Source of the DNA: Pseudooceanicola sp. HF7
GTDB taxonomy: Bacteria > Pseudomonadota > Alphaproteobacteria > Rhodobacterales > Rhodobacteraceae
Assembly (NCBI RefSeq): GCF_011806405.1
Contig: NZ_JAATOW010000032.1
Span: 1-51,478 of the forward strand
Direction of reading: 5' to 3'
DNA: 51,478 nt
Position numbers and translations under genes: made by a program
The notes under the pieces: generated by a model
The model's database searches: none
What the model was told of the DNA's origin: nothing
What the model saw: only the letters and a program-made list of their open reading frames with translations
Part shown: positions 1-51,478 of the stretch, piece by piece
Position numbering within the stretch: the stretch's first letter is position 1
How the letters are laid out: each line of letters begins with the position of its first letter

Positions 1-657
1 ATCTCGCTTGCCATCGGCATTCCGCTGGGCGTGGTGGCGGCCATCTGGCGGGACACCTGGTGGGCCAGCGCGCTGATCACGGGCTCGATCATCGGGGTAT
101 CGCTGCCGACCTTCGTCATCGGCATCCTGCTGATCTTCGGCTTCTCCGTGCAACTGGGCTGGCTGCCCTCCTTCGGGCGGGGGCAGACCGTCTCCATCGG
201 CGGTTGGGGGACCGGCTTGCTGACGGCCTCTGGCCTGATGGCGCTGATCATGCCGGCCATCTCTCTGGCGATCAGCCAGGTGGCGCTGGTGGCGCGCCTG
301 GTGCGGGCAGAGATGCTGGAGGTGCTGCGCATGGATTACATCCGCTTTGCGCGCGCCCGCGGCATCAAGGACCGCGTCGTGCATTTCCATCACGCGCTGC
401 GCAACACGCTGCTGCCGATCATCACCGTGAGCGGGATCCAGATCGGCTATCTCATCGCCTTCGCGGTGGTGGTCGAGCAGGTGTTCCAATGGCCAGGGCT
501 GGGAACCATGTTCCTGAATGCGCTGACCGAATCCGACATTCCGATCATCACCGCCTTCCTCATCCTGATCGCCTGCGTCTTTGCCGCGATCAACCTGATC
601 GTCGACCTGCTTTACACGCTGGCCGATCCGCGCGTCCGTCTTTCGAAAGCTGCCTGA
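1..657 (+). CDS. Peptide-type ABC transporter permease (DppB-like), 5' end missing
   Basis: The reading frame is open from base 1, so the start lies outside the window; 218 codons remain. The visible part is rich in membrane segments and carries the ABC-permease cytoplasmic loop (DYIRFARARGIKDRVVHFHH, then ALRNTLLPI), which contacts the ATPase. A DppB/OppB-type family is likely because the stop is followed after one base by a DppC-like gene, the usual B-C order. It would form half of the inner-membrane channel for di- or oligopeptides or a related solute. The binding protein and ATPases are not in the window. Specificity cannot be told from the permease alone. Confidence 0.9.
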   Translation: MSLAIGIPLGVVAAIWRDTWWASALITGSIIGVSLPTFVIGILLIFGFSVQLGWLPSFGRGQTVSIGGWGTGLLTASGLMALIMPAISLAISQVALVARLVRAEMLEVLRMDYIRFARARGIKDRVVHFHHALRNTLLPIITVSGIQIGYLIAFAVVVEQVFQWPGLGTMFLNALTESDIPIITAFLILIACVFAAINLIVDLLYTLADPRVRLSKAA

Positions 658-658
658 C

Positions 659-1564
659 ATGACCCCTGCGATTGCCCTGCGCGGACATGCCCGCGCGCTT
701 GCCGACCGGCCCGTGGTGCTTCTGGCCACGACCGTCCTGATCCTGCTGCTCCTGGTGGCGATCTTCGCCCCCTGGATCGCGCCAACGGATCCCTATGACC
801 TGGCCAGCCTGGACCTGTTCGACAGCCACCTGCCGCCCAGCTGGATGCCCGGCGGCGATGCCCGCTTCCTGCTGGGGACCGACAGCCAGGGGGCCGATCT
901 TCTGTCCCTGCTGATGCTGGGGCTGCGGACCTCTCTCAAGGTCGGGGTGCTGGCGGTGGCGCTGTCGGTGGCAATCGGCCTGACCCTTGGGCTGCTGGCC
1001 GGCTACTTCCGAGGCTGGACTGAAACGATCATCATGCGGGCGGCGGACATCCAGTTCACCTTCCCCGCGATGCTGCTGGCCCTGCTCATCGGCGGGCTGA
1101 GCCGGTCCATGCTGCCGGTCAACCAGCAGGAAAGCGCGGCCTTTCTGATCGTGGTACTGGCGCTTGGGATCTCTCACTGGCCGCATTTCGCGCGCCTTGT
1201 CCGGGCGGCGGTGATCACGGAGGCAGGCAAGAACTACGTCATGGCCTCCCGGCTTGCGGGGCGGGGGCATGCGGGCATCCTGTTCCGCCACGTGATGCCG
1301 AACTCCCTCAACCCGGTCTTCGTGCTGGCCACAATGGACATCGCCTTTGCGATCATGACCGAGGCCACGCTGTCCTTCCTGGGCTTCGGGATGCCGGCCA
1401 GCCAGCCCTCCCTGGGGACGCTCATCAAGGTCGGCTACGGCTACCTGTTCGCCGGGGAATGGTGGGTGGTCGTCTTCCCGTCGCTGATGCTGATCGTTCT
1501 GCTGATCAGCGTGAATGTCTTTGGCGACTGGCTGCGCGACCGGCTTGATCCGAAACTGCGGTAA
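659..1564 (+). CDS. Peptide-type ABC transporter permease (DppC-like)
   Basis: 301 residues, a normal DppC/OppC length. A hydrophobic segment near residues 20-42 is followed by a periplasmic stretch with the typical GTDSQGADLLSLL motif (usually GTDxxGRD), then five further membrane segments. The EAA-type loop (NYVMASRLAGRGHAGILFRH) precedes the MPNSLNP motif typical of the family. The ATG lies one base after the upstream permease stop, so the two are translationally coupled. It is the second half of the inner-membrane channel. The GntR regulator 12 bases downstream is probably co-transcribed and may control the importer. Confidence 0.92.
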   Translation: MTPAIALRGHARALADRPVVLLATTVLILLLLVAIFAPWIAPTDPYDLASLDLFDSHLPPSWMPGGDARFLLGTDSQGADLLSLLMLGLRTSLKVGVLAVALSVAIGLTLGLLAGYFRGWTETIIMRAADIQFTFPAMLLALLIGGLSRSMLPVNQQESAAFLIVVLALGISHWPHFARLVRAAVITEAGKNYVMASRLAGRGHAGILFRHVMPNSLNPVFVLATMDIAFAIMTEATLSFLGFGMPASQPSLGTLIKVGYGYLFAGEWWVVVFPSLMLIVLLISVNVFGDWLRDRLDPKLR

Positions 1565-1576
1565 GGGGGACGCGCA

Positions 1577-2281
1577 ATGGCGGCCACGCCCAGATTCAAG
1601 CCCGTCCGTGCGCGGCGGACCGTACAGGACCAGGTCTATGACCAGCTGCGCGAAGCCCTGGTCAGCGGTGCCTTCGAGGCGGGGGAGGGCTTTACCATCC
1701 CGGCGCTGTCGGAAAAGTTCATGACCTCCCACATGCCGATCCGCGAGGCGCTGCGCCGCCTTGCGGCAGAGAACGCACTGCGGATTTCTTCCACGGGCAC
1801 GGCTGTCGTCCCGGCGCTGGATGTCAAGGAGCTGGGCCATATCTGCCAGGCGCGGCTGATCCTTGAGCCGGCCGTGGCCGAGATGGCCTTTGCCAACCTG
1901 ACGGCAGAGGACATCGCGGAAATGCGCGCCAACCTGGAGGCCCATCGCGCCACCGGCGAAACCGGCGACGTGGTGACCATGCTGGCCGCGAACCGGGCCT
2001 TCCATTTCCTGATCTACCGGGCCAGCGGCAACCCCGTCCTTGTCAGCCAGATCGAGAACCTCTGGCTGCGCAGCGGGGCCTATGTGCGCTTCCTCTCCGA
2101 CCGGATGCGGGAGCTGCTGCGCACCAGCTACAAGGTCGGCTACACGCTGCATCATGACGAGATGCTGGCCGCGCATGAGGCCGGCGACAGCGCGGCCTTC
2201 CGCGATGCCATGCACCGGGACGTCCAGGAGACCCATGACCTTCTGTTCAAGTTCCTGAAGGAAGACGACAGGGCCGGCTGA
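1577..2281 (+). CDS. GntR-family transcriptional regulator (FCD subfamily)
   Basis: 234 residues. The N-terminal winged helix (about 15-75: QVYDQLREALVSGAF, then MPIREALRRLAAENAL) matches GntR regulators, and the helical FCD ligand domain occupies about 85-220. FCD domains usually bind an organic acid, often through a metal held by Asp/His residues; HHDEM and MHRDV near the C-terminus fit this. The start ATG has a GGGGG ribosome site a few bases upstream and sits 12 bases after the permease stop. It likely regulates this importer operon. The ligand is unknown. A strong hairpin terminator follows. Confidence 0.93.
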   Translation: MAATPRFKPVRARRTVQDQVYDQLREALVSGAFEAGEGFTIPALSEKFMTSHMPIREALRRLAAENALRISSTGTAVVPALDVKELGHICQARLILEPAVAEMAFANLTAEDIAEMRANLEAHRATGETGDVVTMLAANRAFHFLIYRASGNPVLVSQIENLWLRSGAYVRFLSDRMRELLRTSYKVGYTLHHDEMLAAHEAGDSAAFRDAMHRDVQETHDLLFKFLKEDDRAG

Positions 2282-2325
2282 GGCCCACATCGTCCCCGCG
2301 GGGAAGGTTCAGAGGCCCAAAAGAC

Positions 2326-2361
2326 ATGCCCCGAGGTGCGTGAGGCGCCTCGGGGCATTTT
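2326..2361. terminator. Bidirectional rho-independent terminator
   Basis: Perfect 11-bp inverted repeat ATGCCCCGAGG / CCTCGGGGCAT with an 11-base loop, A-rich on the left and followed by TTTT on the right. It lies between the convergent GntR gene and the dioxygenase-family gene, so it can end transcription from both sides. Confidence 0.88.
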
Positions 2362-2407
2362 GATTTCACCAGCAATAACAGGGCCGTACCGCCGTGGGGC
2401 GGCGCGA

Positions 2408-3154
2408 TCAGGCCTTTTTCTTGTCGTGGATCGCATCGCGCACCACGCCGTAGCTGCTGCCCCATGCATCGGTCATGTCGCAGCGCACATCCCAGAGCTC
2501 GGGGAAGAAGCGGTGCTTGGCGCCGGCTTCCAGCAGGGAGACCGGGCGCCCCTTGAGCGACTTGGACCCCAGTCCGATGGAGCGGTGGATCAGGTAGACA
2601 TGCATGGCGCGGAACTTCTGGAACAGCTCGTCGAATTCGATCAGCGCCTCGCCGGTGACATAGCTGTCGCCGTGGTCGTACTTGCCGTTGTAGACATCTT
2701 CGACGGTCAGCCCCTTGCCGTCGAGGTAAGTGGCCTTGTAGGCCTCCCACAGGTCGCGGGGCATGCGAAGAAGCGTTGCAAAACCGGGGCTTTCCTGGCC
2801 CGAGCCATTGCCAAGCTGCAGCCGGATTTCCTGGTATTCGCGCGGCGACATGGTTTCCAGAACGTCCAGCTGGGCCGTCATCAGCCGCATGAGCCGGTGC
2901 ACGCGCCCCATCAGCGTGACCACGCGGTTGGTGTTGCCCTCTTTCAGGTAGTCCATCACGTCGACCAGCGTATAGGCCATGAGCTTCATCCAGAGCTCCT
3001 CTACCTGGTGGACGATCTGGAACTGCAGCTCATCGGCATTGGCCATTTCCTTGAGCGGCTTCTGGCAATCCAGCAGCTTTTCCACGTCGAGGTAGACACC
3101 GTAATCCAGCATCTTCGGCGTCTCGATCATGGCATGGTAGTCTTCGCGGTTCAT
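2408..3154 (-). CDS. Tryptophan 2,3-dioxygenase family heme protein, divergent
   Basis: 248 residues, slightly shorter than usual for the family (about 270-290). The distal histidine block is present (DELQFQIVHQVEELWMK, His49), as is the proximal heme-ligand block (MHVYLIHRSIG, His185) and the FFPELWDVR C-terminal motif. Two substrate-contacting segments differ. The SGFQSxQxR segment reads SGQESPGFATLLR, without the expected arginine. The glycine-rich GTGGSSG loop after the heme helix is replaced by GLGSKSLKGRPVSLLEAG. The fold and heme use are therefore well supported, but L-tryptophan as substrate is not certain. The start ATG has AGGAG 8 bases upstream. Divergent from an Lrp/AsnC gene, an arrangement known for kynurenine-pathway control (KynR in Pseudomonas). 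Confidence 0.82.
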   Translation of the reverse strand: MNREDYHAMIETPKMLDYGVYLDVEKLLDCQKPLKEMANADELQFQIVHQVEELWMKLMAYTLVDVMDYLKEGNTNRVVTLMGRVHRLMRLMTAQLDVLETMSPREYQEIRLQLGNGSGQESPGFATLLRMPRDLWEAYKATYLDGKGLTVEDVYNGKYDHGDSYVTGEALIEFDELFQKFRAMHVYLIHRSIGLGSKSLKGRPVSLLEAGAKHRFFPELWDVRCDMTDAWGSSYGVVRDAIHDKKKA

Positions 3155-3281
3155 GGGGGGGGCTCCTGTTGCCGGTTTTGCCTATCGTCCCCTAAAAAGG
3201 GCAGGTCATTGTTCCCTGATTTCCGGAATCCTGTATGGTTCAGGAATGAAACACCCTGAATCTGGCCAAGGCGGAGAACGA
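3155..3281. promoter_or_regulatory. Divergent intergenic control region with TTCCGGAA palindrome
   Basis: This 127-base gap separates two divergent genes and must hold both promoters. It contains the 8-bp palindrome TTCCGGAA at 3221-3228, flanked by TTCCCTGA (3212-3219) and TTCAGGAA (3239-3246), which form an imperfect inverted pair. Lrp/AsnC proteins bind such degenerate dyads in their own promoter region. The operator role is inferred. Confidence 0.4.
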
Positions 3282-3743
3282 ATGGATCTTGTGGACCTGG
3301 ACCTTCTGAAGCTGCTCGAGGGCAATGGCCGCATGTCCTTTGCCGAGCTGGCAGAGCATATGAACATGTCCAAGACCCCGGTTTGGAAGCGCGTGAAGGC
3401 GCTGGAAGAGGCCGGGGTGATCGAAGGCTACCGTGCCCGGCTGGAGCCTTCGGCGCTGGGCTTCGGGCTGGAGGCGATCATCGAGGTCACGCTGGATTTC
3501 GACGCCGCGGATGACTTCGAGCGCGCGGTGCTGCGGCATCCGGCGATCTGGCGCTGCCATGCCACCACGGGGGAATCCGATTATTCGCTGCACGTCGTGG
3601 CCCGAGACATGCGCGAGATGGACGACCTGATCCGCTACGAGGTGGCGCGCTTTCCCGGCGTGGCGCGCACGCGGACAGCGGTGGTGACGCGCGCCATCAA
3701 GCGCGATCAATGCCTGTCGGATCTTGCACGGTTTCGCGGCTGA
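3282..3743 (+). CDS. Lrp/AsnC-family transcriptional regulator
   Basis: 153 residues, standard Lrp/AsnC length. The N-terminal helix-turn-helix (LDLLKLLEGNGRMSFAELAEH, then MSKTPVWKRVKALEEAGVI) is followed by the RAM ligand-binding domain (about 65-145; TGESDYSLHVVARDM is the typical effector-pocket segment). The start at 3282 is chosen because GGCGGAG lies just upstream; in-frame ATG 3246 and a longer frame from 3153 lack this. It is divergent from the tryptophan-dioxygenase-like gene and probably regulates it, as KynR does in Pseudomonas. An amino acid or kynurenine-type effector is an inference. Confidence 0.92.
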   Translation: MDLVDLDLLKLLEGNGRMSFAELAEHMNMSKTPVWKRVKALEEAGVIEGYRARLEPSALGFGLEAIIEVTLDFDAADDFERAVLRHPAIWRCHATTGESDYSLHVVARDMREMDDLIRYEVARFPGVARTRTAVVTRAIKRDQCLSDLARFRG

Positions 3744-3826
3744 AATGCGCCCCGGGCCGGTTTTCCGGTGGCGCGAGCCTGGCAGATCGGTGCGAAAAAG
3801 CGGTTAACGGGCCGCGCGCGGAGGTT

Positions 3827-4042
3827 TCAGAGGTAGCCGCGCTTGGCTTTCTGCATCTGCAGGGTGAAGCGGGCATCCTTTGCCTCTGCCTCTGTCCCGA
3901 ACCAGTCGGTGCGCAACTGGCCGGCGGTTCCGACCCGCCCCCAGTTGCGGACAAGCCCCCAGTCGCCGAAAAGTCCGCGAACGATTTCAATGCGATAGAA
4001 GCGAAAAAGATTGGCCTCAGGGTCCGTTCTGGTCAGGTGCAT
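3827..4042 (-). CDS. WGR-domain protein
   Basis: 71 residues consisting almost wholly of a WGR domain: RFYRIEIVRGLFGDWGLVRNWGRVGTAG followed by a short helix (EAEAKDARFTLQMQKAKRGY). WGR domains occur in PARPs and in many small bacterial proteins and are thought to bind nucleic acid. The ATG at 4042 is preferred over an upstream GTG (4081) because the domain begins soon after it; the ribosome site is weak in either case. Convergent with the Lrp gene. The cellular role is unknown. Confidence 0.85.
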   Translation of the reverse strand: MHLTRTDPEANLFRFYRIEIVRGLFGDWGLVRNWGRVGTAGQLRTDWFGTEAEAKDARFTLQMQKAKRGYL

Positions 4043-4201
4043 GCGCTTGCCCCCACATCCTGGCTGCGATGATCCGGGCACCCTGGCAGGGGTGTTGGCC
4101 CCGGTTCATGGGGTGCAGTGTGCCCCAGATCGACGGCTGAACGAAGCAAAAAACGCTGGGGAAACCGCCTGAAATCCACGTCTGTGCCGCATCTGTATCC
4201 T

Positions 4202-4229
4202 GTCGGTATCACGTCGGTATTGCGTCGGT
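4202..4229 (+). repeat. Three GTCGGT direct repeats with 11-bp period
   Basis: GTCGGTAT, GTCGGTAT and GTCGGTGC start at 4202, 4213 and 4224. A spacing of one helical turn would place all copies on the same DNA face, as in tandem activator sites. They lie about 150 bases upstream of the YfiM-like start. No binding protein can be named. Confidence 0.5.
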
Positions 4230-4292
4230 GCGCTCCGCACGGTGGGGAGGCGCTTCGTTAACCTGCCGGTGACACCCGGGGGCCTGCGCGCG

Positions 4293-4308
4293 TTAACGTT
4301 AAGTTAAC
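4293..4308 (+). promoter_or_regulatory. CtrA-type binding box TTAA-N7-TTAAC
   Basis: TTAACGTTAAGTTAAC matches the alphaproteobacterial CtrA full-site consensus TTAA-N7-TTAAC exactly. It lies 70 bases upstream of the ATG at 4378, a suitable promoter distance. A second perfect box occurs at 42941-42956. Function is inferred from the consensus. Confidence 0.6.
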
Positions 4309-4377
4309 TTCTGGCTGGTCCGCAGGCAGCGAAAGTTTACACGGGGTTAAATCTTCTATTTTGAGTGAATTTTCCCG

Positions 4378-4635
4378 ATGGAACCTTTTGCACTGCTTTC
4401 GGCGGGCCTGATCTCCTTGTCGGATGGTCAGTTCGACAAACAGCTTCACCTGGGGGCCGGGCTGGTCGTGACCCAGGCGGCCGCCCGGATGGACCTGCCC
4501 CCGTTGCAGACCTGCCTGGCCTCGATCGGGGCAGGGCTGGCGAAGGAGGCCTGGGATTCCCGGGGCCATGGCAACGTGGAGTTCGCGGATTTCGCGGCCA
4601 CGGCCTTTGGCTGCCAGTTTACCTTTCGTTTCTGA
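4378..4635 (+). CDS. YfiM-like small membrane-associated protein
   Basis: 85 residues. The pattern DKQLHLGAGLVVTQ, then AGLAKEAWDSRGHGNVEFADFAATAFGC matches the conserved layout of YfiM-like proteins: an early D-x-x-x-H, a middle G-x-x-K-E-x-x-D, and a late D-x-x-A-x-x-x-G. A hydrophobic N-terminus (about 1-14) suggests membrane or periplasmic location, without a lipobox. The ribosome site is poor (GAGTG, 12 bases upstream). The CtrA-type box 70 bases upstream suggests cell-cycle or CtrA-linked expression. The molecular function of the family is not known to me. Confidence 0.72.
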   Translation: MEPFALLSAGLISLSDGQFDKQLHLGAGLVVTQAAARMDLPPLQTCLASIGAGLAKEAWDSRGHGNVEFADFAATAFGCQFTFRF

Positions 4636-4760
4636 GGGCGCGCGTCCCTGAGGGCCGGTCGTATTTCAGACGGGTCCGCAGATCGTGATGCCTTTACTTC
4701 AAATTTTAGCTGGCCGTCGCCCGGTTGGCGGATTACGAGACGATCTATTCAGTGAGGGCG

Positions 4761-4892
4761 CCCGGCGGGGCGCCTGACCAAGGGCTTTTCAGCAAGAGCT
4801 TTTCAGAATGGGCAGCCCATGCCCGGTCAGGCTTCGGAACGAAGCAGGGTGCGAAGCACCGCGGCGAAAGAACTTCGCCTGACCCTATTTTT
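4761..4892 (+). ncRNA. Candidate structured RNA with mutually exclusive stems and terminator
   Basis: GCCTGACC occurs at 4772-4779 and 4877-4884, and its exact complement GGTCAGGC lies between them at 4825-4832, so the central copy can pair with either flank. Inside lie three perfect small hairpins: ATGGGC-A-GCCCAT (4808-4820), CTTCG-GAA-CGAAG (4832-4844) and GGTGC-GAA-GCACC (4848-4860). A T-run (4888-4892) directly follows the last stem, giving a terminator-like end on the plus strand. GCTTTTCAG also occurs twice near 4784-4806. No known family was recognised. Transcription is inferred from structure only. Confidence 0.4.
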
Positions 4893-5190
4893 CCCCGCAT
4901 ATCAGTCATCTGACAGCAGCCTGCAGCCCCTTTCGGGGCCTCTGCCGATCCCTCCGGAAGGGCCCTTCCAGGCAAGCGGGGGCGAGTCGCCCTGCGCGGC
5001 GCGATTCGAGCCTGCGGTGCTCCAGTCCGATGCGCTCTCGCGTCAGCGCCACCTTCCGCAGGCGGCAGTCAGATTTCCCCTAAGCGGCTGAAAGATTATG
5101 AGAAACCCGCAGACCCTGCGTCACCTTCCTTGCGCAGGAGAGGCCGCAGAAGAAGTTTTACTATTTTGTCAAAAAAACAGCATCTGGCCC

Positions 5191-5219
5191 TTGCACCTAT
5201 CTGAACTGCGGGATACATC
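5191..5219 (+). promoter_or_regulatory. Probable promoter of the initiator tRNA
   Basis: TTGCAC (5191-5196), a 17-base spacer, and TACATC (5214-5219) form a weak sigma-70-type promoter 23 bases before the mature tRNA end. An A-tract (5171-5177) directly upstream could act as an UP-like element. Confidence 0.4.
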
Positions 5220-5242
5220 GACGCCATCCGAAAGGACATTGG

Positions 5243-5319
<77 letters not shown>

Positions 5320-5323
5320 ATTT

Positions 5324-5358
5324 CGACACAGCCCTCGCCACTCGCGGGGGCTTTGTCG
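5324..5358 (+). terminator. Hairpin terminator downstream of tRNA-fMet
   Basis: A 14-bp stem with a single mismatch and one G-T pair: CGACACAGCCCTCG pairs with CGGGGGCTTTGTCG around a 7-base loop, starting 4 bases after the tRNA. There is no long T-run after it, so it may also act as a processing barrier. Confidence 0.65.
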
Positions 5359-5729
5359 TATCTGGCTTCCCCATCTTTTGAGAAACCTGGTTCTGGCGGA
5401 CCTTGAAGGGGCGGGTGCGACGGGCGTGCGGGAGGCCGTGGTGGGGGGTGCTGCATCTCGGTCGAATGGCGGGGCGCAGTGAGGGGGGATCTCTTCTAGC
5501 GCCTTCTTGCCCGAGTGGCACGTTGCTTCCCGGCACTGAGCGGACCTTGGCGAGAGAGAAAGAAGTTCTGCGATGCAGCTTCCGAGTGCAGCCCACTAGC
5601 CAAGTCTGGGGCTAACTTGCCACCCACTATTGCGGGATATAGTCTGACAAAAAGAAAGAACTTGCGGCCAGTCCCAGCCGGGCTTCACGCGGCGAACTTT
5701 TATCCTTAGCAAGCCATTTGGATTTTTCG
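5359..5729. other. Gene-free left flank of the AT-rich orphan gene
   Basis: No supported ORF. It contains two direct copies of the nonamer GCGGACCTT (5396-5404 and 5540-5548), with an inverted third copy beyond the gene at 6406-6414. Base composition drops towards the orphan gene. There is no second copy of the tRNA 3' end, so no att site is evident. Confidence 0.45.
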
Positions 5730-6362
5730 ATGCCCAATGATGAAGGGATTATATCCTACGCAGAAATCATGAAAGATATCAGTAATAGAGTGATCCATAC
5801 CGAACGCTGCTTATCTCTCTGGGAAGAAGATAACTCCCGGTCACTTCGGTTGGAGGAGGCGGCGCTACAGGTCAGAATGATATGTGAGGCAACTCTTTTG
5901 GCCTCATTTTCGCTTCACTCAAAAGTTGTTGATGACCTGCTCTCCACTTTGAAGAAAAACGACGGCTGGGACAAGCTTAGGAAAGTACTGGAGAAAGAGA
6001 ATCCAAATTATATGCCATCTCCGATTTCTTCAGTGCGGACGCCGACGGGCGTAATTCAGATAGCCCACATTGAGGATAAGTTCATCTCGGGGAGTGAGCT
6101 CTTTAAAATGTGGGGCAAAGCCAGCGAGCTTCTTCACTGCCGCAACCCTTTGAAGACGGAATTTTCCGCTCAGGAAAAAGCGGATGAAATTTCGGCTGCG
6201 ATAAGAAGATTCAAAGATGTTCTACATCAGCATGCTATTTTTATTCCGTGCGATGGGACGCTCTATATGGTAAACGTTGTCTTCTCAACAGGTGAGCCTG
6301 AAGTGCTTTGGTGGACAGCGAGCCAAGAGAGCGGCTCAGCCAATCAAAGCATAATCGATTAG
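5730..6362 (+). CDS. Orphan hypothetical protein, AT-rich, probably acquired
   Basis: 210 residues from ATG 5730 (a TTG at 5718 is also in frame). I do not recognise the family. The protein is soluble and largely helical: EEAALQVRMICEATLLASFSL, then a region with SGSELFKMWGKASELLHCRNP, then RRFKDVLHQHAIF. The R-x-x-CE helix and the later E-L-L-H-x-R-N-P motif faintly recall HEPN-like or DUF4145-like helical bundles, which occur in defence systems, but this is a guess. Codon use and GC (about 45% by eye) differ sharply from both neighbours. It sits just beyond a tRNA gene and between copies of a short repeat, all of which suggest horizontal transfer. Confidence 0.7.
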   Translation: MPNDEGIISYAEIMKDISNRVIHTERCLSLWEEDNSRSLRLEEAALQVRMICEATLLASFSLHSKVVDDLLSTLKKNDGWDKLRKVLEKENPNYMPSPISSVRTPTGVIQIAHIEDKFISGSELFKMWGKASELLHCRNPLKTEFSAQEKADEISAAIRRFKDVLHQHAIFIPCDGTLYMVNVVFSTGEPEVLWWTASQESGSANQSIID

Positions 6363-6629
6363 TTCCCCAAGTAAGCATAACGGACATCGGCTGCAGAGTG
6401 CAGCGAAGGTCCGCAAAATCGCCCAGATCCGTGTCGACGCCTGTCGTCCTGCTGCGGCGAGCACGGAAGGCAGCTTTGGGCTGAAAGCAGCCAGCGGAGC
6501 GGCGGCAGCGACCTTCCGGAAGATCACGCAGGGCAGCTCTTGTCGTCCCGGCCGTTGGAGCAAGGCGTGGGCGCCTCAGCGGGAAGGGGTGGCGGCTTTT
6601 AGACGTGTTCGCGGCGGAGGTGCCGCCTT
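6363..6629. other. Gene-free right flank with hairpin
   Basis: Holds a two-part hairpin at 6381-6413: CGGAC / GTCCG outside and GCTGCA-GAG-TGCAGC inside. This overlaps the inverted copy of GCGGACCTT. No T-run follows. The rest looks like degenerate, formerly coding sequence (an open minus frame over 6336-6563 is not credible). Possibly a decayed repeat element bordering the acquired gene. Confidence 0.4.
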
Positions 6630-7469
6630 TCAGGAGGCGCGTACAAGGTCTCGCAGCCGTCTGCCCAGGGGGGCCGCCGGATCTGCCAGGTCGAAGACGA
6701 TGGTCAGGTGGTTTCGGTCCTGCTCCCGGCGAAGCTCGGTCGGCTGCGCGTCGCGGTCGAGCAGGGCGTTCAGGGCGACGGCCTGGTCCTGGAAGGGGGC
6801 GGTCTCTTCCTGGCCGCAGGTGATGATCCGCAGGGGGGCTGGCCGGTGGGCGGCCAGAAGCGGGGACCAGGCGGTTGCCTCCTCGGGGGTCATCTTTGCC
6901 TCGTCCTTCAGGAAGGATCCCGGGATGCCCGAAAGGTCGTAGATCCCGCTGACAAGGAGCAGGCCGCGCAGGTCGGGCAGGTCGATCGGCCCGGCGTCGC
7001 CCGGCGCCTGCGCGGCCAGAAGCGATGCAAGGTGCGCGCCGGCCGAATGGCCGCTGACGGTGAAGCGGGCAGGGTCCGCGCCGATGTCGGGCGCGAGATC
7101 CACGATGTGCCGCGCGGCGCGGCGGACCTGGCCGACGATATCGGCCAGCCGGGTCCGGGGCATCAGGTCGTAGCTGATCAGCGCGGCCACCCCGCCCGCC
7201 GCGAGCACGGGGGCCGCGACGAGGGTATGCGCGTCCTTGCTGCCGCCGCGCCAGTAGCCGCCATGGATGAACATGTGCAGCGGCGCGCCGGGGGCCGGAT
7301 CGGGCGGAAAGACCAAGTCGAAGCTTTGCCGGGACGTGTCCCCGTAGCTCAGGTTCCGTTCAACGCGCGCTGTGTCGGCGAAGGCGCGGCTGCGCGCCTC
7401 TGTCTCTTCCATGATCGCGTCGAAATCGGGGATGAAGGCCCGGTTGAAGTAGAGGTCGCGCTGCGTCAT
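6630..7469 (-). CDS. Alpha/beta hydrolase, kynurenine-formamidase-like
   Basis: 279 residues. HGGYW (69-73) is the oxyanion-hole motif typical of arylformamidase/kynurenine formamidase and related carboxylesterases. The nucleophile elbow is GHSAG with Ser142, and the catalytic His is probably His254 in DRNHLTIV. A formamide or ester hydrolysis in the cytoplasm is expected. The gene starts 19 bases after the aldehyde dehydrogenase stop and is probably the last gene of the four-gene minus-strand operon. This placement argues for ester or lactone hydrolysis in that pathway rather than tryptophan breakdown, although a tryptophan-dioxygenase-like gene lies 3.5 kb away. Confidence 0.8.
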   Translation of the reverse strand: MTQRDLYFNRAFIPDFDAIMEETEARSRAFADTARVERNLSYGDTSRQSFDLVFPPDPAPGAPLHMFIHGGYWRGGSKDAHTLVAAPVLAAGGVAALISYDLMPRTRLADIVGQVRRAARHIVDLAPDIGADPARFTVSGHSAGAHLASLLAAQAPGDAGPIDLPDLRGLLLVSGIYDLSGIPGSFLKDEAKMTPEEATAWSPLLAAHRPAPLRIITCGQEETAPFQDQAVALNALLDRDAQPTELRREQDRNHLTIVFDLADPAAPLGRRLRDLVRAS

Positions 7470-7487
7470 CGTCTTCCTTTCCCGCCG

Positions 7488-8951
7488 TCAGAATTCGACG
7501 GCGAAGTATTTGGGCTCCATGAACTCGAGGATGCCGGTTACCCCGCCCTCGCGCCCGAGGCCGCTTTGCTTGGCGCCGCCGAAGGGGGCTGCCGGGTCCG
7601 ACATCAGGCCACGGTTGATGCCGATCATGCCGGTCTCGATCCCGCGCCCGACACGCATCGCCCGCATGATGTCCCGCGAATAGACATAGGCCGCAAGCCC
7701 GTACTCGGTGTCATTGGCAAGGCGGATCGCCTCTTCCTCTGTCTCGAAGCGGTAGACGGCGGCGATGGGGCCGAAGATTTCCTCGTGCGCAAGGGCGGCA
7801 TCGGTGGGCACGTTTTCCAGCACCGTGGGCGGGTAGTAGTAGCCGCTGCCCTCCACCGGGGCGCCGCCCGTGGTGGTGCGCGCGCCGCGCGAGGTCGCCT
7901 CGGACACCAGGCGGTCGATCTTGTCCACGGCCCTGGTGGTGATCATCGGGCCGCACTGGGTTTCGGGATCGTAGCCCGCCCCCAGCTTCAGCGCGGCCAT
8001 GCGCTCGGTCAGCCCCTCGACGAAGGCGTCGTGGATGCCCGCCTGCACGTAGAAGCGGTTGGCGGCCGTGCAGGCCTCTCCTCCGTTGCGCATCTTGGCG
8101 ATCATCGCGCCGTCGAGCGCGGCAGAGAGATCGGCATCGTCAAAGACCAGGAAGGGCGCGTTGCCGCCCAGCTCCATGGAGCAGTTCACCACCGATTTCG
8201 CGGCCTCTGCCAGAAGGGTCCGCCCGACGCCGGTGGAGCCGGTGAAGGAGAGCTTGCGCACCCGTGGGTCGGCCAGCATGGCAGAGGTCACCGGGCCCGG
8301 GTTGGAGGTGGTCAGCACGTTCACGACGCCCGGTGGCACCCCGGCCTCTTCGCCAAGGCGCGCCATGGCATAGGCCGTCAGGGGTGTTTCCGACGCGGGC
8401 TTGAGGATCACGGTGCAGCCGGCGGCAAGGGCCGGGCCGATCTTGCGCGTGGCCATGGCGGCGGGGAAGTTCCAGGGCGTGATCAGCACCGCGATCCCGA
8501 TGGGCTCATGATCGACAAGGATGTTGTGTGCGCCCGAAGGGGCGTGACGGAATTCGCCGCCGATCCGGGTGGCTTCTTCGGCGTACCAGCGGAAGAACTC
8601 GGCGGCATAGGCGACCTCGCCACGCGCGTCTGACAGCGCCTTGCCGTTCTCCAGGCTGATCAGCAGCGCCAGTTCCTCGGCGTGTTCGGTCATCAGGGTG
8701 AACCAGCGGCGCAGGATCTCAGACCGCTGTCGGGAGGGCGTGGCGCGCCAGCCGGCTGCGGCGGCGGCAGCGGCCTCCACGGCGCGCAGGGCGTCTTCGG
8801 TGCCGGCATCGGGCACTTCGGCGATGGCGGTGCCGGTCGAGGGGTCGATCACGGGGATGCCACTGCCGGCCTCCCATTTACCGCCAATGTAGAGGCCTTC
8901 GGCGTGCAGCGACGGGTCAGCGTAGCCGGTGAAAGTGGTGTCGAGTGTCAT
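7488..8951 (-). CDS. NAD(P)-dependent aldehyde dehydrogenase, succinate-semialdehyde type
   Basis: 487 residues, normal for the GabD-like group. Cofactor motif TPWNFPAAM (158-166), FTGSTGVG (236-243), catalytic general base Glu260 in MELGGNAP, and nucleophile Cys294 in NGGEACTAANR. It oxidises an aldehyde to the acid; succinate semialdehyde is the best guess by similarity of the active-site segment. The start ATG 8951 is preferred over the longer frame because GAGGGA lies just upstream and the family N-terminus begins here. The gene lies 13 bases after the iron alcohol dehydrogenase, so alcohol to aldehyde to acid oxidation in sequence is likely. Confidence 0.9.
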   Translation of the reverse strand: MTLDTTFTGYADPSLHAEGLYIGGKWEAGSGIPVIDPSTGTAIAEVPDAGTEDALRAVEAAAAAAAGWRATPSRQRSEILRRWFTLMTEHAEELALLISLENGKALSDARGEVAYAAEFFRWYAEEATRIGGEFRHAPSGAHNILVDHEPIGIAVLITPWNFPAAMATRKIGPALAAGCTVILKPASETPLTAYAMARLGEEAGVPPGVVNVLTTSNPGPVTSAMLADPRVRKLSFTGSTGVGRTLLAEAAKSVVNCSMELGGNAPFLVFDDADLSAALDGAMIAKMRNGGEACTAANRFYVQAGIHDAFVEGLTERMAALKLGAGYDPETQCGPMITTRAVDKIDRLVSEATSRGARTTTGGAPVEGSGYYYPPTVLENVPTDAALAHEEIFGPIAAVYRFETEEEAIRLANDTEYGLAAYVYSRDIMRAMRVGRGIETGMIGINRGLMSDPAAPFGGAKQSGLGREGGVTGILEFMEPKYFAVEF

Positions 8952-8964
8952 CGCGTCGTTTCCC

Positions 8965-10170
8965 TCAGTTGGTTTCCAGCACGTCGAGCTTGCCGTGATA
9001 GGCCGCGCCGACCAGCCGCCGCATGTCCTCAAGCGGAAGCGGGCGCGGGTTGTTCTGGATCAGCCGGGCGATGCCGCAGGATTGCTCGGCCACCCAGTCC
9101 AGCTTGTCTTCGGCCAGCCCGAGATCCTGGAGCGTGCGGGGAATGCCGATGCGCCCGAAGAGCGCCGCGATGGCCGGGATGACGGCATCGCGGTTGCTTA
9201 CGCCGATGGCGCCCGCGATCTGGTCAAGCTCCGCTTCGATCCTTGGCGCGTTCCAGGCCAGCACGTAGGGCATGAGGCAGGCGACGCCCTGGCCATGTGC
9301 CGTGTGGGTCAGCGCGCCGACCGGGTACTGGATCGCATGGGCGGCGGCGGTGCCCGCCACGCCAAAGGCAAGGCCCGCCGTCATTGCGCCCATCATGACT
9401 TTGGCGCGTGCCTGAGCATCGGTTCCGTCGGTACATGCCGCTTCCAGCCCGTGCCAGAGCAGGCCGATGGCGGTCAGGGCGAAATGATCCGATGTCGCGT
9501 TCTTGCCGACGAAAACCCGCTCCTGCGCCAGCCCCGGTACCGGATCCCGCCGAATTGCCGTGAAGGCCTCAATCGCGTGGGTCAGCGCGTCCGCCCCTGC
9601 GATGGCGGTCAGCGCGGGCGGGCAGGTAAGCGTAAGGTCCGGGTCGCAGATCGAGACGGTCGGGATGATATGGGGCGAGGAGATGCCGACCTTGAGCTGG
9701 CGTTCGCTGTCCGACAGGACCGCCACCGGCGTCGCCTCTGATCCGGTTCCGGCGGTGGTGGGTACGGCGATCAGGGGCATGACGGGGCCGGGCACCATGA
9801 ACTCGCCGTAGTAATCCTGTGGCGTGCCGCCATGGGTCAGCAGGACCGCCACGCATTTCGCCATGTCCAGGCAGGAGCCGCCGCCGACGCCGATCACCAG
9901 GTCGGGCGCGAAATCGCGCGCGGCCTCGGCGCTGGCGATGGCCGTCTCTACCGGCACTTCGGGCAGGGTCGAGCCATCCACCCGGACCGAGACGCCCTCT
10001 GCCTTGAGCTGCGCGACCATGGCCTGGAAGGTCGCATCTGCGGCCAGCCGCTCGTCCGTCACCACCAGAGCCCGCCTGCCCAATTGCGCCGCGACCTTGC
10101 CAAGGGCGTCGCGCTGGCCGCTGCCGAAGATCATTTCCCGGGGTGCTCTGATCGTGCCGAATAGGGTCAT
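8965..10170 (-). CDS. Iron-containing alcohol dehydrogenase
   Basis: 401 residues. The N-terminal Rossmann-type region has GVGGGSCLDMAK for NAD binding. The metal-binding part includes GADALTHAIEAF and HAIQYPVGALTHTAHGQG, giving the Asp/His/His/His set of group III alcohol dehydrogenases. The start ATG 10170 is preferred (AGGAA 6-7 bases upstream) to ATG 10185. It oxidises an alcohol or reduces an aldehyde, with the product probably passed to the aldehyde dehydrogenase encoded directly downstream. The true substrate is unknown; 4-hydroxybutyrate-like compounds are possible given the downstream semialdehyde-type enzyme. Confidence 0.92.
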   Translation of the reverse strand: MTLFGTIRAPREMIFGSGQRDALGKVAAQLGRRALVVTDERLAADATFQAMVAQLKAEGVSVRVDGSTLPEVPVETAIASAEAARDFAPDLVIGVGGGSCLDMAKCVAVLLTHGGTPQDYYGEFMVPGPVMPLIAVPTTAGTGSEATPVAVLSDSERQLKVGISSPHIIPTVSICDPDLTLTCPPALTAIAGADALTHAIEAFTAIRRDPVPGLAQERVFVGKNATSDHFALTAIGLLWHGLEAACTDGTDAQARAKVMMGAMTAGLAFGVAGTAAAHAIQYPVGALTHTAHGQGVACLMPYVLAWNAPRIEAELDQIAGAIGVSNRDAVIPAIAALFGRIGIPRTLQDLGLAEDKLDWVAEQSCGIARLIQNNPRPLPLEDMRRLVGAAYHGKLDVLETN

Positions 10171-10196
10171 TTCTTTTCCTGTCATGTCATGGGGGC

Positions 10197-11201
10197 TCAG
10201 CCCGCGGCGAGGGTTCGGATTTCGTGGTGAAGGGCGTCGGGCAGCGCGATGCCCCGGGCCAGGGCCTGCGCCCGCCGCGCGTGCATCCTGTCGCCGGGCA
10301 CGGCCACGGGGCGGTCCGGGTCCCTGGGATGGGAGGCGCGCAGCCGGTCAAGGTAGGCGGCCAGGCCGGCGGTGCTGCCGTCCCCGGCGCTGGGGTCGAT
10401 CAGGATGAGGATATCGCCCTTGTTCGCCACCGCAGTCGCATCGAGCGTGCCGCCCACATCCGGCGCGAAGGCCGATCCGGCCAGGGCTGCGACAAGCAGT
10501 TCTACGCCCAGGCCCAGGCCATATCCCTTTGCCTCACCGAAAGGGGCAATGGCGCCGGACTTGGCGGCTTCGGGATCCGTGGTGCGGTTGCCCTGGGCAT
10601 CGACGGCCCAATCCGCCGGGATCGGCGTGCCGGTCAGCGCGTGGTGGTGGATCTTCCCCATGGAGACGCGGCTGGTCGCAAGGTCCAGGATAAAGGGGCG
10701 AGCCCCGGTGGGGATCCCGATGGCGATCGGGTTGGTGCCCAGCAGCGCCTCGGTTCCGCCGAAGGGGTGAACCAGCGCCTCGCTCGTGGTCAGGACGATG
10801 CCGATCAGGTTCCGATCGGCGGCGGCTTCGGCGTAATAGGCCAACATGCCGATATGGTTGGCGTTTCGGATCGCGGCGACAGCTATCCCCTGATCGGGGA
10901 GGAGGGCGGCCAGGGCATCGAGCGTTTGCATCATGACAACCGGGCCAAGCCCGCGTTGCCCGTCCACGCTCAGGAAGCCGGGCCGGGTCTTGCGTATCGC
11001 GCCCCTCGCGGTGGGGTCGGCAAGCCCGGCCTTCAGGCGTTCAACGATCCGCGGCAAGCGCTGGAGGCCATGGGAGGGCAGGCCGCGCAGTTCAGCCTCG
11101 ATCAGCAGGTCTGCCTGGATGCGCGCGCTTTCCGGCGCAACTGCCTGTGCAAGAAGCGCCCTTTCCGAAAGTTCACGAAGATTTTCAGCCGAAAACACCA
11201 A
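10197..11201 (-). CDS. Ldh2/MDH2-family NAD(P)-dependent oxidoreductase
   Basis: 334 residues, typical of the malate/L-lactate/ureidoglycolate dehydrogenase family that lacks a Rossmann fold. Signature parts: LRGLPSHGLQRLPR (38-51), AAIRNANHIGMLAYYAE (about 108-124), and LATSRVSMGKIHHHALTG. It oxidises a 2-hydroxy acid or related substrate. The start is TTG 11201 or the adjacent GTG 11198; GGGAGG lies 5 or 8 bases upstream, so either is possible. It is the first gene of the minus-strand operon, read from the symmetric divergent promoter at 11243-11285. Confidence 0.88.
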   Translation of the reverse strand: MVFSAENLRELSERALLAQAVAPESARIQADLLIEAELRGLPSHGLQRLPRIVERLKAGLADPTARGAIRKTRPGFLSVDGQRGLGPVVMMQTLDALAALLPDQGIAVAAIRNANHIGMLAYYAEAAADRNLIGIVLTTSEALVHPFGGTEALLGTNPIAIGIPTGARPFILDLATSRVSMGKIHHHALTGTPIPADWAVDAQGNRTTDPEAAKSGAIAPFGEAKGYGLGLGVELLVAALAGSAFAPDVGGTLDATAVANKGDILILIDPSAGDGSTAGLAAYLDRLRASHPRDPDRPVAVPGDRMHARRAQALARGIALPDALHHEIRTLAAG

Positions 11202-11242
11202 GCGAACCTCCCTTCTGAATCAGATCGTATATGATATTGTAT

Positions 11243-11285
11243 TTGACATGCGATATCCTATCAGTGTTAGGATCTGCCTTGTCAA
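11243..11285. promoter_or_regulatory. Symmetric overlapping divergent promoters and operator
   Basis: TTGACA (11243) - 6 bases - ATCCTA - 7 bases - TAGGAT - 6 bases - TGTCAA (ending 11285). Read on the plus strand this gives a TTGACA -35 and a TAGGAT -10 separated by 19 bases; the minus strand gives exactly the same. The centre ATCCTA-N7-TAGGAT (11255-11273) is a good operator for a dimeric GntR protein, whose gene starts 20 bases to the right. The 19-base spacer is longer than optimal and would favour activator or repressor control. Confidence 0.6.
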
Positions 11286-11304
11286 GAACGCTGAACTGGG
11301 AAGA

Positions 11305-11994
11305 ATGATGGCTGTATCGACAAATCGCGAAGAGAAGGGCGGGTTCGTTCGGCCTTCCAGCATTGCTGACAGCATTCACGAACAAATTTACGAGCGCATC
11401 ATGTCGCTTGAGATCCCGCCCGGAGCCCGCATTCCGATCGACGGGCTGGCGCGCGATCTGAACGTGTCCCAAACCCCGGTGCGCGAAGCCCTGACGCGGC
11501 TTGAGCGCGAGGGGCTGGTGCGCAAGGCGCATCTGATCGGCTACTCGACCTCGCCGCAGCTGACGCACAAGGAATTCGACAACCTCTACAAGTTCCGCCT
11601 GATGCTGGAGCCCGAGAGCGCCCGGCAGGCCTGCCTGAACCTGACGCCCGAGACGCTGGCCCGGATCGAGGCCGCCGCCGCCGACATGGAGCAGGGCGAG
11701 CCGCCCGTGGATCGCAACAGCCGCTATTCGCGCTTCGCGCGGGCAGATGCGCATTTCCACGACGAGATCCTGCAACTTGCGGACAATGAATTCGTGCGCC
11801 AGGCGCTGAACGACCAGCATATCCACCTGCATATCTTCCGTCTGATGTTCCACAGCCGGGTCACGCAGGAGGCGCTGGAAGAGCATGAGAGCCTGCTTGC
11901 GGCCTTCAGGGCAGGGGATGCGGATGCTGCCTATGAGGCCATGAAAGAACATATCGAACGGTCGCGCGACCGGCTTGCGGCGGCCTTCGAATGA
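11305..11994 (+). CDS. GntR-family transcriptional regulator (FCD subfamily)
   Basis: 229 residues from ATG 11305 (the next codon, 11308, is also ATG); GGGAAG lies just upstream. The open frame runs much further upstream but over the divergent gene and promoter, so the long start is rejected. Winged helix about 20-80 (IHEQIYERIMSLEI, then QTPVREALTRLEREGLV); FCD domain about 95-225 with likely metal-binding residues in RADAHFHDEIL and EEHESLL. The stop overlaps the ABC ATPase start. It probably controls both this import operon and the divergent dehydrogenase operon. Confidence 0.92.
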   Translation: MMAVSTNREEKGGFVRPSSIADSIHEQIYERIMSLEIPPGARIPIDGLARDLNVSQTPVREALTRLEREGLVRKAHLIGYSTSPQLTHKEFDNLYKFRLMLEPESARQACLNLTPETLARIEAAAADMEQGEPPVDRNSRYSRFARADAHFHDEILQLADNEFVRQALNDQHIHLHIFRLMFHSRVTQEALEEHESLLAAFRAGDADAAYEAMKEHIERSRDRLAAAFE

Positions 11995-13550
11995 TGACCC
12001 CAGGGCTGGATACCCCCGGGGCGGGCAACGCGCCCAGTCGACCGGTGCTGCACGCCGAAGGCCTGTCCAAGGCCTATGGGCCGATCACGGTGCTGAGCGA
12101 CGTGACGCTTGATATCCGCGCCGGAGAGGTCCACGCGATCATCGGCGAAAACGGGGCCGGCAAGTCGACGCTGATGAAGCTGCTGTCAGGTCATGCCGCG
12201 CCGACCGGCGGCACGTTGGCCATGGCCGGGGAAACGGTCGCCTTTGCCGATGCCGTGCAGGCCGAGGATGCGGGCATCGTTCTTGTGCATCAGGAAATCC
12301 TGCTCGCGCCCGATCTTACAGTGGCGCAGAACCTCTTTCTTGGCCGCGAGCTGTCCCGTTACTTCAGCGTGGACGACCGCAGGATGAACCGCCGCACGGC
12401 CGAGGTGCTGGCGCGGGTCGGCTCCACGGCGCGGCCGACATCCCGGGTCGGCGACATGCCCCTTGCCCAAAGGCAGCTTGTCCAGATCGCCCGCGCCCTG
12501 CTGGATGACCGCAAGGTGATCATCCTGGATGAACCCACCGCGATGCTGGCCAATGACGAGGTCGACGCGCTGCTTGAGATCGTCCGGAACCTGCGCGCGC
12601 AGGGTGTCGCCGTGCTTTACATCTCTCACCGCCTGGAAGAGGTGGAGGCGCTTGCCGACCGCGCCACCGTCCTGCGCGACGGCAAGATGATCGGGACCTG
12701 GCCGGCACAGGAGCTGGATCAGCGCCAGATGGCGGAACTGATGGTCGGGCGCGAATTGTCGATGCTGTATCCACCCAAACGCGGGGTTTCCAACGCCGAT
12801 CCCGCGCTTGCGGTCGAGGACCTCTCTGTCGATCACGGCAAGATCGCGGGCTCTTTTGACGTCCGCCCGGGCGAAGTGCTTGGGATCGGCGGCATGATCG
12901 GGGCTGGCCGCACGGAGCTTGTCGAGGGGCTGATGGGATTGCGCCCGGCCCAGGCGGGCTCGATCATGCTTAACGGCAGGGAGATCAGGAAACCCAATGT
13001 CGGCACCATGATGGAGGCCGGGCTTGTCTACCTGACCGAGGACCGCAAGGGGAAGGGCCTGCTGCTCAACGAGGGGCTGGCCGCGAACCTGACGCTCCAG
13101 GCGCTGGACACCGTAAACCCGCGCCTGCGTCTTGATCGCCGGCGGGAAACCGGCACGGTCCGGCGCGCGGTGCAGGAATACGACATCCGCGTCCGCACCC
13201 TGTCGGTCGAGGCCGGACAGCTGTCAGGCGGCAACCAGCAAAAGCTGCTGCTGGCCAAGGTGATGCTGGCCGATCCCACGGTGGTCATCATCGACGAGCC
13301 GACGCGCGGCATCGACATCGGCAACAAGAGCCAGATCTACAGTTTCATCGACGATCTCGTCCGGGCGGGGAAGGCCTGTGTCGTGATTTCGTCGGAACTG
13401 CCCGAACTTGTCGGCCTGTCCGACCGCGTGCTGGTGATGCGCGGCGGGCGTTTCGTTGCCGAACTGACGGGCGCGGACATCACCGAACAGAACATCGTCT
13501 ATGCCGCCGCAAGCAGCGGCACCGACACCGAGGGGAGGAAACGCGCATGA
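11991..13550 (+). CDS. Ribose-type sugar ABC transporter ATP-binding protein (RbsA-like)
   Basis: 519 residues with two nucleotide-binding domains, as in RbsA/XylG. Domain 1: Walker A GENGAGKST, signature DMPLAQRQL, Walker B VIILDEPT. Domain 2: degenerate Walker A (GGMIGAGRTEL), intact signature LSGGNQQK, Walker B VVIIDEPTRGIDIG. The asymmetry is normal for this family. It hydrolyses ATP on the inner face of the membrane to drive import. The ATG overlaps the stop of the GntR gene, and the stop overlaps the permease start (ATGA), so the genes are translationally coupled. Sugar or polyol specificity is unknown. Confidence 0.94.
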   Translation: MMTPGLDTPGAGNAPSRPVLHAEGLSKAYGPITVLSDVTLDIRAGEVHAIIGENGAGKSTLMKLLSGHAAPTGGTLAMAGETVAFADAVQAEDAGIVLVHQEILLAPDLTVAQNLFLGRELSRYFSVDDRRMNRRTAEVLARVGSTARPTSRVGDMPLAQRQLVQIARALLDDRKVIILDEPTAMLANDEVDALLEIVRNLRAQGVAVLYISHRLEEVEALADRATVLRDGKMIGTWPAQELDQRQMAELMVGRELSMLYPPKRGVSNADPALAVEDLSVDHGKIAGSFDVRPGEVLGIGGMIGAGRTELVEGLMGLRPAQAGSIMLNGREIRKPNVGTMMEAGLVYLTEDRKGKGLLLNEGLAANLTLQALDTVNPRLRLDRRRETGTVRRAVQEYDIRVRTLSVEAGQLSGGNQQKLLLAKVMLADPTVVIIDEPTRGIDIGNKSQIYSFIDDLVRAGKACVVISSELPELVGLSDRVLVMRGGRFVAELTGADITEQNIVYAAASSGTDTEGRKRA

Positions 13551-14542
13551 GCAGTGCCGAAATCGCAGCCATACCGGAAAACGAAGGCTTCAAGATCCGC
13601 TGGGGCGACTTCGCTCCGTTCATTGCGCTGGCGGTGATCATCCTGCTGGGCGCGCTGATCAATTCGAACTTCATGTCGGCGAACAACATCCTGAACGTCA
13701 TCACGCGCAGCGCCTTCATCGCGATCATCGGCGTTGGCGCGACCTTCGTGATCGCGACGGGGGGGCTGGACCTGTCGATCGGGTCGATGATGGCCTTCGT
13801 CGTGGGCATCATGATCATGGCGATGAACGCGCTTGCCCCATCGCTTGGCGCCTGGGCCATCCCGGCCGGCGCGGTCGTCGCGCTGGTGGTGGGCTCTCTC
13901 TGCGGCCTTCTGAACGGGCTCATCGTCACCGTGGGGCGGATCGAGCCCTTCATCGTCACATTGGGCACGATGGGCATCTTCCGCGCGCTCATCACCTACA
14001 TGACCGACGGCGGGTCGCTTTCGATCGACCGCAGCCTGCGCACGGCCTATCGCCCGGTCTACTTCGGCGACTTTCTTGGCATTCCCTACCCGGTGATCAT
14101 TACGCTGGCGATCGCCGCGCTTGGGGCCTTCATCCTGTATCGGACGAAATACGGCCGTCGGGTCACCGCCGTCGGGTCCAACGCCGACGTTGCGCGCTTT
14201 TCCGGTGTGCATGTCGGACGGGTGCGGGCCATGGCCTTTGTCATCCAAGGCTTCTGCGTTGCCGTGGCCGCGATCTGCTACGTGCCGCGTCTTGGCGCCG
14301 CGACGCCCACGACCGGGCAGCTTTGGGAGCTTCAGGTCATCACGGCGGTCGTCATCGGCGGCACGCTCCTGCGCGGCGGCAAGGCCCGTGTATGGGGCAC
14401 TGTCGCCGGCGCACTCATCCTCGAGGTCATCGCCAACGTCATGGTCCTGTCGGACATGGTGTCGGAGTACCTCGTGGCAGCGGTCCAGGGGACGATAATC
14501 ATTATCGCCATGCTGGCTCACCGCTTTACGGGCACCCGCTGA
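13547..14542 (+). CDS. Ribose-type sugar ABC transporter permease (RbsC-like)
   Basis: 331 residues with 8-10 hydrophobic segments. The conserved segment FVIATGGLDLSIGSMMAF and the loop GRRVTAVGSNADVARFSGV (residues about 203-221) identify the RbsC/AraH/XylH permease family. It forms the inner-membrane channel as a dimer. It overlaps the ATPase gene by four bases. An unusual AT-rich 15-bp palindrome lies in its last codons (14493-14507), encoding four consecutive isoleucines partly with the rare codon ATA. Confidence 0.94.
   Translation: MSSAEIAAIPENEGFKIRWGDFAPFIALAVIILLGALINSNFMSANNILNVITRSAFIAIIGVGATFVIATGGLDLSIGSMMAFVVGIMIMAMNALAPSLGAWAIPAGAVVALVVGSLCGLLNGLIVTVGRIEPFIVTLGTMGIFRALITYMTDGGSLSIDRSLRTAYRPVYFGDFLGIPYPVIITLAIAALGAFILYRTKYGRRVTAVGSNADVARFSGVHVGRVRAMAFVIQGFCVAVAAICYVPRLGAATPTTGQLWELQVITAVVIGGTLLRGGKARVWGTVAGALILEVIANVMVLSDMVSEYLVAAVQGTIIIIAMLAHRFTGTR
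14493..14507. promoter_or_regulatory. Fur-box-like palindrome inside the permease gene
   Basis: CGATAATCATTATCG is a 15-bp palindrome whose core GATAATCATTATC equals the last 13 bases of the E. coli Fur consensus. It lies 75 bases upstream of the binding-protein start. It encodes isoleucines, so chance is possible, and alphaproteobacterial Fur-type proteins often use other sites. Confidence 0.25.
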
Positions 14543-14581
14543 AAACGGCGGGCGCATAACAACCCAATGGAGGAGGGGAAA

Positions 14582-15547
14582 ATGAGGAAAATGACCAAGG
14601 GGGCGACGCTTCTGTCGGCCACCATCGTCGCCAGCGCGCTGACCGGTGCCATGGCCCACGCCCAGGACAAGACGTTCACCATCGCGGTGTCGATCCCGGC
14701 CGCAACCCATGGCTGGACCGGGGGCGTGGTCTATCATGCCCAGGAAGCCGAAAAGCAGCTTGAGGCCGCCTATCCCAACATCGACGTGATCGTCTCGACC
14801 GCGTCCTCGGCAACGGCACAGGTGTCCTCGCTCGAGGATCTGTCTGCCACCAATGAACTTGATGCGCTGGTCATCCTGCCCTTCACGTCAGAGGAGCTGA
14901 CCGGGCCTGTGGAGCAGGTCGCTTCCAACGGCACCTTCATCACGGTCGTGGACCGTGGTCTGGCCGATCCTTCGATCCAGGATCTTTACGTCGCGGGCGA
15001 CAATATCGCGGTGGGCGCGAACACGGCCAAATGGCTGGTCGACAATCTGGGCGGCGAAGGGGAGATCGTCGTGCTGCGTGGCATCCCGACCGTGATCGAC
15101 GACGAGCGCATCCAGGGCTTCACGGATGTCATCGACCAGTCCGACATCAAGATCCTCGACATCCAGTACGCGAACTGGAACCAGGACGAGGCTTTCACGC
15201 TGATGCAGGATTACCTGGCGCAATACCCCAACATCGACGCGGTATGGGCGAATGATGACGACATGCTGCTTGGCGTGCTTGAGGCCGTCGACCAGGCGGG
15301 GCGCGAGGACATCAAGTACGCGCTGGGCGGCAACGGCATGAAGCAGGTGATCGAGATGGTGAAAGCGGGCGATGTGCGCACCCCGATCTCCACGCCGTAT
15401 CCGCCGTCGATGATCGCCTCTGCCATGTACATGACCGCGGCGCAGTTCGCGGGGCAGGCACCGATGCGGGGGGCATTCAAGCTGGATGCGCCGCTGATCA
15501 CCCCTGAGAACGCGGATCAGTTCTACTTCCCCGACTCTCCGTTCTGA
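14582..15547 (+). CDS. Ribose-type periplasmic substrate-binding protein (RbsB-like)
   Basis: 321 residues from ATG 14582, chosen because GGAGGAGGGG ends a few bases upstream; ATG 14567 would overlap this site. Signal peptide about 1-26 with probable cleavage after AHA (before QDKTFTIAVS). The rest is a two-lobed Peripla_BP_4-type binding protein: TFTIAVSIPAATHGWTGG, then VDRGLADPSIQDLYVAGDN, then VWANDDDMLLGVLEAV. It captures the substrate in the periplasm and delivers it to the RbsC-like permease. The ligand cannot be read from the sequence; AlsB/RbsB-like pockets bind pentoses, polyols or related compounds. Confidence 0.93.
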   Translation: MRKMTKGATLLSATIVASALTGAMAHAQDKTFTIAVSIPAATHGWTGGVVYHAQEAEKQLEAAYPNIDVIVSTASSATAQVSSLEDLSATNELDALVILPFTSEELTGPVEQVASNGTFITVVDRGLADPSIQDLYVAGDNIAVGANTAKWLVDNLGGEGEIVVLRGIPTVIDDERIQGFTDVIDQSDIKILDIQYANWNQDEAFTLMQDYLAQYPNIDAVWANDDDMLLGVLEAVDQAGREDIKYALGGNGMKQVIEMVKAGDVRTPISTPYPPSMIASAMYMTAAQFAGQAPMRGAFKLDAPLITPENADQFYFPDSPF

Positions 15548-15556
15548 ACCCATCTT

Positions 15557-15585
15557 CCCGTCCGGCCGCCCTGCAGCCGGACGGG
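15557..15585 (+). promoter_or_regulatory. Intercistronic stem-loop after the binding-protein gene
   Basis: Perfect 10-bp stem CCCGTCCGGC / GCCGGACGGG with a 9-base loop and no T-run, 10 bases after the stop. Such hairpins often protect the 3' end of abundant binding-protein mRNA and reduce expression of downstream genes. Confidence 0.6.
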
Positions 15586-15611
15586 TCCACCCCATGACCC
15601 AGGAGGCCCAG

Positions 15612-16205
15612 ATGAGCGGCAAGAAAATCCTCATGCTCTGCGGCGAGTTTACCGAAGAGTATGAAATCTACGTCTACCAGCAAGGCATGGAGGCCGTCGG
15701 CCATACCGTGCACGTGGTTTGCCCGGACAAGAATGCCGGCGACATGATCGCCACCTCGCTGCACGATTTCGAGGGGCACCAGACCTATACCGAAAAGCCC
15801 GGCCACAATGCCGAGATCAACAAGACCTTTTCCGAGGCCGAAGCCGAGCTGGACAGCTACGATGCGGTCTATGCCGCCGGCGGGCGTGGCCCGGAATACA
15901 TCCGCACCGATCCCCGCATCCAGGCTATGGTCAAGCATTTCCACGACAGCGGCAAACCGATCTTCACCATCTGCCATGGCGTGCAGATCCTGATGGCGGT
16001 TCCCGGGGTGCTGAAGGGCAAGACCGTCGCGGGCCTTGGCGCCTGTGCGCCAGAGGTGACGGCCGTGGGTGGCACCTACTACGATGCCGACCCCAAGGAA
16101 GCCTATGTCGACGGCACCATGGTTTCGGCCAAGGGCTGGACCGCCCTTGCGGCCTTCATGCGCGAGTGTCTGAAGGTGCTGGGCACTGAAATCCGGCACA
16201 GCTGA
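15612..16205 (+). CDS. DJ-1/PfpI-family protein
   Basis: 197 residues from ATG 15612, which has a clear AGGAGG 6 bases upstream. The nucleophile elbow is TICHGVQIL with Cys121. The AGGRGPEYIR segment and the acidic residues near 14-16 match the PfpI/YhbO-type class-I glutamine-amidotransferase-like fold. The family includes glyoxalases, amidases and isonitrile hydratase-like enzymes. It is the last gene of the sugar-type import operon, so it may act on the imported compound or remove reactive carbonyl by-products. The reaction is not assigned. Confidence 0.88.
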   Translation: MSGKKILMLCGEFTEEYEIYVYQQGMEAVGHTVHVVCPDKNAGDMIATSLHDFEGHQTYTEKPGHNAEINKTFSEAEAELDSYDAVYAAGGRGPEYIRTDPRIQAMVKHFHDSGKPIFTICHGVQILMAVPGVLKGKTVAGLGACAPEVTAVGGTYYDADPKEAYVDGTMVSAKGWTALAAFMRECLKVLGTEIRHS

Positions 16206-16350
16206 GCGAGTGCCTTTGCGGGGAGGAGGGGCGTCATCGACCGACCTTCCTTCCCTCACGCAGGCAGCAGACCTTCAGCGACCCGCATAACGTCAGGGAT
16301 CATTCCGCCTGCCGACCTTATGCAGGGCGCGATCCGGGTGGCGACGCGTG

Positions 16351-16683
16351 TCAGGCGGTGGCCAGCCGGGGGCTCATCGGATCGGTGATGCGCTGGGCCT
16401 GGAAGGCCTCGGGCAGGGGCTCGATGCTGATGTCCCGGACGATGCCGGCCCCGGCGAAGGGGTCCCCTTCGGCAAAGGCCCGGGCGTCCGCCGCACTGCG
16501 CGCCTCCAGCACCCCGAAATTGCCGAGGGAGGTGCCGCTGTCATCGGTCAGGGCAGAGCCGATCAGGACGGAGACCAGCCCTTCGCCGCCCGAGCCCACC
16601 CACTTGCGGTGCTCGGGACGCAGGGCATCGCGCTTTTCGCCCATGTCCGGGTGGTGCAGGCAGCGCATCAGGAAGAAGGCCAT
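16351..16683 (-). CDS. YciI-like protein
   Basis: 110 residues. MAFFLMRCLHHPDMGEKRDALRPEHRKW with a later FGVLEARSAADARAFAEGDPF matches the YCII-related ferredoxin-like fold, in which a His/Asp pair is usually conserved. The start is chosen where the fold begins; its ATG overlaps the upstream ligB stop (TGATG). It is the last gene of the aromatic operon. YciI-like proteins are often found beside ring-cleavage genes and may act as muconolactone-isomerase-like or chloro-muconolactone-type enzymes, but the function here is inferred. Confidence 0.85.
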   Translation of the reverse strand: MAFFLMRCLHHPDMGEKRDALRPEHRKWVGSGGEGLVSVLIGSALTDDSGTSLGNFGVLEARSAADARAFAEGDPFAGAGIVRDISIEPLPEAFQAQRITDPMSPRLATA

Positions 16684-17525
16684 CACGCGTTCTCCAGCAC
16701 GATGCAGCCGGCGCCGGTCATCGAGGCGGGCAGGTGGTAATGCGTATGCTTGACGGTGACCTCCTGCTGCATGGCCGCGCGCATGACCAGCCACATGATC
16801 AGCTCTGCCCCTTCGGAGCCGAACTTCTCGACGTAGTCCTCGCGGCTCATGGAGCGCCACTTGTCCGGGTCGCTGGCGAAGGTGGCCAGCCAGTCGCGGT
16901 CCGCCTGTTCGTTCAGGAAGCCGGCGCGCGCGCCCTGCAGCTGGTGGGACAGCCCGCCGGTGCCCAGGATCACGACACGCTCATCGCCGGGGAAGCTTTC
17001 GATCGCCTCGCGCAGCACGCGGCCCATGTCCCAGCAGCGCTGCGGGGTGGGGATCGGGAATTGCACGGTGTTGACCCAGATCGGCAGGATCTTGACCGGC
17101 CAGGCGTCTTCGGGGCGGCCGAAGAACAGCTCCATCGGGACCTGGCAGCCATGGTCCACGGTGATCTCACGGGCGATCATCGGGTCGAAATGGCGTTCGA
17201 CCAGCTTGTCGGCGAAGTGCCAGCCCAGGTCCTCTGCCCCGGCGAAATCGGGGATCGCGCGGGGCCCCCAGCCTTCGTCGGAGGGCTTGTAGGTGTCCGC
17301 CACGCCGACCGTGAAGGTGGGCACCCGGTCCAGGAACATGGCATTGCCGTGATCGTTGAAGATGACGACGGCGATGTCGGGCTTGTGCTCCTTCATCCAT
17401 TGCTTGGGGTAATCGTAGCCGTCGAAGAAGGGTTTCCACTGCGGGGTCTGGTCGATCCCCTTGTCGAGCGCGACACAGATGGAGGGCACGTGGCTGGTGC
17501 CAAGTCCGCCGATGATCTCAGCCAT
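16683..17525 (-). CDS. ligB: Extradiol ring-cleavage dioxygenase beta subunit (LigB-type)
   Basis: 280 residues. Non-haem Fe(II) ligands expected from Sphingobium LigB are present: His12 (GTSHVPS), His59 (FNDHGN) and a Glu near 238-241 (GSEGAELIMW); the catalytic base is His194 (GTGGLSHQ). It cleaves a catechol-type ring next to the diol, with protocatechuate 4,5-cleavage the best match. It overlaps ligA by 8 bases (start 17525, ligA stop 17518), so the two subunits are coupled. The usual downstream genes (ligC, ligI, ligJ, ligK) are absent, so a related substrate such as gallate or another catechol remains possible. Confidence 0.88.
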   Translation of the reverse strand: MAEIIGGLGTSHVPSICVALDKGIDQTPQWKPFFDGYDYPKQWMKEHKPDIAVVIFNDHGNAMFLDRVPTFTVGVADTYKPSDEGWGPRAIPDFAGAEDLGWHFADKLVERHFDPMIAREITVDHGCQVPMELFFGRPEDAWPVKILPIWVNTVQFPIPTPQRCWDMGRVLREAIESFPGDERVVILGTGGLSHQLQGARAGFLNEQADRDWLATFASDPDKWRSMSREDYVEKFGSEGAELIMWLVMRAAMQQEVTVKHTHYHLPASMTGAGCIVLENA

Positions 17526-17868
17526 TTCTCTTCCCCAGTCTTTGAATCATGAAGTCTTCGACGCTCATGCCGGCCTGTGCGGCCCCGATGGCGATGATCG
17601 GCGTCGGGTCGATGGCAGAGATCTTCAGGATGAAGAACAGGTTGCCGCCAAGGCGCACCATCTCATGCCAGTCGCGGACCATGACGGCCGCCTTGGTTTC
17701 CGCGTCCAGCCCGTAGCTGTCGAGGAAGGCTTCCTCGTCCGCGAGGAATGCCTTGCGGTTGGGCTCCTCGCCCAGCGACATGGCCATCTTGTTCAGCTTG
17801 TAACCGCGGATGCCGGCCTTGCGGTCGAACAGCGGGGTATCGGCAAGCGGTGTCTTGTCGTCAGACAT
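17518..17868 (-). CDS. ligA: Protocatechuate 4,5-dioxygenase alpha subunit (LigA-type)
   Basis: 116 residues, close to LigA (about 130-140). The small helical subunit shows RGYKLNKMAMSLGEEPNRKAFLADEEAFLD, then VMVRDWHEMVRLGGNLFFILKI and AAQAGMSVEDFM, all typical of LigA, which covers the LigB active site. The start 17868 is chosen for GGGAGG 6 bases upstream; the frame extends further but over the hydrolase gene. It overlaps the hydrolase gene by 8 bases and ligB by 8 bases. Confidence 0.9.
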   Translation of the reverse strand: MSDDKTPLADTPLFDRKAGIRGYKLNKMAMSLGEEPNRKAFLADEEAFLDSYGLDAETKAAVMVRDWHEMVRLGGNLFFILKISAIDPTPIIAIGAAQAGMSVEDFMIQRLGKRNG

Positions 17869-18577
17869 GGATATCCTCCCGGCGGCGGTCGAGCCATTCG
17901 GTGATGAGCGCGACGGTTTGTGCGGATTGTTCGAGCGGCAGGAAATGCCCGGCCTGGTCGATGACATGCACTTCCGCATCCGGCGCAAGATCGGCGATCT
18001 CACGGTGCTGCGGTTCGGGGGACCAGCCGTCCTGCGCGCCGGTCACCAGCAGGATCGGGCAGGTGATTTCGGAGATGTAAGTCCCCGCATCGGGGCGATC
18101 CACGAGGGCCCGGATCTGGCGTTCATGCACCACGGGCCCGATGGACAGCACCATCTCCGTCAGGTCCTGCATCAGGGCGGTGTCTCCGGTGCGCGCCGGG
18201 TCCAGCATGGGCGGCAGCCATTCGGCGGCCAGCTTTTCCATGTCGTCATTGGCCAGGTCGATCTTGGCCTGGCGCTTTGCTTCCTCTCCGGGTTTCTTCG
18301 CATCATGCCCGGTATTGGCCAGCACCAGGGCGCGCAGGCGATCCGGGGCCTGGTGGGCCATCTCCATCGCGACGCGGCCGCCCATGGAATGGCCGATCAC
18401 CACCAGGGGGCCGTCGACCTGTTGCAGGATGCGGTGGGCCATGCCCGGGATCGAGGAGTCCTGTCGCACGTCCGCATCGTGGATCGGGTACCTGGGGGCC
18501 AGGGCCTCTGCCACGGGTTTCCAGACCCGCGCATCAGAGACCAGGCCCGGGACCAGGACAACGGTCACCTGTGTCAT
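17861..18577 (-). CDS. Alpha/beta hydrolase in aromatic-cleavage operon
   Basis: 238 residues. Nucleophile elbow GHSMGG (Ser about 64), acid in TGAQDGWSP, histidine in DQAGHFLPLEQ. This is the general arrangement of meta-cleavage-product hydrolases and BioH/MenH-like esterases. As first gene of the hydrolase-ligA-ligB-yciI operon it probably hydrolyses the ring-opened product or releases the aromatic acid from an ester. Canonical protocatechuate 4,5-cleavage does not need such an enzyme, which hints at a non-standard substrate. Confidence 0.88.
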   Translation of the reverse strand: MTQVTVVLVPGLVSDARVWKPVAEALAPRYPIHDADVRQDSSIPGMAHRILQQVDGPLVVIGHSMGGRVAMEMAHQAPDRLRALVLANTGHDAKKPGEEAKRQAKIDLANDDMEKLAAEWLPPMLDPARTGDTALMQDLTEMVLSIGPVVHERQIRALVDRPDAGTYISEITCPILLVTGAQDGWSPEPQHREIADLAPDAEVHVIDQAGHFLPLEQSAQTVALITEWLDRRREDIHV

Positions 18578-18657
18578 GCGTTTGCTCCTCCCGATTAACG
18601 CGCGTCTCCGGGGGTTGCATCCCCGGCTTTATTTCACAATCAGATGCCGTAGATATA

Positions 18658-18680
18658 TGAAATCGAGAAAACTGATTTCA
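18658..18680. promoter_or_regulatory. LysR-type operator between divergent genes
   Basis: TGAAATC-N9-GATTTCA is a perfect 7-bp inverted repeat and contains a T-N11-A core expected for LysR proteins. A related half-site ATTTCACAATCAG lies at 18631-18643. It is located between the aromatic operon and the LysR gene, so it could control both. Confidence 0.65.
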
Positions 18681-18707
18681 CACTGACTCGACCAGGCGGG
18701 GTGGGCC

Positions 18708-19610
18708 ATGTCCTTCGATCCTTACAAGCTGGATTTCGCGGCGCTGAGAATCCTCATGCGGGTTCATATGCTGGGCTCCTTTTCGCGGGCGGCCGATGAG
18801 CTGGAGGTCAGCCAATCCGTGGTCAGCTACACGATCGACAAGCTTCGCGATGCCCTGTGTGATCCGCTGTTCCTGCGCCGGGGCGGGGGGATCACCCCGA
18901 CGGAGCGCTGCAACGACGTGGTGGCGCAGGCCGAGGGGATCCTGGAAAGCTACGCGCGGCTGATCAGCCCGGCAGAGATCGCGCCCCAGACGCTGCGCCA
19001 TCGTTTCACGCTTAGCTGCAATCACTACGAACGGCGCTGGCTGCTGCCGCTGATCGCGCGCCATATCCGGCGCGAGGCCCCGGGCGTGGAGCTGAACGTG
19101 ATCCCTTCCGGCACCGATGGTCCCAGCCAGTTGCAAAGCGGAGAGGCCGATGTGCTGCTGGGCCCCATGCGCCCGGATATCGAGGGGTTCTACCGCCGCA
19201 ACCTGGTGTCGGAGCATTACGTCTGCCTGATGGACCGCAACAACCCGCTGGCCTCTGGCGCGCTGACCCTGCCGGAATACGCCGGGGCGCGGCATGTCGG
19301 CATCGTCTACGGCCGGGGCTGGGCGTCAAGCTACGTGCGGGCGCTGGCCGCCTGCGGGGTGGAGATCGTGCCGGCGATCACGGTGCCCGATCCGGTGGGG
19401 ATCGAGGCGCTGATCGAGGGGACGGACCTGGTGGCCACGGTGCCCCGGCGGTTTTCCCAGACGGTGTCGCCGATGCTGCATGTCGCCGATTGCCCGGTGC
19501 CCGGCCCCTTCGAGGTGGACATGGTCTGGACCCTGCGCACCCATGCCGCCGCCGCGCACAAGTGGTTTCGCGGGGCCATCGCCACGGCGGTGAAGGCGGG
19601 CCTGAAATAG
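18708..19610 (+). CDS. LysR-family transcriptional regulator
   Basis: 300 residues. The N-terminal helix-turn-helix (LRILMRVHMLGSFSRAADELEVSQSVVSYTIDKLRDAL, about 9-46) and a periplasmic-binding-like effector domain (about 95-295) are clear. It resembles the NodD/PcaQ-type branch with D-x-x-A-L-R-I-L at the start. It is divergent from the four-gene aromatic operon, with a perfect LysR-type dyad in the 130-base gap. It most likely activates that operon in response to the aromatic substrate or a pathway intermediate. Confidence 0.93.
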   Translation: MSFDPYKLDFAALRILMRVHMLGSFSRAADELEVSQSVVSYTIDKLRDALCDPLFLRRGGGITPTERCNDVVAQAEGILESYARLISPAEIAPQTLRHRFTLSCNHYERRWLLPLIARHIRREAPGVELNVIPSGTDGPSQLQSGEADVLLGPMRPDIEGFYRRNLVSEHYVCLMDRNNPLASGALTLPEYAGARHVGIVYGRGWASSYVRALAACGVEIVPAITVPDPVGIEALIEGTDLVATVPRRFSQTVSPMLHVADCPVPGPFEVDMVWTLRTHAAAAHKWFRGAIATAVKAGLK

Positions 19611-19755
19611 GGCACCAGAATTAGGGGGCGTGGGGGCCCTCTGGTGCCGCCCTGCGGGCGCTGGTATCCAGTGCCGGTCGCGGCCCGCCGTGGCGTTCTG
19701 GCCCCGGTGACCCCGCCCGCAGCAGGGCGCGGCACATTCTACAGATGGACAAGAC

Positions 19756-20685
19756 ATGAAACTGATCATCGATACCGATCCGGGCGTGGATGACGCGCTG
19801 GCAATCCTTTACGCGGCCCTGCACCCCGGGATCCAGCTTGTCGGGCTGACCACGGTCTTCGGCAATGTCACGGTGGAACAGGCGACCCGCAACGCGCTTT
19901 GCCTGGTGGAACGGGCCGGGCTGGACGTGCCGGTGGCCGAAGGGGCGGGCAAGCCGCTGGAATTGCCACCCTTCGAGCCCGCGGCGATCGTGCACGGGCC
20001 GGAGGGGTTTGGGGATATCCCGGCCCCGGTGGTCAGCGGCAAGGCGCTGGAGGAAACGGCTGCGGAATTCCTGGTGCGCATGGCGCGCGAAACCCCCGGA
20101 GAGATCGTGCTGTGCCCCATCGGCCCGATCACCAACGTGGCAGAGGCGATCCGCCTGGATCCCGATTTCGCGACCAATATCAAGAGCATCGTCTTCATGG
20201 GCGGGGCGCTGGATGCGCGCGGCAACGTCAGCGGCGTGGCAGAGGCCAATACCTGGCATGACCCCCATGCGCTGGACATCGTGCTGGCCAGCGGCGCCGA
20301 TATCACCATGGTCGGCCTGGATGTCACCATGCAGGTCCTGCTCACGGCAGAGGACTTCCGCGAACTGGCGCGGATCGACCCGGAACACGGCGCCTTCCTG
20401 CAGGAGATGAGCCATTTCTACCTGGCCTTCTACCACAGCAAGGGCGAGGCCGGCTGCGGCTTCCATGATCCGATGGCGGTGATGGCCTGCCTGATGCCCG
20501 ACCTTCTGGACTGCGAGGTCACGCCGCTTTCCGTCGTGCTGGAGGGCGAAGAGATCGGGCGCACGGTGCGCGCGACGGGTCCGGCGGCGGGCCGCGCCCC
20601 GGTCAGGGTCGCCCTGGGCTGCGACCCGGCAGAGGTGAAGCGGCGCTACTTCGACCTGTTTGCCTCGGTTCAGGCGGCTGGCTGA
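19756..20685 (+). CDS. Inosine-uridine preferring nucleoside hydrolase family protein
   Basis: 309 residues. The metal-binding N-terminus IIDTDPGVDDALAIL (4-18) holds the Asp cluster that binds Ca2+ and the ribose. Later motifs VFMGGALDARGNVSGVAEANTWHDPHAL and CGFHDPMAV complete the site (Asp near the C-terminal HDP). It cleaves the N-glycosidic bond of nucleosides for base and ribose salvage in the cytoplasm. The ribosome site is weak. It stands alone 146 bases after the LysR gene and upstream of the thiamin operon; the hairpin at 20739-20755 may separate the two. Confidence 0.92.
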   Translation: MKLIIDTDPGVDDALAILYAALHPGIQLVGLTTVFGNVTVEQATRNALCLVERAGLDVPVAEGAGKPLELPPFEPAAIVHGPEGFGDIPAPVVSGKALEETAAEFLVRMARETPGEIVLCPIGPITNVAEAIRLDPDFATNIKSIVFMGGALDARGNVSGVAEANTWHDPHALDIVLASGADITMVGLDVTMQVLLTAEDFRELARIDPEHGAFLQEMSHFYLAFYHSKGEAGCGFHDPMAVMACLMPDLLDCEVTPLSVVLEGEEIGRTVRATGPAAGRAPVRVALGCDPAEVKRRYFDLFASVQAAG

Positions 20686-20738
20686 GCCAAGGCCATCCCG
20701 GCGCACCTGACGGGCCGCCAGGTGGTTGACTGTCCCCG

Positions 20739-20755
20739 GCCCTCCATGCGAGGGC
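20739..20755 (+). terminator. Weak hairpin after the nucleoside hydrolase gene
   Basis: GCCCTC-N5-GAGGGC, a 6-bp stem followed by TGGGGTGTTATT. It has no clean T-run, so it is only a possible terminator between the nucleoside hydrolase gene and the TPP riboswitch. Confidence 0.35.
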
Positions 20756-20769
20756 TGGGGTGTTATTGC

Positions 20770-20922
20770 GACGGGGGCGCACGGGAAACCGGGCTGAGAC
20801 GTACCCTTTGAACCTGAACCAGATAATGCTGGCGGAGGGAGGCGCAGACAGAACGCCTTGCCCCCGCGCGATAGTGCCTTCTGTCCGGTCCTGTCTTCGT
20901 CATCCGAGTGAGGAGACCGAAG
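20770..20922 (+). promoter_or_regulatory. TPP riboswitch (THI element) with SD-masking hairpin
   Basis: The aptamer is recognised by GGGCTGAGAC, ACCCTTTGAACCTGA, and CCAGATAATGCTGGCGGAGGGA (about 20770-20845), the conserved core that binds thiamin pyrophosphate. It is followed by a 7-bp stem GACAGAA / TTCTGTC (20847-20885). A second stem CTTCG (20895-20899) / CGAAG (20918-20922) encloses the ribosome site AGGAG of thiM. Translational control by hiding the ribosome site when TPP is bound is therefore likely. Confidence 0.95.
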
Positions 20923-21720
20923 ATGCAGGATACCGGAAAAGCGCTGGAGCGGATGCGCGAGGGCGCGCCGCTTGTTCAGAACATCACCAATTTCGTCGCC
21001 ATGAACGTCATGGCCAATGTCATGCTGGCGGTGGGCGCATCGCCGGCCATGGTCCATGCAGAGGAAGAGGTGGCGGAATTTGCCGCCATTGCCTCGGCGC
21101 TCAGCATCAACATAGGCACGGTCTCTGGTCCCTGGGCGACCTCCATGGAGCTGGCGGCGCAAGCGGCGCGGGCGGCGGGGCGCCCCTGGGTGCTGGATCC
21201 GGTGGCCGTGGGCGCCACGGCCTTCCGGCGCGACCTGGGCGCGCGGCTGCTCACGCATCGCCCGACGGTGATCCGGGGCAATGCCTCTGAGATCCTGGCG
21301 CTGTCCGGCGCTGAGGCAGCAGGCAAGGGCGCGGATGCCGCCGATCCGGTCGCCGCGGCAGAGGCCGCCGCGCGGGCCCTGGCGCGCGCGCAATCCTGCG
21401 TCGTGGCGGTCACCGGCCCGGTGGATTTCGTCACCGATGGCCAGCGGGAGGCGCGGGTGCGCAACGGGCACGCGATGATGCCGCGCATCACCGCGCTTGG
21501 CTGTTCGCTGACCGGGGTCATCGCGGCCTTCGTCGTCGATCAGCCGCCTTTCGAGGCCACGGTGGCGGCGCTGGCCTGCTTCGGCCTAGCCGGTGAGATC
21601 GCGGCAGAGACGGCGCGGGGGCCGGGCTCCTTCCAGGTGGCCTTCCTGGATGCGCTGTACGATCTGGACCCGCAGGTCCTGACGGCGCGCGCGCAGGTCG
21701 AGCTGGCTGTGCCCGCATGA
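20923..21720 (+). CDS. thiM: Hydroxyethylthiazole kinase
   Basis: 265 residues. Family motifs: PLVQNITNFVAMNVMANVMLAVGASPAM (about 16-43), WVLDPVAVGAT, IRGNASEILAL and ALGCSLTG, where the cysteine is the conserved catalytic residue of ThiM. It phosphorylates 5-(2-hydroxyethyl)-4-methylthiazole for thiamin salvage. The start ATG 20923 has AGGAG 7 bases upstream; GTG 20908 is in frame but overlaps the leader hairpins. First gene of the riboswitch-controlled thiM-thiE-thiD-tenA operon; the stop overlaps thiE (ATGA). Confidence 0.95.
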   Translation: MQDTGKALERMREGAPLVQNITNFVAMNVMANVMLAVGASPAMVHAEEEVAEFAAIASALSINIGTVSGPWATSMELAAQAARAAGRPWVLDPVAVGATAFRRDLGARLLTHRPTVIRGNASEILALSGAEAAGKGADAADPVAAAEAAARALARAQSCVVAVTGPVDFVTDGQREARVRNGHAMMPRITALGCSLTGVIAAFVVDQPPFEATVAALACFGLAGEIAAETARGPGSFQVAFLDALYDLDPQVLTARAQVELAVPA

Positions 21721-22328
21721 TCCCGCCCCTTTGTTTCATCACCGATGCCGCCGCCCCTGCCACGGTGCCTGATCAGGCTCTGGCGGCGGCGCGCGGCGGG
21801 GCGGGCTGGGTGCAGCTGCGCGACAAGACGCTGTCGGATGCCGATTTCGCCGAACTCGCCCGCCAGCTCATGCCGCTGCTGGCAGAGCAGGGCGCGGCGC
21901 TGATCGTCAATGACCGGGTGGAGGTCGCCCGGGCCATCGGCGCGCCGGGCCTGCACGTGGGCCAGGGCGATGGCGATCCGGCCCGCATCCGCGACCGCAT
22001 CGGCCCTCAGATGATCCTGGGCCTGTCGGTCGAGGATCCCACCCAACTTTCCCGCGTGCCCCAGGGGGTCGATTACCTGGGCGTCGGCCCGCTTTATGCC
22101 ACAAGGTCAAAGGCCGATCACGCGCCGCCCATTGGGCCGGAGGGCTTTGCCCGGATCGCCGGGGCCACGGATCTGCCCTGTCTTGCCATCGGTGGCGTCA
22201 CCGTTGCCGATGCCGCAGCGGTGCGCGCGGCGGGCGGGGCCGGGCTGGCCGTAGTGTCGGCCATCTCGCGGGCGGAGGACATGCAGGCCGCGGCGGCGGA
22301 CCTTTTGAGTGCATGGAGGGGCGCATGA
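21717..22328 (+). CDS. thiE: Thiamine-phosphate synthase
   Basis: 203 residues, TIM-barrel. Motifs: WVQLRDKTLSDADF (about 32-45), ALIVNDRVEVA (pyrophosphate binding), GLHVGQGDGDP, DYLGVGPLYATRSK and CLAIGGVTVADA. It joins HMP-pyrophosphate and thiazole phosphate to thiamin phosphate. It overlaps thiM by four bases and thiD by four bases, so translation is coupled. Confidence 0.95.
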   Translation: MIPPLCFITDAAAPATVPDQALAAARGGAGWVQLRDKTLSDADFAELARQLMPLLAEQGAALIVNDRVEVARAIGAPGLHVGQGDGDPARIRDRIGPQMILGLSVEDPTQLSRVPQGVDYLGVGPLYATRSKADHAPPIGPEGFARIAGATDLPCLAIGGVTVADAAAVRAAGGAGLAVVSAISRAEDMQAAAADLLSAWRGA

Positions 22329-23122
22329 TCCCGAATATCCTGAGCATCGCGGGTTCCGATTGTTCCGGCGGGGCGGGAATCCAGGCCGATATCAAGGCGA
22401 TCTCTGCCAATGGCGGCTACGCCATGTCCGTGCTGACGGCGTTGACGGCGCAGAACACCCAAGGGGTGCGCGCGGTCGAACTGGTCGGGACGGGTATGAT
22501 CGCGGCCCAGCTGGCGGCGATCCGCGCCGATATCCGCGTGGATGCGATCAAGATCGGCATGCTGGGCAGCGCCGCGATCATCCGCACCGTGGCCGAGGGG
22601 CTGGCGGGGCTAGACTGCCCCGTGGTGCTGGACCCGGTGATGGTGGCCAAGAGCGGCGATCGCCTGCTGGAGGCCGCCGCGGTGGAGGCCCTGCGCGCAG
22701 AGCTTCTGCCGCTGGCCCGGGTGATCACGCCCAACCTGCCGGAGGCCGCCGATCTGCTGGGCCGTGCAGAGGCGCGCGACCGCGCGGAGATGGCAGAGCA
22801 GGCCCAGGCCCTGCTGGCCCTGGGCCCCGGCGCCGTGCTGCTGAAGGGCGGTCACCTTGAGGGGCCGGAAAGCCCCGACCTGCTGATCTGGCCCGGTGGC
22901 GCGGAATGGCGCGCCGCCCCGCGCCAGCCCACGCGCAACACCCATGGCACCGGCTGCACCCTGTCCTCTGCCCTGGCCACGCACCTGGGCGCGGGACTTG
23001 CCCTGCCAGAGGCCGTGGCGGCGGCAAAGACCTATATCTCCGGCGCGATCGCCTGCGCCGGTCAGTTGGACGTCGGGTCCGGTCACGGCCCGGTGCATCA
23101 CTTTCACGAACAGGAACAATGA
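22325..23122 (+). CDS. thiD: Hydroxymethylpyrimidine / phosphomethylpyrimidine kinase
   Basis: 265 residues. Starts ILSIAGSDCSGGAGIQADIKAISANGGYAMSVLTALTAQNT, the ThiD signature, and ends with the ribokinase-type motif RNTHGTGCTLSSALA. It performs two phosphorylations of hydroxymethylpyrimidine. The ATG at 22325 overlaps the thiE stop. No thiC is present, so the operon serves salvage of HMP and thiazole rather than full synthesis within this window. Confidence 0.95.
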   Translation: MIPNILSIAGSDCSGGAGIQADIKAISANGGYAMSVLTALTAQNTQGVRAVELVGTGMIAAQLAAIRADIRVDAIKIGMLGSAAIIRTVAEGLAGLDCPVVLDPVMVAKSGDRLLEAAAVEALRAELLPLARVITPNLPEAADLLGRAEARDRAEMAEQAQALLALGPGAVLLKGGHLEGPESPDLLIWPGGAEWRAAPRQPTRNTHGTGCTLSSALATHLGAGLALPEAVAAAKTYISGAIACAGQLDVGSGHGPVHHFHEQEQ

Positions 23123-23123
23123 C

Positions 23124-23798
23124 ATGCGTTTCAGAGACCAGCTTTGGCAGGCGACAGAGGACCTGCAGGCCCGTATCCGCGACATGCCCTTCAACCGGGA
23201 GCTCGCGGCAGGCAGCCTGCCACCCGTGGTCTTCAGCGGCTACATCATCCAGGATGCCCACTACCTTGAGGGTTTCGCGCGCGGCCTGTCGCTGGCGGCC
23301 TCCAAGGCGGTGGATCCGCAGGCGGTGGCGCAGCTGGCCGGTTCGGCGGCCGGGGCCATCGCGGTGGAGCGGGAATTGCACGGCCATTACATGGGGCTGT
23401 TCGGCGTGAGCGCGGCGCAGTTCCAGGCCACGCCGGTGTCAGAGGCCTGCGATCACTATGTCTCTTTCCTGCTGCGCTCTACCGCGCTTGGGGATTTCGC
23501 GGAAGGGGTGGCGGCTCTGCTGCCCTGCTTCTGGATCTACCATGAGATCGGCCAGGGCATCGCGCGGGAAGCCGCGCCGGAGAACCCCTATCGCGCCTGG
23601 ATCGATACCTATTCGGGCGAGGGCTTTGCCGAGGGCGTGGAGCGGATGCTGGCGCTGACCGACCGGCTTGCCGCCGAAGGGGACGAGGCCTGCCGGGCGC
23701 GGATGCAGCGCGCCTTTGCCCGCAGTTGCTGGCACGAATGGCATTTCTGGCACAGTGCCTATCACCAGAAGGGCTGGCAGGATCCCTCTGTGGCCTGA
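23124..23798 (+). CDS. tenA: Thiaminase II / aminopyrimidine aminohydrolase
   Basis: 224 residues, all-helical TenA fold. The nucleophile is Cys135 in LLPCFWIYHEIG, the same number as in Bacillus subtilis TenA. YIIQDAHYLEGF and the C-terminal HEWHFWHSAY contribute to the pyrimidine pocket. It hydrolyses aminomethylpyrimidine breakdown products of thiamin to hydroxymethylpyrimidine, which ThiD can use. The start ATG 23124 is two bases after the thiD stop. Last gene of the operon, followed by a strong terminator. Confidence 0.94.
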   Translation: MRFRDQLWQATEDLQARIRDMPFNRELAAGSLPPVVFSGYIIQDAHYLEGFARGLSLAASKAVDPQAVAQLAGSAAGAIAVERELHGHYMGLFGVSAAQFQATPVSEACDHYVSFLLRSTALGDFAEGVAALLPCFWIYHEIGQGIAREAAPENPYRAWIDTYSGEGFAEGVERMLALTDRLAAEGDEACRARMQRAFARSCWHEWHFWHSAYHQKGWQDPSVA

Positions 23799-23810
23799 GG
23801 TCTGAAACCG

Positions 23811-23844
23811 AAAGGGGCAGGGCCGCGTGGCACCTGCCCCTTTT
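23811..23844 (+). terminator. Rho-independent terminator of the thiamin operon
   Basis: AAAGGGGCAGG pairs perfectly with CCTGCCCCTTT around an 11-base loop and ends in TTTT. The flanking A- and T-runs also let it act for the convergent htpX gene. Confidence 0.92.
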
Positions 23845-23885
23845 CATCTGGCGCTGTCTGTCCGGTGTGTCGGACCTCAGCCAAC

Positions 23886-24857
23886 TCAGCCCCAAGGGCC
23901 GTTGCTGTCCGTCGGCGGGCGGCGGCGGGAGACGCGCGGCACGGAGGCATGTGCATCCCTGGCCGCCTTGTCCTCTGCCTGGCGCGGGCGGGGCGCCGGG
24001 CGCGGGGCCTGGCGTTCTTGCGTCGATTGCCCGGCCATGGCGCGCAGGGCGGCGATGCGGTTTTCCGTCGCCGGGTGGGTCGAAAAGAGCGCATCGCGCT
24101 TGTGGGCATGCAGCGGGTTGATGATGAACATATGGGCCGTGGCGGGGTTCCGCTCGGCTGTTTCGTTATCGATCCGCGCCGCGCCCATGGCGATCTTCTC
24201 AAGCGCGCCGGCCAGCCAGAGCGGGTTGCCGCAGATCTGCGCCCCGGCCTTGTCCGCGGCGTATTCGCGGGTGCGGGAGATCGCCATCTGCACCAGCGCG
24301 GCGGCCATCGGCGCGAGGATCATCATCGCCAGCGTGCCGATCAGCCCCAGCCGTTCACGGGAACCGCCGAAGAACAGCGCGAAGTTCGCCAGCATGGAGA
24401 TCGCACCGGCGAAGGTTGCCGTGACGGTCATGATCGCCGTGTCATGGTTGCGGATATGGGCCAGCTCATGGGCCACGACCCCGGCAAGCTCTTCGCGGCT
24501 GAGGCTGCGCAGCAGGCCGGTGGACACCGCCACGGCGGCATTGCTGGGATTGCGCCCGGTGGCGAAGGCATTGGGCTGGGGGCTGTCGATGATGTAGACG
24601 GCCGGGTTGGGCAGGCCCGCGTTGGCGGCCAGCTCATGGACAAGCGCCTGCAGGTTCCCGGCCTCTCCGGGTTTCACCGCGTGGGCGTTGTGCATCTTCA
24701 GCACCATCTTGTCGGAGTTCCACCAGGTGAAGACGTTCATCCCGGCGGCGATCACAAGCGCGATCATCGCGCCGCCCGCGCCCCCCAGCAGGTAGCCCAG
24801 CCCCATGAAGAGCGCGGTCATGGCGGCCATCAACAGGCCTGTCTTCACATATCCCAT
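23886..24857 (-). CDS. htpX: Membrane zinc metalloprotease HtpX
   Basis: 323 residues. Two hydrophobic segments (about 6-22 and 27-45), the M48 zinc site HELAH (130-134), the third ligand region [13 protein letters not shown], and the expected VAVSTGLL and [15 protein letters not shown] motifs. It degrades misfolded inner-membrane proteins. The start 24857 is chosen for GGAGG 6 bases upstream; the longer frame from 24971 is rejected. The C-terminal 40 residues are rich in Pro, Arg and Ala and likely disordered. On the minus strand a TATATA at 24944-24949 could be its -10 element. Confidence 0.94.
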
Positions 24858-25055
24858 CCTGGTCCTCCGGCCTGTCCCTGACGGGCCATGCGTTGCTTTG
24901 GTCGCGTGTTTCAGTGGCTGTCCGGCGGGGCCGGACCAGGAAATATATAGGCTGGGTGCGGGCGCCAGCAATGCCGGGGTGCTGCAATGGCTGCGTTTTG
25001 GGCGCGCGTTGAGGGGGCTTGCCGCCCGTCGCGCCGAAGGCTAGGCCGCAGGGAA

Positions 25056-25083
25056 CCTGCCCGGGGCTGTCTTCCGGGGCAGG
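25056..25083 (+). promoter_or_regulatory. Leader hairpin upstream of the esterase gene
   Basis: CCTGCCCGG pairs with CCGGGGCAGG (one bulged base) around a 9-base loop, 29 bases before the GTG start. It may be a leader structure. No regulator is identified. Confidence 0.3.
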
Positions 25084-25112
25084 CGTGAAGCAACGCAACA
25101 GGAGACCCCCGC

Positions 25113-25937
25113 GTGGCGCGATACCGCAAGACAGTGCTAAGCCTTCCCGCGCCGCGCCCCGGCGCGGATCACCGGCTGACGCTTTTCCTGCCGGACGGGC
25201 CCGCACCGGCGGCGGGGCGCGCGACCCTGTGGTACCTGGATGGCAATGCCGCCGCACAGGATCTGGACGCCGCCACGCTTGACGCGATCCCGGGACCAGG
25301 CGCCCCGGTGCTGATCTGCCTGGGCCACGAGGGCGCAGAGCGTTTCGCCTCTCTTGAGCGGACGCGGGATTACACGCCGGAAGGGCAGGCGACCGATCCG
25401 CGCGGCCGCCCGGCCGGGGGCGCGCCGTCCTTCTGGCAGCGCCTGACCGAACAGCTGATCCCGGCGGCAGAGGCGCATTTTACCGCCGATCCCACCGCCC
25501 GGCAGCTTTGGGGCCATTCCTACGGCGGGCTCTTCGTGCTGCGCGCGGCGCTGCTTGCAGGCCCGCCCAACCTCTTCAGCGGCTTCATCGCGGCCAGCCC
25601 GGCGCTCTGGTGGAATCACGCGGGCTACCTGGCCCGACTGCACGCCGCGCTGGAGGCCGGGCAGCGCCCCCAGGCCCCCATCGCCTTTCACACCGGCGGG
25701 GCAGAGCGCGAACGGGCCAGCCAGCCCAGCGATCCCACCGCCCAGCCGCTGCTTAAGATGCGCGCCGCCCTGCCGCCCGATGCCCTGGAAGGGCTGGTCG
25801 CGGCCTTCGCCCGGGCGGGCAATCCCGGTGCCTTCACCGTCTTTCCCGGCCTCAGCCATGGAGAGACCTTCACCCGCTCCGTCAGGGTCGCGGCCCTCGC
25901 GGCGGGCGCTGACCCTGGCGTGACGGGCCAAGCCTAA
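25113..25937 (+). CDS. Siderophore-esterase-like alpha/beta hydrolase (IroE/BesA type)
   Basis: 274 residues from GTG 25113, with AGGAGA 7 bases upstream. RTRDYTP (83-89), nucleophile elbow GHSYGG (Ser136), ASPALWW and the histidine in GLSHGETF are the characteristic set of the Fes/IroE/BesA esterase group, which opens trilactone siderophores such as enterobactin or bacillibactin to release iron. No signal peptide, so cytoplasmic. Placement at the left end of a catecholate-siderophore locus supports this role. Other acyl-ester substrates cannot be excluded. Confidence 0.82.
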   Translation: MARYRKTVLSLPAPRPGADHRLTLFLPDGPAPAAGRATLWYLDGNAAAQDLDAATLDAIPGPGAPVLICLGHEGAERFASLERTRDYTPEGQATDPRGRPAGGAPSFWQRLTEQLIPAAEAHFTADPTARQLWGHSYGGLFVLRAALLAGPPNLFSGFIAASPALWWNHAGYLARLHAALEAGQRPQAPIAFHTGGAERERASQPSDPTAQPLLKMRAALPPDALEGLVAAFARAGNPGAFTVFPGLSHGETFTRSVRVAALAAGADPGVTGQA

Positions 25938-25975
25938 CCCGCGAAATCGTGAGCCTTTTCCTCGCCCGGCATTAG

Positions 25976-26004
25976 TTGACTATCTTGGTCGGGATTATTA
26001 ATCC
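25976..26004 (+). promoter_or_regulatory. Promoter region with GGATTA-T-TAATCC dyad
   Basis: TTGACT (25976-25981) followed by 17 bases and TAATCC gives a possible promoter. The -10 region is embedded in the dyad GGATTA-T-TAATCC (25992-26004), which could be a repressor site. It is the only AT-rich part of the 250-base gap before the YncE-like gene. The iron-regulator identity (RirA, Irr, other) is not determined. Confidence 0.45.
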
Positions 26005-26145
26005 TGCCGGCGATCGTCCTGGGTCGGGCGCGCCTTGACGCGCCACGGGCAGGCAACGCGGGACCGGCCCTGGCCCCGTGCACAGCCCCTGGGGCTGACG
26101 ACTGAGCCACAGCCACGCTGCAGCAAACAGGGCAAGCATATTTCC

Positions 26146-26169
26146 GGAGGGCGGATCAGATCTGCCTCC
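26146..26169 (+). promoter_or_regulatory. Leader hairpin just before the YncE-like start
   Basis: GGAGGGCGGAT pairs with ATCTGCCTCC (one bulged G, one G-T pair) around CAG, ending 21 bases before the ATG. It lies in a leader of about 180 bases and might affect translation or mRNA stability. Confidence 0.35.
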
Positions 26170-26190
26170 TTGCAGCGAAAGGTCGTATTC

Positions 26191-27579
26191 ATGAAACAGT
26201 GCTCCCAAAGCATTCGGGGCTGGCTGAAGGCATCCGCCATGGCCGGCGCGCTGGCGCTTGGTGCCGTGGCCGCCCAGGCAGAGCCCTTTGCAGAGCTGGG
26301 CAGTTTCGAGGGGCGTCTTGGCGCCTCCAGCGAAAGCCGCGGTCCGATCGTCCCGGGAAGCGAGGTCCTTCTGGGCGGGCGTGGCCTGACCCCGGGGCAG
26401 CAGGTCACCCTGCGCCAGAACGGCGAACAGCTGGGCGAGACGGTGAGCGCGGATGAGAACGGCGAGTTCCGCCTGACCGTGACCATCCCGGAAGATGCCG
26501 CGCCGGGCGCCTACCCGGTGGTGGCGGAATTCGCCAACCCGGCCTTTGCCACCACCTTCGACGTGCGCGTCGCCCCGGTGCTGGGCCCGATCGGCGTTGA
26601 GGATTTCACCGTGGACAGCCACAAGGGCGTCCGTGGCCTGTACCAGGTGGCCGAAGCGCCTGAGCTGAATGCGGTCTACGTGGCCGCCGCCAACGGCCGC
26701 CCGCCGGTCACGGAAAGCTACATCGCCAAGCTGGATATCGATTCGCTTGAGGTGCTGGCCAGCGTGAGCCCGGCCGAGGCCCCCGAAGAGGGCAGTTCCT
26801 CGGGCAGTGTCTTCGCGGCCTACGGGATCGGCGTGGACGAGATCCGCGGCCAGGTCTGGGTGACCAACACCCGCCAGGACACGGTCGCGGTCTATGCCGC
26901 CGATGACCTCTCGCTGATCAAGCAGTTCGATTCGGGCACCGTCAGCCATGCGCGCGACGTGGTGCTTTACGGCGGCGAGGCCTATGTCTCGGCTACCTTT
27001 ACGCCCAATATCGCGGTCTTCGATGCCGACAGCCTTGAGCTTGTCGACACCATCGAGATCCAGACGGGCCAACGCGGCGAGACCTTCGGTACCGCCTCCC
27101 TGTCGCTGGACGCCGAAGCGGGCAAGCTGGTCGTGGCCGGTCTGGGTACCTCTGAGGTTGCCGTGCTCGACCTGGGCACGGGAGAGCAGAAGGTCTTCCA
27201 CGTTCCCGGCGCAGAGCGCGTGATCGGCGTGGCCGAGGATACCGCACGCAACCGGATCTACACCGCGAACTCCGGCTCTGACGACGTGTCGATCCTGGAT
27301 GCGGAAACCGGTGAGCTGATCAAGTCCGTTCCCGTCGGCTCCGGCCCGCTGAACGTGGCCGTGGACCCGGAAAGCGGCCTGGCCTACGTGGCAGTGCGCG
27401 GCTCCGGCACGGTGGTGGTGATCAATGCCGACGGAGAGGTTGTCGGCAACCTTGATGTCGGCACCTTCCCGAACCACTTGGCGGTGGATTCCAAGGGCGG
27501 CGTCCTGGTGGTCAACAAGCGCTCGGGCGATGACGACCCCAAGGGCGACCTGGTCACCCGCATCACTCCGAAGATGTAA
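26191..27579 (+). CDS. Secreted YncE-like beta-propeller protein
   Basis: 462 residues. Signal peptide about 1-30 (AMAGALALGAVAAQA before EPFAEL), so periplasmic or exported. An Ig-like segment (about 50-130: GSEVLLGGRGLTPGQQVTLRQ) is followed by a seven-bladed propeller with YVTN-type repeats such as AYGIGVDEIRGQVWVTNTRQDTVAVY, RNRIYTANSGSDDVSILDAE and GLAYVAVRGSGTVVVINADG. E. coli YncE has the same propeller and is linked to iron limitation, which suits this siderophore locus. The exact function of the family is unknown. The start ATG 26191 is used because the signal peptide begins there. A terminator-like hairpin follows, before the entE-like gene. Confidence 0.85.
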   Translation: MKQCSQSIRGWLKASAMAGALALGAVAAQAEPFAELGSFEGRLGASSESRGPIVPGSEVLLGGRGLTPGQQVTLRQNGEQLGETVSADENGEFRLTVTIPEDAAPGAYPVVAEFANPAFATTFDVRVAPVLGPIGVEDFTVDSHKGVRGLYQVAEAPELNAVYVAAANGRPPVTESYIAKLDIDSLEVLASVSPAEAPEEGSSSGSVFAAYGIGVDEIRGQVWVTNTRQDTVAVYAADDLSLIKQFDSGTVSHARDVVLYGGEAYVSATFTPNIAVFDADSLELVDTIEIQTGQRGETFGTASLSLDAEAGKLVVAGLGTSEVAVLDLGTGEQKVFHVPGAERVIGVAEDTARNRIYTANSGSDDVSILDAETGELIKSVPVGSGPLNVAVDPESGLAYVAVRGSGTVVVINADGEVVGNLDVGTFPNHLAVDSKGGVLVVNKRSGDDDPKGDLVTRITPKM

Positions 27580-27590
27580 GACCAAGACCC

Positions 27591-27620
27591 CCGGCCGCGC
27601 AGGGATTGCGCGGCCGGTTT
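27591..27620 (+). terminator. Hairpin between yncE-like and entE-like genes
   Basis: Perfect 10-bp stem CCGGCCGCGC / GCGCGGCCGG with a 7-base loop and TTT after it. The short T-run suggests partial termination, which would give more yncE-like than biosynthetic transcript. Confidence 0.7.
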
Positions 27621-27641
27621 CCCTGCCGGAGTACCCATCCC

Positions 27642-29321
27642 ATGACCTCTTCCCTTCTTCCGGTCACGCAGACCTGGCCCGACGATCTTGCCGCGCTTTA
27701 CAAGGCGCGCGGCTACTGGCGGGGAGAGACCTTCCCGGCCATGTTGCGCCGGATCGGCGCGCAGCATGGCGACCGGATCGCCTTCAGCGAGGGGGCGCGG
27801 CAGGAAAGCTACCGTGACTTCGCCGCCCGGGCGCAGGCCTTCGGGGCGGGGCTGCTGGAGCGCGGCTATGCCCCCGGCGACAGGGTGCTGATCCAGCTGG
27901 GCAACAGCATTGCCTTCTTCCATGCCGCCTTCGGCCTGTTCGCCGCCGGGCTGGTGCCGGTCTATGCGCTGCCTGCCCACCGCCGGACGGAGATCGCGCA
28001 CCTGCTGCGCAAGTCGCAGGCCGTGGCGATGATCACCCATGACCGGCTGGACGGCTTCGATCACGCGGGGCTTGCCGCCCAGATGCTGGAAGAGATCCCC
28101 GGGCTGCGCGACGCCTTCATCGTGGGAGAGGCCGGCGCGCTGACCGGTTTCGACAGTATCGCGGGCGACCCCGCGACCCTGCCTGAGGACCCCGATCCAC
28201 AGAGCGTGGCGTTCCTGCAGATCTCTGGCGGGTCGACCGGCATGTCCAAGCTGATCCCGCGCACCCATGACGATTACATCTATTCGCTCTGGGCCAGCAA
28301 CGAGATCTGCGGCGTTACCGAAGACAGCGTCTATGGCGCGGTGCTGCCGGTGGCCCATAATTTCACCATGTCCTCTCCGGGCTGCTACGGCGCGCTTTAT
28401 GCCGGGGCGCGGGTGGTTCTTTTCCCCTCTCCGGTGCCGGACGCGGCCTTTCCGCTGATCCGGCAAGAAGGCGTGACTATCACCGGGCTGGTGCCGCCGC
28501 TGGCGCTGCTCTGGCTGGATGCGGCAGAGAAGGCGGGGGGCGCGCGCACCGCGCGGGACCTGGCCTCTCTCAAGGTGCTGCTGGTGGGCGGGGCGAAGTT
28601 CCTGCCCGAAAGCGCGCGGCGCGTGAAGCCGGTGCTGGGCTGCACGCTGCAACAGGTCTTCGGCATGGCCGAGGGGCTGGTGAACTACACCCGCCTTGAC
28701 GATGACGAAGCCACGATCACGCAAACCCAGGGCCGCCCGATCAGCCCGGATGACGAGGTGCGCGTGCTGGACGACGCGGGCAATCCGGTGGCCGATGGCA
28801 CCCCCGGGCACCTGCTGACCCGTGGCCCTTACACGATCCGAGGCTATCACGACGAACCCGCCGCCAACGAGCGCAGCTTCGAGGACGGCTGGTATCGCAC
28901 CGGCGATATCGTGATCCGCCACCCCTCTGGCCACCTGACGGTGCAGGGGCGCGCCGGGGATCACATCAACCGCGCCGGAGAGAAGATCAGCGCCGAAGAG
29001 GTGGAGGATCACCTGGTCGCCCATCCCGCCGTGCTGGATGCGGTCGTCGTCTCCATCCCCGATGCCAAGCTGGGCGAACGCATTGCCGCCTTCATCCTGC
29101 CGAAGGAAGGGCAGGCGCTGCGGGCGGTGGATATCCGCAAGTTCATGCGCTCGCGCCAGGTGGCGCCCTTCAAGACCCCGGACGAGATCCGCTTCGTCAC
29201 GGGGTTCGGCACCACCGCCGTGGGCAAGATCAGTCGCAAGACCCTGCGCGCCGAGCTGCGCGAAGAGGTGCTGAAGGCCGAAGCGGCCGAGGCCCGCAAA
29301 ACGGAAGAAGAAAAGATATGA
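27642..29321 (+). CDS. entE: Aryl-AMP ligase, 2,3-dihydroxybenzoate type (EntE/DhbE-like)
   Basis: 559 residues. Adenylation core motifs: QISGGSTGMSKLIPRTHDDY, QQVFGMAEGLVNYTRLDD, YRTGDIV and NRAGEKISAEEVEDHL. It activates an aryl acid with ATP and loads it onto the carrier protein encoded next. The pocket segment reads AHNFTMSSPG. Dihydroxybenzoate enzymes have AHNY-x-x-SSPG and salicylate enzymes AHNF-x-x-x-CPG or ACPG, so Phe is salicylate-like, while Ser and the later EGLVN are dihydroxybenzoate-like. 2,3-Dihydroxybenzoate is favoured. The start ATG 27642 has GGAG 9 bases upstream. The stop overlaps the carrier gene start. Confidence 0.88.
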   Translation: MTSSLLPVTQTWPDDLAALYKARGYWRGETFPAMLRRIGAQHGDRIAFSEGARQESYRDFAARAQAFGAGLLERGYAPGDRVLIQLGNSIAFFHAAFGLFAAGLVPVYALPAHRRTEIAHLLRKSQAVAMITHDRLDGFDHAGLAAQMLEEIPGLRDAFIVGEAGALTGFDSIAGDPATLPEDPDPQSVAFLQISGGSTGMSKLIPRTHDDYIYSLWASNEICGVTEDSVYGAVLPVAHNFTMSSPGCYGALYAGARVVLFPSPVPDAAFPLIRQEGVTITGLVPPLALLWLDAAEKAGGARTARDLASLKVLLVGGAKFLPESARRVKPVLGCTLQQVFGMAEGLVNYTRLDDDEATITQTQGRPISPDDEVRVLDDAGNPVADGTPGHLLTRGPYTIRGYHDEPAANERSFEDGWYRTGDIVIRHPSGHLTVQGRAGDHINRAGEKISAEEVEDHLVAHPAVLDAVVVSIPDAKLGERIAAFILPKEGQALRAVDIRKFMRSRQVAPFKTPDEIRFVTGFGTTAVGKISRKTLRAELREEVLKAEAAEARKTEEEKI

Positions 29322-29593
29322 CCCAGGATGAGCTCTTGCTTGGCCATGCGCAGATGCAGGCCGATATCGCGGAACAGATCGGTATCCCGCCCCATGAGGT
29401 GGAGCCGCAGGAAAGCCTTGTCGACCTGGGGCTGGACAGCATCCAGGTGATGACCTTGCTGATGAAATGGGGCGAGAAGATCGAGGGCCTCGATTTCTCG
29501 CGCTTCATGGAGGCGGAGACGCTTGAGGAATGGTGGGCCATTGCCGAAGCGGCCCAGACGGGCCCGGCAGCGGGTAAGGCAGCAGTCCGGTGA
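29318..29593 (+). CDS. Free-standing aryl carrier protein
   Basis: 91 residues, a single carrier domain. DLGLDSIQVM carries the phosphopantetheine-accepting Ser41. The sequence resembles the C-terminal carrier domain of EntB, but the isochorismatase domain normally fused to it is missing. It would hold the activated aryl acid for transfer to the synthetase. It overlaps the entE-like gene by four bases and the synthetase gene by four bases (GTGA), so all three are translationally coupled. A phosphopantetheinyl transferase is required and is not in the window. Confidence 0.88.
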   Translation: MTQDELLLGHAQMQADIAEQIGIPPHEVEPQESLVDLGLDSIQVMTLLMKWGEKIEGLDFSRFMEAETLEEWWAIAEAAQTGPAAGKAAVR

Positions 29594-32500
29594 AGCAATT
29601 GGTATCGCAGTCGCAGGGCTACCCGGCGGCCGCCCGGCCGCTCTGTGACACCCAGGACGGCATCTGGTACGCGCAGCGCCGCGATCCCGGCTCACCCACC
29701 TTCATGACCGGTCAGGCGCTCTGGCTGGAGGGGCCGCTGGACCGCGCCGCCCTTGCGCGCGCGGTCGATCAGGTTTGCGCAGAGGCCGAATGCCTGTCCC
29801 TGCGCTTTGCCGAAACGGCCGAGGGCCCGGTGCAATGGCTGGAACCCGGTGGCGCGCCCCGGCTGGCGTTCCGCGACCTCTCGGACGATCCCACGCCAGA
29901 GGCCAGCGCCCGCGCCGCGATCCTGGCAGAGGCCCAGGCGCCCGTGGACCTGCGCGCCGGACCGATCGCGGGCTTCACTCTCTGGACCCTCGCGCCGGAC
30001 CGCCACGTGCTGAGCGAACGCATCCACCACCTCGCCGCCGATGGCTATGCGATGGTGCTGATCACCAACCGCATCGCCGCGCTTTACAACGCCTTCGTGA
30101 CCGGCAGCCCGGCAGAGGATGGCTTCCCCCCCTATGAACAGGCGATCGAGGCCGAGGCCCGCTACCGCGATGCCCCGAAGCGCGAAAAGGATCGCGCCTA
30201 TTGGCTGGAGGCCCTGAAGGACCTGCCGGAGATAGAGGGGATGGCCCCGGGTGATCCCGTCGCCTCTGCCTGGTTTCACCGGCACGAGGTGGCACTGGGC
30301 ACTGATACGCTGGAACGCCTGCGCAGGGTGGCCGCCGATACCGGCCTGTCCTGGCCCGATGTGCTTTGCGCACTGAGCGCGGCCTATACCGCCCGCTGCC
30401 TTCCGCCCGTTCCCGGGCAGGAAGGGGCCCCGCGTGAGGTTGTGCTGGGCGTGCCGCTGATGAACCGCATGGGATCGAAGGCGGCGCGGGTGCCCTCCAC
30501 CCTGGTGAACGTGCTGCCCCTGCGCCTGGTGGTCGATGAAGAGGCGCCGCTGGCCGACTGGCTGAAGGAAAGCGGCGCGGCGATGGCGGCCCTGCGCCGT
30601 CACGGCAAGTACCGCGGAGAGGCCCTGCGGCGCGAGCTGGGCCGGCTTGGCGGGCAGCGCCGCCTGCACGGGCCGCTTGTCAACGTGCTGCCCTTCGATG
30701 CCACGCCGAAGCTGGCCGGGCTGGACAGCCAGCTGCAGATCCTCGGCGCGGGCTCCGTCGATGACATCACCTTCTGTTTCCGGGGCGACGGGCAAAGCCT
30801 GCTGGTGCAATGCGATGCCAACCCCGCGCTCTATTCCAAGGCGACGACCCGCGGCCATGCCGCCCGGCTGGCAGCCTTCCTGGAAAACGCCCTTTCGGCC
30901 GACCGCTTGCTGGATCTGCCGACCCTGACGCCAGAAGAACACCAGCGTCACGTCACCACACGCAATGCCACCGACCACCCGGTGCCGGAGACCTCGCTTG
31001 CCGCCCTGACAGAGGCGCAGATCGCGGCGACACCACAGGCCCCCGCGCTGGTCTTCGGCGCAGAGACCTTGAGCTATGCAGAGCTGGACCGCCGCAGCAT
31101 TTCCCTGGCCCGCCGGCTTGCCGCGCGCGGCATCGGGCGGGGGGATACGGTGGCCGTGGCTCTGCCACGCTCGGTCGCGCTGATCCTGGCGTTGCAGGCG
31201 GTCATGCGCTGCGGTGCGGCCTATGTGCCGCTGGATCCCGAAGATGCCTCGGCCCGCCGAGCGGACATGCTGGACCGCGCCGCGCCCAAGCTGATCCTGG
31301 CAGAGGCGGATTTCGACGCCGCCGCAAGTGACGCCCCCGTGCTGCCGCCCGAGGATTGGGACGAGGGCGAAGAGGCCACGCCCGAAGGCCCCCGGCCCGG
31401 GGATCCAGCCTATGTGTTGTTCACCTCCGGCTCTACCGGCACGCCCAAGGGCGTGGTGATCGAACACGGCGCCATCGTGAACCGGCTGCTGTGGATGCAG
31501 GCCGAATATGGCATCGGCCCGGGCGACCGGGTGTTGCAGAAGACGCCGGCGACCTTCGATGTCTCTGTCTGGGAGTTCTTCCTGCCCTTCCTGTCCGGTG
31601 CGACGCTTGTGGTGGCCCCGCCCGGCGCGCATCGCGATCCGGTGGCGCTGGCCGGGATCATCCGCGATCAGCAGATCACCGTGCTGCATTTCGTGCCCTC
31701 CATGCTGGCGCTCTTCCTGGCGGCCCCGGCTGCCAAGGGGCTGGCGATCCCCAAGGTCTTTGCCAGCGGAGAGGCACTGCCGGTCACCCTGGCGCGGCAG
31801 TTCCACCAGGTGATCACCGGGCGGCTGCATAACCTTTACGGGCCTACCGAAGCTGCCGTGGACGTGACCTTCCGTGAGGGGCAAGGGGATGAGCCAGGCG
31901 CCTCCGTCCCCATCGGCACCCCGGTCTGGAACACCCGCTGCTACCTGCTGGATGACCGCCTGCGGCCCGTGCCCGACGGGGTGACCGGGCGGCTCTGGCT
32001 GGCCGGGCGCCAACTGGCGCGCGGCTACCTGGGCCAGCCCGAACTGACGGCAGAACGCTTCCCCGAAGACCCCTTCGACCCCGGCGCGCGCATGTATGAC
32101 ACCGGTGACCTGGCGACCATGGCGCCGGATGGCACGATCACCTACCAGGGCCGTGCCGATTTCCAGGTCAAGATCCGGGGCGTCCGGATCGAGCTGGGAG
32201 AGGTCGAGGATGCCCTGGCCCGCACCGGCCTTGTCGCCCAGTCCGCCGTGTTGGCGCTGCCCGATCATGCCGGGCGGGACCGGCTGGTGGCCTATGTCAT
32301 CGCGCAAGAGGGCGCGACGCCCGCCACCATACGCGACGCCCTGTCGTCCCGGCTGCCCGCCATGATGATGCCCGCCGTCATCGTGCCGCTGACGGCCTTT
32401 CCGCTGAACCCCTCGGGCAAGCTGGATCGCAAGGCGCTGCCCGCCCCGCAGGCAGAGGCCGCATCCCCCGTCCGCCCGCTGGCGCCGGGCGCGGAAAGCC

Positions 32501-33525
32501 GCCTTGGCGCGCTTTACGCAGAGGTGCTGGGCCTGTCCCGCGTCACCCCGGAGACCGATTTCTTTGCCGCCGGGGGGGACAGCCTGATGGCGGTGCGCCT
32601 GAGCCTGCGCATAGAGGAGGTCTTTGGCAGCGATCCGGGCCTGGGCACCCTGTTCGAGGCCCCGGTGCTTTGCGACCTGGCCCGTCGGCTGGAGCAGCAG
32701 GGCGCGGCCCATGACGACGGGCTTGGCCCGGTGGTGCAGCTTTCCAGCGGCACGGCGGGGCCGAAGCTGTTTGCCATCCACCCGGCGGGCGGCATCGCCT
32801 GGTGCTATCGCGGTTTCGCCGCCCATCTGCCGGGGGTGGACCTGGTCGGGCTGCAATCGCCGCTGCTGGATCCCGCCGCTCCCTTGCCGGCGGACCTGGA
32901 CAGCCTGGCGCGGGCCTATTGCGACCGGATCGAGGCCCTTGCGCCGGAGGGGCCGCTCTACCTGATGGGCTGGTCCCTTGGCGGCATCATCGCCCATGCC
33001 ATCGCTGCCGAGGCGGAGGCCCGCGGCCGCCACCTGGGCCTTCTGGCGCTGCTGGATGCCTATCCCTCCCAATGCTGGCGCGACGAGCCGGAGCCGGACG
33101 AGGGCGCGGCGATCCGAGCCCTGCTGGCGATCGCCGGTCATGATCCGGATGCCTATCCGAAGCTGGTCAGCCGGGAGGATATCCTGGGCTTCCTGCGCGA
33201 GGCGGGCCATCCGCTGGGCCATCTGCCGCGCGCGGTGCAACAGGGGGTCGTGCGCTCCGTCCAGCAGACCAACCGGCTGGTGCGCAGCCACAGGGAGCGC
33301 CCCGTCCGCGCGCGGGTCCTGCATGTGCATGCCACCCGCGATCACGCGGGCACCGGCCGCAGCCCGCAGCTGTGGCAAGAACACTGTGGCGGGGTCGATG
33401 TGCTGGACCTGGATTGCCACCACTCCGACCTGGTATCGCTTGTGCAGATACCTGAAATCACACGGGAAATTCGCGACTTTATGCAATCATCGCGGGAAGA
33501 TGTAGCAGCCCCGCCACAGGCATAG
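29590..33525 (+). CDS. entF: Nonribosomal peptide synthetase, EntF-type C-A-PCP-TE, serine code
   Basis: 1311 residues from GTG 29590. Condensation domain about 15-430 with HHLAADG (146-152). Adenylation domain about 455-960 with TSGSTGTPKG (612-621). Carrier domain with Ser998 in GGDSL. Thioesterase about 1060-1300 with GWSLGG (Ser1129) and a histidine at 1277 or 1278. The ten pocket residues read D657 V658 W661 H700 F724 S726 L749 V757 D758 K944, equal to the DVWHFSLVDK code of E. coli EntF for L-serine. The thioesterase end (DCHHSDLVS) aligns with EntF (DCAHVDIIS). It likely joins aryl acid to serine and releases a cyclic or linear oligomer. An MbtH-like partner is not seen nearby. Confidence 0.93.
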   Translation: MKQLVSQSQGYPAAARPLCDTQDGIWYAQRRDPGSPTFMTGQALWLEGPLDRAALARAVDQVCAEAECLSLRFAETAEGPVQWLEPGGAPRLAFRDLSDDPTPEASARAAILAEAQAPVDLRAGPIAGFTLWTLAPDRHVLSERIHHLAADGYAMVLITNRIAALYNAFVTGSPAEDGFPPYEQAIEAEARYRDAPKREKDRAYWLEALKDLPEIEGMAPGDPVASAWFHRHEVALGTDTLERLRRVAADTGLSWPDVLCALSAAYTARCLPPVPGQEGAPREVVLGVPLMNRMGSKAARVPSTLVNVLPLRLVVDEEAPLADWLKESGAAMAALRRHGKYRGEALRRELGRLGGQRRLHGPLVNVLPFDATPKLAGLDSQLQILGAGSVDDITFCFRGDGQSLLVQCDANPALYSKATTRGHAARLAAFLENALSADRLLDLPTLTPEEHQRHVTTRNATDHPVPETSLAALTEAQIAATPQAPALVFGAETLSYAELDRRSISLARRLAARGIGRGDTVAVALPRSVALILALQAVMRCGAAYVPLDPEDASARRADMLDRAAPKLILAEADFDAAASDAPVLPPEDWDEGEEATPEGPRPGDPAYVLFTSGSTGTPKGVVIEHGAIVNRLLWMQAEYGIGPGDRVLQKTPATFDVSVWEFFLPFLSGATLVVAPPGAHRDPVALAGIIRDQQITVLHFVPSMLALFLAAPAAKGLAIPKVFASGEALPVTLARQFHQVITGRLHNLYGPTEAAVDVTFREGQGDEPGASVPIGTPVWNTRCYLLDDRLRPVPDGVTGRLWLAGRQLARGYLGQPELTAERFPEDPFDPGARMYDTGDLATMAPDGTITYQGRADFQVKIRGVRIELGEVEDALARTGLVAQSAVLALPDHAGRDRLVAYVIAQEGATPATIRDALSSRLPAMMMPAVIVPLTAFPLNPSGKLDRKALPAPQAEAASPVRPLAPGAESRLGALYAEVLGLSRVTPETDFFAAGGDSLMAVRLSLRIEEVFGSDPGLGTLFEAPVLCDLARRLEQQGAAHDDGLGPVVQLSSGTAGPKLFAIHPAGGIAWCYRGFAAHLPGVDLVGLQSPLLDPAAPLPADLDSLARAYCDRIEALAPEGPLYLMGWSLGGIIAHAIAAEAEARGRHLGLLALLDAYPSQCWRDEPEPDEGAAIRALLAIAGHDPDAYPKLVSREDILGFLREAGHPLGHLPRAVQQGVVRSVQQTNRLVRSHRERPVRARVLHVHATRDHAGTGRSPQLWQEHCGGVDVLDLDCHHSDLVSLVQIPEITREIRDFMQSSREDVAAPPQA

Positions 33526-33533
33526 TGTTTTTG

Positions 33534-33549
33534 TCAGGAATTTTCCTGA
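33534..33549. promoter_or_regulatory. Perfect dyad TCAGGAA-TT-TTCCTGA upstream of the receptor gene
   Basis: TCAGGAATTTTCCTGA starts 9 bases after the synthetase stop and lies 134 bases before the receptor ATG. Arms are 7 bp with a 2-base centre, the size expected of a dimeric repressor site, for example an iron regulator. A second inverted pair ACCTAT / ATAGGT lies at 33565-33595. Confidence 0.5.
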
Positions 33550-33682
33550 GCGATTTACTCGGATACCTATGGCGCCTATCCCCCGCGCTATAGGTCATCG
33601 TCACTCCAGCCCGGGATCCCCTCCCGTATTGCCAGAAAGAACGTCCTCGGCCTTTCCACGCAATAGTCCTAGGGGGATTACC

Positions 33683-35938
33683 ATGAAGCCGCTGAACCGG
33701 CCGTCCGTCCGGAGCCTTCTTACCATGACCACGTCGGCCCTTCTGCTGGCCGGCCTGCCTGCCTTTGCGCAGGACGCACCCGATGCGATCAATACCGCAG
33801 AGGATATGGTCTTCCTGGGCGATGACGGTGAAGTCATCGTCCTTGACCCGATCATCGTCCAGGCCGCATCCGATGAGCTGAAGCAGGCGCCCGGTTCCTC
33901 GCTGATCACGGGCGAGGACCTGCAGCGCCGCCCGGTCTCCAACGACGTCTCCGAAGCCGTGCGCCGGATGCCCGGCGCCAACCTGACCGGCAACACCACC
34001 ACCGGCCAGCGCGGCAACAACCGCCAGATCGACCTGCGCGGCATGGGCCCGGAAAACACCCTGATCCTGGTCGACGGCCGCCCAGTCCTGTCGCGGAACT
34101 CCGTCCGCATGGGCCGCTCGGGCGAGCGTGACACACGTGGCGATTCCAACTGGGTTCCGGCGGAAGCCATCGATCGGATCGAGGTCATCCGTGGCCCGGC
34201 GGCCGCGCGCTACGGCTCCGGCTCCGCGGGCGGCGTGGTGAACATCATCACCAAGCGCCCCGACAAGCCCACCACCACCGTCAGCCTCTACGGGGAGGTC
34301 AAGCAGGACAGCGACGAGGGCAACACCTTCCGGACCAACGTCCTCACCTCCGGCCCGCTCAGCGAGCGGCTCTCCTACCGGACCTACCTGAGCTACAACC
34401 AGACTGCGGGCGATTCCCCCGACATCAACGCGGAAGCCACCGATGAGAACAGCGGCGTGGCCGCGGGCCGCGAGGGGGTCAAGAACGTCGACTTCTCGAA
34501 CCTGTTCGAATATGAGCTCGACGGCGCCAACACGCTGGGTTTCGAGCTGTCCTACAGCCGCCAAGGCAACGAATATGCCGGTGACGCGCTGTTCCAGGAC
34601 ATCGAAAGTGTCCCCACTGACCTGATCGGCACGGAAACCAACGTGATGCAGCGGACCGTCCTGGCCCTGATCCACGAGGGGTCCTATTCCTTCGGCGACA
34701 GCCTCAGCTACATCCAGTACGAGCACACCGACAACTCCCGCCTGTCCGAAGGCGCGTCCGGCGGTCGTGAGGGCCTGATCCCGGGCGATGCCGAATTCGT
34801 CACCACCCTGCTGAACAACGTCACCGCGAAGACCGAATGGAACCTGCCCTCGCAGTTCATGGGCTACAACCAGACCCTTACCCTGGGCGCGGAATACCGG
34901 GGCGAGTTCATGTATGACCCGTCTTCGGTCAGCGGCGCCACCACCGGCGGCGTGGACATCCCGGGCACGACGACGGATCCGTCGCAGCGCGACACGCGGA
35001 TGAACTCCCACCAGATCGGCCTTTATGCCGAAGACAACATTTTGGTCGGCGACCGCCTGACCCTGACCCCGGGCCTGCGGATGGACTGGCATTCGGAGGT
35101 GGGCGTCAACCTGTCGCCCAGCCTGAACGCGACCTACGAGGCCACCGAAAACCTGACGATCCAGGCCGGTGTCGGACGGGCCTTCAAGGCGCCGAACCTC
35201 TACCAGCTTAATCCCGACTACGTGTACCGGACCAGGGGAAACGGGTGCCCGGTGGCCTATCCGAACCTGGGCGGCGGCTGTGTCATCCTCGGCAACCCCG
35301 ACCTGACCTATGAGACCTCCGTGAACGCCGAGCTGGGCGTGAACTACCAAACGGACTCCGGTCTCAACGCAGGCCTGACCTACTTCCACAACGAATACCG
35401 CGACAAGATCCAGGCCTCGCTGGAGCCGGAAGCGGTGATCGGGACGACGCAGGTTTTCAGGTGGGTCAACATCCCCCGCGCCATGGTCGAGGGCCTGGAG
35501 GGCAACCTCTTCGTGCCGATCAATGACCGCCTCGGCTGGAGCACCAACGCCACGGTCATGATCAACTCGGTCAACCGCTCGACCGGTCAGCCGCTCTCGC
35601 TGGTGCCTGACTACACGATCAACACCGAGCTCGACTACGAGGTGACGGACAACTGGAGCCTGACCATCGGCGCAACCCACTACGGCGAAACGCCCAGCCC
35701 GAGGATCTCCGTGACCAACGGCGAAGAGGTCACCAATCCGAGGCCGCGCTCTCCCTACACGCTGGTCGATGTCACCACCTCCTATACCTACGAGCCCTAT
35801 GACATGACGGTGACCGCCGGGATCAAGAACATCTTCGACACCCGGATCTATCGTGAAGGCACCTCGAACAAAGCCGGTGCCAACACCTACAATGAGCCCG
35901 GCCGGACTTTCCTGGTCGAGCTGACCAAGACCTTCTGA
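33683..35938 (+). CDS. TonB-dependent catecholate-siderophore receptor (FepA-like)
   Basis: 751 residues, close to FepA (746 before processing). Signal peptide about 1-29 (ALLLAGLPAFAQDAP). Plug domain about 50-200 with GEDLQRRPVSNDVSEAVRRMPGANL, RQIDLRGMGPENTLILVDGRP and IEVIRGPAAARYGSGSAGGVVNIITK. The 22-strand barrel ends in a terminal phenylalanine (VELTKTF). FepA/PfeA-type proteins import ferric enterobactin and its breakdown products, matching the adjacent EntF-type synthetase. The start ATG 33683 has AGGGGG just upstream. A strong terminator follows, so the RND genes are a separate unit. Confidence 0.93.
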   Translation: MKPLNRPSVRSLLTMTTSALLLAGLPAFAQDAPDAINTAEDMVFLGDDGEVIVLDPIIVQAASDELKQAPGSSLITGEDLQRRPVSNDVSEAVRRMPGANLTGNTTTGQRGNNRQIDLRGMGPENTLILVDGRPVLSRNSVRMGRSGERDTRGDSNWVPAEAIDRIEVIRGPAAARYGSGSAGGVVNIITKRPDKPTTTVSLYGEVKQDSDEGNTFRTNVLTSGPLSERLSYRTYLSYNQTAGDSPDINAEATDENSGVAAGREGVKNVDFSNLFEYELDGANTLGFELSYSRQGNEYAGDALFQDIESVPTDLIGTETNVMQRTVLALIHEGSYSFGDSLSYIQYEHTDNSRLSEGASGGREGLIPGDAEFVTTLLNNVTAKTEWNLPSQFMGYNQTLTLGAEYRGEFMYDPSSVSGATTGGVDIPGTTTDPSQRDTRMNSHQIGLYAEDNILVGDRLTLTPGLRMDWHSEVGVNLSPSLNATYEATENLTIQAGVGRAFKAPNLYQLNPDYVYRTRGNGCPVAYPNLGGGCVILGNPDLTYETSVNAELGVNYQTDSGLNAGLTYFHNEYRDKIQASLEPEAVIGTTQVFRWVNIPRAMVEGLEGNLFVPINDRLGWSTNATVMINSVNRSTGQPLSLVPDYTINTELDYEVTDNWSLTIGATHYGETPSPRISVTNGEEVTNPRPRSPYTLVDVTTSYTYEPYDMTVTAGIKNIFDTRIYREGTSNKAGANTYNEPGRTFLVELTKTF

Positions 35939-35970
35939 GCCCGTCTTACGGAAACATCCGAAGTCTGCAT

Positions 35971-36000
35971 CGGCCCCGGCGTTCCGCGCCGGGGCCGTTT
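35971..36000 (+). terminator. Rho-independent terminator after the receptor gene
   Basis: Perfect 11-bp stem CGGCCCCGGCG / CGCCGGGGCCG with a 5-base loop, followed by TTT. It ends the siderophore biosynthesis and receptor transcript. Confidence 0.85.
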
Positions 36001-36169
36001 CCCGTGCCGGGGTGTGCTGCTTTTCGGGCATGCCCTTCCTTGCGGACCCGGGTTTGCAGGGCGTTCGGGGGAAATCCTCACTTCATTGCGACGGGAATAC
36101 CGGCGCGCATCGTGTTAGTCAGGTGCCCGGAGCCCCCACAGGCCCCGGACCCAAGCAACCGGAGAAGAA

Positions 36170-37408
36170 ATGACCGCCCCAAGTAATGTTACGCAGTTCG
36201 CGGCCGCCCGACATCGCGCGCCCTTCACGCCGGTGACCCTGCGCGGCGTCAGCTGGCTGCTGCTGGCCTGCCTTGTGCTGCTGGTACTTCCCGCACAGGT
36301 CCGGGCGCAGTTCGGCGGGGCCGGGGGCCCTGCGCAGGTGGGCGTCGTGACGCTTGAGCAAAGCCTGGTGCCTTACACGGTCACGCTGCCCGGTCGCGCC
36401 GTGGCCCATGACGATACGGAGGTGCGCCCCCGCGTCGAAGGCATCATCGAAGAGATCGCCTATCGCCCCGGCACGCGGGTCGCGGCGGGGGATGTGCTGT
36501 TCCGGCTGGAAACCGATACCTATGACCTGGCCCTGCTGGCCGCCGAGGCGCAGCGCGCCAGTGCGCGCTCTGCCGTGGCCGTGGCCCAGTCCACCGTGGA
36601 TCGCTACAACAAGCTGACCTCGGCCGCGATCAGCCAGGCGGACCGGGACGGGGCCGATGCCACGCTGGCCTCTGCCCAGGCCACGCTTGCCGCGGCAGAG
36701 GCCTCGCTCAAATCCGCCCAGCTGAACCTGGACCGCACGGTGATCCGCAGCCCCATCGACGGGATCGTGGGGCTTTCGGATTATTCCGTCGGCGCCCTGG
36801 TCACCGCCAACCAGAGCGATCCGCTGACCACCGTGACCCGGGTGGACCCGATCTATGTCGATGTGCAGGAAAGCTCTGCCCGGATGCTGCGCAACCGCGC
36901 CCGGATGGAATCCGGCGCCCTGCAACCCAGCGACAAGGTTGAGATCCGGTTGGTCCTGGAAACAGGCCGGATCTACGAGGGGACCGGCACGCTGGTGACC
37001 CCGTCGACGGCGGTTTCCACCACTACCGGCACGGTCGATTTCCGCTTTGAATTCGACAACCCGGACCGGCTGCTGATGCCCGGCCAGTTCCTGCGCGTCA
37101 CCGCAGAGGTCGGCAAGATTGAGGCGATCCTGGTGCCGCAGCGCGCCACCTCGCGCAGCTCGGACGGCACGCTGACCGCCTTTGTCGCAGAAGACGGCAC
37201 CGCCCGGCAGGTCACCCTGACAACGCAGGGCGCTTATCAGAACGCCTGGATCGTGACCGCCGGCGTCGAGGACGGGCAACGCCTGGTCGTCGACGGTCTG
37301 CGCAACCTGGCCGCCGGGGCACAGATCGCCCCGGTGCCGGTCACCATCGACGCAGATGGGATCGTGCGCGACGCCGCGCAGGATGCCCCTGAAAGCGCGG
37401 GAGACTGA
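36170..37408 (+). CDS. RND efflux periplasmic adaptor (AcrA/MexA-type)
   Basis: 412 residues. An N-terminal membrane anchor or signal (about 24-46), then the lipoyl and hairpin parts (GIIEEIAYRPGTRVAAGDVLFRLETDTY; LAAAEASLKSAQLNLDRTVIRSPIDGIVGLSDYSVGALV) and the beta-barrel segment GTVDFRFEFDNPDRLLMPGQFLRV. It links the inner-membrane pump to a TolC-type outer channel. GGAGAAGAA stands immediately before the ATG. Six bases separate its stop from the pump gene. Its place after the siderophore receptor suggests siderophore export, as AcrA/MexA-type pumps do in some bacteria; drug efflux is the alternative. Confidence 0.92.
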   Translation: MTAPSNVTQFAAARHRAPFTPVTLRGVSWLLLACLVLLVLPAQVRAQFGGAGGPAQVGVVTLEQSLVPYTVTLPGRAVAHDDTEVRPRVEGIIEEIAYRPGTRVAAGDVLFRLETDTYDLALLAAEAQRASARSAVAVAQSTVDRYNKLTSAAISQADRDGADATLASAQATLAAAEASLKSAQLNLDRTVIRSPIDGIVGLSDYSVGALVTANQSDPLTTVTRVDPIYVDVQESSARMLRNRARMESGALQPSDKVEIRLVLETGRIYEGTGTLVTPSTAVSTTTGTVDFRFEFDNPDRLLMPGQFLRVTAEVGKIEAILVPQRATSRSSDGTLTAFVAEDGTARQVTLTTQGAYQNAWIVTAGVEDGQRLVVDGLRNLAAGAQIAPVPVTIDADGIVRDAAQDAPESAGD

Positions 37409-37414
37409 CAGGGA

Positions 37415-40400
37415 ATGGTCAATTTCTTCATTCACCGCCCGGTCTTCGCCTGGGTGCTGGCCATCGTCACCATGCTGGCCGGCGCCTTTTCCTTCACCCG
37501 GCTTCCGGTCTCCCAATACCCCGAGATCGCGCCCACAACGATCCGCATCTCTGCCGGCTACTCCGGGGCGACGGCGGATGCGGTCCAGAACTCCGTCACA
37601 TCGGTGATCGAGGACAGCCTGACGGGGATCGACGGGCTGCTCTACATGGTCTCCTCCTCGCGCCAGGGTTCCGCGAGCGTCACGCTGACCTTCGATGAAA
37701 GCGTCGATGCGGTCGATGCCCAGAACGAGGTCCAGTCAAAGATCAGCCAGGTGGAAGGCCAGCTGCCCGGTAGGGTGCAATCCCGGGGCGTGACCGTCAC
37801 GCGATCCTCAGATGCCATCCTGCTGGTGGGTGCGCTGGTGTCCAAGGACAAGCGCTTTTCCACGATCGAGCTGGGCGACATCCTGGACAACATGGTGACC
37901 GGCCCGGTGCAGCGCACCGAAGGGGTCGGGGGCATCAACGCCTTTGGCTCCGGCTACGCGATGCGCATCTGGCTGGATCCCTTGGCGCTGTCGCAATACC
38001 AGCTGACGCCCAAGGACGTGACCGACGCGGTCGAGGCCCAGAACACCACGGTTTCCGTGGGCTCCCTGGGGGATATGCCGACCACGCAGGGCCAGCAGTT
38101 CACCGCCACGATCACTGCGCAAAGCCAGCTGACCTCTGCCGTGGAATTCGAACAGATCCTGCTGAAAACGGAAGAGGACGGCGCGGCGGTCTTCTTGGGC
38201 GATGTCGCCAAGGTCGAGATCGGGCAGGAGGATTACGGGTCGAACTCCTTCTTCAACGGCTCCAACGCGGCGGGCTTCGGCGTGAACCTGGCAACCGGGG
38301 CCAACGCGGTGGATACCGCGGCGGCCGTGCGCGCCACGCTGGACCGGCTTGCGCCGGCGCTGCCCGCGGGCGTGGACATCGAATATGCCTATGACACCTC
38401 GCCCTTCGTCGAGCTGTCGATCGAAAAGGTCTATCACACGCTGATCGAGGCCGTGGTGCTGGTGCTGCTGGTGATCCTGATCTTCCTGCAGAAATGGCGC
38501 GCCACGCTGATCCCGATCATCGCCGTGCCGGTGGTTCTGCTGGGCACCTTCACGGTGCTGGCGGCGGCCGGCTTCTCCATCAACACGCTGACCATGTTCG
38601 CCATGGTGCTGGCCATCGGCCTGCTGGTGGATGACGCCATCGTGGTGGTCGAGAACGTCGAGCGGGTGATGGAGGAAGAGGGCCTTGGCCCGCTGGAGGC
38701 CACCATCAAGGGCATGAGCCAGATCACCGGGGCGCTGATCGGCATCGCGCTGGTGCTCTCTGCGGTCTTCCTGCCCATGGCCTTCATGGGCGGCTCGACC
38801 GGGGTGATCTACCGGCAGTTCTCCGTCACGATCATCACCGCGATGGTCCTGTCGGCGCTGGTGGCGCTGATCCTGTCCCCGGCGCTCTGCGCGACCATGC
38901 TGCGCCCGGCGAAGGCGGGCGGCGGCATTGCGCCCGCGCGCTGGTTCAACCGCACCTTCGACCGCATCAACGCCGGCTACACGGGCAGCGTGGGCCGCCT
39001 GCTGAAGGCACCCTTCCTCATGCTGATCGTTCTGCTGGGCGTGGCGATCGGGGCCTCTGCGCTGTACACGCGGCTGCCCTCCTCCTTCCTGCCGGAAGAG
39101 GACCAGGGCGTGATGCTGGTCATCGTGCGGCTGACAGAGGGCTCCACCACCGCGCAGACCCAGGCCGTGGTCGAGGAGATCGACGACTACCTGCGCAACC
39201 AGGAAACCGGCGCGGTGGAAAGCACCTTCTACACCTTGGGCTTCGGCTTCGGCGGCTCGGGGCAGAACGCTGCGATGATCTTCGTCAAGCTGCGCGATTT
39301 CGAGGACCGCGAAGGCGAAGGCATGGGGGCGGGCGATCTTGTCGCGCGCGGCAACGGGCGGTTCTACAACAACCGGGCCGGGCAGATCTTCTTCATGCAG
39401 CCGCCGGCGATCCCGGGGCTGGGCAATACCTCCGGCTTCAGCTTCTACCTGATCGACCAGGCGGGCAACGGGCTGGGCGCCCTGCGCGACGCCGCCAGCC
39501 AGCTGGAAAGCGCCGTGGCAGAGGACGGGCGGGCAGAGAACCTGCGCGTTTCGGGGGACGAGGACGAAGCCGTCCTGCGCATCAACCTGGACCAGCAGAA
39601 GGCCGAAAGCTTCGGGGTCTCCATGAGCTCGGTGAACGCGCTGCTGTCGATCATCTTCTCCGGGTCCGAGGTCAACGACTTCAACATGAACGGTAACCTG
39701 CGCCCGGTGATCGTGCAGGCCGACGCGCCCTACCGGATGCAGCCAGAGGACATCGAACGCTGGTACGCCCGCAACAGCGCCGGAGAGATGGTGCCGTTCT
39801 CCTCCTTCATGACGGTGGAATGGGTCTCTGCCTCGCCGACGCTGGCGCGCTACGGCGGCACCTCGGCGATGTCGATCTCGGGCTCGCCGACCGCCGGCAC
39901 CTCTTCGGGGGATGCGATGGCCGCGATGGAGGAGCTGGTCGCGCAGATCGGCGGCGGTTTCGACGTGGCCTGGACCGGCCTGTCCTACCAGGAGCAGCAA
40001 TCGGGCAACCAGGCGCCCTACCTCTATGCGCTCTCCGTGCTGGTGGTCTTCCTGTCGCTGGCGGCGCTGTATGAAAGCTGGTCGATCCCCTTCTCCGTCA
40101 TGCTGGCGGTGCCGGTGGGCATCCTGGGGGCGCTGCTGGCGGCCTGGGTGACCGGGGGCAGCAACGACGTCTACTTCAAGGTGGGGATCCTGACCACGAT
40201 CGGCCTGGCGGCCAAGAACGCCATCCTGATCGTGGAATTCGCCAAGGACCTTGAGGAACAGGGCAAGGGGCTGGTCGAGGCCACGGTGCAGGCCGCACGG
40301 ATGCGCCTGCGCCCGATCCTGATGACCTCTTTCGCCTTCATGCTGGGGGTCGTGCCCCTGGCCACCGCCAGCGGGGCGGGCGCGGCAGCGCAGAACGCCA

Positions 40401-40522
40401 TCGGGATCGGCGTGCTGGGCGGCATGGCCGCGGCCACCTTCATCGGGGTCTTCATGGTGCCCAGCTTCTACGTCTTCGTGCGCCGGGTCACCGATCGCAA
40501 GGCGCGCTGGGCGGCATCCTGA
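37415..40522 (+). CDS. RND efflux inner-membrane pump (AcrB/MexB, HAE1 type)
   Basis: 1035 residues, full length. It begins FFIHRPVFAWVLAIVTMLAG and RLPVSQYPEIAPTTIRI, typical of HAE1 pumps. Membrane segment 4 contains GLLVDDAIVVVENVERVMEEEG, holding the Asp pair for proton relay, and the second half has GLAAKNAILIVEFAKDLEEQGKG. It exports hydrophobic or amphipathic compounds using proton flow, as a trimer. The outer-membrane channel gene is absent, so a TolC homologue elsewhere is needed. The substrate may be the catecholate product of the upstream synthetase (inferred from position). Confidence 0.95.
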   Translation: MVNFFIHRPVFAWVLAIVTMLAGAFSFTRLPVSQYPEIAPTTIRISAGYSGATADAVQNSVTSVIEDSLTGIDGLLYMVSSSRQGSASVTLTFDESVDAVDAQNEVQSKISQVEGQLPGRVQSRGVTVTRSSDAILLVGALVSKDKRFSTIELGDILDNMVTGPVQRTEGVGGINAFGSGYAMRIWLDPLALSQYQLTPKDVTDAVEAQNTTVSVGSLGDMPTTQGQQFTATITAQSQLTSAVEFEQILLKTEEDGAAVFLGDVAKVEIGQEDYGSNSFFNGSNAAGFGVNLATGANAVDTAAAVRATLDRLAPALPAGVDIEYAYDTSPFVELSIEKVYHTLIEAVVLVLLVILIFLQKWRATLIPIIAVPVVLLGTFTVLAAAGFSINTLTMFAMVLAIGLLVDDAIVVVENVERVMEEEGLGPLEATIKGMSQITGALIGIALVLSAVFLPMAFMGGSTGVIYRQFSVTIITAMVLSALVALILSPALCATMLRPAKAGGGIAPARWFNRTFDRINAGYTGSVGRLLKAPFLMLIVLLGVAIGASALYTRLPSSFLPEEDQGVMLVIVRLTEGSTTAQTQAVVEEIDDYLRNQETGAVESTFYTLGFGFGGSGQNAAMIFVKLRDFEDREGEGMGAGDLVARGNGRFYNNRAGQIFFMQPPAIPGLGNTSGFSFYLIDQAGNGLGALRDAASQLESAVAEDGRAENLRVSGDEDEAVLRINLDQQKAESFGVSMSSVNALLSIIFSGSEVNDFNMNGNLRPVIVQADAPYRMQPEDIERWYARNSAGEMVPFSSFMTVEWVSASPTLARYGGTSAMSISGSPTAGTSSGDAMAAMEELVAQIGGGFDVAWTGLSYQEQQSGNQAPYLYALSVLVVFLSLAALYESWSIPFSVMLAVPVGILGALLAAWVTGGSNDVYFKVGILTTIGLAAKNAILIVEFAKDLEEQGKGLVEATVQAARMRLRPILMTSFAFMLGVVPLATASGAGAAAQNAIGIGVLGGMAAATFIGVFMVPSFYVFVRRVTDRKARWAAS

Positions 40523-40563
40523 GCGCCTGCACCCCTCCGGCGCCGCTTTGCTCGGCATGTCCT

Positions 40564-40598
40564 CGCGCTGACGCAGGATCCCGACTTGTGTCAGCGCG
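40564..40598. promoter_or_regulatory. Large inverted repeat before the methyltransferase gene
   Basis: CGCGCTGACGCA pairs with TGTGTCAGCGCG (one G-T pair) around 11 bases, 43 bases before the methyltransferase ATG. It has no T-run. It could be an operator or a hairpin protecting the pump mRNA. Confidence 0.4.
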
Positions 40599-40640
40599 CG
40601 GGCAGGCTACCTTTCGGCTGCAAACGGGAAAGGCAATGCC

Positions 40641-41483
40641 ATGACGGAAGCAAACGCGGGTCAGAAGCTTTACTGGAACGATGCGCCGGGGGTGAAATGG
40701 ATCACCCACCAGCAGGCGCTGGACCGGATGAACCACAGCGTCGCAGAGCTGGTGCTGAACGCCGCCGCGCCGCGCACCGGAGAGCAGGTGCTGGACATCG
40801 GCTGCGGCGCGGGGGCCACCACGATCATGGCGGCGCGTGCCGTCGCGCCCGGGGGCTACGCGGTGGGGCTGGATATCTCGGGCCCGCTGGTGCGCCATGC
40901 CAACAAGCGGTTCGCCGAAGAAGGCCTGGACAACGCAGAGGCGCTGCAGGGCGATGCCCAGACCCAGCCCGCGCCGGAGCAGGGCGTCGACCTGGCGCTG
41001 TCGCGTTTCGGGGTGATGTTCTTTGATGATCCGGTGGCGGCCTTCGTCAACATCCGGCGGCTGATCCGCCCCGGCGGCCGCCTTGTCTTTGCCTGCTGGG
41101 CAGAGGGCAACCCCTGGTTCGACCTGCCCATGCAGGCCGCCGTCGCCCAGCTTGGCCCGGCAGAGCCCAAGCCCGCCGATGCCCCCGGCCCGCTGGCCTT
41201 CCGTGAGCCCGCCCGGGTGCGCGACATCCTTGAGGGCGCGCATTTCACCGGCGTGGAGATCGACACCCATGAGGTGCCCCTGGTCATCCCCGAGGGGCTC
41301 GAGGCCGGGCTGGAGTTCTGCAAGCACCTTGGGCCGATTTCACGCCACATGACCGACAAGAACGGCACCGAGGCCGACTTTGACGCCATCATGGACCGCC
41401 TGCGCCCGGCCTTCGCGGCCTTCGACACGGACCAGGGTCTGATGATCCCCGGCCGCGTTCACCTGGTACAGGCCCGGGCCTGA
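40641..41483 (+). CDS. Class I SAM-dependent methyltransferase
   Basis: 280 residues. Motif I VLDIGCGAGATTIMAARAV (about 51-69), then GLDISGPLVRHAN (motif II region), DLALSRFGVMFFDDP (motif IV) and LIRPGGRLVFACWAEG (post-motif). This is the Methyltransf_11/25 group with small-molecule or unknown substrates. The N-terminal NDAPGVKWITHQQALDRMN is typical of a family found widely in Proteobacteria. It is 118 bases downstream of the pump gene, behind a large inverted repeat, so membership in the siderophore locus is uncertain. Confidence 0.88.
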   Translation: MTEANAGQKLYWNDAPGVKWITHQQALDRMNHSVAELVLNAAAPRTGEQVLDIGCGAGATTIMAARAVAPGGYAVGLDISGPLVRHANKRFAEEGLDNAEALQGDAQTQPAPEQGVDLALSRFGVMFFDDPVAAFVNIRRLIRPGGRLVFACWAEGNPWFDLPMQAAVAQLGPAEPKPADAPGPLAFREPARVRDILEGAHFTGVEIDTHEVPLVIPEGLEAGLEFCKHLGPISRHMTDKNGTEADFDAIMDRLRPAFAAFDTDQGLMIPGRVHLVQARA

Positions 41484-41525
41484 CCGGGGCCGCCCGGACC
41501 CCGGCTGGGGCAGGGGCCCCGCGCT

Positions 41526-41819
41526 CTAGTCGAAGTCGAAGATCTCTCTCAGCAGGTTCTTCTTCTTCTTGCGCTTCTTGTAGTGGCGCGGGTCATAGCG
41601 CTGATCCTCTCGGTAATAGGGCTCGCGATATTCGCGCGGCGGCGTGGCGGGGCGCGGCGGGCTGTAGGGCTCCGGCGCGGCCTCGGCCCCGGCGCGGTCG
41701 ATGATCTTGTCCAGCTCTCCGCGGTCCAGCCAGATGCCCCGGCATTTCGGGCAATAGTCGATCTCAACCCCCTGCCGGGCGGTCATCAGCAGGTCGTTTC
41801 CATCCACCGGACATTTCAT
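41526..41819 (-). CDS. TFIIB-type zinc-ribbon protein
   Basis: 97 residues. KCPVDGNDLLMTARQGVEIDYCPKCRGIWLDRGELDKII is the zf-TFIIB ribbon (Cys3 plus the C-P-x-C pair with the characteristic GIWLDRGEL). The C-terminus is basic and low-complexity (HYKKRKKKKNLLREIFDFD). The start 41819 has GGAGGAAA upstream; the longer frame from 41876 is rejected. The function of these small zinc proteins is not known. Convergent with the methyltransferase gene. Confidence 0.9.
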   Translation of the reverse strand: MKCPVDGNDLLMTARQGVEIDYCPKCRGIWLDRGELDKIIDRAGAEAAPEPYSPPRPATPPREYREPYYREDQRYDPRHYKKRKKKKNLLREIFDFD

Positions 41820-42146
41820 CGCGTTTCCTCCATCCTTGGCTGGCCTGGATGTGGGGACGGGCACGCGCTGCCGCAAGCAGGTTCAAGAGAACGTTAACCA
41901 ACTATATGAAAAACAACCCTGATTTGCGCAATTCTGGCGACAGGGCGCGTTCAATACTGTATTCATTATGCCAGAGCCGGGCTGCGCCACTGGAAGGCGA
42001 TCTTCCGCAGCGCGCCTGGCACCCGCGGCAAAAGCCGCATTTTTTCCGAAACGTTTGACGGTGTGGGCCGGGGTAGCGCCCTTGGCATCGTCGGGCAGTT
42101 TCCCTCTTCCTTCCATCGTCGCTTCTACAGGAACAGGAGACCTGAG
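41820..42146. other. Gene-free region with dyad and orphan terminator
   Basis: 327 bases with no credible ORF. It contains a TTAAC half-box (41893-41897), the 11-bp palindrome AATACTGTATT (41953-41963), and a complete rho-independent terminator at 42025-42045 on the plus strand that has no plus-strand gene before it. Either a small RNA or an attenuated leader of the regulator gene at 42147 is possible. Confidence 0.5.
42025..42045 (+). terminator. Rho-independent terminator without an upstream gene
   Basis: GCGGC-AAAA-GCCGC followed by ATTTTTT. Short but classical. It lies 102 bases before the response-regulator start, so it would end a leader transcript or a small RNA. Confidence 0.7.
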
Positions 42147-42851
42147 ATGCGCCTTCTCGTGACCGATACGACCTGGAACATTGCCGGCCTTTCCCACGCC
42201 CTTCTCAAGCAGGGGTTCTACGTCACCGAAGCGGCGAATGCCGAAGAGACGCTCGAATATGCCAGCACAGCGGAACAGGATGCGGTGCTGATCGACCCGG
42301 ATCTGCCGGACATGTCGGCGGCCCAGCTGGTGTCGAAACTGCGCATGGCTCATCCGAAACTGGTGATTTGCATCGTCTCGCGCCGCGACACCCAGGCCAT
42401 CCGGGCAGAGTTCCTGACACGTGGGGCCGATGACGTGATCGAATGGCCCAACAAGGCGCCAGAGATCGCCAGCCGCCTGCGGGCCTACGTGCGCCGCGCC
42501 GCGGGCTTCTGCATGCCGGTGATCCAGTCGGGCCTGCTGCAACTGGACCTGTCGGCCATGACGCTGCACTACGGCGATATGCCGATCCACCTGACCCGCG
42601 TGGAATACGAGATGATAGAGATGCTGATGCTGCGCAACGGGGCCATCGTGACCCGCGACCAGATCATGATGCAGCTCTACGCCTGGCAGGATGAACCCGA
42701 TCCCAAGATCATCGATGTCTATACCTGCCGCATCCGGGCCAAGCTGGCCGCCATCGGCGCGCCGGATGACGTGATCGTCACCAGCTTCGGCCAGGGCATC
42801 CGCATCCCGATCTACTCCGCCCCCCGCGACACCAAGACCGCGGCGGCCTGA
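42147..42851 (+). CDS. CtrA-like response regulator with degenerate receiver
   Basis: 234 residues from ATG 42147 (AGGAGA 7 bases upstream). Receiver about 1-115: the phosphorylation Asp50 (LIDPDLPDM) is kept. The acidic pair normally at positions 6-9 is reduced to one Asp (LLVTDTTW), and the conserved Lys before Pro is Trp (IEWPNK). Winged helix about 125-225: VIQSGLLQLDLSAMTLHYGDMPIHLTRVEYEMIEML, then DEPDPKIIDVYTCRIRAKL, closely like CtrA (DEPELKIIDVFICKLRKKL). It may bind CtrA-type sites but be poorly phosphorylated. It is probably a paralogue, not CtrA itself. Confidence 0.87.
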   Translation: MRLLVTDTTWNIAGLSHALLKQGFYVTEAANAEETLEYASTAEQDAVLIDPDLPDMSAAQLVSKLRMAHPKLVICIVSRRDTQAIRAEFLTRGADDVIEWPNKAPEIASRLRAYVRRAAGFCMPVIQSGLLQLDLSAMTLHYGDMPIHLTRVEYEMIEMLMLRNGAIVTRDQIMMQLYAWQDEPDPKIIDVYTCRIRAKLAAIGAPDDVIVTSFGQGIRIPIYSAPRDTKTAAA

Positions 42852-42881
42852 CACCCCGCCCGTTCTTGCTCCCTCCTGTCT

Positions 42882-42913
42882 GCCCGCCGGCCTCCCCTCC
42901 GCCGGCGGGCTTT
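42882..42913 (+). terminator. Rho-independent terminator after the response regulator
   Basis: Perfect 10-bp stem GCCCGCCGGC / GCCGGCGGGC with a 9-base loop and TTT following, 30 bases after the stop. Confidence 0.85.
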
Positions 42914-42919
42914 CCACAT

Positions 42920-42956
42920 CCTTAACGCGCCTTTCTGGCGTTAAGGGCGCATTAAC
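42920..42956 (+). promoter_or_regulatory. CtrA-type box with overlapping 9-bp inverted repeat
   Basis: TTAAGGGCGCATTAAC at 42941-42956 is a perfect TTAA-N7-TTAAC box. Its left half is also the right arm of the inverted repeat CCTTAACGC-N9-GCGTTAAGG (42920-42946). Three TTAA half-sites thus lie 86-120 bases before the ATG at 43042. Confidence 0.65.
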
Positions 42957-43041
42957 CGTTCAAAACCATGCTAGAATGGCCTTGGACATGGCTATGCAGG
43001 CGCTTGGCCAAGGTTTGAGCAGGACGCGGGAAAGGGGCAGG

Positions 43042-43704
43042 ATGCAACGCTGGGCCGGGAACGGGATCGGCACCTGGGTCGTGATCCTCTGCCTGATGGC
43101 AGAGGCCGCCCTTGCCGGTGCCTGGCCGCGCGGAGAGGGCAATCACTTCATCGCCAGCGCCCTGCGGTTCAGCCGGTCGGAGAGCGGCGACACCGACACA
43201 TCTCTCAGTTACTTTCACGAATACGGGCTGACGGACAAGCTGACCGTCGGCCTTGATCTGAACGGCACGCCCGAGGGGGCGAACAAGGCGCTGGCCTTTG
43301 CCACCTACCCGATGCCCGATCGCTTCGGCCTGAAGACGGCGGTCGGGCTGGCCCTGGGCACGCTGAACAGCCAGCCCGCGGTGCGCCAGGTGCTGGCCCT
43401 GGGGCGCGGCCTGGCCGATCCCTCTGGCTGGCTGGCCGTTGACGGGATCCTGGACGTCTACACGCAGACCGGCGCCTATGACTGGAAGGCAGAGGCAACG
43501 CTGGGGCTGAACCGCTCCGAGGGGCTGAAGATCTATGGCCAGATCGAGACCGGGCAAAGCTATGGCCAGCTGCCCTATGCCCGGCTGGGCGGCTCTGCCG
43601 CGATCCGCCTGACAGAGGGGCTGGACCTGGATATCGGCGCCTCCACCAGCCTGCACAACAGTGATCCGGTGCGGCTGAAGCTGGGGGTCTGGCGCAGTTT
43701 CTGA
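43042..43704 (+). CDS. Exported beta-barrel-like protein, unknown function
   Basis: 220 residues from ATG 43042 (GGGGCAGG upstream; an in-frame ATG at 42976 would bury the signal peptide). Signal peptide about 1-25 (WVVILCLMAEAALA before GAWPRGEGNHF). The rest alternates polar and hydrophobic residues in short strands (SLSYFHEYGLTDKLTVGLDL; KIYGQIETGQSYGQ; GLDLDIGASTSLHN) and ends VWRSF with a terminal Phe, as outer-membrane barrels do. The upstream CtrA-type box suggests CtrA-linked expression. The family is not recognised. Confidence 0.75.
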   Translation: MQRWAGNGIGTWVVILCLMAEAALAGAWPRGEGNHFIASALRFSRSESGDTDTSLSYFHEYGLTDKLTVGLDLNGTPEGANKALAFATYPMPDRFGLKTAVGLALGTLNSQPAVRQVLALGRGLADPSGWLAVDGILDVYTQTGAYDWKAEATLGLNRSEGLKIYGQIETGQSYGQLPYARLGGSAAIRLTEGLDLDIGASTSLHNSDPVRLKLGVWRSF

Positions 43705-43781
43705 GCGGCTAGGCCGCACCCGCCGGGCTTTGACCCCGGCGCAGGCGCGTATTACCTTCCGGCCATGCAGATGCCCGCGAA

Positions 43782-44300
43782 ATGACAGAACCCCCCAAGG
43801 ATCCCGTCCGCCCCGCCGATGAAGAGGCCCGCGCCCTGGCGCGCGATCTTCTGAAGGCGGCGCATTTCGCGGCCCTTGCCACGCTGACGGATCAGGGCGT
43901 GCCCTTCGTCACGCGGATTGCCCTGGCCACGGATCCGCAGGGGCGCCCGCTGACGCTGGTCTCGCGCCTTTCGGCCCATACCGCACCGCTGCTGCGGGGG
44001 GCAGAGGTCTCCTTGCTGATCGGCGAGCCGGGGGACAAGGGCGATCCGCTGACCCACCCGCGCCTGACGCTGCAGGCGATCCCGCAGCCCGTCGTGCGCG
44101 AGGATCCCGCCTATGCGCCCCTGGCGGCCCATTACGCGCAGCTGCGCCCCAAGGCGCGGCTTTACATGGATTTCGCCGATTTCCTGCTGGTCCGCTTCGC
44201 GCCGCGCGACAGCTTCCTGAACGGCGGCTTCGGCAAGGCCTTCCGGATGACCCCGGCGGACCTTCTGCCGCCCCCCGAAACGCAAAGGCCCGACCCCTGA
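43782..44300 (+). CDS. Pyridoxamine-5'-phosphate-oxidase-fold protein (HugZ-like N-terminal type)
   Basis: 172 residues. LLKAAHFAALATLTDQGVPFVTRIALATDPQGRPLTLVSRLSAHTAPLLRGAEVSLLIGEP is the split-barrel flavin/heme-binding fold seen at the N-terminus of HugZ-like heme oxygenases. The C-terminal DUF2470 domain of HugZ is absent. MDFADFLLVRFAPRDSFLNGGFGKAFRM matches the end of this subfamily. A flavin- or heme-linked oxidoreductase role is likely, and heme-iron use is possible. The start ATG 43782 is not preceded by a strong ribosome site. Confidence 0.82.
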   Translation: MTEPPKDPVRPADEEARALARDLLKAAHFAALATLTDQGVPFVTRIALATDPQGRPLTLVSRLSAHTAPLLRGAEVSLLIGEPGDKGDPLTHPRLTLQAIPQPVVREDPAYAPLAAHYAQLRPKARLYMDFADFLLVRFAPRDSFLNGGFGKAFRMTPADLLPPPETQRPDP

Positions 44301-44302
44301 GG

Positions 44303-44357
44303 GCCGGACCTGCAAGACCGTCGCGAACCCCACCCTAACGGGGTGGGACCCGGCCGG
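44303..44357. terminator. Nested hairpins between convergent genes
   Basis: CCCACCC-N5-GGGTGGG is enclosed by GGCCGG / CCGGCC. There is no T-run. It probably separates the convergent PNPOx-fold and outer-membrane genes. Confidence 0.4.
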
Positions 44358-44360
44358 ATA

Positions 44361-45002
44361 TCAGAAGCGCCAGCCGATGCTGAGGCTGATGAAGGGAACC
44401 ACCGGGAAGTCGGACAGGCTGTCGTTGATGCTGGCGACTTCGGCGTTGATGTCGTCCTGTGCCTGCTGGGGCTGGGAGTCGATCCCGCTGAGCGACATCT
44501 CGTAGGTGGCCACGCGCGCGCCGGCCTCAACCGCAAAGGTCATGCCCGTGTCCATCGCCCGGCGATAGCCGACAGAGACCTGCGGCGCGACCTTGCTTTT
44601 CTGTTCGATGTTCATGCCGAAATCACCGGAATAGGTATTCCCATTTGCGGTGACCTGGTTCGTGTTGCCCGAAGCGGAGTACCCGCCAAAGGCGATCCCG
44701 CCAGAGAAGAACACCCCGTTCGCCCAGGGGAAGTAATCCGCCACCAGCGCAAGAGAGAGCGATTCAACCGTGGAATCGATGCTGTTGCCGTCATCCTCAA
44801 GGGTGACATCGCCTTCGCCCCAGTACAGCGGCGCGCGCAGGCTCAGCTGGCTGTTCACCGTGTAGGTCGGCTCGACATAGATACCCAGGGAGGAGACACC
44901 ACCGGACAGGGTCATATCCCCCGCCTCCTGGGCCTGTGCCGCAAGCGGCAGGGCGCCGCCCAGAAGAAGGGCGCCAATGGCAAGTGTGTGAACTTTCTTC
45001 AT
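44361..45002 (-). CDS. Outer-membrane beta-barrel protein
   Basis: 213 residues. Signal peptide 1-25 (HTLAIGALLLGGALPLAAQA before QEAGDMTLSGGVSSLG). Amphipathic strands (SSLGIYVEPTYTVNSQLSLRAPLYWG; NGVFFSGGIAFGGYS; VAPQVSVGYRRAMDTGMTFAVEAGARVATYEMSLS) and the end FISLSIGWRF with terminal Phe indicate a small 8-stranded barrel, in the OmpW/OmpX size range. The start 45002 is set by the signal peptide; GAGG lies about 10 bases upstream. The function is unknown. Confidence 0.8.
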   Translation of the reverse strand: MKKVHTLAIGALLLGGALPLAAQAQEAGDMTLSGGVSSLGIYVEPTYTVNSQLSLRAPLYWGEGDVTLEDDGNSIDSTVESLSLALVADYFPWANGVFFSGGIAFGGYSASGNTNQVTANGNTYSGDFGMNIEQKSKVAPQVSVGYRRAMDTGMTFAVEAGARVATYEMSLSGIDSQPQQAQDDINAEVASINDSLSDFPVVPFISLSIGWRF

Positions 45003-45206
45003 TGTTTCGAACCTCGCAAACCTGTTGTATTCAAGTATCGCGATGCCTCCATCCTGCCGATGGCGGGTCCGCGAACCCTTTGAGTTTGCGAGCGAAAGGT
45101 ACGGTTGCAAAGCATTTAGCGGTGCCGGCGCGCAGCAGCCGGGACTTTGCCCGTGCCTGTCACCGAAAAGCTACGTATTGCGCGGTAATCCTGCGCAGGC
45201 GCCACG

Positions 45207-45234
45207 CAAAAAAAAGGGCTCCCGAAGGAGCCCC
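45207..45234 (-). terminator. Rho-independent terminator of lysS
   Basis: On the minus strand GGGGCTCC-TTCG-GGAGCCC is followed by eight Ts (the A-run at 45208-45215 on the plus strand). It lies 25 bases after the lysS stop. Confidence 0.92.
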
Positions 45235-45258
45235 CTGCATCTTTTCGCCTGCCTGGCC

Positions 45259-46833
45259 TCAGGCGAAGTCGCCCGCCAGCGCCCGGTCGATCAGCTCTAC
45301 CGTTTCGGACACGCCGTAAAGCGCGATGAACCCGCCGAAGCGCGGCCCCTGGCTGGCGCCCAGCAGCACCTCGTAAAGGCAGGAGAACCAGGCCTTCATC
45401 GGATCGAAGCGCTCGCGGCCCACGGAATAGACCACCGATTGCAGCGCCTCGTCAGAGAGCTCTCCGTCATAGGCTGCCAGGGCGTCCCGCAGCGCCTGCA
45501 GCGCCTCGCGCTCCTGCTCGGTCGGGGCACGGAAGACCTTCGTGGGTTTCACGAAGTCGTTGTAGTAACGCACCGCGAAGCCCACGGCCTGGTCCATCTG
45601 CGGGTTCGCCTCGGGCGAGGCCTCGGGCGCATAGCGCGCGATGAAGCCCCAAAGCGTCTCCTTGTCCTCGGCACCGGAAACCGAGGCGAGGTTCAGCAGC
45701 ATCGAGAAGGGCACCACCAGGTCCGACGCCGGCACATCGCCCGCGTGGATGTGGAACACCGGGTTGGCCAGCTGGCCCTTGGCATCCTGGTCCGGATAGG
45801 CCTTCAGCTGCTGGTGATATTCATCCATCGCCCGCGGGATGACATCGAAATACATCCGCTTGGCCGTCTTGGGCTTCTGGAACATGAAGTAGCTCAGGCT
45901 CTCCGTGCTGGCATAGCTCAGCCATTCGTCGATGGAGATACCGTTGCCGCTGGACTTGGAGATCTTCTGCCCCTTGTCGTCCAGGAACAGCTCGTAGGTG
46001 AAATGCTCGGGTTTCTTGCCGCCCAGGATCTCGCAGATGCGGTCATAGATGGGCGTGTTGGTCGAATGGTCCTTGCCGTACATCTCGAAGTCGACGTCCA
46101 GCGCGGCCCAGCGGGCGCCGAAATCGGGCTTCCACTGCAGTTTCACGTTGCCGCCGGTGACGGGCAGGGTCCATTCGCGGCCCTCCTCGTCATCGAAGGT
46201 GATCGTGTAATCCTGCGCGTTCACCTCCTTCATGGGCACGTAAAGCACGCGCCCCGTTTCCGGATGGATCGGCAGGAAGATGGAATAGGTCGCCGCCCGC
46301 TCGTCGCGCAGGCTTTTCAGCATGACCTTCATCACCTCGTCGTATTTCTCGACCGCGCGCTTGAGCACCGCGTCGAACTGGCCGGACTTGTAGAACTCCG
46401 TGGCCGAGTAGAACTCGTATTCGAAGCCGAAGGTGTCCAGGAAGCGGCGCAGCATGGCGTTGTTGTGGTGCCCGAAGCTTTCGAATTCCTCGAAGGGATC
46501 ATAGACGCTGGTCAGCGGCTTCTGGATGTCTTCCTTCAGGCGTTCCTGGTTGGGCACGTTGCCGGGGATCTTGCGCATCCCGTCCATGTCATCGCTGAAG
46601 CAGATCAGGCGGGTGGGGATATCGCTGATCACCTCGAAGGCGCGGCGGATCATCGTGGTGCGCAGCACCTCGCCGAAGGTGCCGATATGGGGCAGGCCGG
46701 AGGGGCCATAGCCCGTCTCGAACAGCACGAAGCCCTTTTCCGGCGGCGTCTTCTCGTAGCGCTTGGCCAGGCGGCGGGCCTCTTCGAACGGCCAGGCCTT
46801 CGATTCCAGTGCAGCAGCGCGCAGATCGGACAT
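45259..46833 (-). CDS. lysS: Lysyl-tRNA synthetase, class I
   Basis: 524 residues from ATG 46833 (GGAGAAGATC directly upstream). Class I Rossmann motifs: PHIGTFGE (HIGH-type, about 48-55) and KISKSSGNG (KMSKS-type). The family is the archaeal-type LysRS-1 that most alphaproteobacteria use in place of class [15 protein letters not shown] at the front and the C-terminal helical domain with [28 protein letters not shown] are characteristic. It charges tRNA-Lys and is essential if no class II enzyme exists. Confidence 0.96.
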
Positions 46834-46973
46834 GATCTTCTCCATCAGGTGAGTAACCGCCTGTCCCGACCTCGGGGCAGGTCCCCTTCGCCGGGGCCTG
46901 CGCTTCCTATTGTGCCCTGCCGCGCTCGTCAATAATCTGCGCCGGAACGCTTTGGCGAAAGGAATTATCGGCC

Positions 46974-47399
46974 ATGCCCTCCGACACCCCCCACGCGCTG
47001 ACTGCCCAGGATTGCCTGGTCCTGCTGATGATCGCGGTTTCCGTCTCCGATGAGAACGTCCGCACGGTCGAGCTGATCAAGATCGAAAGCCTGGTGAACA
47101 CGCTTCCCGTCTTCGCCAGCTACGACGATTCCCGCATTTCCCAGATGTCCTCCATCGTCTTCGACCTCTTCGCAGAGGAAGACGGGCTTGATGCGCTCTT
47201 CGGCCTGATCCGGGAAAACCTGCCCGAACGGCTCTTCGAAACCGCCTATGCCTTCGCCTGCGACGTGGCCGCCGCCGATGGCACCCTGCGCGAGACAGAG
47301 CTGCGCCTGCTCGAAGAGATCCGCTATGAGCTTAGCCTCGACCGGCTCCATGCGGCGGCCATCGAACGCGGCGCCCGCGCCCGTCACATCACGCTCTGA
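46974..47399 (+). CDS. TerB-family protein
   Basis: 141 residues, all helical. The N-terminal [29 protein letters not shown] and the later [27 protein letters not shown] match the TerB/DjlA fold; D-G-x-x-x-x-x-E is the metal-binding acidic motif. TerB proteins are cytoplasmic or membrane-associated and were first linked with tellurite resistance, but isolated copies such as this have no defined role. Divergent from lysS with a 140-base gap. Confidence 0.9.
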
Positions 47400-47567
47400 T
47401 CGTTTTCCCGGCAAACCCCCGCCAATGCCGCACCGGCATGGGCGGGATTGCGGCGCTGCGAAACATTCCTGACCCTTTCGTGAGAAAGCGTCACTTGCCT
47501 GACACCCTCTTTATCGCATCTTGGTTCCAGAACCGTTCAAGGCGAGTCAACAAGAGGGAGCAGCCCC

Positions 47568-47717
47568 ATGAACCGCGTGTTTCTCATCGCCGGCCTTGCC
47601 GTGCTTTGCCTCATGCCGATCCTCGGCGCCTACGTGGAACGCGGGCTGCCCGACGGCGCCGTGCTGAAAGCCATGCGCCTGCAGGAACAGCCCAAGCCGC
47701 AGAAATGGGTCTACTGA
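47568..47717 (+). CDS. Small single-span membrane protein, 49 residues
   Basis: Starts MNRVFLIAGLAVLCLMPILG, a single hydrophobic segment (about 4-20), then a short charged tail ending PKPQKWVY. GAGGGAG lies 7-8 bases before the ATG. There is no cysteine at a lipobox position beyond C14, so it is more likely a membrane-anchored peptide than a lipoprotein. Strong ribosome site and codon use support it being real. Function unknown. Confidence 0.65.
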   Translation: MNRVFLIAGLAVLCLMPILGAYVERGLPDGAVLKAMRLQEQPKPQKWVY

Positions 47718-47847
47718 CCCAAGCCCCCTGCAACTCCCCCTGACGCCAGCCCCAAGGCCAGCCTGGGAAAAACGGCCCCTGCCTTCTTCTTGCCAAGAAA
47801 CTTCCGCCGGAGGCTCCCACGCCCTCCGCGATCACAGCGGCCGGCGC

Positions 47848-47872
47848 GGCGCACCGCCGCCAGCGGTGTGCC
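47848..47872. other. Hairpin in the gap after the carboxypeptidase gene
   Basis: GGCGCACCGC pairs with GCGGTGTGCC (one G-T pair) around CGCCA. It lies about 75 bases beyond the carboxypeptidase stop on the minus strand. No T-run, so a terminator role is doubtful. The rest of 47718-47948 shows nothing I can assign. Confidence 0.3.
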
Positions 47873-47948
47873 GGTCACCGCAAGATCCGTCCTCTGCAAT
47901 CGTCCGGCCCTTTCGCCCAGCCGAGCGCGGGACTCGATCCCCGGGGCC

Positions 47949-49604
47949 TCACCCCGTGCCGTAGACCCCGTCCCAGCGGCGGATGAGGTCCTGTTGCAGC
48001 GCGCGGGCGCGGGTCAGCCAGGCGCGGCCGCCCGGCGGGCGCTCCCGCTGGGCGCGGGTCAGCGCATCGCGTTTCTCGATATCCGCAGAGATCACCGCAA
48101 AGGCCAGCATCCGCCCGTCCGAGGCCTTCTCGTAACCCGCCAGCGCAGAGACGAAGTTCAGCGTGCCGGTCTTGGCGTGAACCTTCACCGGGCCGTTCTG
48201 GATCGGTCGGCCCAGCTCGTCCTTGACGGAAATCTCCTTCAGGATCGGTTGCAGGTCGCGCTGCGCCTCCGGGCTCAGCAGCATCCGCACCAGGTCCCCC
48301 GTGGAGATGCCAGAGGCCTCGCCCAGCCCGGAATGATCCACAAGGTCGATGCTTGTCAGGCCGAAATGCTGCCGCGCCCAAAGGCTCATGGCGGCGGCGG
48401 AATCGCGCAGGCTGGCCGGCATCGTTTGCGATGTCGTGGCCGTCACAAGCTCCGGGCGGGGGGGATGGGGCACGGCGGTATCGCGCACCTCTGTCAGCTT
48501 GCCTGACAGGCTTTCCGCCATGACGGCGGTATCGGGGCTGTCCATGCCCTCCGACAGCGCCTTGGCAGAGGCCATCAGCCCCGGCGCGCTAGCGCGGGCC
48601 ACGCTGGCCGCCAGGCCCAGCAGCTCCGCGGTCAGGTTCGTGGAATAATACAGCATGTCTTCCGCGATCTCGATCAGCGGCGGACTGCGGTGACTGGCCA
48701 TCTGGTAGGTGACCTCCGGCAGGGCCTCGACCGGCTCGGGCGCCTTCAGCACGATGCCATGGGCGCGCACCAGCACCTGGAAGACCTCTGCGGCATAGGC
48801 GGCGGGGCGGCGCACGGGCAACCACCGCGCGCCCCCGGTGCCAAGCGCACCGCTGGCCACGGTCCAGGCATCCACCCCCGCTTCGTCGGCATAGGTGTAA
48901 ACCGGCCCGGCGCGGTCCGCGATCGTCATGCGGGCCACGGTCACGTCGGGGCGGTAATTGCCCGCCCGCGCATCCATCGTGGTGACCCAGCGACCGCCTT
49001 CGCGCTTCCATTCGAAATGCACGCGGTTGAAGTTCAGGTTCAGGCCAGAGACCCCTGGGTTGTAACCCACCTGGTCCGGCTGGGCCTCATCGATCAGCCG
49101 CGCCTCCGGCAAGGCGGTGCCGTGGTAAAGGTAGCGCCCGGTGACCTCCGTCACCCCGGCGGCCTTCAGCGCGGCGGCCAGCTCTGCCAGGTCGCGTGTG
49201 TCCAGCACCGGATCGCCGCCCCCTGCCAGGATCAGGTCGCCCTCGATCCGGCCACCCTGCATCGGGCCGGTGGCCAGCACCCGGGTGACGAAGCGGTGAT
49301 CCCGCCCCAGGGTGTTGATCGCGTAAAGCGTAGTCACGGTCTTGGCCACGCTGGCCGGGGGCAGGGGCTTGTCCTTGCGGTAGTCCTCAAGCAGCGCGCC
49401 GGTGTCCAGGTCGGCCACGGCGAAATGGCTTTCCCCGGTGACACGGGCGTCTTCGACGACAGAGGCGGGGCCGGGGGCGACGACCTCTCCCAGGTTGTCC
49501 GGCCTCATCCGGGGCCGCGGCATGTTGAGCGGTCCCGCCAGGGCGGTGCCCGCGCTTCCGGCGGTCAGCATGGCCAGGAAGGACCTGCGGCGGATCTGTT
49601 TCAT
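47949..49604 (-). CDS. dacB: D-alanyl-D-alanine carboxypeptidase/endopeptidase, PBP4 type
   Basis: 551 residues from ATG 49604 (GAGGTGAC immediately upstream). The N-terminus IRRRSFLAMLTAGSAGTALA looks like a twin-arginine signal. Class C penicillin-binding motifs: SVAK (Ser85, Lys88), VDHSGLGEAS (SxN-equivalent region) and VHAKTGTLN (KTG). The family (DacB, S13 peptidases) trims or cuts peptidoglycan peptides in the periplasm. LAGGGDPVLDT and the YNPGVSGLNLNFNRVHFEW segment are typical S13 features. Confidence 0.92.
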   Translation of the reverse strand: MKQIRRRSFLAMLTAGSAGTALAGPLNMPRPRMRPDNLGEVVAPGPASVVEDARVTGESHFAVADLDTGALLEDYRKDKPLPPASVAKTVTTLYAINTLGRDHRFVTRVLATGPMQGGRIEGDLILAGGGDPVLDTRDLAELAAALKAAGVTEVTGRYLYHGTALPEARLIDEAQPDQVGYNPGVSGLNLNFNRVHFEWKREGGRWVTTMDARAGNYRPDVTVARMTIADRAGPVYTYADEAGVDAWTVASGALGTGGARWLPVRRPAAYAAEVFQVLVRAHGIVLKAPEPVEALPEVTYQMASHRSPPLIEIAEDMLYYSTNLTAELLGLAASVARASAPGLMASAKALSEGMDSPDTAVMAESLSGKLTEVRDTAVPHPPRPELVTATTSQTMPASLRDSAAAMSLWARQHFGLTSIDLVDHSGLGEASGISTGDLVRMLLSPEAQRDLQPILKEISVKDELGRPIQNGPVKVHAKTGTLNFVSALAGYEKASDGRMLAFAVISADIEKRDALTRAQRERPPGGRAWLTRARALQQDLIRRWDGVYGTG

Positions 49605-49712
49605 GTCACCTCTGTTCGGCTTCGTGATGGGGCGTCCGGCTGGTCCCGCGCGCAGCGTCATGGCACGCGGGCAACCGGGCGGTTCCCCGGAACCCCCAGT
49701 CTGTCGTGTCAT

Positions 49713-49741
49713 ATTCTAACGTTGGGTGTACGGGACGCCAA
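49713..49741 (-). promoter_or_regulatory. Probable promoter of the carboxypeptidase gene
   Basis: On the minus strand TTGGCG, 17 bases, TAGAAT (49718-49713). Spacing is optimal and the -10 is five of six to consensus. It lies about 110 bases before the start at 49604. Confidence 0.5.
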
Positions 49742-49775
49742 GCATTCTGCGCGTCACCCCGCGCCTTTGTGAGCA

Positions 49776-50381
49776 TCACTCCGCCGGAAGCCATCCGCCA
49801 CGGGCCCGGATCTCTGAGGAAGAGGCGCCGTTCAGCGGAACATTGACGAAACACCAGGCCGGCGCGCCGGAGCGGCCGAGCAGGCGGCTTTCCGGTTCCT
49901 CCAGCCGGGCGGCGCGGTAGATCCGCGCGGCGCGGGAATTGCGCGCCTCCAGCCGCTCGCCGGGCCGGGCCAGCACGCCCACGGGCACGTTGTCCATGAT
50001 CCAGCGCCATTCCTGCCAGCGGTCCAGCTGCGCCAGGTTATCCGCCCCCATCAGCCAGACAAAGCGCACGCCGGGGTAAAGCCCCTGCAGGGCGCGCAGG
50101 GTCTGGGCGGTGTAGCGGGTGCCGGTGCGGGCCTCGACCCCGGTGACGCGCACGCGGGGGTGCTGCATCAGGGCGCGGCTGGCCTCCAGCCGCGCCTGCA
50201 GCGGGGCCGGGCCACGGGGCTTGAGCGGGTTGCCGGGGCTGACCAGCCACCAGATCCCGTCCAGGTTGAAGCGCTTGAGCGCCTCCAGCGTGATATGCCG
50301 ATGCCCCTCGTGGGGCGGATCGAAGGATCCACCCAGCAGCCCGATCCGCTGGCCGGCCCGCGCCTGGGGGCGTTTTGTCAC
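49776..50381 (-). CDS. nadD: Nicotinate-nucleotide adenylyltransferase
   Basis: 201 residues from GTG 50381; the frame is open to a TTG at 50459, but that start is weak and the family begins close to the nucleotide-binding motif. [17 protein letters not shown] (about 14-30) is the nucleotidyltransferase HxxH site, [11 protein letters not shown] and [17 protein letters not shown] are NadD signatures, and [14 protein letters not shown] near the end is the ISSTxIR-equivalent. It makes deamido-NAD from nicotinate mononucleotide and ATP. Confidence 0.93.
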
Positions 50382-50485
50382 CACGTCCCGCTTCCCTTCC
50401 GAAGGATCGGCCCTTACCGGGGCCGGCGTTGCGAAATACCGGCAGAGGTTGTGACGCAAGTTCCGGGAAAGTCAAACCAATCGCG

Positions 50486-51478
50486 TCACTTCGACGGTTC
50501 GGGCAGCGGCGCGCGCCCCGGTCCCGAACTGCCCGAAGACCCCGAAAGCGGCCCGGCCGAGGCGCCCGAGGAGGGGCCCGACAGAACGCCGCCCGGCTCT
50601 CCGCCGCCGCGCAGCCCGCCCGCCTGGCCGGGAAGCAGGCCTGCCTGTGCCACCTTGCGGGTGTTGCGCCGCAGGCGCGCCCGGGCCCGCCGCCTGTGAC
50701 GAGAGGAGTTCGACCCATCCAGGAAGCTGCCCACGGCCTTGAAGGCCGGGATGTTGTCGCAAAGCACCTTCAGGAAGACCAGGAAGGGCACGGCCAGAAG
50801 CGCGCCCGCCACGCCCCAGAGCCAGGCCCAGAAGATTACCGCGATGAAGACCGCAGGGGTGTTCAGCCGCAGGTGCCGGCCCACCACCACCGGCGTGACC
50901 AGCTGCCCCTCGATCGAGGTCAGGCTGAAATAGACCAGCGGCACCAGCAGCGCCTGGCCGAAGGTGGAAAATGTCACCAGCGCCACGGCAAAGCTGATCA
51001 CCGTGCCGATCATCCCGCCCAGGTAGGGCAGGTAGTTCAGCAGGAAGGCCGCCACGCCCCAGAACAGCCCGTAGGGCATCCCCATCAGGTGCAGCGACCC
51101 GCCGATGGCCACGCCCAGGCCCGCGTTGATCACCGTGATCGCCGCCAGGTAACGAGAGATCTGGCGCTCCACGTGCCGGCTGATCCTGAGCGATCGTTTC
51201 TTGGTCTGGAAGGTGGGCATCGCCTCTACCAGCTTGCGCTGGAACATGTCGCCGGAGGACAGCAGGAAAAGCGCCAGGATAAGCGCGATGATCAGCGCAG
51301 AGCCTGTCCCCGCGGCCGAGGCCATAACGTTCTGCATCAGGGAGCTGTCGCGCACCACGACCGTGTCGCCCCCCGTGCCGTCCGGCACCTGTGAGCCGCC
51401 GGTAAGCTCTTGCATGCCTTCGGAAACTTCGCGCACCCGCTCGATCTTCTGGGCGACGGACCAGAGCTTGAGGCGCAG
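50486..51478 (-). CDS. AI-2E-family transporter (PerM/TqsA-like), 5' end missing
   Basis: The frame is open to the window edge, so the start lies outside; 330 codons are visible. Several membrane segments occur: SALIIALILALFLLSSGDMFQRKL, YLAAITVINAGLGVAIGGSLHLMGMPYGLFWGVAAFLLNYLPYLGGMIG, and PAVFIAVIFWAWLWGVAGALLAVPFLVFLKVLCDNI. The NYLPYLGGMIG and EGQLVTPVVVGRHLRLN motifs are diagnostic of this family. The last 70 residues are a Gly/Ser/Pro/Arg-rich tail. Members export autoinducer-2 or other small molecules, or act as Na+/H+ antiporters; the role here is not assigned. Confidence 0.9.
   Translation of the reverse strand: MRLKLWSVAQKIERVREVSEGMQELTGGSQVPDGTGGDTVVVRDSSLMQNVMASAAGTGSALIIALILALFLLSSGDMFQRKLVEAMPTFQTKKRSLRISRHVERQISRYLAAITVINAGLGVAIGGSLHLMGMPYGLFWGVAAFLLNYLPYLGGMIGTVISFAVALVTFSTFGQALLVPLVYFSLTSIEGQLVTPVVVGRHLRLNTPAVFIAVIFWAWLWGVAGALLAVPFLVFLKVLCDNIPAFKAVGSFLDGSNSSRHRRRARARLRRNTRKVAQAGLLPGQAGGLRGGGEPGGVLSGPSSGASAGPLSGSSGSSGPGRAPLPEPSK

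Follow-up and report, generated by a model that had tools for sequence, protein, structure and literature searches.

A probable split enterobactin-type pathway in Pseudooceanicola sp. HF7 with dihydroxybenzoate synthesis genes on a separate contig

Introduction

Where does a siderophore locus obtain its aryl acid if it carries no genes for making it? The question is raised by a 51,478-nucleotide contig of Pseudooceanicola sp. HF7 (C24, analysed over its whole length and here called the window), which belongs to a genome of 4.27 Mb in 74 contigs that is 97.09% complete. A first-pass annotation described an enterobactin-type locus of six genes in the window and offered two explanations for the missing precursor genes: either the aryl acid genes lie elsewhere, or the cell captures 2,3-dihydroxybenzoate (DHB) made by others. 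Our analysis indicates that the locus is very probably one half of a split enterobactin-type pathway, the half for assembly and uptake, and that another contig carries the DHB genes.

Gene content of the siderophore locus

The siderophore locus (25113-35938) consists of six co-oriented genes on the plus strand. The locus is confirmed and its assignment to the enterobactin type is supported, and the window indeed holds no entC, entB, entA, phosphopantetheinyl transferase (PPTase) or MbtH gene, as the first-pass annotation had stated. The first gene (25113..25937, with a GTG start 8 codons past an in-frame stop) encodes a trilactone siderophore esterase of the PfeE/IroE/Fes type; it scored 105 bits against PfeE and has a GHSYGG motif, but just 27.5 bits against the Fes model PRK10439, below the cut-off of 222. 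No signal peptide was seen for the esterase in this reading frame. The following gene (26185..27579) encodes a YncE-like seven-bladed beta-propeller with an N-terminal helix or signal-like stretch, which adjoins the esterase in many related loci as a conserved pairing. Beyond this genome, the protein most similar to the propeller, at 73% identity, belongs to Pseudooceanicola algae.

The next three genes encode the assembly proteins, and the synthetic reading frames are open, with 4-base overlaps. EntE (27606..29321) is a DHB-specific AMP ligase of the EntE/DhbE kind; its best structure alignment is to Bacillus DhbE (1md9, 598 bits), and it retains Asn and Ser at the positions aligned to DhbE 235 and 240, which we take to read the DHB hydroxyls; in the salicylate ligase 5wm2 the second of these residues is Cys. 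Its score against TIGR02275, 610 bits, lies below the equivalog cut-off. A stand-alone aryl carrier protein (29318..29593), the counterpart of the EntB C-terminal domain, matched PF00550, with 2fq1, an isochorismatase with a carrier domain, as its best solved structure (E 8.9e-5). EntF (29590..33525) has the C-A-T-TE order with C, T and TE motifs kept (HHLAADG, GGDSL, GWSLGG), and the segments of its adenylation pocket are those of the serine-activating Escherichia EntF. Its identity to the EntF of enterobacteria is only 35-36%, and its 780 bits against NF007605 fall below the cut-off of 2400.

The last gene encodes a ferric enterobactin receptor of the FepA/PirA family (33683..35938, longest open reading frame from 33569), which matched NF010048 at 895 bits, above the cut-off of 493, as well as the PirA and FepA structures. 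An inverted repeat with perfect 7-base arms, TCAGGAA-TT-TTCCTGA (33534..33549), lies 5' of fepA and is a candidate regulator site. Neither a FepBDGC-type ABC importer nor EntS was found among the six genes and their direct neighbours. Downstream, on the same strand, are an RND periplasmic adaptor (36170..37408) and an RND permease (37415..40522). From its position this pair is a plausible siderophore exporter, since RND pumps are described as secreting stenobactin (PMC9241820).

PPTase and MbtH across the genome

The first-pass annotation had proposed looking beyond the window for an Sfp-type transferase and MbtH; both are absent genome-wide, within the sensitivity of the search and the 97.09% completeness of the assembly. 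The one PF01648 match is AcpS, there is no PF17837 match, and no dedicated Sfp/EntD-type PPTase was recovered. For MbtH, PF03621 had no match in this genome, while the control over 14 genomes returned matches in E. coli and B. subtilis. MbtH-like proteins are helpful, not essential. Nor is the missing Sfp/EntD-type PPTase decisive, because AcpS could load the carriers. Among the ten sampled genomes with EntE of at least 58% identity, six have a single PF01648 match that is AcpS-like by eye (this genome, G094, G071, G149, G273 and G042). Three others (G258, G067 and G272) have an additional Sfp/EntD-type PPTase besides the AcpS-like match, and G226 has a weak second PF01648 match of 26.9 bits.

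The absence of both proteins would suit a cell that leaves its synthesis genes silent and uses the cluster chiefly to take up foreign enterobactin, as would the Pacificitalea relative (G149), whose entF is split by a frameshift with receptor and esterase still there. The PPTase counts do not decide the matter given the six genomes just mentioned, and the present genome keeps its synthetic frames open and overlapping and has retained entC, entB and entA. We regard silent synthesis as unlikely.

DHB synthesis genes in the same genome

Searches of the genome for chorismate-binding and isochorismatase proteins, which also matched other places, located entC, entB and entA together on C17, an 8,324-base contig separate from the window. 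The products are EntC (441 aa), an isochorismatase-only EntB (216 aa) and EntA (255 aa), and the gaps of 18 and 3 bases between the genes give the set an operon-like appearance. EntC scored 246.7 bits against TIGR00543, above the cut-off of 224.75, and EntA 279.7 bits against TIGR04316 (dhbA), just below the cut-off of 300. The nearest chain to EntB is 7l6j, presumably the S. maltophilia EntB, at 263 bits, followed by 2fq1 at 204 bits. The C17 genes complement the gene set of the window. In composition, too, C17 fits the window: the tetranucleotide distance between them is 0.100, within the 0.087-0.143 obtained when 8.3-kb chunks of the window are compared with the window as a whole. C17 lies at 0.148 from pieces of four other contigs of the genome, and distances to the relatives' loci (19 compared) were 0.19-0.35.

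Of the two explanations offered at first pass, aryl acid genes lying elsewhere is thus the right one for this genome, and the missing-precursor idea is refuted on its own terms because this genome does contain entC, entB and entA. The alternative, that the cell is unable to make DHB and depends for its siderophore on capturing DHB of other organisms, would account for a window without any DHB gene. Set against it are the three genes side by side on C17 and the TRAP transporter subfamily found in relatives (see below), which had no match at E <= 1e-50 in this genome. We consider such capture highly improbable here.

Most likely, then, the strain produces enterobactin or its linear form, with DHB supplied in trans. 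What was observed directly is the gene content, the order of the domains, the residues of the substrate pockets and the presence of entC, entB and entA elsewhere in the genome; enterobactin as the product is a prediction from sequence. In the proposed route, EntC, EntB and EntA would produce DHB, which EntE would activate and load onto the stand-alone carrier. EntF would couple DHB to serine, and its thioesterase would cyclise three such units. AcpS, the only PPTase found, would load the carriers, and the neighbouring RND pump may export the siderophore. The FepA-type receptor would re-import the ferric form and the esterase would open the ring; the propeller may take some part in the pathway.

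Because EntE, EntF and EntA fall below their NCBIfam equivalog cut-offs, the DHB-Ser product may be linear or altered. DHB and serine might then be joined into another catecholate, such as linear di- or tri-DHB-Ser, with the thioesterase or an unlinked enzyme diverting the chain. The low identity of EntF to enterobacterial EntF and its score far below the EntF cut-off are compatible with this, and linear forms are reported beside enterobactin in Kushneria (PMC13251462). However, the domain order, serine pocket, TE motif and FepA-type receptor all fit cyclic enterobactin, and the split pathway of Paracoccus denitrificans yields enterobactin. We regard a different catecholate as unlikely.

Layout among relatives

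EntE was the only query run across all 295 sampled genomes of the family. It matched at E <= 1e-60 in 13, ten of which, this genome included, reach at least 58% identity and form the set used here. The EntE proteins of G127 (43%), G098 (38%) and G128 (35%) were set aside as another type because of their low identity; G127 has its own entC-entB-entA nearby. G192, the only further member of the genus among those sampled, had no EntE match.

Seven of the ten genomes (this one, G094, G071, G258, G067, G273 and G042) have an EntC orthologue (E <= 4.9e-65), and the same seven have an EntB orthologue of at least 61% identity. In the fetched stretches, EntA adjoins EntB in G094, G258 and G042 and lies 3' of entF in G067; the stretches from G071 and G273 showed none. 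EntC is next to EntE in G067 and about 12 kb off in G042. In the other five it is on a contig other than that of EntE, which, as these are mostly drafts, does not imply distance. The separation is explicit in Qingshengfaniella (G094), where entC-entB-entA and entE-entF are on two different complete plasmids, and in Paracoccus alcaliphilus, where the entC-entB-entA set stands alone about 118 kb from entE on one plasmid. The window's order of esterase, propeller, EntE, carrier, EntF and receptor recurs in G226, G071, G258 and G149. Outside Rhodobacterales, Brevundimonas, Stenotrophomonas and others have one entC-E-B-carrier-F-A cluster with a free carrier.

Relatives without entC and entB

In the remaining three of the ten genomes (G149, G272 and the Mangrovicoccus-like G226), the best EntC match reached only 32% identity and the best EntB match 33%. 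Eight named genomes were additionally searched for EntC and EntB. Five have both (P. aminovorans, Paracoccus MKU1, Pseudorhodoferax, Lampropedia and Comamonas); the 10-kb flanks in P. aminovorans and MKU1 showed EntF without EntE. Ottowia has EntC (42%) and no clear EntB (35%). Neither gene was found in Roseomonas rosea (EntC 31%, EntB 30%) or in P. shandongensis, whose best EntC match is at 31% and which gave no EntB match at E <= 1e-10. In G226, G272, P. shandongensis and R. rosea the entF frame is open wherever it was matched.

In G226, G149 and P. shandongensis the siderophore locus itself includes a TRAP transporter, with a binding protein similar to an aromatic-acid type; Thioclava and Haematobacter also have a TRAP transporter in the locus. 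Among 17 genomes searched for the binding protein, it was found at E <= 1e-50 in G226, G149, P. shandongensis (G298) and G272, at 51-58% identity, and Pseudorhodoferax gave a weak match of 34%. None of the nine Rhodobacterales with EntC and EntB had it (this genome, G094, G071, G258, G067, G273, G042, P. aminovorans and Paracoccus MKU1), a count in which G273 is just 73% complete.

Fourteen genomes or lineages were tabulated, with Thioclava counted once; four of them have EntE and EntF and no entC or entB orthologue. The table leaves out Haematobacter and P. alcaliphilus, whose chromosomes were not searched, as well as Salipiger CCB-MM3, and Ottowia with the rest of the non-Rhodobacterales genomes. 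All four genomes without the ent orthologues are TRAP-positive, against one of the ten with them (4/1/0/9 for TRAP+/ent-, TRAP+/ent+, TRAP-/ent- and TRAP-/ent+; p = 0.005 by Fisher's test, ignoring relatedness). When G272 is recounted as TRAP-negative, because its TRAP gene is not linked to the locus and falls on a different branch, the counts become 3/1/1/9 (p = 0.041), and with R. rosea added 3/1/2/9 (p = 0.077), relatedness again being ignored in both. Besides Thioclava, a second counterexample may be Salipiger CCB-MM3, in whose genome both entC-entB and a related TRAP binding protein (62%) occur. In the EntF tree the TRAP-positive rows without ent orthologues fall in more than one place, with G226 and G149 in one group and P. 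shandongensis in another. By these counts TRAP presence is associated with entC/entB absence at p 0.005 to 0.08, which is suggestive only.

Precursor capture may, as a hypothesis only, apply to these relatives lacking entC and entB. A broader and tentative proposal, which we hold to be possible though doubtful, is that in Rhodobacterales the genes for enterobactin assembly (esterase, propeller, EntE, carrier, EntF and receptor) form a movable module, uncoupled from DHB synthesis. Some lineages would have lost entC, entB and entA and would use an in-locus TRAP importer of neighbours' 2,3-DHB or DHB-serine instead; the window genome would keep both modules, separately. If so, a cell could build a costly siderophore from borrowed building blocks. 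Should the TRAP transporter import DHB, marine communities would be sharing siderophore precursors as common goods. 2,3-DHB is among the compounds detected in the Dinoroseobacter shibae exometabolome (PMC5643483). For the window genome itself the apparent precursor gap is ordinary and the false alarm is settled: a siderophore cluster without precursor genes need not rely on neighbours, and the whole genome should be searched first.

Comparison with known systems

The E. coli enterobactin cluster shares with the window the EntE, EntF, FepA and esterase functions. In E. coli, EntB is fused to the carrier, and the cluster includes EntD, an MbtH-type gene, FepBDGC and EntS. Isochorismatase and aryl carrier are separate genes in S. 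maltophilia, as EntB and EntB' (PMC12210187), and in the present genome alike. Four Stenotrophomonas loci (L022, L024, L026 and L030) differ from the window in having entC, E, B, carrier, F and A together. Closer are the Thioclava plasmid loci (NZ_CP149927.1 and NZ_CP135444.1), which have esterase, propeller, EntE, carrier and EntF in the window's order at 44-65% identity; unlike the window, they include entC, entB and entA, place fepA before the esterase and contain a TRAP transporter.

The statement at first pass that no such layout had been described in Rhodobacteraceae is contradicted by two reports (PMC4771312, 2016; PMC13251462, 2026). The first describes TonB receptors encoded beside entE- and entF-like genes in the roseobacters Citreicella SE45 and Oceanicola S124, an arrangement that the window shares. 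It also describes TRAP transporters in two siderophore clusters, with a suggested role in siderophore uptake, whereas the window locus has no TRAP genes. In the second, Paracoccus denitrificans PD1222, which like the window genome belongs to the order Rhodobacterales and has split enterobactin genes, makes enterobactin from non-colocalised genes, with entF far from the dhb genes and higher output under iron limitation. There, entF is the distant gene, whereas in the window EntE, carrier and EntF stand together and entC, entB and entA lie elsewhere. An earlier case of entA and entB outside a siderophore cluster has also been reported (PMC3343012). The split is an already-known Rhodobacterales layout; the window genome provides a further example, in which EntE has stayed with EntF while the DHB genes occupy a different contig.

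Phosphopantetheinyl transferase and the YncE-like propeller

Although the genome encodes a nonribosomal peptide synthetase (EntF), a whole-genome search detected AcpS, on contig C35 (positions 1492-1920 of the compared stretch L007), as its sole phosphopantetheinyl transferase. Just one PF01648 match per genome was likewise obtained in five of the nine related enterobactin-type genomes, which are sampled family members with EntE at 58% identity or more.

The YncE-like propeller (window 26185-27579) occurs together with esterase and EntF at numerous loci within the Rhodobacterales and beyond, at 39-55% identity (compared loci L008, L011, L015, L017-L020, L088-L093, L179-L183, L186 and L187). 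We know of no role for this propeller. On the 5' side of the receptor gene fepA lies an inverted repeat, TCAGGAA-TT-TTCCTGA (window 33534-33549).

Other features of the window

A LigB-type aromatic ring-opening dioxygenase is encoded on the minus strand (window 16683-17525), ~8 kb from the siderophore locus. The genes downstream of a TPP riboswitch (window 20763-20857, 66.1 bits) look by eye like thiamine genes. No ORF of at least 220 aa was listed for window 3260-6630, a stretch that contains a tRNA-Met (window 5243-5319).

TRAP transporter genes and a broken entF in relatives

A plasmid of Pacificitalea carries an entF that a frameshift has broken in two (L091:15432-19219 / L183:11515-15302), while the receptor, esterase and TRAP transporter genes are retained; neither an entC nor an entB orthologue was found in a search of the Pacificitalea genome. 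TRAP transporter genes are present in siderophore loci L089, L090, L091, L093, L019 and L180, and their binding protein is most similar to Ruegeria SPO1773.
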